Source: Mycteria americana
Taxonomy: Eukaryota > Chordata > Aves > Ciconiiformes > Ciconiidae
Reading direction: 5' to 3'
Assembly: GCF_035582795.1 (NCBI RefSeq)
Contig: NC_134369.1
Coordinates: 63,054,001 to 63,118,000, forward strand
Length of the DNA stretch: 64,000 nucleotides
Each line of letters begins with the position of its first letter. Position 1 is the first letter of the stretch. The position numbers and the translations under genes were made by a program. Below are positions 1-64,000 of this stretch, piece by piece. A model generated the notes under the pieces. The model worked only from the letters and a program-made list of their open reading frames with translations. It was not told where the DNA came from and did no database searches.

Positions 1-391
1 AGTCACCCGATCCATGTTAGCATTTGCTTATCTAAAAGCAGTTGTTAGGTAGTATCACTCGCTGTTAAGATGTAAGGTTATACAGATTTAATTGCAGGGA
101 GAGAATTAGAGCCTTTCAGAGAAATTTGCCTTTTCTAGATTTAGCAGATTATTTGCATTACCAGTGGATGTTTAAGCCAAGGGATCAAATAATAGAGATG
201 ATAAAATTTGACCTATTATTTTTGACATGACTTCATTTGCATGTTTTCCAGACTCTGAATTTGCTTCCATTTCACTTGATACGATTGTGTTGTACTGAAT
301 TATTAAACTTAGGTTGTTGCTTTCCTTGCCACTAAAAGTGCTACTTTTAATGTTGTGGAATCTCTGCAGATGCTCTTGATTCTTTTTCCAG
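1..391 (+). other. TDRD9 intron (partial)
   Basis: The window opens inside an intron. Nothing else is visible apart from the pyrimidine-rich acceptor region at its end. Confidence 0.8.
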
Positions 392-481
392 GTTTTTTTT
401 GTGGATTATGGCAATAGATCAAAAGTGCCTTTAAAGAAATTAAAAGAAATTCCAAGCTGTCTTAGAGAGCTTCCTTTCCAG
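392..481 (+). CDS. TDRD9: TDRD9 exon: second half of Tudor domain
   Basis: The exon follows the acceptor ttttccag and ends at cag|gtaggg. It is 90 nt long and phase 0 at both ends. It reads VFFVDYGN and then a basic stretch ending LRELPFQ. The aromatic and acidic positions of F-V-D-Y-G-N belong to the pocket that binds dimethyl-arginine in Tudor domains. It is too short to appear as a clear open frame. Confidence 0.95.
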
Positions 482-3400
482 GTAGGGGTGATGCTGTTTG
501 CTGCTTAATAGATGTTTTCATGTCTGGTCTGGCAAACAGAAGTGTACTTCAAATCATAACGCTTTTCATAATAATAATGAAGTAACATGTATTTTGCTAA
601 TGGGAGTACCTACAAATCACCTTCACTAATAGGTGTGTAAATAAATGTTTTCCACAGATGTGTATGCACACAGTAGTAATTCTTGTGTGTAACTGAATTG
701 CACTGTATTTAATTGTAGAGAAATGTTATCTAGCCTTTTGTTTTCAGGGGCACTTGCTAGGGAAAGGAGAGAGGAAAAAAAAAAAAGAAAAGCCTGAACT
801 TGCTGCCTGACTGGATGTAAAAAGCATTGTTGTACTCATTTTTTTTAACTGAATGTTTTGAACTAGTCCTGCTTCTGTGGGGACAACATAGTGGGATCTA
901 TCTCCCACCTGTAATCACAGGAACAGCGGAAGGAGAGAGGAAATTGCTTTAACAGCTGCCTTTTTGCTGCTTGTTGCTTTTGGTTATCAGTTTCTTTGCT
1001 GTCCATCAGTTCTATGAGAAGTAGAACTTCTCTCTAGAAGGAGAATGTTGTTCTGGTTCCTCTATTGCCTGCTTATATGCAAAGCTCAGGAGTAACAGGC
1101 TGAGCAGTAGATCATCTTTGCTTTAGTCTAAAGAACCTCTGAGCAAATGACAGAGGTATATACAGCCTAGAAAACAGCCCAGAGAGGAGAAATTGCCAAT
1201 GACTAGTTTAATGTATTGTTCTCTGCTTAAACCTCGCTGCTCCCACTACAGATAAGTGGCGGCATAGGATCTCTTCTGTCTGCATGGCACAAGTCTGCAG
1301 TGACAAGTACCTTGTGTACAGTTACTGTGCAGAGTATTTTTGTTCCATCAAAGCTCCTGCTCTGCTACACTATTAGTTACAGGACAAATAGATAGGAGAT
1401 ACCTGATTTAAATTTCACAAAGCTAGAAGTGTCTGGTTTTGCAGAGCTATATTTACAAATAACTAGAGACTTCAAGTGAAATTCAGCTTTTCAGTCCTCA
1501 TTCAGATATTTTTAAGCCAATTGAAACAGCTGTATCATACTAACTTTATTCTCTGAAGTATTTAATGATGAAAATGAGAAATGAACCAGCAGAAGTATGG
1601 TTTTATTTTATTTATCTCTTCTTAGTGTTAGATCTTGACAGGGTTAATTTTGTTTGGTTTTGTTATAATTGATTTAAAAAAATAAGTAGAATTAATTTTG
1701 GCAAGAAGCATCCTTTTTTGTGTTTTCTTCAGATGTATTAAAGGGAAATGTATTTCCACTTCAGGCCTAATCTTTTAATGACCAATTTTAATGACCAGCT
1801 AGAAGAAAAACAGGGTTTCTGTTGTAAATTCATTCGAAGACATAATTACAGATAGTGATTGTGGAAAGGGGTTAAGTGAGAACTTAATTACTCTTGCCTG
1901 TCAGGGACAGAATAGCTGCAGTGGTCTTGCCAAGTTTTCTGTTACCTTAGTTGAAAAGAACTGTGGACTGTAAAGTTTTTTCCAGAGTAGACATCTCTAC
2001 ACTCCTAAGTTTTTAATGTCAATGGTGAACTAATACTGAATTATCTTTTATTTATGCTCTGTTTGCTCTGATTCATTAGCAACTATGTACAATATTGAAG
2101 TGATATGAGATGTAATGTGTAGCTGCGTTGGCAATGATGGAATAGGAATTATGCCAGTAGCTTTACAGCAGTCCTGGGAATTTACATAAGCCACTGCAAT
2201 AATTATGAAGTAATTTATAGTTATTAATTCCAACAGTTTGTTGACAAGATGAAAGATTTTCATGCTGATTTTCTACTCAGGCAAGCGTTGTTTTCAATGT
2301 TTTTGCTCTAGGCTTTAGAATTCAAGATATGCAAGATGCGTCCATCTGCAAAATCTCTTGTATGTGGGGAACGGTGGAGTTACAGTGCCAGCCAGAGATT
2401 CGCCTCACTAGTAAATGGCTATACTCTTCTAGTGAAGGTGTATTCACTTGTGCATAGTGTTCTGCATGTGGATGTTTTCCGTTACTCAAGGTGCAAAGAG
2501 CTTGTGAATATTCGAGATGTGCTTATTGAAGAATGTTATGCTGAACTAGCAGAAGAATCATACGAATCGCAAGTATGTATTGAGTAAGCTGCATCTACTT
2601 TCCTTATACTAATTCATTTCAGCTCAGGCTGTCTGAAGTCCTGAGAAGTTGAGCTGAAGTCTTGACTAATGCCATAGGATTAGGCAAGATTAATACCTGA
2701 ACGGGACAATGTATTTTTGTGTATGTGCATAATTCATATTGAGCTGTTGGCCAAAAGCATTGCTGCTTTGAGACACCTTTTGAAAGAGATGTTTCCCAGG
2801 AGATAATGGCATCAATTGAACTGCTCCACTGTTTTTTGAAACTTTGAAAAAAATATAACTGTCTCATAGTTTTAACTGTCTTCCATTTTTATGTTTTATA
2901 TAATCTGAAAGGTAATAAGAACATTGATTTTGTATTCATATGCGAGTATGCATGTTCTTTGTGTAGGACTTTTTTCGTAAAATTTTTGAAAAACATAGCT
3001 GTTTCATGGTTTTAACACTCTTCCATTATTACGTAGCAAAGCCATGATTTGCTCAAGGGATTATTTTTGGACCAAGTAAAGAAAGAAGAGAAAATGCCTG
3101 TATCTTCAAGAGAGGAAGAAAAGCATGTCATTGAAAGATTGTTGAACTTGTTTTCTGACAATAAATCCGGTGCACCAACCCATAAGGTAACCTGAGTGGT
3201 GGTTTTGGTATGTTGTTATATGACCCTGCTTCTCACATTGTTAGAATGGAGATAAAGACTGAAAGTACCTTTAATAGCCAAACCATATGCCTTTCATAGT
3301 GCATTCTACCTTCTGTTGGTAGAAAGCGTTAATGCGACCACCATTGCAGCTTTTAACAAAGTTTTGAAGTACAGCCTAAGAGCTAAGTGAACCAACTTTT

Positions 3401-6400
3401 CTAACACATTCTAAGGCAGCACTTTGAACCACTGCAGAACGAAGATAAAATTGAAAAACTGAACACAATGTTTCCACACGTGGTAGTCTTCATTATATAA
3501 GCTACAGCAAAAAGCAAGATTACGACCCTATCAATTTTTCAGAAAATGTAAACATAGTTTTTACTATACACAGTGTTTCATTCTTCCTCAGCTAGCAATA
3601 GGTAAGCAGCTAGGATAGGTGATGCAGCAAACACTCCAATAACTGATAGTAATGAAACAGTGGGTGTTTCTTCTACTGCCATTTCCAAACACAGAATTTA
3701 TTCTTACTTATGTATTTTGAGATATCTGGTCACTACTAAGCTGGAATATAAAACATGAAAATGTGTGTCCTGTTCTGTATTCTGATTACATCTCGTCTAC
3801 ATTGTAATTCTTTTCCCGTTTCAGACCTGACAAAATTTCAGGCTTTCAAGCACCTAATCATGCTCAGTTTACCCACAGGAGTAATCCTGTTTTAACTACT
3901 CACTTTCATAAAGTGAGATATTTTCAAGATTAAAGACCTGCTTAGGTGCTCTATGAAGTCTGAGCTTGTGTGTTTTATGCCAGAGGAAAGTCATGAATTG
4001 CCAGCACCTGTGAAAATAAATTATTTTTGTTTAGGTGCCTCAACAAGCAAAGTTTGTTTTAGATGGGTGAAATGAAAATGCTGTTTATCAATTTATCAAT
4101 TCAGTGTTTCTTAATACATGCTGAAATGTGTTTTTGTTTTCATTGATAAAGGATTTTGATTTGGAGAGATCCAGGTGCTGGCTAACAAGAATATCTTTTG
4201 TTCTCTCTGTTTTTGAAGGTAACAGTTTTTGGCCCATTCAGTCCTTATGAGGTGAAATGCTACAGTATGACTAGAGTATCCCAGTTCAGGTATGAAAAGA
4301 CTTTTACTGTGAAGTATAGGCATGCTCTCAGCTGACTTTTGACAAGTAGGCAAAAACCATCCTAGTTACTCTTACGGATTTTTACAGAATTTTTATTCGT
4401 TGAAAAGACTGAAGTAGTCAGGCCTGAATTGCACTAATATGCACACTATTGCTATGTAAAATTTTAAGAATAGTTTTAATAAAGGTGCTTTAATGTCTTA
4501 GAGATTATTTATTAACCATCATATACATCTGCTAAATGGTATTCAGGTAATCTTCAGCCAGTAACTGCTATCCATTGAGGTTGCATTGTGAATTTAAAAA
4601 TTTTTTTTACATGTTTCTATGGTTTTTGGTTTTTAATATTGAAAATATTTCTTGTTTCCTCCCCAGAAGTGCTTTTATACAAAAGGAAAGCATAAACTCT
4701 GTTGTTGTCCATGATGCTCCAGAAGATCCCTTTCAGCAGTTGTTGGTTGCTGCTTCTTTATCAGCAAATGCAACTGGTAATGCTTAATAAAAATGTTTGG
4801 ACAGTTTTCTAGACTTTTGTTCTTATATGAATAGTTCTATGAGTAAATATGTCACTGTAGTTCTACATTACATCTTTTTGAGGTTTTATTTTCATTAGAT
4901 ACTCCTTAGATTTGATTTTTGTTGTTGTTGTTTTGGTTTGGTTTTTTGTGACAGGATCTACTGTGATTTTAGAGGAAACATCTCTGATGCCTCCTATTCC
5001 TGGCCTGCTTGTGCTCCTCAGTATGCTGTTTGCTCCTGCTATAGAACTCAGGTATTCATGTGTTTTAAAAAGTGGTGGTTTGTTTTTGTTTTGTGGGTTA
5101 GTTGTGGGTTTTTTTTTTTTTTTAGGTCCCTCACAAATTGGTGACAATTTTTTTTTTCCTCTGCTTTCAATGTTTAGTATATTCTCTTCCTGTTCATGTA
5201 ATTCTTGTATCTTTTATCCCTTTTGGTATAGTATGTAGCTAAGATAACTTGTTTCATGTACCTACGAATTGGTGCTGCAGGCTCTACCCTCATGATAAGG
5301 CAATACAGTTCCTGACAGTCATGCTGGAAGCCTAGGAAGATGAACTGTAGTACTAGGCAAGTTTTAAATCTGCATGAGGAGAGGAACTTGCATGATTTTT
5401 GTGTGTTCTTTAAATTCTTGTATCTGTAGACTGTCATTTTGACACAGTGAAGCTAGCTTTCCTTAATTAAAGTTTCATTTTGTATACTTATGATTTTCTT
5501 TTTAAGTTTTATAAGTGTATGTTTTCATAACCAGAACTTTAGTCTTGTTTCATCACTATATTTAAAAAAACAGTATGACTAGGTATGAATGCCTCTCAAT
5601 TGTTTTAGTTTCTTTAAAACACCTGTATCTTGCTTGGCATGGCTTAGACAAATTCATTTAAGTCTGTCTTCATATGAGTTTAGTTTCTTCATCTCTAGGC
5701 GAGACTGTTTTCTTTCTCTTTCATATAGGGTTGATAAAAGTGGGAAGTATTTTACTGGTGTTCTGTGCGGTTTGGGTTGGAGTCAGACTTGTGGGGCTCC
5801 ACTGCTTCCAGAAAATGACATGGAGCTAACATTTGATGTGCATTTCGGAGTGGAAGACATATCAGAGGTAAAACATGCATAAGAATTTTTGCTATAGTAG
5901 GAATTGGGTAGAATTCAGTGCATCAGAGCTTGTTAACTCTTAGATTTAATAAGAAAACTTGTTTTAAGTTGTGGTTTGGGGTTTTTTTAGTGTACTACCT
6001 GCTATAACCTTGGATTCTTATCAGAAAAAAACAGTTATCCCCTCCATAAACTTTGAACAAAATAAAATATTATAGAACAATACATTGTACACTTTTCAAA
6101 ACAAAAGCATCGATTTTGCACTAATCAGATGTCAATACTTGCTAGTTATGGTCTTAGGATTATTGTGGTTTTTACCGATCAGCCTAGTGTTACTGCCTCG
6201 CAGTCTTCAGTTTGATTTTACAGCTCTGATAAGTCATCTGTATCAAGCTACTTCTCCCAGAGCAGATCAAGCAAACAAACAATAAAAGCCTATGTATCCC
6301 TCATTACAGCCTTTTTGCAACTTGTATACGGAGATCTGTCAGAGGGAAGTATGTACATACACTCTGTTATGCAGGACAGTAGGCGGTATTTGACATGTGC

Positions 6401-9400
6401 TTTAGACAGTGAAGGACCTCACATGCCCTGATTTAGTTCTATGTACAGAGCAGGTACATTAGGTGATGACTAGTGGTTTCTAGAGGCTTTTTAAGGACAC
6501 CGTGGACACGCTGGTGCACTTATCTGTGAGCTGTTGTTTTCTGGAAGCACTGACTTGGCGTGTGTGATGTCTGTATTCATGGCACCTTCACCAGAATGGT
6601 AACACCAAGCTGTTGTGCATGTGAAAATTATGAACAGATAGAGGAAAATCCTTAAAACTTTCACAGAAGGAATTCTGTGCTGGACAAAATCCAGGCAAGT
6701 GGTAGCCTGTAGGTTTTATGGCATATCTGAGTAACCTTGAAGATTGTGATATCAAGTGGCTGAACATTAACATCTTTGACTAGCAGAGATGCATCTGGAG
6801 GAAGAAGTGTTTCTAAAGCTTCAGATGTTTTTACTTATGTTAATAATATTCCAGCTGAAATGCAGTGGTATGGGTGCCACAACCACCTTCATGTCAGTAT
6901 AATACAATACAGAACTAGTGCTGGTTTAGAGTGCTTTATATTCTGTTGCTGGTATTTTTACAGATAAACATCCTAAGGACAGCCATTAATAAGCTGCTCT
7001 GTGAATGTGCAATGTGTTCTGGACAAGGGAGAATGACACAGCTGCAGGAAAATGTTCGTCAGAAACTTCTATGGTAATAATTTTGTAGAAATAAGATCTT
7101 CTGTTTCACAGTCTCAGCAAAACCAGAATAAATGATTGCTTGAAGCATAGCTCAGATTAGGCTTTGGGGAAATAATATATGTTCTCATTTAATTTGTTTG
7201 TTTATAAAGCAGTATACTCAACAACTTTAGACTTCTTTTGGAAGCACTGGTTCTTCAGGGAAGCCTGATCGCTTAAGAGTCATAAAACCTAGACTGTAAA
7301 ACCTGTTCTACAGGATACCAGTTCTGATGTATCTTTGCTTTGTGCACCCAGGACAAAGCTAGTAAAGTCCTATGGCATAGGAGTGCAGAAGGATTTAGAA
7401 TTCTTTCTCCTTATACATTAAATTTGAATTGTGTGTGCTGCCTTTCCTCCCTCAACAGACCTGTGTAGGATGGGTGTTGGCCAAGTTAATTGCTGGAAGT
7501 CCCAGGTTAAATTTATGAATTGAAGTTAGGCCACCTGCCTTTTGTTCCAGCAGGCCTCCCTGCTTCTCATAACAAGTAGTGGTTCTGAAAAAACTATTGT
7601 GAGTCAGTGCAGCCAGTCTTGAGAATTTTTTCACCTTGTGGTGTGTGGGAAGTGTTCGGGGGAGCCAGTTCAAGGAAGTATCCCTGTAACAGCTCCTTCT
7701 AATGTCTGCCACTGCTGAGCATGCTGTGAAAAGTCTTCCCTTGTTTGTAAATGTAGTGTGCATTTTAGTGCTGTCTGTATCATCAGTAGACTTTTCTCAT
7801 CCTTACCTGGCTCTGTGCTGAACAGACTTCAAAAAGAACTCGGGCTCAGCTGTGAATTAAGAGTTATGTTATGCTCCCTAGTATTGGCCTCGTGGACAGG
7901 AAATGTGACCTTTTTTGCAAAAAGAGCTTTTCTAAAGTAACTGTATGCCAAAGCGAGGCAATTCCTCATGCTAATAAAGATCAGAAGCTTTTAAGCTTGG
8001 CTGCCCTTACCCTATGTTATCAAAATGATTATCAGAATAGCTGTTTATGCTGAGTTTTCAGGTGTTTCTTGTTTTTGAATGTACCTGTTCAGTTGATTTC
8101 TTTTTCCCCAGCTGTGAAAAATTATTACAATGCCTTTAGTTGAAAGCAAGTGCCCATACTTCTTATTTCCAAAATTTGAAAGAAAATTCAGTGTGGTGCA
8201 TTTTATAATAAATTAACAAGTGCGGGGGGAGTCAGCCTTACCTTTTGAGGCACTGGAAATGAAATTAAAAGAGCATAAACAATTGCCAGAAGATCTGGAG
8301 ATACCAGATTGTTAGCTGATCAGCAGGCATGTTGGATATGACAAGGGAGCAAGGTGATTATTTTTGTTTTGGGTGCTACACTGCGTGTGCTGCCAGCGGG
8401 TCAGCTGCTCTTCTCTGAGACATGGCACCTTCCAGCCAGCTGTTGCAGTGGGTTGTGTGTGCCTCCAGAAAGTGGTGGTACAGCTTCACAAAGGCTGTAC
8501 CTCAGAGGTGCACGCTGCTTGCGCTTTCAGCTGAAGGAGCACCAGTGCAGGCTGACAGCAAGCTGTTGGTGTTTCCCCTCTGCAAAACTCTTGGTAAAAT
8601 ACCAGCTGTCAAGCGTACTGCTGATGCAATATTTAATTTCCTATTTGTGTCCAAGTACCTCAGGCCAGTTGGTGTCTGCATTGCCTTTGGACACTGCCAT
8701 GTAGTACCGTGTTCAGACTTCAAAGCTGAATGAAGATTGCTTGCATGATTCATGTGGTAATAAGTGTAGGGAGAAGTCAAGGAAAGTGGATGGGCAGAAA
8801 GAAGCAAAACCACAAAACCTCTTTGGAGGCGACTGTGATAATGACAGGAGCTCATGCTTGGACATCAACACTTACATGCTAAATTCAAAGCACAAAAATG
8901 TCACTGCTGTTTCTTTAGACATGTGAATACTTGTTACTGTTTCGGCACCTTTTTTGGGTTGATTGTTCAGACATCTCCAGCCAATTGGGAGGGGAAGGAG
9001 CAGCCTGCGCAGGTCCTTGGCATCGACGTGTTCTCCAGTTCAGTCAGTGCTGACTGCCTGACTCAGTCATTCTCATCAGCCTTCTGGGCTTTTTTTTTCT
9101 TCAGGATTTTATATCTTTCTGTGGTAGCACTTTTCTCTTGGAGTCTTTGTGCTTTTACTGATTCTGTTCCAACAATTCTACAGCTAATTTTTCTTTGTTT
9201 TGTTTTACCTTTTTGAAGGAAGAGGCAGTCTGGTTATTGTCATGATGGAGTCTTTTCCTTTGTGTAAAATCTTTCTTAATTTTGAATATTTTTTTTCTGA
9301 TTGTACTTTGATTTATGTCTTGGAAAAAACGTAACCTTTCATTAATAAGAGTAAATATGTAAAAATTCAGCCTGAACAGTCTTTCATGACTTTTTTCCCA

Positions 9401-11419
9401 TGTTTCAAAAGCTAATTGTGTTTACGAGATGTCACCACTACTTAAGACTAAAATCAATGTTTGAAAAACACATCTAGACAGAATTAATTAAAGTCTACTA
9501 CTGTTGTACTTTGCACAGCTTGAGGAAATAACTGGAGCAGACAGTCTGTAGTAATTGAGTTGTCATGCAAAACAAAATATGCTAAAAATAGTTGTATTAT
9601 ACATTCTAGTGAATAAGCATGCATAAAACTTATGGAATAAATGACAGATGCAAATTCTAGTACTTTGTAAATTAAAAGAAAAAAATCATTATTTTCTTTA
9701 AAGGAAAATATATTTTGATACACTTAACGTCCCTGTGAAAATTTGTATTTTGACTTCTTACACTAGAGGGGCAAAGTACACAGAAGTGAACAAATCAGAC
9801 TAGATTAACAAGGAAATGTAAGATTTCTTTCAGCACAGACACCTCATAAATGCCTAGTTGTATCTAATATAAAAATTCCTATGTATTTATAATCAATCAA
9901 ATACAAGTGTATTACTTAAGGCTATTTTTATGTAATTTCAGTTTAATCTGCAAATCAAAACCGCGAGATATAATGGCTCCTACATGGTATGAGAAGCCGT
10001 ATGCATGGAATCAGGTAAGAGTATAAAGATAATTTCCCACTGCTTAAAAAGAGTAGTTAGAGTACCCCAGTACAGTTAGTTAAGAGTGGTCAAAGGGAGA
10101 ATTTCCTTTGGAAGGATGTCTTTTTTGAGTGTTGAATTTAAAGATAGTGAAAACACTGTAGAGTCTAATTTAAGGCATAAGAACTGTGGTGTATACATCA
10201 GTCTCTATTGATATCCTATTTTTGTAGAGTCTGTTTAGTTTGTTGGGTGTTTTGGTTTGGTTTTTAATTTTGTGTATACAAATATTTAGCCTTTTCAAAC
10301 AGAACACTTCATGATGTTTAAGTTGCAAGAGATTGTAAAGGCAACTTTACATCTGTTGGAAGTTAAAATTTTGTATTCTTCTTTCTATTAAGCAGCTGTG
10401 GCCTAAAAGAAAAAGATTGATAGATTTTCCTTGTTTAGGATTTATCTGAATGCAGTGCATTTGAGTTTTGTTTTGGATTGCTGTGCTTTCAGGTGGCTTT
10501 TCCCTTTTAAGCAGACAGAAATGTGGCTTGCTTTAGAATGAATGTGGTGGGATCAGATAGAGGGGCAGTTTTCTCGAAATCCAGGAGGGTTTCATAAAGC
10601 TGAAAAGTCTAGCTTCCTACTCTGTTAGAAATCTTACCTTTCTTTCTGTAAGGACCTCTGCAGGTCACTAGATTTCCTGATGAACAAGTGCATTTTCTAA
10701 TTAAAAGGGGATGAGGAATTACTGAGTGCAGCAGTAAGATTGCTACACACACCCTCCCTGTGCCTCTCCCACCCTGAGGCATAGAAACGAGGGGTTTAGG
10801 TCTCTCTTGAAAAGATTGACAACAGTGAATGAGCACCAAGGGCATGTATTTCTAGTAGGCATTCACTGAGGGGTTAGAGTGTGTCGTGATATATTGCCTT
10901 AAGCTGAAGTGTTTCTATTTTCATATTTCAAATTCAGTTATCCTTGGAATTATGAAGATAATCTCCTATTCAGTTATACTGGTGTTTAGCTTTATATAAC
11001 AAGTTAATGTATAGGCCTTGGATCAGGATTTTCCCCACTTGCATCTGAAGTCTGAAGAATCTCAAGACATCTTTCTTACATCATCACGTAAAATACTACC
11101 TGTAATGCCTTGGAATTGATTGTGGAATAGTATTCTGACTCGGGCAAACCATGAGATACAGTATTTCATAGTACTGGCTCTTATGTTGAAATGTGTGGCA
11201 TGGAACTGAAATGCCTGTATGATTTGAAACTGTCAAAACTCTTCAAAACTCTTCCTTAACTATGCTATATAGGAAAACAGTATTAAGAATGTGTTCTGAC
11301 TTTCATCTGCTTCTTTTGATTAGGTGGATTCTCAGCGTATCATTGACCAATCTGAAAAACAGCATGAAAGAGGAAATGGTCTTTATCAGCTACATAAGCT
11401 TGTTGTGTTGAATGTTTAA
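392..11419 (+). CDS. TDRD9: TDRD9, C-terminal 398 residues (10 exons, 5' part outside window)
   Basis: TDRD9 is a germline DExH-box RNA helicase with a Tudor domain. It works in the piRNA pathway in nuage and is needed to silence retrotransposons. The helicase part lies upstream of this window. Exons: 392-481, 2312-2572, 3037-3186, 4219-4289, 4667-4776, 4955-5051, 5729-5867, 6964-7073, 9942-10014, 11324-11419. Together they give 1197 nt (398 codons plus stop), with every junction GT/AG and in phase. The first exon holds the Tudor signature F-V-D-Y-G-N. The following exons match the C-terminal half of vertebrate TDRD9 as I remember it, including the motif GVLCGLGW and the end QLHKLVVL. No stop or frameshift is seen, so the gene looks intact here. 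Identity rests on recalled protein similarity, not on a search. Confidence 0.95.
482..2311 (+). other. TDRD9 intron
   Basis: This is AT-rich intronic DNA without a recognisable repeat or RNA gene. The shorter introns at 2573-3036, 3187-4218, 4290-4666, 5052-5728 and 5868-6963 are likewise empty apart from T-rich tracts. Confidence 0.7.
2312..2572 (+). CDS. TDRD9: TDRD9 exon: extended Tudor (OB-like) region
   Basis: The 261-nt exon runs from acceptor ctctag to donor caa|gtatgt, phase 0 at both ends. It starts ALEFKICKMRPS and ends ELAEESYESQ. Both stretches are strongly conserved in vertebrate TDRD9 as I recall it. This is the largest coding exon in the window. The in-frame ATG at 2336 is an internal methionine, not a start. 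Confidence 0.96.
3037..3186 (+). CDS. TDRD9: TDRD9 exon
   Basis: The 150-nt exon (50 codons, phase 0/0) lies between acceptor acgtag and donor aag|gtaacc. It begins QSHDLLKGLF, matching the family, then has a charged, poorly conserved linker rich in K and E. Confidence 0.9.
4219..4289 (+). CDS. TDRD9: TDRD9 exon
   Basis: The 71-nt exon sits between acceptor tttgaag and donor cag|gtatga. It reads VTVFGPFSPYEVKCYSMTR and ends in phase 2. The GPF-PYE-KC pattern matches TDRD9. The acceptor pyrimidine tract is acceptable. Confidence 0.92.
4667..4776 (+). CDS. TDRD9: TDRD9 exon
   Basis: The 110-nt exon follows the strong acceptor cctccccag and ends at g|gtaatg in phase 1. It reads QKESINSVVV, then DAPED and LLVAASLSANATG, all conserved in TDRD9. 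Confidence 0.94.
4955..5051 (+). CDS. TDRD9: TDRD9 exon
   Basis: The 97-nt exon runs from acceptor tgtgacag to donor cag|gtattc. It enters in phase 1 and leaves in phase 2. It contains ETSLMPPIPGL and LLSMLFAPAIELR, among the best conserved stretches of the C-terminal half. Confidence 0.95.
5729..5867 (+). CDS. TDRD9: TDRD9 exon
   Basis: The 139-nt exon lies between acceptor catatag and donor gag|gtaaaa. It reads GKYFTGVLCGLGW, then LPENDMEL and FGVEDISE, and ends in phase 0. It matches the conserved late segment of TDRD9. Confidence 0.95.
6964..7073 (+). CDS. TDRD9: TDRD9 exon
   Basis: The 110-nt exon runs from acceptor ttttacag to donor tg|gtaata, phase 0 to 2. It reads INILRTAINKLLCE, then TQLQENVRQKLL. 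The pattern of an alpha-helical segment ending in QKLL fits the family. Confidence 0.92.
7074..9941 (+). other. Largest TDRD9 intron in window
   Basis: This 2.9-kb intron holds a moderately GC-richer block at about 8350-9200 with overlapping open frames of 100-120 codons. I do not recognise them and they look like chance frames. No repeat family is evident. The next intron (10015-11323) also shows nothing. Confidence 0.6.
9942..10014 (+). CDS. TDRD9: TDRD9 exon
   Basis: The 73-nt exon lies between acceptor aatttcag and donor cag|gtaaga. With the split codon it reads CLICKSKPRD, then WYEKPYAWNQ, matching the CQSKPR and W-EKPYEWNQ motifs of mammalian TDRD9. A 2.9-kb intron precedes it. Confidence 0.93.
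11324..11419 (+). CDS. TDRD9: TDRD9 terminal coding exon with stop
   Basis: The exon follows acceptor gattag and ends at taa (11417-11419). It encodes 31 residues ending LYQLHKLVVLNV. The mammalian protein ends in nearly the same way, so the C-terminus is complete. Confidence 0.95.
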   Translation: MDSQRIIDQSEKQHERGNGLYQLHKLVVLNV

Positions 11420-12180
11420 GTATTTCTAGAAAAGTCTTTCAGAGGAAGAGGTATTACAACTAGTCTAAAAATTACTTTTGTCTTCTATATAACCCTTGGA
11501 TGTTTGTTTTGCAAGACTGTTCCATAAGATTAGTGTAAGTGTACTAAAATACAGTTTGGAATACCTTAATGGTTTTTCAAAAAGCAAGGTTTGCTGACAG
11601 AGAGAAGATGAGTTGTTGATAAAACAAACTGACTTAAAGCAGGATGCAATTTTCATTTTAATAATACTTCTGAGTAGCTTTATCACAAGGTACATGAAAG
11701 CTAAAGCAAATCTAGGCTTAGTTGTTCATTTTCTGTGTAAAAGCTCGTAAGCCATGGGGCATGATTTTTTGTCTTTAACTGCAAGTTGCATTTTCCTGTT
11801 CTCTTTGTCCTTAGGTTTTCAAAAAGCCACACAGCAAAGGTGTTTGGGGTTTTTCTTAACCAAAAACTAGAGGTCAAAGGAAACTGATGATCTAGATTAT
11901 GTTCTGATCCAAAATATAACTTCATATACTGGATACAATTTCTTCATTAATTTTTCATACAGCAAACTATATGATTTCTTTTCCTGTATAGCAGAAGAAT
12001 GCTTTGAATTACTGATTTATGGCATCTTTGTTTCAACCTTTCCTCTTATTTTTACTCGTGAAATCTTTAGCCCTAAAAGTGAGGTCAGTGGTTTCAGAGT
12101 AAAATGCAGAAGTGAAATAAAATGTATTTGTCTCTTCTGTTGTGCGGTCATGCTTAATAAAAGCTAAATTTTAGTTATTA
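11420..12180 (+). other. TDRD9: TDRD9 3'UTR (end estimated)
   Basis: The sequence downstream of the stop is AT-rich and carries two canonical AATAAA signals, at 12116-12121 and 12156-12161. Cleavage shortly after the second would give a 3'UTR of about 760 nt. The true end is inferred. Confidence 0.6.
12116..12161 (+). terminator. Paired polyadenylation signals of TDRD9
   Basis: Two AATAAA hexamers lie 40 bp apart, followed by a T-rich stretch. They are the first such pair after the TDRD9 stop codon. Confidence 0.6.
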
Positions 12181-13537
12181 ATGGTATGTGATTGCATTCA
12201 TGAAATACATTAATACTTTTCCATATACTGTTTTTGTATTCATCTTTTCACTATTCACTCAATGATTTGAAGATCATGTAATATCCAGTCATCCTCTGAA
12301 GAACAGACAGAATCAATGGTATCCACAAAAATAGGGGCAGATTTGGGGAAAATAAGGGGATGCTTAAACTAAGAAATCATTTTAAGCTGTACTTAAACAG
12401 AGGACTAACTGTATAATAGGCAATTTCAGGCTTATTATAAGCATTACTTTCTTACACCCATTTTACTAATCCTTGTGAATTATAAATCATAGTTCATACT
12501 TCATCATACTTCATATAAACATCACATCGTGAGGTAGGTTTAATAGAAAAATGGCATCTCAAATGGCTTAGACAACAGTATTTCTCAGCGGAGTGTTGTA
12601 TGCAAATTAAGTGTTGCAGTTGAACACCTTTGGGGGCAAATGAAACAATGTCAAATCTTTGCTTCGCCATTAATGATGGGGGTTTCTGTCGGAAAAGGTA
12701 ACTTGGTAATACCAAAGGGCATGATATAAATAATGTGACTTGCAGTGATTCCTCCTAAGCAACACTGAAATTGAGAGTTGAGAGGAATAGAATATATTTT
12801 CCGTATTTTTTTTGGTTTTTTAGTTCTATGGCTAATGTATCCGGGTCTGTTCGTGTGCCTGTGCTGCCATCTGGTGTGGGCTAACTGATGTGCTGCTTGT
12901 TCCCCCTTGTCTACTGCCTGTTGTAATGCTTTCAGTAAAGAGGAGGTACTCTGTAATGGCTCATGTCCTCATAAAACTGAAAGGTTTCTGCTCTCGTCCT
13001 TACGATGAGAGGAGCAGATAATGCTAACTCCCCCCCAGTCCAATAACCCCTAACCTCCCACTAGTCAACTGAGAAGTGTGAACTGTGTATTAACTCTTAA
13101 GAGCTCCCAATTTTGTCCTGGGTACATAATAAGCCTGCAGATGTGATAGATTATCCTCAAAGGAAAGAGAACATCTTTCAAGTTAGCCTTGCTGGGAAAT
13201 GTTATTTATTGCCAGATGAAAATGTAGTACTAATATTTGAAAAGCAGCAGTTGTATTTTATTGTTTGATTTAGGTTTCACCAACATTGCAGGGTCACTTA
13301 AACAAGTTTAAGGCAAACAGCTTCAGGATTTCTCCCTTCAAGATTAATAGTATGTAGCACTGGAGGAAGAAGTATTGTGAAATAGTGGTGTCTTTGTATG
13401 GCTACAGGCCTGACCCCAGTCAACCTTGTGCCTTTCAGGGATTACTTCCATAAGAAAAAGGCCATGACTGCTTGTCAAGATTCCTTTTATCTCTAGGTGC
13501 TCACCAACATCTAGCAGAATGAGATTTCACTGACCAC
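12181..13537. other. Intergenic DNA, nothing recognised
   Basis: This is AT-rich sequence after TDRD9. I see no gene, RNA or clear repeat. Confidence 0.6.
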
Positions 13538-13819
13538 AATTTATTAGTGATCATCCACATTTATGTCTTCCATCACTGAGTCCAAGGCAGAAATACTTGA
13601 ATCTATAAATGGTCAATTAACCCTCTTGAATGCCTCCAGTACTAATGATAAAGTGACAGACTGTATTGATAGGTGCTTCTCAAGTCTGAAAACATGTGCA
13701 TTCACTATTATTCATAATTTCCCCCACAGCTGCAATGAAATCAGGTAGCAGTTTTAAATCAAAAGGGATTTTTTTGCCATTGCCAATAATTTGCCAATTA
13801 TTTGCCAATAATTAATTTT

Positions 13820-13935
13820 GGAATTTACTGCCACAGGCTGTGCTAGAAACCAAATATATAAACAAATACAAAAAGGAATCGGAACTCCAGGGAAGACAGA
13901 TCCTTCAATAGCTGTTAAAATTGAGGAATTCAAAA
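13820..13935 (+). repeat. Ancient CR1/L3-like LINE 3' fragment
   Basis: The stretch contains gaatttactgccacaggctg, followed by a codon-like run resembling the 3' part of old amniote CR1/L3 LINE elements (GTT.TAGA.GCCA.A, then CCATCAATAGCTATTAAAAT). It is highly diverged. The assignment is from memory and should be read as probable. Confidence 0.5.
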
Positions 13936-15499
13936 TCCCTACCCCACTGAATTCCAGAACATGCAAAAAGATACTGAAAGAATGCCTATTTTTATCCTTT
14001 CCCAAGCATTTCCTTTTGGCAGATGTAAGGGTGGAGAATATTTTTTACGTATCCTTTTAAAGATGCTGTAACTAATAATTCCATCTGTGACTGAAACATT
14101 CTGGAATCACCAATAGTAGAATTACATAGCGTGGATGATCACTAATAGAATGAAATATCATTTAACTAAGTCTGCACCAAAGAGTTGTTCAGGATATGTA
14201 GTCTATGTTTCTTGTCTTACTCTCTTCTACTGCCTCATAACTCTGCTTATATAGGATTCTGCAGTTGAAAGGAAGTGGAGGCACAGCTTGTGTTCTCTGC
14301 CCTCAGGTCTTCTGTAGGAAGCGTAGGACTGCCAGGATGCAGGTGTACTGTGCACATACAGATACTTCTGGCCGAAAGGATTCCAACTAGAACATAAGGT
14401 GTATGCACCTCAGTAGCTGGATGTGATGGTGGACAACTACATCCTAAAAACCCTCTAGTTGCTACATGATCAATGACTTCTCATTTCTTCTGTAAATTAG
14501 TACCTGAAAAGAACTTCAATTAATTATGAATAGTTTGAGCTGATAATGATGTGGTAAGCAGCCCAGATATTATTTTGGTTTACACTGAAATCTTGCATTT
14601 TTCCTAGATTACCATTTATACTGGTTACATCTGGATTAGAACAAAGAAATGAGATTCACAGAAGACTTTTGCCTGCCAGGCTATTCACTTAGTCTTCAGA
14701 TCATTAAATAATAACAATAAAAAAGGATAGTGTTAAAAAATGATAGAGCTTGTGAAATGCAATACCTTTCAGAACTACAGTTCAAGAGGTGCACTATATG
14801 AAACCTGTGATTCCTGAGGAAATTTCAGAAGCCTAGAGTGATGAACTCTCTCAGATACAGCATATTTATCAATTTCTCTTTGTGAGGGTGTCATAACAGA
14901 AAGTGATGTGGAATTTGTTGGGCTGGAACAATTTTAGCCTTAGTTTGAAGTCTGTCGTTCTTGCCCCGAGACACAATGGTAACATTACTATCCCTCAATG
15001 ACAAGAAAATATGTTCATAAACTCTTGAGTTCTTTTAAGCTATTATGAACACACAGTGTTGGGTCAGCCCAAGCCAGCTGATTGCCTTCAGCATCGGTAT
15101 CCTTCTTTCTTCAAATAAGTACATTAATCATTCTTTATCTCAAATGACTTCTGTATTTTTCCTGTATCCCTAAATGTTGCAGAGTAAGATGGTCTCCAGA
15201 AAAATGTGTTTTGAGAAAAGAGGGCTGGAAGGACACAAAAGCAACATCTTTTCTGATCTCAGTGTTCTGGGTTATCTACCAAAAAAAAGAATTCCAAATA
15301 TCTACAAGCATTTTTTAGGAAGGCTTCTCTATTAAAAACAACCAGTGTATGGCCTAGGCAGTGGCAGCAATGGCAGGAGTACCAGTGTGTTTTAAATGCT
15401 CAGATATAGGTGTCATCTAGACTTGTGCTGAACAGACTTAGAGAATGTTTTGCTAAACATCATCTGCTTTATTAATACTCAGCTACAGACTATGAAAAA

Positions 15500-15810
15500 G
15501 TACGAGAGATGGAACTACGGGAGACAGTCCAGCTAAGGCCCACTGAGATGATTAAGGACTGGAGCATCTCTCCTATACGGGAAGGCTGAGAGAGCTGGGA
15601 CTGTTCAGCCTGGAGAAGAGAAGGCTCAGGAGGGATCTTATCAATGTACATCAAGTATATGCAGAAGATGGAGGCAGGCTCTTTTCAGTGGTGCCCAGTG
15701 CAAGGGCAAGAGGCAACGGGCACAAACTGGGACACAGGAGGTGCCGTCTGAACATCAGGAAACCCTTGTTCACTGTGAGGGTGACCACGCACTGGCACTA
15801 GCACTGGCAC
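15500..15810 (+). repeat. CR1 LINE 3' fragment cut by the palindrome
   Basis: The sequence contains typical CR1 3'-region landmarks: gactgttcagcctggagaag, then ggcacaaactgggacacagg and gtgagggtgacc. The match stops at 15810, exactly where the left palindrome arm begins. The normal CR1 continuation (ggctgcccagagagg) is missing outside the arm. The fragment shares 55 identical bases with the CR1 piece inside the arm at about 17372-17432. Confidence 0.85.
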
Positions 15811-15940
15811 AATCAACTCCTGTGCTGAGCAAGATGCCCACAGAACTATGGCCTCAATCCCAAATCCTGGGAGGAACCTGACTGGGGAAAAAGGAAAAAA
15901 AGAAAGAAGAAAAAAATTAAAAGGTAATCCCCAGCTACTC

Positions 15941-15966
15941 TTTTTTTTTTTTTTTTTTTTTTTTTT
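15941..15966 (+). repeat. T26 homopolymer (left arm)
   Basis: A run of 26 T, paired with 25 A at 31791-31815. Read on the opposite strand it looks like a poly(A) tail, but no AATAAA or recognisable retrocopy precedes it. Confidence 0.9.
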
Positions 15967-16214
15967 GGAAGGCAGAAATACTTCTTTTCCTCCTCCCTAA
16001 TACAGTATAATAGAATAAAGCTGTTTCCCCTCACCCTAATATAGACATTTTTCAAGACACAAAACCTGTCATTTTTCAACATTCACTCACTTGTGTCAGT
16101 GCAGAAAAGAGACTGCCCAGCTAGCAGTTTTCAGCCCAAGTTGTGGATAAACTGTAGGCTACTGAACAGAAACAGCAATGATGTCTGAAGGCAGAAATGA
16201 ACTATATAGTAACT

Positions 16215-17338
16215 CCAGCTGCTGTTGTTTAACTGTGTGTGTTGACACATCTACTGCAAAATGTTCTAAATAAACAAACATTTTGGTTCTGCTGCAGGAA
16301 ACCATTTTTTCAAAAGAATAAAAAGTGTGCAGCTAATTCTTACTACATATCATAGTCACAAAGAAACACGTTCCACTTCTTTCGTTTATTTCTAATACAG
16401 ATCTCAAAGCATTTTTAATTGTTGTATTTTTTCCCTTTGCAGTGCTACTCAGCATAAAAGAAGTCATGACAATCACGTGAAAAGTATCATTAGTTTTAAA
16501 CTCTACAGAAAGATCATTTTAGGTTCTGCGGGACTCCTTCCAGAAGGAAATTAATGACTTCCTGGTGAATATGCTTTTGCCTGTCTGGTAACCGATCGGA
16601 TCTCAATCAAAAGGAACCATAAAATTGTCACTAGTAAGTTGTACATGTCATGTAATACTTTCTTTCACATCTCTGATCAATCTTTGATCAGAGAGACCCA
16701 ATTCGAAAAATGTAAAGCTCTGACTTAGAAGGGAAGAAGACAGCATGTCTTCATTTTAACAGAACTGAAATTCAATTTGAGTAGGATTACTGGAGTTGGT
16801 CAGAATTTCAAAACTTTGTTTTACAGAATAACCAGCTTTTGAAAACATTTCTGGCAAAAAAAAGATAAAGTTTTTTCCCTTTTTTTTAAAAACATTCAGC
16901 ATTGTTAATTTACAGTTGTCTTTTCCATATAAAAATATATTTTATTTTAAAAAGTCAAAACTGTATGCTATTAACAGCATACACCTGATAATCACTTCAT
17001 ATGTTAGAATATAGAATTCTGAATGACCTCACTAGATCAGAGAAGTGATCTCAAGTAAATTGCAAAATTGTATATAGGAATGACTCATTGCAAAACCAGA
17101 TGGGTAGAGGATGGAAGACTATGTACCAGTTCCAGAGAAACTGTCTAGAGAATACACAGGAATTGCACTTTAAACAAGAGACGTTGACAATAGAAAAAGA
17201 AACATAATGGGGAAGCTCAGAGACCTGCCACATGAGTATTTCCCTCACATGATGCTACAGGCAAGAGAATATTACCTAAGAGGGTAGAATGTTTTGCAGT
17301 GGATGTGTCAACATACACAGTTAAACAGCAGCACCTGG
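16215..17338. mobile_element. Possible small DNA transposon with 54-bp terminal inverted repeats (left arm)
   Basis: The end at 16215-16268 (ccagctgctgttgtttaact...) is an imperfect inverted copy of 17285-17338 (...agttaaacagcagcacctgg), roughly 87 percent alike by eye. The 1016 bp between them show no mutual similarity and no transposase frame. The trinucleotide act flanks both outer ends and could be a 3-bp target duplication, but that is weak. I do not recognise the family. Confidence 0.5.
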
Positions 17339-17580
17339 ACTTATGGGCAAGGGGCAACAGGCACAAACTGGAACACAGGAGGTGCCGTCTGAACATCAGG
17401 AAACCCTTGTTCACTGTGAGGGTGACCGAGCACTGGCCCAGGTTGCCCAGAGGGGTTGTGGAGTCTCTGTCCCTGGAGGTAACTCAAAAGCCATCTGGAC
17501 GTGGTCCTGGCCAGCAAGGGGGTTGGACCAGATGGCCTCCAGAGGTCCTTCCGACCTCAACCTTTCTGCGATGCTGTGAT
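17339..17580 (+). repeat. CR1 LINE 3' end (left arm)
   Basis: The sequence carries the classic CR1 tail: caggcacaaactggaacaca, then cccagaggggttgtggagtc, ggttggaccagatggcctcc, and an end near tctgcgatgctgtgat. It abuts the 54-bp inverted repeat on its 5' side. Confidence 0.9.
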
Positions 17581-19849
17581 AAAGAGGCTTTTCCAAAAGC
17601 ATATGTAGACAAGGCTGAAGCCACCTCTGACCCATTACCCGAGAAGTGAGTGCCTATAGTGAGGGAAATAGGATTTTAAAACCGACAAGCGCTAATGCCT
17701 CCAGTAGTTAAATGCCAGTCAAGGACTGGGATGGCTTAGAGGACCAAAAGATCTCGGGATGTGCTTCTGAATTTATTTCATGTAAATTTGTGTGGGCCTG
17801 TCCATAACGAACAAGGCAACGCTGATCCCACATCTGCGATGTGTGTTTAAGACTGACTGTCAGGACGTTCTCCGATTTGTGGTATACAGTTCACCCTAGA
17901 GCATCATCATAACCTGTTCTAGTCTTAAAATTTGCTTTATTTAACTCCTGTTTATGAAGGAGATGGACTCTTTGTGAATGCTGAATGATCTTAGGCCTGC
18001 TGGAAAGAATTCATAGTGTAGTCGTCTGTGACACTGAAGAGGGTCATTGACACCAGAAGCGAGCCGGAAGAATACACGTTTTCTCTTTTCCTCTGCATAC
18101 TGCTGGTAGACTACTTTTACCGGAAGCAAGATAGCTTCTGCGTGCGTATCGAGATGGGAGGGGATCACCTATACCTGGCAGGGGACTTTGGGAGGGGGAG
18201 TGGTTTTGATTGTGCAGCGGGCAGATGAAGGCAGAAGTTAATTTTTGAACACAGAAGAGCGTTGAAGACGGGGAAAAACGATGAAAAATGACGAAAGCAG
18301 CAAGAACGTGTAACTTCCCTCCTGAGCTGGTGGTTGAAAAAGGTGAACGGCAGGGGAAGGTAAGGATTGGCCAGAGGTTGGCCACATCGCTAAGCTTCAA
18401 GGTTTTGCTCAGGGGTTTCTGTACCTTTAAAGGGCCACCCATAAAACGTTTTGGTAGAGGTTGGTAGGGGAGCTGGGGAACAGAAGAGAATCTGCTGTGG
18501 ATCTCAGGATAGAGACACTCTTGCTAGTCAGATGGTGCCTGGAGCGCCCAGACTTCCATTTTCACTTCTCTGCAAAGTGCACTCGACCTAAAAGCATTAA
18601 CTATGCCAGCTGTTACTCCAGGTACACAGAGGTTGTCAAAAGATTAGGCAGTGTTATCTCTGGTTCCTAAATTGAGTCCTTAGAGCGCCTGAGAGCGCAC
18701 TTGCTCTACACTTGTTTCAGTAGAATCTTATTGTTACGATGAACGCTTTTACACAGCGAAAGAGAAAAGAATACAAACCTGGACATTGTAGTCACTTGGG
18801 TTTGCCATAGGGAATCGAGGACAGGAGATATACTAGCCTTTAATCTACCTGTGCTTGTGAAATCGAGCCATTTCAAAGGAGTTTGGCCTTCCTAGTGGGC
18901 ATTCAGCACTGATCACAAAGCAAGGTTAGAAGTTTCACATTTCCTTGCCTAAAAAGCGTGTCAGTAAGGATGTGGGTGGTTGGAATGAACCCTACAGATC
19001 TCCTGCTGAGACTACGGACACTGGCAAAAGGGCATTCTGCAGAGAGTGCGAGTGTAGGAATTAAGATGAGTATGGATGTCAAAGCGACTTATGTCCAAAG
19101 AAAACAGGACTGCCCTTTTTTAACTGTACGTGATTTTAAGAGGCACAGGTGAGTGCGTATATTTACTTCAGAAACGCTGGTCTTTTCTGGCGCAGTTGTG
19201 CTCTTGTAGGCATCCGAGCTACCCGTTTACAAAGCTTGCTCATGGATTTTACATGAGCTTTTGTTTACAGTGCAGACAGAGAGAGTTGACAGTTAACAGG
19301 AAAAGGAAGGCAGGAGATGGAATTTGGACAATGAAGGGATGGAGTGACTAGGGTGACTTCATGGAGCACAATGCGTGCAGTCACAACAGGCTCTGTATTG
19401 CTTAACCCGTGGTCAGGGGTCTCAGGTTTATTTGCACTAACCACCGCTCTTCTGCAGAACCCTGACATGCCCAGAATGAGAACTTGCTCAGACAAAGGGC
19501 TGCTCAAACAGTCACACAGATGATGGTCCAAGGGAAAAGAATTGCCTTGCAGAAACTAGAGAAATGCTGCAGCTTGCTAACCGAAGGTGAGCCTCTTCTC
19601 TAAAACTGACGTTTGTGGAGAATTTGTGTAACCTTGGGAAAGAAAAACACCCTTGTGTGCAGCCAACAGTGAGATGTAAGTACGTGACAGCTAAGAACTG
19701 TCATACAAGCAATTCCAGCAAATAGTCTGCCTGCAGTCATCCTGGAAGCTCTAGCGAACCTTTATTTACGTCGGTTGACAATAGTCGAGGCGATTGTCTA
19801 GCTACATCGTCCATCAAAAATAATGAGTCTCTTAAAAAATCTCCATACG
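17581..19849. other. Unrecognised DNA in left arm
   Basis: About 2.3 kb with only short open frames (up to 132 codons on the - strand at 18044-18442, starting MGGPLKVQKPLSK). I do not recognise any product. The mirror stretch is 27908-30176. Confidence 0.6.
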
Positions 19850-21145
19850 TTATTGGATCCGTTTTCAAGGATCACCTCCTCTGAGCCCAAGAATGATCCA
19901 TTCCAAAGAGCAGGAAACCAAGCAAAGGTAGAAGGTGGCCCACGTGGATGAACAAGGAACTCCAGACAAAAGTCAAGCCTAAAAAGGAAGCGTACAAGAG
20001 GTGGAAGAAGGGACGGGTGACCCAGGGGGAATATCGACATACTGTCAGAGAGTGCGGGGATGTTATGAAAGCCAAGGCCCACCTGGACTTGAATTTAGAG
20101 AGGCACGTGAAGGGCAACAATAAATCCTTCTAGAGGTAAATGAGCAGCCAAAGGATGACTAGGGAAAGCGTGGGCCCACTGCGGGATGGCAGGGCACCTG
20201 GTGACAAAGGACGTGGAAAAAGCTGACAGTGCCACCTTTGCCTCAGTCTTTACTGGTAATATTTGCCTTCAGGAATCCAGGCACCTGAGACCCATGGGAA
20301 GGTGAGGGCTGAGGAAGACTTACTCTCACTGGAGAAGGAGCAGCTTAGGGAACATTTAAATAAACCAGACACTGACAAGTCCCTGGGACCTGATGGGCTG
20401 CACCCACGAGTGCCGAGGGAGCCGGCCGATGCTGTTTGAGGGCACTTGATAATCTTCAAAAGGTCATGACATCAGGGAAAGGTTCCCGAGGAGTGGAAGA
20501 GAGCAAATGTCACTTCTGCCTTCAAGAAAGGCGAGGAGGAGGAGGAGATGGGGAACTAGAGGCTGGCCAGCCTCACCTCAGTCCCTGGAAAAGTGGTGGA
20601 AGTCCCAGGAAAAGTCCCTGGAAGCCATTTCCGGACATACGAAGGTCAAAATGGCCATTAGGAGCAGTCACCACCGATTCGTCATGCTTGATCAACCTGA
20701 TAGCCTTCTCTGACTAGATGACTGGCTCAGTGGTGAGGGGAGAGCAGTGGATGTTGTTTGTCTCGACTTTACTATGGCTTTGGACACGGTCCCCCGTAAC
20801 ATCCTCGTAGACAAAGTGATGATGTATGGGCTAGGTAAGTGGACAGTGAGGTGCGCTGAAAACTGGCTGAACTGCCAAGGTCAAAGGGTCGTAATCAGCA
20901 GCACGATATGCAGCTGGAGTCGAGTCACTAGCTACGTACCCCAGGGGTCGATAATGGCTCCGACATCTTCATTAACGAGCTGGATGATGGGACAGAGCGC
21001 ACCCTCAGCAACCCGGCAGACAACACAAAACTGGGAGGAGTGGTTGGTACATCAGACGGTTGTGCCACCATTCGGAGGGACCTGGACAGGCTGAGCAAAT
21101 GAGTCAACAGAAATCTTTTGCAGTTCACCACGGGGAATTAAGTTC
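19850..21145 (+). pseudogene. Degraded CR1 LINE ORF2 fragment (left arm)
   Basis: Broken frames on the + strand match the linker and N-terminal reverse transcriptase of CR1. They include WMNKEL and AYKRWKKGRVTQGEYRHTVR near 19950-20060, then GPDGLHPRVPRE near 20390, DVVCLDFTMALDTVP near 20750 and VPQGS near 20935. Several frame breaks and stops make it inactive. The 3' end of the element is not attached. Confidence 0.88.
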
Positions 21146-22080
21146 TAAACCAAACTAGCAGCTCCTTAAAGAAACTGTAGTTGGTCAGAAGAAAAGGTAC
21201 TAAAAAAACAATACTCACAGTAGCCAATTTCATTCCATGTATAATTTCACATGTAATGCTGTGACCCAGTTTAACACTTTGAGGCCTCAGCCCTTACTGG
21301 AGCTTAAGGCAGGTAAACTCAGGTTTCTGACAGGTCCTAGCTGAATCCTATTTCCTATTACACGTCCTAACACACTTCATAGTTGAACAAAATCCCGAGG
21401 AGATGTCTTATTAAAATTCCCTAATCGAGACATTAGGTCTTTGGCCTGGAAAAAAACAAGCAACATTCTACTTGAAATACTCAACCAAATTATTAAGTTG
21501 TCATTTTTATATTTTTTTTCCCCTGGACAGTCACGTGCCAAATAATATGCCTCAGAGGTAGGATTCATCATCTGACTGAATTCAGCTATCTAAAAGACAG
21601 GCATCTAGTCGCAACTAATTAGGTTAATAATTAGAGGTTAATAATTCTTTAATAGGAACCAGAATTTCCTGAGAGGCATAGTATACGTCCAGCATCCACA
21701 GTGGTTGACCGTAAGCTAAAAACATACTTAAGTTTTTGTTTGTTTTTCTTTGGTTTTGGTTTTTTTTTTTTTTAAGTTCTGCTGTGTTTGATCTGCTGAC
21801 AGAGAATACCTAGGTCAGAGTACATGCTGTGCCATCAGCTCCTCTCAGCCTGCAGCCCCACGAGCCACCGATTACAGTGACAAGGGACGCAAGGATGGGA
21901 AGCAGATGCTGTTAGTTGCATACAAATGCTGCAGTGGTTACCAGACTGCAGAAACTTGCACACTGGGCTGCGCAAGTTTAACTCCCCTTTCTTTGAGGGG
22001 TGGATGGGACCAAAACTTTTCTGTCAGAGTGGAGAAGCCCACTGAGATGACAACGGCATTAAGGTGTTTCCAGGTGAAAA
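21146..22080. other. Unrecognised DNA in left arm
   Basis: No gene or known repeat is recognised. It contains a T-rich tract near 21760. The mirror is 25677-26611. Confidence 0.55.
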
Positions 22081-22101
22081 GGTGGTGGTGGTGGTGGTGG
22101 T
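22081..22101 (+). repeat. (GGT)7 microsatellite (left arm)
   Basis: Seven exact GGT units. Read on the - strand in one short frame they give a histidine run, which is a by-product of the repeat. Confidence 0.95.
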
Positions 22102-22565
22102 GAATCCACAGGAATTGCGCGCCTGCCATAGGTGTCAAGTCTCAGAGAAACAGTAATGCTAAAAGCACCAGTGCAAATGCCAAGAAAAATCCTGATATGA
22201 CATGAAATACTAGCAGAACTCCTAGGTGGACTACTCTACAAGAGGGGCTGCTCAACCTCTGGGTTTTTTCAGGCTTGTTAATCCTTGCCTGTCTTTTTTA
22301 GCTCTGCCAGAAAGCCGAAGGGTTAGACTCTGTGCATCACTGATCACCATTTTGAGCACAGGGAAGTGACATCTCAAAGCTGGCTGTAGTGGCTAAGGCA
22401 CCGCCTAGGTCTGTGGGCGTATGGCCAAGAAACTGTCCTGTCTCAGCCTTGGCAGCGTAGCTCTAGAAAAAACACTGATGCCACAAAACATGCCAATGCA
22501 GGCAAGTCTAGAGCAGCACTCAAATGACTCGGTAAGGAGAAGTTCCTGCAGTTAACCTCTCCTTC

Positions 22566-23292
22566 ACCTGTGGGGTGTAAGTTGGCAGCAGACCCTGCAC
22601 CGGGTACTCAGGAGTACGGTCTGGCACTAGGCTGTAGGCACTGGCAAGGGCGCAGGCTGAATAGGGCTTTAGGCAAAGTAAGGTAAGTGGTTTGGCATCA
22701 AGAACTAAAATACAATTGGAAGAAGGTAGACAGCATACGTGAGCACCAAAGTGCAGCATGACTCCCAGGCCTCACAGAGGCTGCAGGCAAGATAAACTAC
22801 TGACATTTTTAAGGACTTTATAAAATGAAAGAAAATTAATAATAAAACCATCCTGACATACAAGTAGGAAAAGGGAGCAGATGCCAGGATGACTTCATAA
22901 AGCACGTGCATGCGATCAGCCCCACTGAGGATGTGGAGCGTGCCGTACCAATACACCAGCTTGTTGGCAGGAGGTGAAGGCCAGGGACAGAGCACTATGT
23001 ACTGATGAGGTTAAGAGGGTTCTCCATTCCTGAGTACCTGTGGTGCAAGAAAAAAGTCTGAAAGGATATATAGACTATCAGGTGAAGAGAAAACACATCT
23101 GTGAAACATAGCATAGCTTTTGGACAACAAGTCAGAAATACCTTTCTTCGTTGATTTTTCTTACCTGTCCCGTTGCCCAAGCTGCATGAGCAAGCCTACC
23201 TGCATTGACATGTTTTGGGGAAGATGCTGCCCTCCACAGGAATCGGTTTTCGGCCACTGAGGTCTACAACGCTGGTCCTCTTCTGCTGATCC
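22566..23292 (-). other. Putative spliced transcript leaving the left arm
   Basis: Mirror image of the right-arm candidate. It has the same donors and acceptors on the - strand, so the two would be identical head-to-head transcripts. Confidence 0.3.
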
Positions 23293-23318
23293 CACCTTGA
23301 TGATTTTTGGGGTTGCCC

Positions 23319-23348
23319 TTTATACCCCACCCCCCCACCCCACCCCCC
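23319..23348 (-). promoter_or_regulatory. Outward-facing G-run and TATA box (left arm)
   Basis: On the - strand, four G-runs with one-base loops (23325-23348) are followed directly by TATAAA (23319-23324). This is the exact mirror of the right-arm element. It would fire leftward, away from the palindrome centre. Promoter function is inferred. Confidence 0.5.
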
Positions 23349-23722
23349 AAATGCTCTGGCCTGTGGCTTGTTTCCTTGGTTCTGCAGCCTGCCCAGCCCA
23401 CGTTTCTCCAAAGAGCCCTGGCTCCTGTGCCCTGGGCCATGGTCATCTCACCTTACAGATTTTCTTCCTCCCTGCTCCGGGGAAATCCCTTCCAAGGAAC
23501 TGACCGAGAGGCATTGTTCCTTTTCTTCTATCCATAGTGGTATTAATCACAGCGCTATTGCTTTATTTTCTCCTAGGTTGTGTTCATTATGCTTACTCAG
23601 TAGTTTCTTAGTGCATCAGTTCTGCATTCTGTTCAAACTCAGTCAAAACGCCAGCATAGATAAGTCAATGTACTGGCTGAGTTTAAGTTACAATTACTAG
23701 AACAATATGACAGTCATTACAC

Positions 23723-24034
23723 AAGTTTGGCTCAGGAAGGCCAGGCAAGAGGAAGGGCAACACCACATTTGACAATGCACCACTCCTGTTTCTCGCTTTC
23801 GCATGTTGTTACATGTAGAAAGGGTAATAACAAAGAGTGAAACACATTGTCTTTGTCACTGCATAAACATTAGAAATAGTGAAGTTCTGAGATACAGTGA
23901 GGTTGAAAAATGACTTGCTAAACAAACAAGAAGATCTTAAAGTAACAACAAGGGAAAAGAGACTTACCAAGGTGAAACTGAGCTGAACTTACATTCTGGA
24001 GAAAGAGGCACACACTGCTGTTAGTAACACCTTG
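23723..24034. other. Palindrome spacer (312 bp)
   Basis: This is unique sequence between the arms. The arms pair up to cattacac (left) / gtgtaatg (right) and then diverge. It has no open frame of note and no recognised repeat. It would be the loop of a hairpin. Confidence 0.9.
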
Positions 24035-24408
24035 GTGTAATGACTGTCATATTGTTCTAGTAATTGTAACTTAAACTCAGCCAGTACATTGACTTATCTA
24101 TGCTGGCGTTTTGACTGAGTTTGAACAGAATGCAGAACTGATGCACTAAGAAACTACTGAGTAAGCATAATGAACACAACCTAGGAGAAAATAAAGCAAT
24201 AGCGCTGTGATTAATACCACTATGGATAGAAGAAAAGGAACAATGCCTCTCGGTCAGTTCCTTGGAAGGGATTTCCCCGGAGCAGGGAGGAAGAAAATCT
24301 GTAAGGTGAGATGACCATGGCCCAGGGCACAGGAGCCAGGGCTCTTTGGAGAAACGTGGGCTGGGCAGGCTGCAGAACCAAGGAAACAAGCCACAGGCCA
24401 GAGCATTT

Positions 24409-24438
24409 GGGGGGTGGGGTGGGGGGGTGGGGTATAAA
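24409..24438 (+). promoter_or_regulatory. Outward-facing G-run and TATA box (right arm)
   Basis: Positions 24409-24432 hold G6-T-G4-T-G7-T-G4, a textbook G-quadruplex motif that also resembles stacked KLF/CACCC boxes. It is followed at once by TATAAA (24433-24438). Transcription would start near 24463-24470. About 95 and 130 bp further lie splice donors cag|gtaggc (24558) and ag|gtaaga (24593). Function is inferred. Confidence 0.5.
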
Positions 24439-24464
24439 GGGCAACCCCAAAAATCATCAAGGTG

Positions 24465-25191
24465 GGATCAGCAGAAGAGGACCAGCGTTGTAGACCTCAG
24501 TGGCCGAAAACCGATTCCTGTGGAGGGCAGCATCTTCCCCAAAACATGTCAATGCAGGTAGGCTTGCTCATGCAGCTTGGGCAACGGGACAGGTAAGAAA
24601 AATCAACGAAGAAAGGTATTTCTGACTTGTTGTCCAAAAGCTATGCTATGTTTCACAGATGTGTTTTCTCTTCACCTGATAGTCTATATATCCTTTCAGA
24701 CTTTTTTCTTGCACCACAGGTACTCAGGAATGGAGAACCCTCTTAACCTCATCAGTACATAGTGCTCTGTCCCTGGCCTTCACCTCCTGCCAACAAGCTG
24801 GTGTATTGGTACGGCACGCTCCACATCCTCAGTGGGGCTGATCGCATGCACGTGCTTTATGAAGTCATCCTGGCATCTGCTCCCTTTTCCTACTTGTATG
24901 TCAGGATGGTTTTATTATTAATTTTCTTTCATTTTATAAAGTCCTTAAAAATGTCAGTAGTTTATCTTGCCTGCAGCCTCTGTGAGGCCTGGGAGTCATG
25001 CTGCACTTTGGTGCTCACGTATGCTGTCTACCTTCTTCCAATTGTATTTTAGTTCTTGATGCCAAACCACTTACCTTACTTTGCCTAAAGCCCTATTCAG
25101 CCTGCGCCCTTGCCAGTGCCTACAGCCTAGTGCCAGACCGTACTCCTGAGTACCCGGTGCAGGGTCTGCTGCCAACTTACACCCCACAGGT
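24465..25191 (+). other. Putative spliced transcript leaving the right arm
   Basis: Downstream of the TATA box, a first exon could end at 24592 (acag|gtaaga). It could join an acceptor at 24718-24719 (tttttcttgcaccacag). A further acceptor-like attttag lies at about 25050 and a donor cacag|gtgaag near 25190. The joined frame from atg at 24549 is only about 29 codons, so a non-coding RNA is more likely than a protein. An open frame at 24762-25052 reads KLVYWYGTLHILSGADR. I could not identify it. Confidence 0.3.
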
Positions 25192-25655
25192 GAAGGAGAG
25201 GTTAACTGCAGGAACTTCTCCTTACCGAGTCATTTGAGTGCTGCTCTAGACTTGCCTGCATTGGCATGTTTTGTGGCATCAGTGTTTTTTCTAGAGCTAC
25301 GCTGCCAAGGCTGAGACAGGACAGTTTCTTGGCCATACGCCCACAGACCTAGGCGGTGCCTTAGCCACTACAGCCAGCTTTGAGATGTCACTTCCCTGTG
25401 CTCAAAATGGTGATCAGTGATGCACAGAGTCTAACCCTTCGGCTTTCTGGCAGAGCTAAAAAAGACAGGCAAGGATTAACAAGCCTGAAAAAACCCAGAG
25501 GTTGAGCAGCCCCTCTTGTAGAGTAGTCCACCTAGGAGTTCTGCTAGTATTTCATGTCATATCAGGATTTTTCTTGGCATTTGCACTGGTGCTTTTAGCA
25601 TTACTGTTTCTCTGAGACTTGACACCTATGGCAGGCGCGCAATTCCTGTGGATTC

Positions 25656-25676
25656 ACCACCACCACCACCACCACC
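25656..25676 (+). repeat. (ACC)7 microsatellite (right arm)
   Basis: Mirror of the (GGT)7 tract with the same unit number, although microsatellites normally diverge in length quickly. Confidence 0.95.
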
Positions 25677-26611
25677 TTTTCACCTGGAAACACCTTAATG
25701 CCGTTGTCATCTCAGTGGGCTTCTCCACTCTGACAGAAAAGTTTTGGTCCCATCCACCCCTCAAAGAAAGGGGAGTTAAACTTGCGCAGCCCAGTGTGCA
25801 AGTTTCTGCAGTCTGGTAACCACTGCAGCATTTGTATGCAACTAACAGCATCTGCTTCCCATCCTTGCGTCCCTTGTCACTGTAATCGGTGGCTCGTGGG
25901 GCTGCAGGCTGAGAGGAGCTGATGGCACAGCATGTACTCTGACCTAGGTATTCTCTGTCAGCAGATCAAACACAGCAGAACTTAAAAAAAAAAAAAACCA
26001 AAACCAAAGAAAAACAAACAAAAACTTAAGTATGTTTTTAGCTTACGGTCAACCACTGTGGATGCTGGACGTATACTATGCCTCTCAGGAAATTCTGGTT
26101 CCTATTAAAGAATTATTAACCTCTAATTATTAACCTAATTAGTTGCGACTAGATGCCTGTCTTTTAGATAGCTGAATTCAGTCAGATGATGAATCCTACC
26201 TCTGAGGCATATTATTTGGCACGTGACTGTCCAGGGGAAAAAAAATATAAAAATGACAACTTAATAATTTGGTTGAGTATTTCAAGTAGAATGTTGCTTG
26301 TTTTTTTCCAGGCCAAAGACCTAATGTCTCGATTAGGGAATTTTAATAAGACATCTCCTCGGGATTTTGTTCAACTATGAAGTGTGTTAGGACGTGTAAT
26401 AGGAAATAGGATTCAGCTAGGACCTGTCAGAAACCTGAGTTTACCTGCCTTAAGCTCCAGTAAGGGCTGAGGCCTCAAAGTGTTAAACTGGGTCACAGCA
26501 TTACATGTGAAATTATACATGGAATGAAATTGGCTACTGTGAGTATTGTTTTTTTAGTACCTTTTCTTCTGACCAACTACAGTTTCTTTAAGGAGCTGCT
26601 AGTTTGGTTTA
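25677..26611. other. Unrecognised DNA in right arm
   Basis: Mirror of 21146-22080. Nothing is recognised. Confidence 0.55.
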
Positions 26612-27907
26612 GAACTTAATTCCCCGTGGTGAACTGCAAAAGATTTCTGTTGACTCATTTGCTCAGCCTGTCCAGGTCCCTCCGAATGGTGGCACAACCG
26701 TCTGATGTACCAACCACTCCTCCCAGTTTTGTGTTGTCTGCCGGGTTGCTGAGGGTGCGCTCTGTCCCATCATCCAGCTCGTTAATGAAGATGTCGGAGC
26801 CATTATCGACCCCTGGGGTACGTAGCTAGTGACTCGACTCCAGCTGCATATCGTGCTGCTGATTACGACCCTTTGACCTTGGCAGTTCAGCCAGTTTTCA
26901 GCGCACCTCACTGTCCACTTACCTAGCCCATACATCATCACTTTGTCTACGAGGATGTTACGGGGGACCGTGTCCAAAGCCATAGTAAAGTCGAGACAAA
27001 CAACATCCACTGCTCTCCCCTCACCACTGAGCCAGTCATCTAGTCAGAGAAGGCTATCAGGTTGATCAAGCATGACGAATCGGTGGTGACTGCTCCTAAT
27101 GGCCATTTTGACCTTCGTATGTCCGGAAATGGCTTCCAGGGACTTTTCCTGGGACTTCCACCACTTTTCCAGGGACTGAGGTGAGGCTGGCCAGCCTCTA
27201 GTTCCCCATCTCCTCCTCCTCCTCGCCTTTCTTGAAGGCAGAAGTGACATTTGCTCTCTTCCACTCCTCGGGAACCTTTCCCTGATGTCATGACCTTTTG
27301 AAGATTATCAAGTGCCCTCAAACAGCATCGGCCGGCTCCCTCGGCACTCGTGGGTGCAGCCCATCAGGTCCCAGGGACTTGTCAGTGTCTGGTTTATTTA
27401 AATGTTCCCTAAGCTGCTCCTTCTCCAGTGAGAGTAAGTCTTCCTCAGCCCTCACCTTCCCATGGGTCTCAGGTGCCTGGATTCCTGAAGGCAAATATTA
27501 CCAGTAAAGACTGAGGCAAAGGTGGCACTGTCAGCTTTTTCCACGTCCTTTGTCACCAGGTGCCCTGCCATCCCGCAGTGGGCCCACGCTTTCCCTAGTC
27601 ATCCTTTGGCTGCTCATTTACCTCTAGAAGGATTTATTGTTGCCCTTCACGTGCCTCTCTAAATTCAAGTCCAGGTGGGCCTTGGCTTTCATAACATCCC
27701 CGCACTCTCTGACAGTATGTCGATATTCCCCCTGGGTCACCCGTCCCTTCTTCCACCTCTTGTACGCTTCCTTTTTAGGCTTGACTTTTGTCTGGAGTTC
27801 CTTGTTCATCCACGTGGGCCACCTTCTACCTTTGCTTGGTTTCCTGCTCTTTGGAATGGATCATTCTTGGGCTCAGAGGAGGTGATCCTTGAAAACGGAT
27901 CCAATAA
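26612..27907 (-). pseudogene. Degraded CR1 LINE ORF2 fragment (right arm)
   Basis: Mirror copy of the left-arm fragment with identical frame breaks. The same motifs (NKEL, LDFTMALDTVP, VPQGS) read on the - strand. Confidence 0.88.
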
Positions 27908-30176
27908 CGTATGGAGATTTTTTAAGAGACTCATTATTTTTGATGGACGATGTAGCTAGACAATCGCCTCGACTATTGTCAACCGACGTAAATAAAGGTT
28001 CGCTAGAGCTTCCAGGATGACTGCAGGCAGACTATTTGCTGGAATTGCTTGTATGACAGTTCTTAGCTGTCACGTACTTACATCTCACTGTTGGCTGCAC
28101 ACAAGGGTGTTTTTCTTTCCCAAGGTTACACAAATTCTCCACAAACGTCAGTTTTAGAGAAGAGGCTCACCTTCGGTTAGCAAGCTGCAGCATTTCTCTA
28201 GTTTCTGCAAGGCAATTCTTTTCCCTTGGACCATCATCTGTGTGACTGTTTGAGCAGCCCTTTGTCTGAGCAAGTTCTCATTCTGGGCATGTCAGGGTTC
28301 TGCAGAAGAGCGGTGGTTAGTGCAAATAAACCTGAGACCCCTGACCACGGGTTAAGCAATACAGAGCCTGTTGTGACTGCACGCATTGTGCTCCATGAAG
28401 TCACCCTAGTCACTCCATCCCTTCATTGTCCAAATTCCATCTCCTGCCTTCCTTTTCCTGTTAACTGTCAACTCTCTCTGTCTGCACTGTAAACAAAAGC
28501 TCATGTAAAATCCATGAGCAAGCTTTGTAAACGGGTAGCTCGGATGCCTACAAGAGCACAACTGCGCCAGAAAAGACCAGCGTTTCTGAAGTAAATATAC
28601 GCACTCACCTGTGCCTCTTAAAATCACGTACAGTTAAAAAAGGGCAGTCCTGTTTTCTTTGGACATAAGTCGCTTTGACATCCATACTCATCTTAATTCC
28701 TACACTCGCACTCTCTGCAGAATGCCCTTTTGCCAGTGTCCGTAGTCTCAGCAGGAGATCTGTAGGGTTCATTCCAACCACCCACATCCTTACTGACACG
28801 CTTTTTAGGCAAGGAAATGTGAAACTTCTAACCTTGCTTTGTGATCAGTGCTGAATGCCCACTAGGAAGGCCAAACTCCTTTGAAATGGCTCGATTTCAC
28901 AAGCACAGGTAGATTAAAGGCTAGTATATCTCCTGTCCTCGATTCCCTATGGCAAACCCAAGTGACTACAATGTCCAGGTTTGTATTCTTTTCTCTTTCG
29001 CTGTGTAAAAGCGTTCATCGTAACAATAAGATTCTACTGAAACAAGTGTAGAGCAAGTGCGCTCTCAGGCGCTCTAAGGACTCAATTTAGGAACCAGAGA
29101 TAACACTGCCTAATCTTTTGACAACCTCTGTGTACCTGGAGTAACAGCTGGCATAGTTAATGCTTTTAGGTCGAGTGCACTTTGCAGAGAAGTGAAAATG
29201 GAAGTCTGGGCGCTCCAGGCACCATCTGACTAGCAAGAGTGTCTCTATCCTGAGATCCACAGCAGATTCTCTTCTGTTCCCCAGCTCCCCTACCAACCTC
29301 TACCAAAACGTTTTATGGGTGGCCCTTTAAAGGTACAGAAACCCCTGAGCAAAACCTTGAAGCTTAGCGATGTGGCCAACCTCTGGCCAATCCTTACCTT
29401 CCCCTGCCGTTCACCTTTTTCAACCACCAGCTCAGGAGGGAAGTTACACGTTCTTGCTGCTTTCGTCATTTTTCATCGTTTTTCCCCGTCTTCAACGCTC
29501 TTCTGTGTTCAAAAATTAACTTCTGCCTTCATCTGCCCGCTGCACAATCAAAACCACTCCCCCTCCCAAAGTCCCCTGCCAGGTATAGGTGATCCCCTCC
29601 CATCTCGATACGCACGCAGAAGCTATCTTGCTTCCGGTAAAAGTAGTCTACCAGCAGTATGCAGAGGAAAAGAGAAAACGTGTATTCTTCCGGCTCGCTT
29701 CTGGTGTCAATGACCCTCTTCAGTGTCACAGACGACTACACTATGAATTCTTTCCAGCAGGCCTAAGATCATTCAGCATTCACAAAGAGTCCATCTCCTT
29801 CATAAACAGGAGTTAAATAAAGCAAATTTTAAGACTAGAACAGGTTATGATGATGCTCTAGGGTGAACTGTATACCACAAATCGGAGAACGTCCTGACAG
29901 TCAGTCTTAAACACACATCGCAGATGTGGGATCAGCGTTGCCTTGTTCGTTATGGACAGGCCCACACAAATTTACATGAAATAAATTCAGAAGCACATCC
30001 CGAGATCTTTTGGTCCTCTAAGCCATCCCAGTCCTTGACTGGCATTTAACTACTGGAGGCATTAGCGCTTGTCGGTTTTAAAATCCTATTTCCCTCACTA
30101 TAGGCACTCACTTCTCGGGTAATGGGTCAGAGGTGGCTTCAGCCTTGTCTATATATGCTTTTGGAAAAGCCTCTTT
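27908..30176. other. Unrecognised DNA in right arm
   Basis: Mirror copy of 17581-19849. Nothing further is visible. Confidence 0.6.
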
Positions 30177-30418
30177 ATCACAGCATCGCAGAAAGGTTGA
30201 GGTCGGAAGGACCTCTGGAGGCCATCTGGTCCAACCCCCTTGCTGGCCAGGACCACGTCCAGACGGCTTTTGAGTTACCTCCAGGGACAGAGACTCCACA
30301 ACCCCTCTGGGCAACCTGGGCCAGTGCTCGGTCACCCTCACAGTGAACAAGGGTTTCCTGATGTTCAGACGGCACCTCCTGTGTTCCAGTTTGTGCCTGT
30401 TGCCCCTTGCCCATAAGT
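30177..30418 (-). repeat. CR1 LINE 3' end (right arm)
   Basis: Mirror copy of the CR1 tail on the - strand. It contains both substitutions that distinguish the arms (30152 lies just outside it, 30264 inside). Confidence 0.9.
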
Positions 30419-31542
30419 CCAGGTGCTGCTGTTTAACTGTGTATGTTGACACATCCACTGCAAAACATTCTACCCTCTTAGGTAATATTCTCTTGCCTGT
30501 AGCATCATGTGAGGGAAATACTCATGTGGCAGGTCTCTGAGCTTCCCCATTATGTTTCTTTTTCTATTGTCAACGTCTCTTGTTTAAAGTGCAATTCCTG
30601 TGTATTCTCTAGACAGTTTCTCTGGAACTGGTACATAGTCTTCCATCCTCTACCCATCTGGTTTTGCAATGAGTCATTCCTATATACAATTTTGCAATTT
30701 ACTTGAGATCACTTCTCTGATCTAGTGAGGTCATTCAGAATTCTATATTCTAACATATGAAGTGATTATCAGGTGTATGCTGTTAATAGCATACAGTTTT
30801 GACTTTTTAAAATAAAATATATTTTTATATGGAAAAGACAACTGTAAATTAACAATGCTGAATGTTTTTAAAAAAAAGGGAAAAAACTTTATCTTTTTTT
30901 TGCCAGAAATGTTTTCAAAAGCTGGTTATTCTGTAAAACAAAGTTTTGAAATTCTGACCAACTCCAGTAATCCTACTCAAATTGAATTTCAGTTCTGTTA
31001 AAATGAAGACATGCTGTCTTCTTCCCTTCTAAGTCAGAGCTTTACATTTTTCGAATTGGGTCTCTCTGATCAAAGATTGATCAGAGATGTGAAAGAAAGT
31101 ATTACATGACATGTACAACTTACTAGTGACAATTTTATGGTTCCTTTTGATTGAGATCCGATCGGTTACCAGACAGGCAAAAGCATATTCACCAGGAAGT
31201 CATTAATTTCCTTCTGGAAGGAGTCCCGCAGAACCTAAAATGATCTTTCTGTAGAGTTTAAAACTAATGATACTTTTCACGTGATTGTCATGACTTCTTT
31301 TATGCTGAGTAGCACTGCAAAGGGAAAAAATACAACAATTAAAAATGCTTTGAGATCTGTATTAGAAATAAACGAAAGAAGTGGAACGTGTTTCTTTGTG
31401 ACTATGATATGTAGTAAGAATTAGCTGCACACTTTTTATTCTTTTGAAAAAATGGTTTCCTGCAGCAGAACCAAAATGTTTGTTTATTTAGAACATTTTG
31501 CAGTAGATGTGTCAACACACACAGTTAAACAACAGCAGCTGG
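30419..31542. mobile_element. Possible small DNA transposon (right-arm copy)
   Basis: Mirror copy of the 54-bp inverted-repeat pair, with ends at 30419-30472 and 31489-31542. All comments on the left-arm copy apply. Confidence 0.5.
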
Positions 31543-31790
31543 AGTTACTATATAGTTCATTTCTGCCTTCAGACATCATTGCTGTTTCTGTTCAGTAGCC
31601 TACAGTTTATCCACAACTTGGGCTGAAAACTGCTAGCTGGGCAGTCTCTTTTCTGCACTGACACAAGTGAGTGAATGTTGAAAAATGACAGGTTTTGTGT
31701 CTTGAAAAATGTCTATATTAGGGTGAGGGGAAACAGCTTTATTCTATTATACTGTATTAGGGAGGAGGAAAAGAAGTATTTCTGCCTTCC

Positions 31791-31815
31791 AAAAAAAAAA
31801 AAAAAAAAAAAAAAA
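31791..31815 (+). repeat. A25 homopolymer (right arm)
   Basis: A run of 25 A, the mirror of the T26 tract in the left arm. The one-base difference is one of the few arm differences. Confidence 0.9.
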
Positions 31816-31944
31816 GAGTAGCTGGGGATTACCTTTTAATTTTTTCTTCTTTCTTTTTTTCCTTTTTCCCCAGTCAGGTTCCTCCCAGGATTTGGGATTG
31901 AGGCCATAGTTCTGTGGGCATCTTGCTCAGCACAGGAGTTGATT

Positions 31945-32873
31945 TAAGACCATCCCATCCTCAGCCTTTTGCTTCCATCTCTATTCTTGCCACTTTTGAT
32001 TGTCCAGTATAACAATTAGTGGGCCTTTCCACTAAGCTGGATCAGAAAACTAGCCCAGGTTGAAAACACTCTGCACTTCAACATTTTTTCCCCAGGATTG
32101 TTTTTTAACCCTCACTGATTTTGATTACCATCCAGTGTTCAGCCATCTGGACAGCTGTACATGAAGTGATGTGGGATGTGAATGAAGAGACTGGGGTAAA
32201 GTGGGAGGTCCAAAACCTGCTTAATCGAGCACTGCTCCCAAGGGAACCGTGACTTAAGGGACAAAATGTGAATAACTAGGGAGAGAGAGCTGAGGGGAAA
32301 TTTCAGCTGTAAAATGAAGAAAAAGAGGGAGAGAGGGAGAACCAACAGTGACTAAGACTACCAGGTACTTGTTTCACCTAAACCAATCCAGATAAATGAC
32401 TAATCTTTTTCATGAGAGAGATGCTGTTGACCCCTTTTGTAAGACCCTTTTTCTGAATTATTAGGAATTCTGCGGATTCCTATCCAGTGAAAAAGGCAAT
32501 TATCTTATGCTAGCACTACTCTTGCTTCCTGTCACTTGAGCACAAGCTAAATTTCAGATATCCTGATAATACTCTTAATTATGGTCTTGTAAATTGTTCA
32601 TGCTAAAGCCCATTGAGAGCTCTATGAGAGATTTGACTTGGAATGCATTGGTGGAATGTACACATTTAAATAGATAAAACATCTGGGAAGTACATGTTTC
32701 ATGTGAACTGGTTTCTAAAGAGCTCTGCATACTGAAATTAATTGCAAATATAGTGTCATAAAGCCATCTATTTGCAATTGTGTTAATCTTCACTGATTTA
32801 TCACTTCAAAAATTCAGTTTCAGTATGATCGTAAACTGGGAACTGAGCCCCCAGCTTACAATTACAGACGCAT
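31945..32873. other. Intergenic DNA right of the palindrome
   Basis: Unique-looking sequence. It does not continue the CR1 that is cut at the left edge of the palindrome. No gene is seen. Confidence 0.6.
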
Positions 32874-33466
32874 TGTCCTGGTTTTGTCTGGGATAGAGTT
32901 AATCTTCTTCCTAGTAGCTGGTATAGTGCTGTGTTTTGGATTTTAGTATGAGAATAATATTGATAACACGCTGATGTTTTTGGCTGTTGCTAAGTGGTGT
33001 TTACACTGGTCAAGGACTTTTCAGCTTCCCGTGCTCTGCCAGGCACACAAGAAGCTGGGAGGGGGCACAGCCAGGATAGTTGATCCAAACTGACCAAAGT
33101 TTGGATTCCATACCATATGATGTCATGCTCAGTATATAAACTGGGGGGAGTTGGCTGGGGGTAGCGGTCGCTGCTTGGGGACTGGCTAGGTGTCGGTCAG
33201 TGGGTGGTGAGCAGTTGTATCACTGTTTTTTTTTTCCCTTGGGTTTTGTTCCTCACTTGCTCTCTTGTTGTTTTCCTTCTCATTACATTTTATTATTATT
33301 ATTATTTTTATTTTTGTTCCAATTATTAAACTGTTGTTATGTCATCCCACAAGTTTTCTTACTTTTGCTCTTCCGATTCTCTCCCCTATCCCACCGGGGG
33401 GGGGTGGGGGGGAGTGAGCGAGTGGCTGTGTGGTACTTAATTGCCTACTGGAGCTAAACCACAACA
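32874..33466 (+). mobile_element. Solo LTR, ERVL-type avian endogenous retrovirus
   Basis: The 593-bp unit begins tgtcctggttttgtctggga and ends ctaaaccacaaca (TG...CA). It has a TATA box (tatataaa, 33133-33140), a (TTA)n stretch near 33290, ATTAAA near 33325, and the GC-poor 3' tail ending in a G-run. I recall this LTR as abundant in Neoaves. No internal gag/pol sequence or second LTR is present, so it is a solo LTR. The 5-bp flanks (cgcat and gctgt) do not match, so no target duplication remains visible. Confidence 0.85.
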
Positions 33467-33539
33467 GCTGTGCATTGCATTATGCTGGGGGGTTTTTTTT
33501 GCCTTGGTAAAACAATCATCTCAAATTGCTTTCTGTTTC

Positions 33540-35375
33540 TTACGAGCAGCAACAGTGATGAGAGCCCAGGTGACATTTTCCTTGTTCCTCCTGGGTAAAG
33601 AGAAAGACTTGGGCTCCTACAACTAGAAAGCTATCTTTGGGGAACAAGGACTACCAGAGATGGGTTCTATGTGACAGCGAGGCAGCAACACCTTTGTCAA
33701 CAGGCTTGCAAAATTACTGAGGGAGACTTAAAGTTAGGTCCATCAGTGCATGGAAGCATACACCGAACAGAGCAACAGGGGAGGTTCTCTCCCACCCAAG
33801 GAAGTTGGACAACCTGCCTCAAGTGCCTGTATGCAGCTTGGGAAACCAACAGGACAAACTAGATGTCTGTGTGCAGTTGAAGAGTTGTGATGATATGGGA
33901 ATTAGAGACATGATGGGAGAGTTCATGTGAAGGAAGTATTGCAATGCATCGAGACAGGCTCTTTCACAAAGACAATGAAGATGAAGGCCGGGGCTGTTTT
34001 GCACTCTATGTAAAGGGATGCACAGAGTGCTATGGATTAAGGTTTACAGGCTTTTTGAGAGCTTTCTAGTCAGGATCACAGTGAGGGCTGCAATGGCAAT
34101 GTCATGATCAGTGCTACTCTAGGCCACCTTATCGAGGATAGGAGGCGGGTGAAGCCCCCTTCAACTAGGGAGAAGTCGTCTCTTGATCGCAGGTCCTGGT
34201 TCTCATGGGGAACTCTACAACCCCAGCATCTGAGAGGGCAATGTGGAGGAGGGACAAGCAATCCAAAAGATTTTATGGACATCGAGGACAATTTTTTTGA
34301 CAAAGGTGCTGGACAGGCTGAATACAGGAGGTGCTCTCCTGGATCTGCTACTCACAAACAAGAGGGAGCTGGTCAGGGAATGACACAGTCAATGGCAGCC
34401 TTCGCTGCGGTGTCTGAGATAGCAGCGCTTAGGATCCTCAAGGAAAAGGTGCAGCTGGTATTACTGGGGAAGCAGAGACTGCCGTGATGGGGATTTTTCT
34501 GAGACAGCAGGTGAGTCTCAGACAAACAAGCATTGATTTATGCTGCAGCTACAAAGTAATCCATCTGTTACAAACTAAAAATTAAGCATTAATCAAACAT
34601 TAGTCAAGCCTTATTAGGTATATGATACCATGAGTCTGATGCTGAGTTGTTGGCTACGATCTCTGCTATCTTTAGTTCTTGGTCTTCTTGCAACTAAGGA
34701 AAGCAAACAGGTATTACAAAATATTTCCTACTTTCAATCAAGCAGTTCTGTGGTATATCTGGGTGCAAGGATGTGTTTCACAAACAGGCCTTCATATTAC
34801 AGAAGTGAGGAAGAGACGGAGTAGACTAAAGGCTCTGACTTCAGGGGAGCAGACTTTGGCTTCTTCAGCGATCTAGTAGGCAAGATATCTTGGGAGGCTG
34901 TCCTAAAGTGCAAAGGAGCCCAGGAGAGCTGGCTGATCTTTAGGGACAAACTCAAAGCAGAATAATGGTCCAACCTGAAATGCAAGGCGGGACCTCAACA
35001 GGCTGGAGGAATGGGCTGACAGGAACCTCATAAGATTCAGCAAAGCCAAATGCACAATCCTGCACCTGAGACAGAATAACTGCATAAGTCGGTACAGGCT
35101 GGAGACTGAAAAATTAAGTAGCAGCTGTGCAAAAAGGGCTTGGGGGTCCTATGGACAAGTCAAATATGAGTCAGCAAAGGGCCCTTGCAGCAATGAAAGC
35201 TAACAAAAAGCTAACAGGCTGGGCTGCATTAGCAAGACAATTACAGCCAGCAGATTAAGGGGAATGATTACTCCCCTCTACTTGGCACTTGTGAGGCCAT
35301 ATCTGGAATCCTGTACCAAGTTTTGGGCCACCCAGTATAAGAGAGAGATTGACAACTTGGAGGGAGTGAAATAAA
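33540..35375 (+). pseudogene. Degraded CR1 LINE (endonuclease to 3' region)
   Basis: Weak but continuous CR1 signals on the + strand support this call. Endonuclease-region motifs occur near 33835-34230 (ETNRTN, then a stretch like GCFALYVK, and ggttctcatggggaactc). A later match near 34330 resembles LLDLLLTNK. From 34980 it resembles the late RT/3' region (caggctggaggaatgggctg, then cttgtgaggccatatctgga). Many stops and deletions make it old and inactive. Confidence 0.75.
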
Positions 35376-36545
35376 TAAAAATTTATTTCTGTTGGAATAG
35401 TAAGTCATAGAAATTGGAAGCGGAAAAAATTGCTTGGACCATCCCATAATATATATTTTTACCTTGAAATTGATTAAATTTTATTTAAAAGTTGCAGCAC
35501 AGGGTACAAATTAAGTTCCTATTGACCTGGAGGCAAAAATCCACTTTCACACAGGAAGCATGTTATTCCTTTGGCTTACTAAGTAACTCAGGCACTTGAA
35601 CAACATGTTTTGCCTCAAGGTACTTGCGCAGCAGCTCGTTCTCAGCTCCTGCAGACTGTGCTTCTCAGCAGCTACTGTCCTCAGTAACCAGCTCATTGTT
35701 TTTTAGCCAGTTACTTTGCTAATTTTGCTTCATAGTTGGCCAGTAATAACAAATCTCATTACAACAGACCTCAAGACTTACCAGATTTCCTTAAAACCAA
35801 CTTCAGCCTCCGTATACTTGATCTCACACCTAATCCTCAAAACAAACTACCATATACCTTCCAAACGTGACTCCTAGAAGTAAAACCAGTATCTGAGCTA
35901 GACACCAATACAGGGCTTAGTACAGATAATTTTGGTTTATGCCAGAGCTTAATCTGCCCCTCTTCCCACAATTAACCTCTTCAAGTTCTGCAGTCTATAA
36001 GGTACACGTCTCTAGCTTTTTCTGTAAAATACCTAGAACATCACCTTTTTCATCACATCTCCCCACTTCCTTCACCTGCAAAATCGCCTTCTAATCCAGA
36101 TGTATCAACTATTTTCACCTAGACACTAAACACTAAATTTGTATTTAGTTTTGAAGCCTAATGCTTCTATTTTGAAGCACATGAGTTGAAGAAGGGCTTG
36201 AATGTCTGAAAACTTAGGAAGACTGTTACAGGAAAATGGAGGAAAATTTGAGAAATGCCTAGCACATCGTTGGTAACAAACAGGTGAAATATAAACTGGA
36301 GCTCAGTTAAGCCTACAAGCTAGAATAGGATGGAGATGAGTCTTCTGCGCCCTAAACTGGTAATTCACCACTCTTTCTGTTATGATATTTATTACAAATA
36401 ACAGCTCTTTTCTCACCAGTTCAGCTTTGTAGGTACTAAGGACTGGAGGAACTACTGGTATTGTAAGACCAGAAGACATCACTTTTTTCCATATCCATAT
36501 AAATTTCGTCATTACTCCATCTACTTCCATCATTACTTCCATAAA
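35376..36545. other. Intergenic DNA, nothing recognised
   Basis: AT-rich DNA between two CR1 elements. The start reads aataaataaaaatttatttc, a short AT-rich palindrome. No gene is seen. Confidence 0.55.
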
Positions 36546-36951
36546 GAATAAAAGACGGGTCATTGTCATAGGAGACTCCCTTCTGAAGGGAACAGAAGGC
36601 CCAGTATGCAGACCGGACCCACTTCTTAGGGAAGTCTGCTGCCTCCCTGGGGCCCATGTAAAAGGTGTGAAGAGAAAAAATCCTACCCTGATACGGCCCT
36701 CAGATTACTATCCATTATTGATTTTTCAGGTAGGCAGCAATGAAGCTGCAACTAGAAGTCCAAGGGCAATCAAGAGAGACTTCAGGGCCTTGGGATGACA
36801 TAGTGACAAAGGATGAGGAAAGGCTGAGGTACTTAATGCCTTCTTTCCCTCAGTCTTTAATAGTAAGATCAGTTGTTCCCCGGGTACCCAGCCTCCTGAG
36901 CTGGAAGACAGGGATGGGGAGCAGAATGAAGCCCCCATAATCCAAGGGGAA

Positions 36952-37578
36952 ATGGTTAATGACCTACTACACTACTTAGACACACACAGGTCTATGGGGC
37001 CAGATAGGATCCACCCAAGAGTACCGAGGGAGCTGGCAGAAGCGCTCACCAAGCCACTTTCAATCCTTCATCAGCAGTCCTGGCTAACCGGGGAGGTCCC
37101 AGTTGACTGGAGATTAGCAAATGTGATGCCCATCTACAAGAAGGGCCGGAAGGAGTATCCAGGGAACTACAGGCCTGTCAGCCTGACCTCGGTGCCAGGG
37201 AAGGTTATGGAGCAGATCATCTTGAGTGCCATCACGCGGCATGTACAGGACAAGCAGGTGATCAGACCCAGTCAGCATGGGTTTATGAAAGGCAGGTCCT
37301 GCTTGACTAACCTGACCTCCTTCTACAACAAGGTGACCCACTTAGTGGATGAGGGAAAGGCTGTTGTGGATGTTGTCTACCTAGACTTTACTAAAGCCTT
37401 TGACACCATTTCTCACAGCATTCTCCTGGAGAAACTGGCTGCTCATGGCTTGGACAGGCATATGCTTCGCTGGGTAAAGAACTGGCTAGATGGCCGGGCC
37501 CAAAGAGTTGTGGTGAACGGAGTTAAATGCAGTTTGCGGCCGGTCACAAGTGGTGTGTTCCCCAGGGCTCAGTATTGA
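36952..37578 (+). pseudogene. CR1 reverse transcriptase, N-terminal frame
   Basis: 208 codons covering the fingers and palm start of the CR1 reverse transcriptase. The frame ends in a premature stop just after the 2-bp insertion that breaks the conserved G-V-P-Q-G motif. Confidence 0.92.
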
Positions 37579-38441
37579 GGCCAGTTCTGTTTAATATCTT
37601 TATCAATAATCTGGACAAGGGGATCAAGTGCACCCTCAGTAAGTTTGCAGACGACACCAAGCTGGGTGGGAGTGTTGATCTGCTTGAGGGTAGGAAGGCT
37701 CTACAGAGGGACCTGGACAGGCTGGATCGATGGGCCGAGGCCGGCTATATGAGGTTCAACAAGGCTAAGTGCCAGGTCCTGCACTTTGGTCACAACAACC
37801 CCATGCAACACTACAGGCTTGGGGAAGAGTGGCTGGAAAGCTGCCAGGCAGAAAAGGACCTGGGGGTGTTGGTCAACAGCCAGCTGAATATGAGCCAGCA
37901 GTGTGCCCAGGTGGCCAAGAAGGCCAATAGCATCCTGGCTTGTATCAGAAATAGTGTGGCCAGCAGGACTAGGGAAGTGATTGTCTCCCTGTACTCAGCA
38001 CTGGTGAGGCCACATCTTGAATACTGTGTTCGGTTTTGGGCCCCTCGCTACAAGAGAGACATTGAGGTGCTGGAGTGCATCCAAAGAAGGGCAACAAAGG
38101 TGGTGAAGGGTTTAGAGAGCAAGTCTTATGAGGAGGGGCTGAGGGAACTGGGGTTGTTTAGCCTGGAGAAAAGGAGGCTGAGGGGAGACCTTATTGCTCT
38201 CTACAACTACCTGAAAGGAGGCTGTAGAGAGGTGGATGTCGGTCTCTTCTCCCAAGTAGCAAGTGATAGGACAAGAGGAAACAGCCTCAAGTTGTGCCAG
38301 GGGAGACTGGATATTAGGAAAAATTTCTTCACTGAAAGGGTTGTCAAGCATTGGAACAGGCTGCCCAGGGAAGTGGTTGCGTCACCATTCCTGGAGGTAT
38401 TTAAAAGACGGGCAGATGTGGTGCTTAGGGGCATGGTTTAG
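37527..38441 (+). pseudogene. CR1 reverse transcriptase, C-terminal frame
   Basis: 304 open codons holding [15 protein letters not shown] (active-site aspartates), the thumb region and the C-terminal [14 protein letters not shown] segment. The true CR1 part begins at about 37560. The first codons are out-of-frame read-through. Confidence 0.92.
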
Positions 38442-38520
38442 TGGTGGACTTGGTAGTGCTAGGTTAATGGTTGGACCTGATGATCTCAAAGGTCTTTTCC
38501 AACCTAAATGATTCTATGAT

Positions 38521-39589
38521 CTATTTTGGTGATGCTAGCAATTCTACTACAGCATTACCATGACCAGGACTATGGGCAATAATACTGCTGCCATTTCTCA
38601 TGGAGCACTGAAATGTGGTAGATGTGTATACCTTGTCACTGTTTCCTAAACCTGTTTCCTCTGTGTTCTTCTGTGCATCAGCAAAGACTCTAAAGTACCC
38701 CTACTGCATGGAGAAAGTCCATTTCAGGATCACGGTATTCAACTCCTGGCGATAACCAGCTTTTTGCAGATACAGCCAGTAACAACAGAGATGGTCATCA
38801 GGATAAAACAGACAAATGTTCAGAGCTTCTGAGGTTGAAGTAGTAAGCTTTCCCCTACTCTTTATTCTCATTTCTTTTTTAGAGGTCCCAGCTACATAGA
38901 TAGAGATGGTATTGTCATATGCACAACTGGGCATCTCTGTTGACTGTTAACTTGTTTTTCCCTGAGCACTTTTGGCAAGACTGTTGAGAATCAGAAGCTA
39001 TCTTTCACAATTGCATGTTGGATCTGGCTGTATCAAGAATCATTTTGTGGTCACAGGTTTCCAGGAAATACTAGTCCTTGAGAGTGAATGTCCTCAAAGG
39101 GACAGAAGAGCTCAAATAAAGGAGTTTGTGGGCTAATACTACCATTAGGTAGTATTGAGGACTGTATATGGATGCTTGATTTAACTAAGAGATCAGTCTG
39201 GATAGGTTGTGGTTTTGCAGGCTGCTGACTGTTACTTATTCCACAGCTCTCATCTTTGCCCAAGGAGACCTTTCCAGCACAACCCTTATTTTCTGTATTG
39301 CAGTTGTTAGCAGGCAGTATTGTACCAGACTGTCCCCATTTGGCCCAGGGCTCGATGGGCAGCCTGAAGGTGAAAGCTCTTTCCTCTCTTGCGAGAAAAC
39401 CTGGATGAAAACCGAGGGTCCAGATTAGGAAGCTGAAATCCTACGAACGATTCACCTTGGAGTCCAGGTAAGCAGAGGAAGTTCCCGCCTTCTTCCTCAA
39501 GAGCTTTCTGGAAAAAAGAGGGGATGACGCAGCTCTCCTCGCCGGGGGTGATCCCAAGCCCTGTTAGCCCCTTCTCCTCTCCAGGCCTA
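38521..39589. other. Upstream flank of ASPG
   Basis: No gene is recognised. A good splice-donor sequence (ccag|gtaagc) lies at 39467/39468, 560 bp upstream of the ASPG start. It could mark an alternative 5' exon, though no other support is visible. Confidence 0.4.
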
Positions 39590-40360
39590 AAACGCGCCGC
39601 TGCTCTTTGCTTCTCCTTCCAGCATGAAAAGACCTTGACGTTTCCCCCCGGGGGCTGGCGCTGCCCCGCGGCCGCAGCGGCACAAAGTACAAGGGGTGGT
39701 GCCGCACGCTGGCGGCGGTGCCGGGGCTCGCCCCGGCCCGGCCCGACCCCTCTCCCTCACCTCCCCCCGGGGCGAGGGGCCCCGCCGCCCCCCGGCTGTA
39801 CCTCACGGCCACCCGCAACCCTCGACCTCCAGCCGCCGCCTCCTCGCGGCCCGCTTCGGAGGGCGGGCACGGCGGCTCTCCCCGCCTCTGGGGGCAGCGC
39901 CGCGGCCCGGGCAGGCCCCACCCCGCTGCCTGCCCGGCCGGCGGGGCGGGAAGGGGCGGCCCCGCAGCCGCCCTATAACTACCCCTTCGCCGGGCGGGCG
40001 GGAGGTAGCGGTTCCTCAGGAGCGGGATGGAGGCGGCAGCGGCGGGGAAGCACCCTGCGGGGACGCGCTCTCTGGGCAGAGCCCTGGCCGGCACCCGCCC
40101 CCAGGAGCGCCCCAGCTGCCCCCCGGTCTTCGCCGGCGGCTCGAAGGCCGAGGCGCGGGTGCTGGTCATCAACACGGGCGGCACCATCGGCATGGTGCAG
40201 GATGTCAAGGGTGAGGGGGCCCCGGGCGGAGGGGGGAGCGGGGCGGCGGAGGCGGGCTCCCCCTCAGGGTACGCTGCGAAACAGGCCTGGCGTGGGGTGC
40301 TGGCGGGGCGCCGGGCTAGGGGTGCGCTGCTTGGCGAGCGGAGGCTGAGGCTGCCGCTTC
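39590..40360 (+). promoter_or_regulatory. ASPG: CpG island and promoter of ASPG
   Basis: Very GC-rich, CpG-dense DNA in an otherwise AT-rich window, covering the first coding exon. A TATA-like tataac sits at 39974-39979 and GGGCGG-type boxes surround it (for example near 39990-40000). A start near 40000 would leave a short 5'UTR. The long open frames here, such as 39524-40348, follow from GC content. Confidence 0.75.
40027..40210 (+). CDS. ASPG: ASPG exon 1: start and first catalytic Thr
   Basis: 184 nt, ending agg|gtgagg in phase 1. The first 42 residues are Ala/Gly/Arg/Pro-rich and look disordered. Then [16 protein letters not shown] gives the nucleophile motif. The context of the ATG (gcgggATGg) is fair. 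Confidence 0.92.
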
Positions 40361-43300
40361 CTTACCTAACAGCCTTGCTGTGTGACCGCTCTCACTGGCG
40401 CGGTTTATGGTTCAGCATCCCCGGGTTTCTCGTAACTGGCATGAGCAACGCCAGAAGGGCATGCGCCTTCCTCCAATCCTCTGTTCCTACCAGCTGGTTA
40501 TTTCAGTAGCTTGGCTGGTAGGCATCTTTCTGACAAAGTGAGCCTCACAGCTAGTTAGAGCAGGTTTTGGCAGAGGACAGTGTGTTTCCTGAAGTATGAG
40601 TCCTTTCTCCCCTCCTTCACGCACCGAAAATGAAACCAGCTTAATCGTACCAGTCATGCGGTCTTTTTTTAGCCCCAAAAGAGCCACCATCCCAGGCTAC
40701 CTGGAGAGCATGTGCCTTGCACTCCTACTGGCAAGAGCATGGGCTGTTGGAGGTGGTGGCCACGTCAAGGATTTTCAAGTGGTGACCTGACAGACGCAGC
40801 TGATGCAAGTGGCAGCATACATCCTGCCAAGTGTCATAACGAGTGAGATCAGATGCAGCATCTGTGCTCACCTGCCTCTGGGCGGGCTTCTGCTGCTCTC
40901 CTACCAGCTCTTCACTTCCTTCAAGAAAGGACAAGAAATCATGGAAGAGTTTTGCTTTACCTTACCACGGGAGAGTGAGACTTGTCAAAGTGCCCTAGAC
41001 ATGCCAAACCCTCTCCCACCAGCTGAAAAATGTTTAAAGCCAAAATTGAATTCTGAGATGTCTCAGTATACTGCCTGCATTTTACCTGAAAGCTTCTTAG
41101 GCACCTACAGGTACATGCTATGTGTTTTCAGATGCCCCTAAATGTCAACAGGTAGGTGCCTAAACTCACCTAACACCCCCCCAGGCCCCCAATCCAGAAG
41201 CTGGTTGGAGTGGCACCTAAGCACCACTAGACCCTCACTCAGTAGGCACAGATCCCAAGGGATGCCAGAAGCATCAGCCAGCTAATGTGTCTGGGGAAAA
41301 GAATGGATTTCAGCCAGGGCTGACTTGCTGCAGGGCTGTGCATTTACCAACATTGGTATAAAGGGAAAGGGGGTAATGGGGTGGGGGGGGAGCACGCGGG
41401 CAGAGAGAGGGAAGCAGTCCAATTTTGGTAAATGTCTATTCAGTTTGTGGAGCATCCCAGGGCTTCCAGAGCCTGTGTCTGTAGGTTCAGAAGTGTGGGT
41501 ACTTGTGTTCCCTACTACAGAATTTCAAGCCCCTACTTGAAATAGCATCTCAGCTACTCATTTGTAGGATTAAAATACTTGGGGCTTCACCTTGGAGCCT
41601 CCTAGACTAGATTTTTTTCTAATACATATCCCCCTTCTCAGAAGATGGTAGCTGGTTGATCCTTATTATTGTAGGGAAGATGCTTTAAGGGGTTGTTCTG
41701 CTTTGTTTTTTATGGTTGTCATCTTTGTGTTTAATTTATCAAAGTTGTAAAAAAAAAAAAAAAGTCTGTATTTCAAATGACATGTAGTCACTTTCCTCTC
41801 TCTGACTGCATTGTTTATACTAAAATAATTTCCTATTTCCATTGTCTCAGCTTCCCAAACACCTCTTTTAAGCAAATAAATTAAAATTGCATGTCTTATT
41901 CTTTTATAAATGAACTCCATAAACTCCTCTCATCTTGTGTGCCTTTGTTTTCCTTTTGCTTAACAAGTGTCAATCATTAAAGCATGTGCAAACAATCTAA
42001 CAGTTATGATCTAATGATGCTGACTTGCTACATCCTGGTGAGGGTTTCAACCTGCTTTTCATACACAGATCTAGCAGCAGAGCAGCCAGAGTACCTCTTT
42101 CAGAATATTTGGCAGTCTTTAGCATTCAGCCAGAAGCTGGTGAAAGGGCATGGGAAAGGCAGCATGCTTCAAAGGGAAAAACAATAGATGCTAATTTCTT
42201 TTATTAATCAATGGATAGGAAGTGCATGTTTACAACCATATCTAGAACTACAAGTGTTGTACTTCAAGCAAGGTGAACAGAAGTAGTTTCCTTGAGCTGC
42301 ACAAAACCTTTCATAGCAGCAACTGCTCAAATTGAAGGGATCAAGCTAGGCTTCTACCTAACTAATTTCTCTTCAGGCTTACAAGCTTTTCTATGGCCTT
42401 TCCAATTGCTGGGAGAAGATGGTTTCATTTTTAAAATCAGACAGTTTTGATAGGCCTAATGTGTTCTGCAAGGAATGTGTTCCTATGCAGAACTGCTCCC
42501 ATGTACAAGACTGATAGAATCACATTCCCTGGGCTCATTGTGCATGTATGGAGCGATTATTTGTCATTACGAGGTCTGATTGTAAACCTCTTGCAGAGGT
42601 TCTGCAGTTGACCTGTGCACGTCAGCATGTCTTGGACCTGTTGGACTTTCTGCACATCTACAGGTTACCTGTGCAGAAGTAATTTTCAGAGGATGGATAG
42701 TCTGTTTCTGTTTGTGTGAGTTGGGTGACAACCAGACTCAGTTGCAGACTCTCTCGGTATTCATGTTTTTGCTGTCAAATAAGCCATTCTAGTGCATTTT
42801 CTAAATTTCTTCCTTCTACTTCCTCCTACTTATTTCCTCCTACAGCAGCCTCTTTTGGCTTATTGGTAGCTCATTTCAGAAAGAGAAACTTACTGCACTC
42901 CTTAGTGAGGTTACTGTGATAGTAATCTTTGCATCGAGTTTGTGCTCATGTTCTTCCTGGCCTTCAGGAAGATCTCTTCCTTGGGCTTGGGGGCTGGATC
43001 TTATTCCTAGCTTTTCCTGAAATATTAAGAAAAAAACCACCCAACAAATACAAGTAGAACTAAGCTAAATCCCCTTAGAAAGATTACTTATCTTGGAACA
43101 GAGTCTGCCTGGGTAACTTAGTTAATTATCTGTCTTTTCTAGACATACTAGTTCTATTGCCAAAGCAGTGGCTGCTGTAGTCCAGACCTTTTTCTGTTTG
43201 AAACCTATGCACCTCACTTCCGAAAGCTCCGAGTACTACAGCTGCAGAAATGAATATTTTGGAGAACACTTTCTGCTTCTCTGCCTTTGCAAGATGTAGC

Positions 43301-46300
43301 CGTTACTTTTGGGATCTGGCACTGTAGATGTATGTGCCATTCTATTGATATTCCTATAGGTAAAAACTGGTTTAATGAAGTCCTTTGTATTACTCAGCAG
43401 GGAGAGTTTGTTAGGATTGGGGATGATGACTTCAGCATGCTGATGTACAGTATGGTCCTTCTCCCCAACTCCCATGGTTTCTTGGGTGCAGATGCTTGCT
43501 GACACAGCTGCATCAGACTTTGTCAGCTCCCCGTTCTCTGCTGCAGCACAGGTTATAGGATATCTTGATTGATAAGTAGCTATTACTGTGTTATCTATAG
43601 CACTGGAGTGAAAAGCAGAGTCCTTCAGTGTAGATGAGACAGAACTATGCTTGTTCTCCTCGGCCACAGTTGTTTGTTTGCTGTTCTGCCTTTGTCCATC
43701 TGCTTTGTGATGCTGGGGTTGGCCAGCTAAAGAGAGAAAGGACAGAAGTTGATGAGAGCTATTTGGACAAGTTGCACAGCCTGCCTCTTCTCTGCAGGGG
43801 TGAAGTTGCTTCAAACACTTGGTTAACAAGCTTGGCTCAGAAAAGATGTTTTCTATGCATAATAAAGTAGAAGTGTTCTTAAAACAGTTGCACGTGAGTT
43901 CCCCGTGTTTGCTTCTTGAAGTCGTAAAGCAGAAAACACTGCTAAACGTGGATGCATTTAGGGGACTGCATAGGTTGTAAGTGGGTCATCTTGGATACAT
44001 CTGCAGAATGTCTTAAAAAAAAAAGGTTTAAGTTCAGTGCAAGCAATTACAGAAAAATCCTGACAGATTTGCGATTAAGAGAAGAGATGAGGAACTGTCA
44101 TTTATAAAGAAGGGATTTAAGAATATTAACGTACATCAGCTCTCCAGTTCCTGGGGCAAATACAAAAAATAAACAGTCTAATCCTTTGTCAATATTCAGA
44201 GCAAGATGAGCATTGGACAAACAGAAGAATAATCAGAAAACACCCAGAAAACACTTGAAGCTGGGCTGCATTTCAGAGCCAAAATGACTCTATGCCCAAG
44301 CTCAGCAGAAGTGGCCATTTGTGACTAAGCTAGGAACATCCTTAATAGGAAAAGCAGGGATTATAGCTGAATGAACGAAACATCCAAAGCGTGAAAGCGT
44401 GTTAAGTATGTTTTGTGAAACAAAGTATTCCGGCAGGAATCCAAACAAATCCACTGAAATGCTGCTGCCGTCCTGTGAGAAAGTTGGCTATGAAGGGGCC
44501 TGCTACTTCATTTAAGGCAAGCCAGGAGGGAGATTACAGAGTTCTTAAGGATTTTTCCATCAGTTTGGAAAGTAAACGGAAAAATATAGAAATACTATTG
44601 AAAATACTCACTGTATTTTGGAGTATTTGAAATAAACTTTAAAGGTGAAACAAAAAAAAATACAGATGCTAACTTGGATGGGAATTGTGTTTGAACAAAC
44701 AGAAGAACTAGGAAGTAGGAGAGAATTACTTGGCCTTAGATTAGAATAACTAGAACTAGCAGAAGTAGAGTAATGAGGTTTGCGAGTTTGTTTGCCATCT
44801 GAACAGGTGGCATAAAACACATTCACTGAGATTAAACTGAACTGGACAGTAATGCCAGTAGAATCTTGAAGTCCAGAAGGAAGTACCTCTGATGGAAGTT
44901 CCTTGAATGAAAAACATCTCAAAAAGTCAGACTTAAGAAAAAAGGGGGTGGCTTCTGACTCTGGACACCAGGACTGTCGCTGTCCTTCCTGAAACAGGGT
45001 ATTGGGAGGTGAGTTGCAAGTTAGATTCACAAATGAACTGAGTTCTATGATGCTGAGGATTGTAACATCAAATATTTAGGTGCCTTTCTGTCCAACAGAG
45101 AATGGTATGTGGATTCCCTTTGAAATGCCTGGTTGCAACCAGGACGCCTGCAGATCCAGCACACACTAAATGTACTTAGGCTAGTTTAAGCCCCAGCCAT
45201 TTTAGGGTCCCTGCCACAGAAAGAAAGATAACATCATGGGCAGGGAGAGGGTGAACAGAGCTTAAGGTGCATCTACGCTTTGGACTTTTTCTATTCAGCA
45301 GCTTATGCACCTTCTCTGCCTCTTGTCAACTGAGATGTTCAGTCCTAAACCTGCTTGTGGAAAGAACCTATTCAAGAGCGAGTGATTAGAGCACTTAGCA
45401 TTTAAGACTCTTGTTGAAAGCTGTGGTTTCTCTATCTTTGTGTATATATATAGATCTTTGTCTATATCTGTCAATGCTCAATACCTACTGCAGGGTTCAT
45501 TTTAGCTTTCTCTTGTGTTTATTTTTTTCTCTATGGAAATGCTATTGCCATTGACAGTGAGATATAACATGCAGCTTTCCGGTATAGACGTACTAGTGCC
45601 TTGGTGTTTGTGCCAATACTGCTGTAGGCTAAGAAGCTTAGGAAAAAATATCACAACTTTATAGTACAAAATAATGCTCAGTGTTTTGTAAGTCTTCTGC
45701 CACTAGATAGAGAACAGCTATGGCAAAAGTAAAAGAGAATAGTAGCTTTTTGCTACAGTTGCAAAAATCGGATTCCTGTCCCTACTGCTGATCGGTACTT
45801 GCACACAAGCAACAATTAAAAATAGGCAAAACATAAATATTTGATATGGAGGAGATTTGTAACATTATTTCTCTTAAATAAAGGATTTATTTACTTTAAG
45901 TCAAGAAAAGAATAACTGCACAGAGATTTATTGGTTATATTATGTTTTCACATTCTTAAACTGGCAATAGACTCTTCAAATTTAATTTGGAAGGATGGGC
46001 AAATAGCTGTGTAACTTGACTTCTTCCCTCCTTACCATGCCACTCACTTCCTTCCATCCCTGCTCCTTTATTTACTTCCTTTATTCTTTATTTTTAAGGA
46101 CTTGCTCCTGAGGCCAATAAATTAGTAAGCAGCTTGAAAACAATGCCGATGCTGCATGATGAGGCATATGCCCAGGAAACAAAACTGAACAACTTCCATG
46201 AATTTCCCGATAACACGTTGGTGCTCCCGTAAGTACATTTTCCTTGGGGAGAGGAAGGGTTAGGAAGTATCTTGTTAATTTTCAGACAATTACATCTCCA

Positions 46301-49300
46301 AACATTTAATGTGAAGAATCCATTATGAGATTAGCAAAAATACTTATATTGACTTAAAAGGAGAAAGCCTACCATGTCTGGTACGATAGAAAATGTCTGT
46401 TTTGATATATTTGCAGTGAAGTGTCTTACAACTGCTTGAGAAATAACTTTTAAATTAGGCAACAAGTAACCATTCTGGGCAGCTTAGTCCTGCCTTTTTT
46501 TCTTGTTTTGGATATTAATTTGCTGCTGTGCAAACATACAAATATTCTATAGAAACTAAGAAAACTGTATATACAGCTTTGTGTGAATTATCTTCAACAT
46601 ATGTCTGAAAAAGTAGCATCTAATTAATGCATCTGTGAGCAGGCCTCGTGCTTTAATTCTGCAGGCTGCCTGTTTTAAAAAACCCTAAAAGCTGATTGTC
46701 TTTCCCAAATTTATGCAACATTATGATAATAAGCAATGGGCTTATAATTAATCTGCATTGCTTCTTAACTGTTGGGCAATGATTAATAAGCTTATAGGTT
46801 TTATTTAGAGGGAAGTATGCTAATTTGAGATATTCCCCAGCTGTGATGAATGACTGTACCCCGTAAAGATGTTAACTTTGCACAAAGGATGATTTTACAC
46901 AGTCATTCAAAAATAAATGGGACTATAGTTGTTTTGCTATAAGAGTAAAAATGGATATTCTTTAATCTTTAAGGAGAAAATCAGGACATACAAAGAAAAT
47001 GTAAAGTTTATTAATTTCGTTCTATTTCGTATTGAGGTCTCCATGTAAAGCTTTTAAAAGTAACCACTTAAAAGGCAGATGGCAGGAAAAGGGGTAAAGG
47101 GAAAAGAAATGGACTCCCAGTGGAGGAGTATTGATGAACGTACAGTTTCTGTTAAACATGATGGTTATACTAAGAAAAATGGAGCTCTGTTACGATATTG
47201 TGCTTGTAACTGAATAATTTTTAAATACTTTAAGGGATTTGAAATATAACAAAACTACACTAATATACCCATCTGAGTCCTAAATATACTTTTCCTGGCA
47301 CATATTTTCCATGAAGAACAGAAAAGCCTAAAGCAATCATTTGCATCAAAAACTGAGGTTTAAAAAACAATCTTGTCTTGTTTTTCTGGCACTGCTGAGT
47401 GCCGTTTCTGGAGGTTAGTCATGGCAATTTGCCATTTTCTCTTTTGTGCTAGCCGAGTGATATTTTAACTAGGCAGTTGAGAAATATTGTGAGTTTCTGA
47501 GGGGAGAAAATAGGAGTATTTTGTGAACTTTGTATATCTGTGTGATAACCTCGATGTAATAGGAACGATATGATCTCTTTTTAGAGAAGGGCATCAAAAG
47601 TTGTAGACTAGGCTGGTGTCTGATGCCGGTATGTCGTGTTTTATTTAAACAGCCCATCCACAAGCGAGCTTTCTTTTCACAGATTTTCAGCTGACTTCCA
47701 AAGTTACTCTTAGCATGTGTAAATGTGATATCCAACAAAGCAATTTTTCATATGAAGTTTAACTTCTTAGGTACAGTATGTCAGTTGGTTATGAATGGAA
47801 ACTACACATTGTTTAAATGCTCTCTCTGCTGTACGCAGCTGTCTTACAGGCCTCATAAGGGGAGTAGGTCTGCAGATTTTATTAGCTGATGAACTGACAA
47901 TTGACTCTTGTTTTTACATATTTTATATTGCTATAAATATATACAAGAATAGCAAGTGGGAACAAAACACTATTGCGAATGCCAAGGGAAGGTAATCAAC
48001 TTTTCTGTGCTCTAAGCACTTTATTTCGGGAACTTCTATGCATCCATGCAGTATCCTGATCTTTTCTATAGCCTTTGACTGTCTTCCAGTGTAAATGTTG
48101 AAGTATCTGTCACAGTTACAGCTGGCAGGGAACTTTCCATCATCCTCAGGCAGTGGAAAAGCATTGAGAACGCTCTGAAGATGATCCTGTTAAACATGCT
48201 ACTGGATGGCTCTGCCTGGAAGAGTGAGTAGGAAGGGCAGAGCTGGCCCACTAGCAGTTCTTTGTTACCTGCTTGTTGGCCACTGCATTGCTAAATAGGA
48301 ACATATTCCAACTAACATAAGAATGCGTGAAAATGGCGGATATTCTATCCTCTTCCAAGCTTCAGAAAGGTAGCAGAAAATAATAGTAGTAGGGTTCTCT
48401 TTTTTACCCCAAATCTTAACTAGCCAAGTGGAATTTTATGCAGTTGACTTTACTCTGAGGGATTAGAAAGTTAGTGTGGAGAAATGGGCATATTTTGTGG
48501 GGTAAAACACATGCTCTGTATGCAGTCCATTTGGCTGGCAAATCAAACGTCTTTGAAGAGTCAGATTTCTTGAGATAGGCAGGTGGAGAAAGGGAGACCC
48601 GTGGTCCTGGGAAGCAGGGAGAGCAGATAGCATGCTTAGAGCTAGGACAATCCCACTGTGATTCCATAGCCATCATCACCTTTGATAAGTCCCCTCCAAA
48701 TGTGGGATCGTGTACTTTATAAGATGTTTGAGCGTCTAGACACTTCTTAATCTTTGGTCTCCATCTGCTGGGCTACACACTGCATGATGTTTGAAAGTGT
48801 TACATTCCTCAGCCCCACAGGTACTTTATCCTATTGCTTGGCTGTTCCTTTTTGGTTTGGATTGGGTTTTTTCCCCTTGCACAGTTGCTTTGTCTTGTTT
48901 TTATTGTACTTCGAGCAGTCTTTCCCCAGCTGTCAAGGTTGCACTTGTTCAGTGGCCAATAATTGATCGCCAGTGAGTTCTTTATAGTTCTGAGGCCTCT
49001 GTTTTCAACCTATGGCAGTATTTTAAGATCTTTGCTATTATCGCATGCTTAAACTCCACATCATAACAAGAGACAGCTGGTACCATATAGCAAACTTTCA
49101 TAACAAGGTGACAACAGGCGTAATAGGCTGGGACTGGGGTTTTACAAAATTAGCCTATTACTAGCAAAGGCAACAGTTTACTTGAAGATCTTAACTAACC
49201 AAGAAAGTTTTTTCTGAAATCTGAGGTCAGAGAAACTGAGAAGAGTCAATCTTCTAAAGGCCACAAAAATGAATCCCAGTCATAAGACTCTTAAGAGAAG

Positions 49301-52300
49301 ATACCCTTTGTGTCAGGAAAGAGTATCTGTTTATAAGGTATCTATTTATATTTATCAAAGGTTCGAAAAGTTGTTGCAACTCTTCTGTTGACCCCCTATA
49401 AACCTTGGGAGCTTTATAGATTCCTCTCAATAGCTTATGAAGCATTTTTAAACCTTAAGGCTCTGTATAGACTTTTGTTAGAACTCAGTTCCAAATTTAA
49501 ACAAAGTAAGTCTGGGTTCTTCTTTTCTGTCTTTAGTTTTGCCAGCCCCTCTCTGCCTCCCAAATTATATTTATTATTAAATTAAATTTAGGGATTTGTG
49601 CTTAAAACCACATCAAGCCATGAACTTCTAAACTTGGAATTTTATATGCCAAATTTAAGACCATTTTTTTTCCATGGACTTGGGGGATGGGGAGGAAAAG
49701 GGTGAAAACTACTGATTTAGAGAAAAAATCAGAAGTGATGAGCTGATATGAGTTCTAAGAATTTTTTTTTTCCAATTCTCTTTTGTCTTAGTGTCTCTAA
49801 GCAAAACAAAAGAATTTTTTACACAATCCTGGAGCTCTCACCGCTGCTTGATTCTTCCAACATGACGCCAGAGGACTGGGCCAAAATTGCAAAGAAACTT
49901 GAGGTACTATAGTGTGGGATAAGAATTCATTTGTTGCTTAAACAAAACCAGCAGTATATCTAGTATACTTAGCAAGATAAAACAATTAATTAGTGCCATA
50001 CATATATATTTGTTTATTCAAAATGTAAACGTTATGTACCTTGCTTAGTTACTTGCAAAGTAACAAGTACTGTGCTTGCAAGGCTTGCCGAATTTTTTTT
50101 TTCCCTTTTGAAAATGTTGCAAACTCATTAAAGTTATATAGTTCTTCCAATGATAAACCGTGTCATAATTCTGTACAAGAAAATAAAAAGGAAAATTGCA
50201 GCTATGATTGAATAAGGTATGTAATATGTAGGTTGATATGTTCTAAAATGTTGACTTAAATTCACTGTCCAAAAATGTTGAATAAAATCCTTAGGTGTAG
50301 GTGACTTAACTGAAGGTTGCTTAGTTACACATCATTTGAGTGTTCAAATAGCTTAATAGTTGGCTATTGACGTAGAAAATAATTTCATGTCTTTATGCCT
50401 TTCTTACTCTGGACACAGCCAGACTCTACTAGCTTTGGCTTTGCATCCAGTAGAAAAAATACTATCATGGTTAGGTTTCCTACACTGGGAAATGTTTAAA
50501 GCCCTAGATATTTCTGCATATATAGATAAATTCATTGCATCCTTCTCTAGCTTAAAAAATCAGCATTTCTCTGCTCCTGTCCCCATGTCTGAACTTAGCT
50601 GTGTGCTTTTAAGAAAGTAGAAGTGCAAAACATTTCAAATACTTCACACCAGGAATTCATTCATAGCTGTTAGAAATAAATAACCCTGGGCCTAGTAAGA
50701 TATTACTCTTCCACTCCTGCTCGCTCTGCGATAGTGGGCTTTATAGTGTAAATTTCGTTCTTCAACCAAGCTGTAGCAATGCATGCGAACAGTATAATAA
50801 TGCAGGGATTGATGCTAAAGATTCAGGTAACAGCCTTTCACCTTTAGGTCCTCTAATGCTGAAACCACCAAACTAGGGATGATGCTCCTCCTATCGAATG
50901 CATCTTGCCAGGGCAGAGAAGAGACGGAGCTGGTGTATAGGTGGAGAGCCTCTACGATGGAGCAGAGGTGCAGCTGGGAAAAGCCCAGGGCCAAGAGTAG
51001 AAGGCGGCAATCCCATGCTGAACAGGAGAGAATATACCTTTCTTCCTTAATGGCATATTAGTTTTATTACAAAAAAAAGTGTTTCTTTCTTGTACACAGA
51101 ATGCAGCTTCTCTGTATATACAAGTATCCAATATGTGTAATCCTAGTGAAAAGTGCTGAGAAGAGAAAAAAAACCTTCTTCAACTCTCTGGCTTATCTGT
51201 GGACACTGCCACTTTGTGCTCATCTTGGACACGTACTTGGCACAGCTGTAATGTGCTGATGAGTTTCCAGACTGAAACATTCCAAGATGTTTCTGTGGGA
51301 TATCTCCTTAATTGCCAGCCTGATCTTTTATGTTATGAAGCTTAAAGCAAGCTGGGTTTTTTTCACATCTAATAAGGCTCATAAAGCTGAAAATATTCGT
51401 GAGTGTACTGATTGAGTTGGAGAGGACAAGTGGCTATTTCTATGATCTCAGCCCTTCTTGAAACTTACTTATCTTGTTACTGCATAACTACAGCATAAAC
51501 GACAGGTGAATAACTACAGCATGCTTTTTGCGTCACGCTATAGTTTGGCCTACAGAAAGATCTTGCAACACTGGCTGTTGTTCTGCTGGTTAACTTGTTA
51601 GAGATAAGCAGAAATCCCCTGAAATTTCCAGTAGGTAGCAACATATAGGCATGAGTATCAGTGAAGAAATAGCAAAAGGACAAGTAGAAATCTGCAGGTG
51701 AGTTTGGAGGTGACCTTATTATCAGAAGATGCCAAGTGTGTGTGCCTACTGTAGCATAAGAAGTGTAATTAAAAAGAAATCTTGTTTAATTCTCTGGCAA
51801 ACCCCCCTTTTTTCCCCACGCTGGCACTTCATGTATCTGCTTAGACTTGTATGTAATCCTTTCCATGTTACCAAATTACATCAGAGACATCAGTGTCTCT
51901 CACTACAGTGTTTACTATGTGCATCACTCTTAAAATAGAGGAACCGATTCCTTTTTCCTCCAAAAGCCAGCAGATGACTTTATTCCAACAGGATGAGCTA
52001 TGCAGTTCATGGCTTTGCATTAAAAAAACTCCTGTGTGGAACTGTATGTAGATTAAAGTTATAAAATTCCTTTTTGCATCTGTACGTGCCTGACAGTCTA
52101 AGGGACTTCTTAAAAGCCAGCAAGTGTATGTACGTTACTGGACAACAAGAAGCCTCTTCACCTCTTTCTGCTGCAGCAGTCACATACTGCTGCAGGAAGC
52201 ATGGCTTTCCAACAGAAGAGGGCACTCGTACACTGGCAATTTGCCTGTCTGCCACCAGGATTGAACGGACTGGTTTTTCTATATGTTATGATAGCCTTGG

Positions 52301-55300
52301 TTTGCCTAATCTGTTCCTGTAAATGGTGTAATCCCTAAAGTAAAAGCGGCAATAAGAAATCAGACTATACGGCTAATTTGCATATGTTAACATTCCTGTT
52401 TAAAGCCATTGCTAAGCTTTTCTTAATTAGCAGTCTTCTGGTTTAAAAATGCTGCATTAATATGTATACATAGAAGAATCTTTTTGACTGTTCCATAATT
52501 AGAATTACTGGCTCTAGTGCTTGGTGTCCTATTAACCCTTAATTGTATTTAAACTGAAAACAGGATAACTTTAGGAGGAATTATGCGTGTAGTACCCTTT
52601 AAAGTATTATGCAGTTGCTTGCATCAGTGAAAGTAATGCAATATGTACCTCACTTGCTGATGTCAGTGCATTGCTCTAACAATGTGAAAACTGTCTCTCC
52701 ATCTCCAGGAGCACTATGAAAAGTACGATGGTTTTGTGATCCTTCACGGCACTGATACCATGGCCTATACAGCTTCAGCCTTATCCTTCATGTGTGAGAA
52801 CCTGGGTAAAACTGTTGTTCTGACAGGATCCCAGGTAATGGACTTAATGTGAAGTCAAAGTCAGAAGCCTCATTTTTTATTTTTATATGCAAAACTAGGT
52901 AGTATCCTGATTATCACTGTATAGTTCAGTAGTGCAGGGCAGGCCTCTGGCCAGGGTGAGTGGTCACAGTGCTGGTAGAAATTAGTGAGAATTGACAGGC
53001 TCATCAGCTGAGGATCTGCCCCAACATTTTATCAGTAATGACTTTACAACTCTGTACCAAATCAAACCACTAGTTCATTATGGCTGGGGCCAGATGCTTC
53101 AGAGAAAGATATAAGAGCTTGTCATTGGCCGTTGTGTATTAGCCAGTTTATAAGAGAAACATCTTTCCAGCCTCGGGTGGCTGCTGGTTGTTAGCTGTCT
53201 TTTTTTCTTTTAAAGCCTTGAAGCTTATTCCTTTTTACTTCATCTGTTGTTATCCTGTCTTATGTTACTCATTGTTGCATTCTTTATCATTTTTTTAATA
53301 ATCTCTAAGCATTAGATGCATTTTTGATCATTTCTGTTCCACAAAGCATCAAACATGGTCTGTTTCCTTTCCTCTAAAGACTACATTTATTAATTTTCAT
53401 TCTCTTAGCTGGAGATCAGCCTTTTGCATATTGTCTGAGGGGGAGGGGTTGTCTTACTAGAATAGCTTGCTTGAGCGTAAAATACAGCTCTAATCACAAA
53501 AGAGAGATGAAACATTGCACTGTAAAATTCTCCTCCCCCATTTCATAACTTCCCTTTCACATGTGGTCTATTTGAAGTCAAAATACAAAAGTCTAGGAAG
53601 GAGTAGGCTCCCACTTGCTGTCTTGACGTGGGGCAGTCTAGTTGTGGTACATCATATTCAAGGTTTTACTTTCTTTTTGGCTTTATTGCTTGGAGATCTG
53701 CCTGACATATGATCTAGCAATGGAGCATGTGATTTTTTTTTTCATTGCTGAAAGGAGCTCTGACTCTCTGTTAATAAAGAGGCAATCTGAAACGGCATGG
53801 AAGTCATCACTCAGTTTTTAATCTTGTCCTTTTCTGTCGGTAATAACTTGCTGGCTCAGTTTTTCTATACTATGAGGAAAGATGGTGCAAGAGAGCTGTT
53901 GTGAAGCCCATAGTGGCAGTTCTGTGTGATCTGGGGCTTTTGCTTTTCCTCTGTACAATCACTTCTCCCATGCTCAGTCACTTTAACTATGCCTGCTTTC
54001 TATTTTTTATATTTTTCCTGAATCAGTCTTTTAATCTGCTTAATCACACTAGAATCATCTCTATATTAGCTTTTAAGCACTTAAATTATAAAAGTCTGTT
54101 AAGCACAGAGGGAAACCCTGCCATCTGCTGCAGTCTAAAATAGTTTGGATGAAGAAGGAAACTTCGTCATAAATCATTGTTACATAAATTATTCATGTAT
54201 TTGTATTGCATAAGTTGGACTCTTTTTTTCTGCTGTGTAGACTTTACATAAGGGACAGGCTCTAATTTCAGTCTCTGCTCTTCAGGTGCCCATATACGAG
54301 TTGCAGAATGATGGCCGAGCCAACCTTCTGGGGGCATTGCTCTTTGCTGGGCAGTTCGTGATCCCTGAGGTCTGTTTGCCTGTGAAGACTGTCTCAGAAG
54401 CTGCTTTCCTCCCTCTAGCCAGGACACATACTTACATATTCAAAATATCCAGTAGGCAGTAAGGAATTGCACTTAAACAGGAAGATAAATGGATTCCACT
54501 GAAGTAACAGGCGCTTGCATGGCAAAGCACATGCCGTTTTCTCAGGAGTCATATCCCATTTTGCCCATATACAATCTATAAAGACTATCAAGTCTGAAAT
54601 GTAGCTTGCAGCACACTTGAAATCAGAGGTTCCATTGCAAATATGTGGGATCTGAAACATTTGTAGTTCAGTTTTATAACTGAAATTTACTTTGAAGTTC
54701 TAAAGTTGCTCTAGAACTGGTAGGAGTGTCTTCTAGCTCTAGTTCCTGAAGACTGAAGTGTCGAGGATGATATACCTAATAGACATGGAAGTAACCCCAT
54801 GGTCTCAGCACCCTGCCTTTAAAGATGTTGGTGCTGTGCAGCCGAAAAATCAGAGAGAAAACTGGTCAGGTTACACCTCATTTCACTTCTGCCATGCTCC
54901 CAAAGCCAGTTCTTGTAAAACAGCAGCAATAGCTGACTGGCCAAGATCTTCATAACTAATAACAACTTTGAGGTATCTCTTTTCTTTCAAATTCCAATTG
55001 ACAAACTTTAAGGGACTTGAGAAGGAATCTAATTATTTATGTGTGGTAACTCTTTTGAAGTTTATCCTTATTTTCACTAGGCCTTTTGCTAAGGTTTTGG
55101 ACTCTGAATTTAGATATAACTGATGAACTTATTAAAAAGTCCACACTGTTTCTTTCCTCTATCTCTGAAGTGGACTCAGGCAAATTTGCTGTCTCCTAGA
55201 CTATGCCTCATGAGAGGATTACGAAACTAGTTAGCTCTTAACTTGTTTTGTTCTTAAATTCTTAAACCAATGTGTGACGGATGTGCCAACTCTTTTTGAA

Positions 55301-58300
55301 AGGGTAAGAGTTGTAAACATCTACTGGCCTCTGAGTTGCTTTAAAGATTTAGAAAACACTTTATAAAGGACAGACTACAGTATTTATCTACTGAATCTTT
55401 TAATTACTGGCTTATTCATAGACCTGTTTCTTTACTTGTCTTGCAGGTGTGCCTGTATTTTTATAATAAACTGTACAGGGGAAATAGGGTGACTAAGGTG
55501 GATGCTGGGAGTTTCAATGCCTTTTCCTCACCTAACCTGCCTCCACTTGCAAATGCTGAGGTTGATATTACAAGTAAGCAACATCATCTTTTAAGCCTTG
55601 TAATTTATGCCACATGCAATAGAGCTCTAGCTGAAAAGAATCTGTGCCTATGTAGTTGAAATGCTGTTTTTAAACTCAAATATCTTTGAAAGCCCTGTAG
55701 CTTGACTCCACTTTATCTGCTCTGAAACTGTTTAAATATTAGTAAGGCTGAGAATTTGTGACTCAGCTGCATTTATCTATTGAATATAGATGTGAGCTAG
55801 ACTGACTTTGATTAAAGATCCAGACTAACCAGAGGGAATGTTACCCCTGTGTCATGAAAATGCTTGCTCTGAAGATAAAAATGAGGGAGTGAGGCCTGAA
55901 AGAACAAAGAGTTTAATCTTGTTAATGACCATGCTGGGCTCCAAAATCAGGCAAAAGAGTCATTGCAGAGTACTTGCAGCTTGAACAGATTCTCTGTTTG
56001 ATGCATGTCATTGTGTAAGATATTTTCCTGTATATTCAGGACCTGTCTAAACTGCAAGCACACTGAAAACAGCAGACCTAGAATATGCTCCGTGTGAAGT
56101 GTTTTTTCCCCAAACCTACTCAGACTCCCTATAATTTCTGTGTGTCTGTTTTTTAAGGAGAGGAAAAACTACATGAAAATTTCAGTACCTGTTTGCAAAG
56201 TCATTAACACACTGATGTCTGTTCTTGGATAAATGGCACCCTTTCTTTGGAGAGGGGAGAAGAGAGACACGTTTGGAGTCTAGCCAAATGAGGAGTTGCC
56301 AAAAGCCCTACTAAAGGACAGTTTAAAAAAATATAACATGCTATGCAAGCTGCTTTTGGATAGGTTAGGTATATTAAAAAGGAGTAGGACTTGGTGACAA
56401 TATCCATTGTTTCAAAAAATAGGAAATAGGAGGGGGTTCCCTACTTCTTTTGCTAGGTGCCGTTAGTGGCAGTAGGTCTAGCCCTGTGCCATGCAGCATG
56501 CCATTCTGAATGGTTTCTACTACTAGAGAGAGAGAGACATTCTGCAATTTGGAAAAATAAACGTATCCCTTCCACCTAATGAGTGGGAGTTACTTAACAA
56601 AGTTTCAGGATCAAAGTGGTGTGTTTGTAGCAGCCAGATACAAACTGAGGAAGCCTGTGAAATACTGTAGTGGTCTGTAAGACATCTCTCAGGTAGAGAG
56701 TCTGCCACTGTTGTATTACTGTGCTGTGTCAAACACAGTGTATCTGAAATCAACAGAAACAGTCAGTTGATTGTTGCAGTAAATTGGGGAGAATCTTCTT
56801 TCTTGGGTTTTTATGAACTGCATCAAATAGGGTGTAAATAAATTCCGTTTACTGACTGATCAATAATGAAATCAAGCTGCAAATTGCATGCTATTTCTCT
56901 CTTGGATTTGAATGAACTGTTTTGTGATTCCTTGTCTGTAGTAGAAGAATAAGAAAGTTATTAAGTACTTCCCTTGGCCCATATTGGGTCCCATTATCTT
57001 TTCAGTAGAGTGCCCCATTGAGATCAGTGGGGATTTCTGATTTAAAAACCAATGGTGTGATAGGCTCTATTTTTATTTGTTTCAGCTGATTACCAAGTTA
57101 GGGTAGCATGATTTATCCAAGATGACGGTGTCAGTATTGAAGGATTGTTTCATTTTGAAAAAACATAGTTTATAGCATGGGCAATCTACTAGTGCTGCTT
57201 TATTTTGTCCAAAGTAATTGTTTGAAACATTGCTGTCTCCCTTCAGTTTGCTTGTATAATTCTCACGTGAAGCTTTCACGGAGACAAGGAACCACGTGGG
57301 GCTTTTAAAAACAAATCAAACAAATCTAGCATCTTTTAACATTTTTTTTCAAATGACATTGTATAATATGTCTTAATCCTCCTGTAGACAGGGCTGACTG
57401 TAGACAGGGCTGACTCTTGCTGGTTCAGCATTATGGAGAGCAGCCTGAGGATGCCAGGAGAAGTAGGCCACATGCAGAAACTCTTCCTCAGGCTTCCTGG
57501 TTCTAACGAAGCTGGGAATGAAAACTCCAGAGACGCGGAGGGGGGGAGATGACAAGATGGAGGGAGTGGGGAGTGTAATGGCATAAGAGCTTGCAATCAT
57601 GGCTTGGTACACAGAAATGAAGAGAGCAGATGCTGTTTGAGGCTAGGCATACCATGTAAAAGCAACGATCTACTTCAGAGCCAGAGAGGAGAGGAAGAAG
57701 CTTAGTCCCCTTCCCTTCACTTCCCTAGCTGCAGCACTCTTCATTTTTGCTATCTATTTTTCACCCTGTTCCCCCTTCAGATGAGGCTCCCAGTGTATTT
57801 CTGATCCCATCAACTGGCTGTGTTCTTGGCCAGATCCTTAACTGTGTTAGCAACACCTAAGAGTTCCGTTACCCAGTTTTAGATGAGCAAGTGTGTCAGC
57901 TTCCTCAAGACTTTCAATTTAGCACAAGGAACTCATGAAAGAAGTGAAAAATTCTAGCAAACTCCTCAGATGAGTGAGAAACCCCATGCCGATAGGAAAT
58001 ACTTTTGCAGCAGAATCAGAAATGTCTGTGTGAAATGGATAATGTAGGAATAAGCAAAAATATTTCTAAGATCTTAAAGCTTATCAAATAAAGACCTTGC
58101 CTTATTTTACTCATATTTTGGAAACAGGAGAGACAAGGAGGACTATTTCACTTGAAGTGTGTAAAGAGTCTCAGTATTTCATAACTGATTACTCTCCTCT
58201 GTTCTCTATTGTCCTAATGAAGCAAATATGAAACTTGCTTTGTTACCATGGCTGGACTTTCTTCATCACACATGCATGTAACTTCTGGGAGTGGTACACA

Positions 58301-61300
58301 TGTACAGGACCGTATGATGAGAAACATAACTTGCGTAGGGGACGAACAGGGCCCATGTGACTGTGCATGCAGATGTGGTACAGCAGCAGCAGAAGGTTAG
58401 AAGGCCCTTTTGGGCTCGTCTACCCACCAGTCTCATTAGAGAGAAGGTATTCGTCACTGGCCAAGCCTGTGTCTTGGTTGGCAGTTCTGGTTATTTATAG
58501 TAAAAAACCCAAGTCATTTATGTATTAAGGCAAATGCCAGCTCTCTTCACTGAAGTGCTTTTGGTCACTCTTCCCCCCCCCCACCGGTAAGTAGGCATGT
58601 TGATTCTTGCAAAGACACCGTTCAATTTAAATATTCATTTCAAAAGGTGTGTGTTGATTGTTTTATAACAAACTGCCAAAAAAGGGGGTCTATGTTTGTT
58701 TGCCTCCTTCAGGAATTTGCACCCATAGGTTGGCCTGTGCTCCCCACCCCTTGGCTGCCGCCGTGAATTGTAATGAATGCCGGGGCAGCTTATATAATGG
58801 TAGGGCTCACCCGTAGCCCTGCAGAGAAGGATGAGAAGAAAGCGTTGCTGGAGCTCTGCAATCACGAAAAGCTGTATTTCTTGTTTGATTTCATAACTGG
58901 GAGTTCAGTCACCACTCCTAAGGGAGGTGTCGCTCTTAGTTGCTGCTCTCCCATTATAAGTTGAAACCTGCATTGTGGCATAGGTGCTGTTTAAAAAAAG
59001 GGGGGTTTTGCTGCTTTCTAGACTGTTTAGAGCTGCTTCTCTTTTTTATTTTATTTTTAAGTCAGGTTGATGTTTTTTCCACACTAACCCCAACACTATA
59101 GTTCTCTGTGTGTATGTGTGTGTGTATTTTTGAGCTGTGATTTTAAAAGCTGTAGTGTTTGGTAGGGAGGGGGAGATTGGAAATAGAAGAGTATTGTTTA
59201 TGTGATGGTTTTGTTTGGAAGAATAAACAAAAGGCCTTCATATCTTGAATGCAGTCTCTTGAATAATGCAATCTTTTCTATCCCAAGCCATTTTGGATAC
59301 AGTATATAAATAGCCATTACCTATTTATTTTATGTACATTGCTTTAAAAACTTTCTTTCTGCAAGACTAGTAGCTAGCTTACGTTTGTTCCTCAGCTTTG
59401 TAGCCATATTTACATAATGCAGTACACTATATCAGTTAAACTCTTTACAAGCACAGGCCATCCAAGTCAGAACAGGTTACTGTTTTCTGTGTTGTGCCAA
59501 AACTGAATATCCCTAATTAGTCACTGTCATCCATAGGATAAAAAACTGTTATGAACACCGATATATACAGCTTTTGGTACTTCACCTGCCTGTATATGAG
59601 TTTCTTACTTAAGAACTGTTAGTGATTCCTAAGGTGGGTTTGTTTTTTTTTTAATTTAACAAAAAGGAGATTGCTGTGTGGTATGACTACAGGCTGCAAG
59701 ACAGCTGGTTTATTCAGTACAATGAAGATGCTCGAACTTAGCTGTGCGACGTAAATATTCTTCCTTTTGTGGATGTAATCTTTGAGATGGAGGATGCAAA
59801 GGGTGTGTTCTTATTTTTTTTTCCCCTTCACGGCACTCTGCCTCACTTACAACAGTTCTGAATAAATCTGAGATGAAGTTGGGCTTTTATGTATATTTGT
59901 TTGTCTTTGGCTCTTGCATCACATTGCCTTTTGTTCTGCTTTTTAGACTCACTTGTCTAATGGAAAACTGGCATCTGTGGAGTCTGCAGTACCGAGCACA
60001 TTATGTAGGCTGACGAGGTTCATGACCAAGAAAATGTTAACTCAGGGACAATCTTTAGTTCTTTTTTTTAATATAGTTTGGAATTACATCACTGTACTAT
60101 GTATGCATGCATTATATTTATCTTGAAGATGATATGTTATTTGGTAGAGCGTACTCCAAGAGTACAGGTATAGGCCTGGTATAGGTCTGACTTCTGAACC
60201 TATCCTCTGATCTCTCTCCTTGGTCTTCTACTTCTGGCAATATCTTAGTGATCCATGCCAAGGCAGGTTTCCTCAGTTCATTCTTCAAGTTCGTTACAGG
60301 CATTAGGGATCTGATAGCTGCCAAACTTAGTAGTATGCATTTGTGAAGTTTTGGCAGGGACTCCTAGCTTATGGAGGATAAAGGAAAGAAAGCTCTGATA
60401 CAATTTTATTGCCATCCCTTCTTATAGAGGAGGCTGCTTTTAAAGAATTAATCTGTGTGTTAGAAGGTTGAAAGGATTGGATTTATTGCTAAACACTGCT
60501 GCTTCTTAAAGCACAGTGCTCATGAGTGAATGTGGTTAGCCAAGCCTATGAACCTCAAGCAGAACAAATGCATGGCTTTCTGCACTCACCCGTGTACCTC
60601 CTGCAGGTCTCTAACTCACTTTGGAAAGCTCATGGAGGCCTTTGAGAGCTACTTGGCTAACTACTAAATCCAACCAGGTGGTTTCAGAACCATGCTGGCC
60701 AGCTTAGCACAAAGAAAGAAACTGTAGGAACGGTCTATATTTCTATTCTCCCATTCCCAGAGCATTAGGAATGCATGTGCTGAAGTGTGGCTGATTGGAC
60801 AAACATGATGCCAAGCCAACTGCTTGTGACCTGTTTAACGACTTATGCTATTTTTTTAGAAAGAACATACAGAGGCTTTAGTTGCTGACAGGGCAACACA
60901 ACAGGAAGGGAAAGTTTGTAGTCTTATAGGTGACTGCTGTTTTCTGTCCTGACTTAATGGATTGTGTGGTTTTTAGTATCTCTGGTAATGGGGCAATAGA
61001 GTAGGCTTCAATGGAGGCTTTTAAATGTACTCTGAATTTTCTTGCAAATGGCTGTCTGCTGATTGCAAGAGATTGCAACAGTAATTGGTGTGAGTAACTC
61101 TCCGCATGGCTGAAAGCAAGTCAGTATTATGCACGCAGATCTTTTATCTGTCTTGCTGCTTGGGAGTTTCTCCAAAATCTGAAAAGCTTAAATCATGATG
61201 GGGAAACAGGTAGCTTTACAGCATGGTCTACTTTCATTGAAGCATGACGTTCTGAGCTGTTGGCTGCTGTTTGTTAAACCTCTTCCACTGCCTTGTAGGA

Positions 61301-64000
61301 GCCGTCAGCACTACCAATGCTGTGCTCCTACACTGAAGTAGTAAAATTTTGAAATCAATAATGCATGACTTGGCTTCTAATAATGCAACACAAACAAACT
61401 ATTAGTTAAACAGCTGGCTTCTGGCTCTAAATGTATAATCGGAGTTAATTGAATCCTTGCTATTTTATCTAATTGTTAGTAACTACCTAATAAACTCTGG
61501 AGGTGATTAGCGGCAACAGTAACTGCATTTGTCATCTCTTATGTCTGGGAAGATGAAGGTCTGTTTTCTAAACATGAATCCAGGCTGGTATCAGGCCAAC
61601 TACATAACAATGGAGGTAAGGTCAGTGCGTGACAAGTAAATATCTCGCCTGTGCTAGACCCGCACGCTGCTCTGTTGGTTGAGGCTTTCTGAGCACTCTG
61701 AACTGGGAGAGTTGGCACTAACAGGACATGTTCAACATTGTGAACCCATCAGGTCTAGTACTTGGATGCTTTTCACAGCTATCAGTCTTCTCTTTTGAAG
61801 AGGTTGTAGTAGAGGTATACAGCTTTGTGTCTGATAGATCATCTTGTTCACTAATGGGCATTGAACTAAAATATCCATTTTGGAAGTCTTTGCTGTAAAA
61901 TGCTATTAAATTGAAGTATACATGTTAAATATCTCCTTGAAGAGCACTAACTTAGAAATATTGATGAGTAATACTGATATATCTCGGAATCTAGACTATT
62001 TTGGAATTAAATTTAAAATATAGCACAGTTGAGCCTGGCCTGGATATGGCCTTGAAGACATATTTTGTGGTACCTAATAAATAAGGTGTGTTAGGTCAGC
62101 TGCTATGGCTGCTGTCTTAAATGGACCTTTATTTCCTCTTTTCAAAAATACATTGTCTTTCATGAATCCCCTACATAAGAAACAGTTTTAAAGACAATGT
62201 TGTAAGTATGAAGCGCTACAAAGGTACTTAATATTATGTCTTAATATTAAATTAAAAAGGCCATTTCTCTTTAACAGTAAACTGGGAAACAGTGTGGAGA
62301 GCCAATACCAAAGAGAAATTTCGAGTTCACACCAATATGAACAGGAATGTTGGGCTTCTGCGAATCTTCCCAGGAATCACTGCTGCTGCTGTAAGTGTCA
62401 CCACTTCATTTTGGAAGCGGGTGAAGTGATGCTCAAATACTTGATTAGTTAGCTGAAGTAGGGAAGCTGCATTGTTGTAGCAGTGGTTGGGGTTTTGGAG
62501 GGAAGGGAAAGGATCTTTCTTCTTCTGATAAATGTTTTTTGGAATATCAGAGTATTCAAAGACTATTTTCATATGCCATAAACTATTGATATAAACTTTT
62601 CAAATATATTTTGTCTAAACCACCTGGGCTCTGAAACTTAAAGTTAATTTCTTATCAGGGCTCATAAATAGGTCAAGTGTGCTTTTCTAGATAGATGCAG
62701 GCTACAGTGGCCATGGAAATGCTCTCTTGCTGCATATTGAGGCATAGTAATAGATATCTTGTAAAAGAATACACAATATGGTGGGTGGAGGGGAGTGTGA
62801 CTTTCTACAACTCATGCTTCTTTTTTGAGGTTCATTTTGTCTCACACTGATGGTTAACATGGCCCTCAGCATTCATACAGGGCTGAAAATGAGAAGTGGG
62901 ATTTTGCTGCTGAAAATGAGAAGTGGGATTTTTTTGCCTTTAGAAATTATTTTGCAGAACTGTGGTTTTAGGTAGATCTGTCTTTAAATTTTTGTCTAAT
63001 ACTAGTTCCATTAAATTGACCGATCTTTTGTGGCTGTTGCCATCTTAAATTGAATCCAGTAGTTTAAGCAGCACTCCTCAATTATATTACCATTCTTTTA
63101 AGATGAATATGAACAGATGGAAAGGCAGAGGGGTGGTATATTTGCAATAAAACTCCAACTGCATAGTTAGCCTCATGGGGGCTTACAGTGTATTGCATTT
63201 AGCATATGTGATCAGCAAGGAAACGTCTAGGTTGTTTAAAATACATCTTTCTAGGAAGAGGACTTTGCTAGGCATCCTTTTACAGTGAGCCACAATAGCT
63301 ACCTCATTAACAATTGGCCCAGAATGAATTAGTGCCTCCTTTTTTTTCTGCCTTGAGTTAAATCAATTGAGTTTTGAGTTAAAAAAAACTCCAGGCTTCA
63401 TTAGAATGTTCTTTCCTGAAAGGTGAGACACTCTTTCTCTTAGTTAGGCAAACATTTGTTAACAAAACTCTTTGCTAAAGTAACAAATCTGGGCAAGGGT
63501 GGGGGTTCTAATCTCAATTAATAATTCTGCATTTATTTTGTAAGTGTAAATCTACCCTTTTGTTCTGCCACGGTGCAACAGTATAGTCTGTTAATGGCAC
63601 CTGAACAATAGCATCCTTTTTCACACTGAGGTTATGACCGTAAAAAATAGTTTATTCTAAAATCTATCCCTCTAGGAATTTTAAAGGAAGCTAAAGAGTG
63701 AAATTCTCATTTTTTTAAAGCTTATTCTATAGTCCCAGTTACTGCAAATGGGGAGCACAGAAGGACCTGAGAAGACTGTAAGGCATGAGAGCCTGTAAGA
63801 CTATAACAGGAATAGACCATTTTTAAAAACTCTGTGCCATACATGAAAATCTTAATGTGACTTAAACACCTTTTGTCTCTCCTGTCTTGTTTTTAAACAG
63901 GTAAAAGCATTTCTTCAGCCGCCAATTGAGGGCATCGTACTTGAAACTTATGGAAGTGGCAATGCCCCAAACAACAGAGAAGACTTGCTGGAAGAACTGA
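40027..64000 (+). CDS. ASPG: ASPG, asparaginase / 60-kDa lysophospholipase, N-terminal 325 residues (8 exons, 3' part outside window)
   Basis: ASPG is a cytosolic enzyme that hydrolyses L-asparagine to aspartate and ammonia. The family also has lysophospholipase activity. Exons: 40027-40210, 46099-46228, 49792-49903, 52709-52834, 54286-54369, 55447-55573, 62278-62390, 63901 onward. All junctions are GT/AG and in phase. The type-I asparaginase active site is present: TGGTIG with catalytic Thr53 (exon 1), HGTDT with Thr157-Asp158 (exon 4), and GNRVTKVDA with Lys229 (exon 6). The start ATG is the first in frame after a stop at 40006-40008. It gives an N-terminus about 34 residues longer than the human protein as I remember it. 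The C-terminal ankyrin repeats known in the family lie beyond the window. Confidence 0.95.
43236..43829 (-). other. Unidentified antisense open frame, 197 codons, in ASPG intron 1
   Basis: The frame is rich in Ser, Gln, Asn and Lys and ends [21 protein letters not shown]. It has no recognised domain, signal peptide or membrane segment. On the - strand a strong acceptor (tcctttctctctttag, ending at 43728) would open an exon from 43727 down to the stop. In DNA of this composition one such frame by chance in 64 kb is plausible. Coding status is uncertain. Confidence 0.25.
44608..45030 (-). other. Unidentified antisense open frame, 140 codons, in ASPG intron 1
   Basis: On the - strand a plausible acceptor (ccctgtttcag) near 44991 is followed by an open segment ([18 protein letters not shown]...). 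A donor-like gag|gtactt follows near 44896. No family is recognised. It may belong to the same antisense unit as 43236-43829, but the simple join of the two is out of phase. Confidence 0.2.
46099..46228 (+). CDS. ASPG: ASPG exon 2
   Basis: 130 nt between acceptor tttttaag and donor cc|gtaagt (phase 1 to 2). It reads [10 protein letters not shown], then [12 protein letters not shown], matching the LRTLPMFHDE and DTLVLPP stretches of human ASPG. Confidence 0.93.
46229..49791 (+). other. ASPG intron 2
   Basis: 3.6 kb of AT-rich DNA. No gene or repeat is recognised. Confidence 0.65.
49792..49903 (+). CDS. ASPG: ASPG exon 3
   Basis: 112 nt between acceptor tgtcttag and donor gag|gtacta (phase 2 to 0). 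It reads [23 protein letters not shown], which contains the (P-L-x-DSS-x-M) substrate-pocket segment of asparaginases. Confidence 0.94.
49904..52708 (+). other. ASPG intron 3
   Basis: 2.8 kb of AT-rich DNA. No recognised gene or repeat. Confidence 0.65.
52709..52834 (+). CDS. ASPG: ASPG exon 4: second catalytic motif
   Basis: 126 nt between acceptor catctccag and donor cag|gtaatg, phase 0/0. It contains [12 protein letters not shown] (Thr157, Asp158 by my count), then [19 protein letters not shown]. Confidence 0.96.
52835..54285 (+). other. ASPG intron 4
   Basis: AT-rich, with no recognised element. Confidence 0.65.
54286..54369 (+). CDS. ASPG: ASPG exon 5
   Basis: 84 nt, phase 0/0, from acceptor gctcttcag to donor gag|gtctgt. 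It reads [19 protein letters not shown], ending FVIPE. The NDGR-NLLGAL motif is conserved in type-I asparaginases. The donor is weaker than its neighbours but the next exon continues exactly. Confidence 0.94.
54370..55446 (+). other. ASPG intron 5
   Basis: 1.1 kb, nothing recognised. Confidence 0.65.
55447..55573 (+). CDS. ASPG: ASPG exon 6: catalytic Lys
   Basis: 127 nt between acceptor cttgcag and donor a|gtaagc (phase 0 to 1). It reads [20 protein letters not shown] (Lys229), then [10 protein letters not shown]. Confidence 0.95.
57386..57417 (+). repeat. Two-copy tandem duplication
   Basis: The 16-bp unit tgtagacagggctgac occurs twice in direct succession. Confidence 0.85.
59107..59127 (+). 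repeat. GT-rich microsatellite
   Basis: A short alternating GT tract interrupted by ta (gtgtgtatgtgtgtgtgta). Confidence 0.8.
62278..62390 (+). CDS. ASPG: ASPG exon 7
   Basis: 113 nt between acceptor tttaacag and donor gct|gtaagt (phase 1 to 0). It contains [20 protein letters not shown], matching the VGLLRLYPGIP segment of human ASPG. Confidence 0.95.
62391..63900 (+). other. ASPG intron 7
   Basis: 1.5 kb. Contains a tandem duplication at about 62882-62931 and T-rich tracts. Nothing else is seen. Confidence 0.65.
62882..62931 (+). repeat. Two-copy tandem duplication of about 27 bp
   Basis: The unit gctgaaaatgagaagtggga plus ttttgct is repeated directly once. Confidence 0.85.
63901..64000 (+). 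CDS. ASPG: ASPG exon 8 (partial, cut by window end)
   Basis: Follows acceptor tttaaacag in phase 0. It reads [20 protein letters not shown], then a segment ending LLEEL at the window edge. The ETYGSGN motif is the conserved segment before the C-terminal lobe of type-I asparaginases. Confidence 0.95.

Follow-up and report, generated by a model that had tools for sequence, protein, structure and literature searches.

The window, a stretch of 64,000 nucleotides of the Mycteria americana genome (C5:63054001-63118000), lies on a contig of 75.2 Mb and contains a large palindrome upstream of ASPG. A human ASPG sequence served as query. It gave exon matches on the forward strand at 40150, 46113, 49796, 52691, 54256, 55444, 62268 and 63901. 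The match at 40150 is a weak motif match (E = 1.0) and the one at 46113 has E = 0.007; the six from 49796 on have E values of 1e-6 or better. The direction of ASPG is rightward from about 40.1 kb. The open reading frame (ORF) piece with ASPG exon 1 had a weak Pfam asparaginase match (E = 0.025), and a PDB search with this piece returned nothing relevant. The sequence-only reading had located the palindrome between TDRD9 and ASPG. The exon matches support the ASPG side; for TDRD9, a helicase-motif scan of 264 kb (the window and twenty adjacent 10-kb stretches) found nothing. In the window, no Rfam family reached the gathering threshold and ARAGORN detected no tRNAs. None of ten stop-free ORF pieces, five of them from the arm, scored over the Pfam cut-off. 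RD3L was considered as an arm gene and rejected: the query reached only E = 0.6 in the arm, which was taken as chance.

Two repeats lie between the palindrome and the main ASPG matches. In a long CR1 upstream of ASPG (36798-38520), reverse-transcriptase frames stay open over 253 and 304 codons. This CR1 belongs to another subfamily, with 61-66% identity to the arm and left-flank copies. The sequence at 32873-33213 resembles the beginning of a solo LTR from an avian endogenous retrovirus, and has a 75.7% inverted match about 86 kb to the left.

A BLASTN comparison of the window with itself yielded one large inverted pair, 15811-23722 with 31944-24035, at 99.949% identity with two mismatches and two gaps. 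The left arm (15811..23722, forward strand) has 7912 bp, the right arm (24035..31944, reverse strand) 7910 bp, and the spacer between them (23723..24034) 312 bp, confirming the dimensions first read from the sequence. An inverted pair of such length and identity cannot be due to chance. In a megablast listing of the 264 kb, no inverted pair other than the palindrome exceeds both 150 bp and 76% identity. The spacer occurs once in the 1.35-Gb assembly. With two inverted arms of several kb, more than 99% identical, around a unique spacer, the object belongs to the general kind of large palindromes. Beyond 15811 and 31944, neither the self-alignment nor the arm walk shows a match between the two flanks.

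Walking the arms base by base confirmed two substitutions and two one-base homopolymer differences. At 15916/31839, an A run is one A longer in the left arm than in the right; at 15966/31790, the left arm has T26 and the right arm T25. At 17493/30264, an A in the left arm stands against a G in the right (left-arm strand), the right arm reading CG and the left CA. At 17605/30152, the left arm has G and the right arm A (left-arm strand). None of the four differences is deeper in the arm than 1.8 kb from the outer end, a placement with a chance of 0.05 when just the two substitutions are counted. Homopolymers of at least 8 bases have equal lengths in both arms in four of five cases. The (GGT)7 tract at 22081 is in a stretch without arm differences and has, as previously noted, the same length in both arms.

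The homopolymer lengths, two of the four arm differences, would be in keeping with an assembly artefact, either a fold-back or a mis-joined haplotype copy. So would an arm identity above the usual allele identity; zebra finch heterozygosity, for example, is given as 0.95% in PMC9516828. Such an artefact is nevertheless unlikely. The two substitutions are not of the homopolymer type. A fold-back alone leaves the second, different outer flank unexplained. An artefact would have to combine a fold-back around an asymmetric, unique spacer with another false join, also gap-free, where the far arm ends. False duplications are mostly separated by gaps (PMC9516828); this signature, a gap between the copies, is absent here, and the 264 kb contain no N bases. 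The fold-back feared in the sequence-only reading is thus less likely than it had seemed, because the spacer is asymmetric and single-copy, the outer flanks differ and 264 kb are free of N.

The palindrome had been assigned to an autosome by synteny. The assembly (1,348,465,905 bases in 279 contigs) was searched for DM domains, and five matches were obtained: three within 101 kb on contig C32, two on C7 and none on C5, the contig of the palindrome. A cluster of three DM genes is taken here as a marker of the avian Z. Since this cluster sits on C32 and C5 has no match, the chromosome of the palindrome is not the Z. The DM-domain evidence speaks to the Z alone, and the autosomal placement is supported to that extent.

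The left edge of the palindrome is associated with a cut CR1. CR1a (15504..15798, forward strand) is a left-flank fragment covering positions 686-992 of the CR1 consensus used, with its 3′ side cut. Its end at 15798 is followed by a 12-bp repeat of the sequence just before it (15799..15810, forward strand; 10-bp copies lie at 15789 and 15801), and then by the palindrome start at 15811. The 12 bp are possibly repair filler or the product of simple slippage. CR1 insertions lose their 5′ side, not their 3′ side, and the 3′ cut of CR1a therefore looks like a breakpoint. The outer 1.53 kb of the left arm, segment O (15811..17344, forward strand), is flank-like in composition (GC 0.353, CpG ratio 0.17). 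It is followed by CR1b (17345..17579, forward strand), a CR1 3′ end with consensus positions 898-1156. The mirror of O in the right arm, O′ (30413..31944, reverse strand), is supposed to be the original place of O.

A 59-bp inverted pair was observed at 16210-16268 and 17285-17343 (mirror 30414-30472 and 31489-31547). Its two copies are 1.1 kb apart and 88% identical, with TA at both outer ends, and the pair stops one base before CR1b. Neither the pair nor segment O has another copy among the matches listed in the genome. The pair could represent the ends of an old DNA transposon.

The search of the assembly with the arm returned at least 58 rows. Two are the arms themselves, five are short and internal to the locus, where they represent CR1a and the 59-bp inverted pair, and 51 have matches to CR1 only. 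These 51 cover just the two CR1 parts of the arm at 68-86% identity. They stem from the best 40 of 5668 candidates, the only ones scored, and closer CR1 copies may have escaped. Near-identical copies of the arm elsewhere in the assembly were not among the matches listed from these best 40 of 5668. Recognisable CR1 amounts to about 1.5 kb of the 7.9 kb (17345-17579 and about 19860-21140), so the arms consist mostly of other sequence and are not full of CR1 as initially described.

CR1a and CR1b are complementary CR1 parts (686-992 and 898-1156) in the same orientation, about 1.5 kb apart. They overlap by 93 bp with 94.6% identity, i.e., 5 of 93 positions differ (93.7% over 95 aligned columns). 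Each of 12 control CR1 copies is at most 86% alike to CR1a or CR1b. The 66 control-control pairs have a mean identity of 74% in the same stretch and a top identity of 94.3%. CR1a and CR1b may therefore be independent, as one control pair is equally alike. In the 95 columns, CR1a and CR1b have 11 common states unlike the control majority, all of them A/T to G/C. Seven of these occur in two controls at most, and four in three or more. On this sequence comparison we infer, with reservation, that both are one CR1 split by segment O.

A real inverted duplication off the Z, millions of years old and with arms kept 99.95% alike by gene conversion, is the tentatively preferred explanation, held at somewhat less than even confidence. 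A replication or repair error would have duplicated 17345-23722, the original arm, in inverted orientation across the spacer. The right outer junction would lie within the CR1, at about 30412/30414. At this stage, the left side would have carried an unbroken CR1 (686 to 1156), and O would have been present on the right alone. The left CR1 may later have broken near position 992 and been repaired by invasion of the right arm. Synthesis would have continued beyond the end of homology, copying 1.53 kb of the right flank (O′), and the new end would have been joined to the left stump with the 12-bp filler. Recombination assays know such repair, starting by homology and ending by end joining. As an outcome, the arms would have been lengthened outward, with O on the left and CR1 positions 898-992 (93 bp) duplicated. 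The same step would also place the edge of the palindrome right at the cut of the CR1. Arm-to-arm conversion since then would have erased divergence. The structure, the cut CR1, the overlap with CR1b and the base composition are observed; the order of events, the age and the conversion are, like the single CR1, what we infer from them. The prior probability of an old palindrome outside the sex chromosomes is low, which counts against the conversion-held reading.

A single inverted duplication some tens of thousands of years ago is almost as likely as the conversion-held palindrome and thus a serious possibility, if short of an even chance. The arm identity would then be high only because the duplication is young. 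The right arm would be the original. A single replication error with template switches would have put its inverted copy into the left flank, where the CR1 had broken, and CR1a and CR1b would be separate insertions of one subfamily. A recent event is simple, requires no conversion and would allow the GC and CpG richness of the arms to predate the duplication. The left edge, a breakpoint with a filler-like repeat, is as this model requires, and the two control CR1 copies with 94.3% identity are in line with it. With the left arm as the new copy, the edge involves no coincidence; the likeness and the fit of the two CR1 pieces are all that chance has to supply. It must then account for their spacing of 1.5 kb, their common orientation, their complementary extents and the seven states, rare in controls, that both have. 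If O had been inserted into the CR1 first and the palindrome had formed later, an edge within 12 bp of the CR1 cut would have a chance of about 0.003. The sequence-only reading had left a young duplication and gene conversion side by side; the balance is tipped slightly to conversion by the CR1 pieces at the left edge, without settling the matter.

Two clocks were read at 2.0e-9 per year, the rate given for zebra finch (PMC12047795). Two substitutions in the 7910 bp of the arms (0.025%) correspond to 63 kyr (interval 8-228 kyr), as expected for a recent event. The 5 of 93 differences between CR1a and CR1b correspond to 13.4 Myr (4.4-30), valid if they are halves of one element; independent insertions would void this clock. 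Under the CR1 clock, about 82 differences are expected between O and O′ (27 at the lower bound), and no substitution was observed. Gene conversion would close this gap. The rate required is about 2e-5 per site per generation, the same order as the 4.5e-5 given for primate X palindromes (PMC8981503). The CR1-based date, with its five differences in 93 bp and the assumption of a single element, suggests an old age of the palindrome without proving it.

The CR1 reverse-transcriptase fragment of the arm (19860..21140, forward strand) has 35 CpGs. Of these, 28 do not fall on putative ancestral CpG sites, compared with 3-9 in 13 control CR1 copies from elsewhere in the genome. The fragment kept 7 of 56 putative ancestral CpGs, and the controls 1-10. 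Off the ancestral CpG sites, changes from A/T to G/C and the reverse number 60:43 in the arm and 372:503 in the controls (p = 0.003); over all scored sites, the counts are 96:72 and 639:841 (p = 0.0007). Ratios above 1 are also seen in two of the 13 controls, L029 and L032; over all scored sites, the ratio of L032 is the same as that of the arm (1.34). CR1b has 19:3, with 263:336 in its controls. CR1a, outside the palindrome, likewise has an excess (20:7). By position, CR1a has 10:7 outside the overlap and 10:0 inside with all 15 control rows, and 10:7 and 10:1 with the 10 closer control rows. The comparison of 10:7 with 19:2 for the overlap plus arm positions 993-1156 gave p = 0.051. The GC-biased change in the arm CR1 fits the direction predicted by GC-biased conversion. 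The same bias would arise from a recombination hotspot or if the CR1 subfamily were richer in GC. Subfamily differences could imitate the bias in that four of the 11 states common to CR1a and CR1b recur in three or more controls.

The GC content of the arms is about 0.45 (segment values), that of the flanks 0.37-0.39. The best GC change-point of the left arm is at 17209, near the supposed old arm end at 17345, with a step from 0.343 to 0.471; none of 500 block permutations reached its likelihood. The outer 1.53 kb of the arm has no GC rise. The interior zone (17577..21135, forward strand) has a GC content of 0.479 and a CpG ratio of 0.475. Outside the arms, the maximum CpG ratio of 352 windows of 3.5 kb is 0.28 when the ASPG island is left out; with islands included, 106 of 964 windows in the 264 kb reach 0.475. 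These equally strong CpG-rich zones elsewhere are consistent with a real palindrome whose GC- and CpG-rich interior owes nothing to arm conversion and marks an unmethylated element or a local hotspot of recombination. The rise is limited to the interior, with a peak at 17.6-21.1 kb, and zebra finch recombination is enriched near CpG islands (PMC12047795). A hotspot must take the GC step near the supposed old arm end as chance. This explanation is possible but rather doubtful, and it can be combined with either age of the palindrome. Simulated conversion raised GC by a median of just 0.68% over 29 Myr (PMC8981503), which leaves the greater part of the GC difference to be explained otherwise. 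The GC rise alone was dropped as proof of conversion in view of the small simulated gain, the 106 of 964 windows and the excess in CR1a.

Within the interior, the 2.3 kb at 17577-19859 have a CpG ratio of 0.5 and no other copy among the matches listed in the genome. No gene or CR1 was recognised in this stretch. It is possibly an unmethylated element.

In shape, the palindrome resembles those of sex chromosomes and the duck W. In human Y P6 (99.97%; PMC3723533) and primate X palindromes, where gene conversion keeps the arms alike, arm identity is likewise above 99.9%. Human X palindromes have GC-richer arms than flanks as well (46.3% and 41.2%; PMC8981503). Unlike sex-chromosome palindromes, the present one is not on the Z, its arms of 7.9 kb are short compared with P6 (110 kb), and no gene was recognised in its arms in a limited search of five arm ORF pieces against Pfam. 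Among birds, 38 palindromes of 15.2-345.5 kb were described on the duck W, seemingly without robustly expressed genes (PMC7787181), and W palindromes are known from New World sparrows and blackbirds (PMC7692361). The avian W palindromes are built of nested repeats, whereas here most of the arm is single-locus among the matches listed. Human fold-back inverted duplications also have an inverted copy split by a single-copy, disomic spacer (PMC3907307). They differ by their ties to terminal deletions or translocations and by 2-8 bp of inverted microhomology at 13 sequenced junctions. The spacer ends here have 0 bp, so a human-type fold-back route is not supported; of simulated spacers, 55% also lacked inverted microhomology. 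In the titles and abstract starts of open-licence literature, the matches listed included no palindrome at this locus and no large one on bird autosomes.

Large near-perfect palindromes are discussed mostly for sex chromosomes. The fullest form of the preferred reading is a long-lived, conversion-held palindrome on an ordinary bird chromosome, grown outward by repair over-run and with the split CR1 as a dateable scar. It is offered as a conjecture, less likely than not to be right. If true, conversion-maintained palindromes would need neither a sex chromosome nor genes, and palindrome arms could lengthen by over-run of repair. A palindrome with no identified genes on a recombining bird chromosome would separate the mechanical upkeep by conversion from the usual selection arguments. 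The split CR1 at the edge, if upheld, would provide a clock outside the arms that separates age from conversion in one genome.

Many, at least, of the listed relatives of the arm CR1 are located on contig C33 and on small contigs (C35, C36 and C228), including the copies L024, L029, L030, L032 and L034. From the contig order, C33 could be the W.
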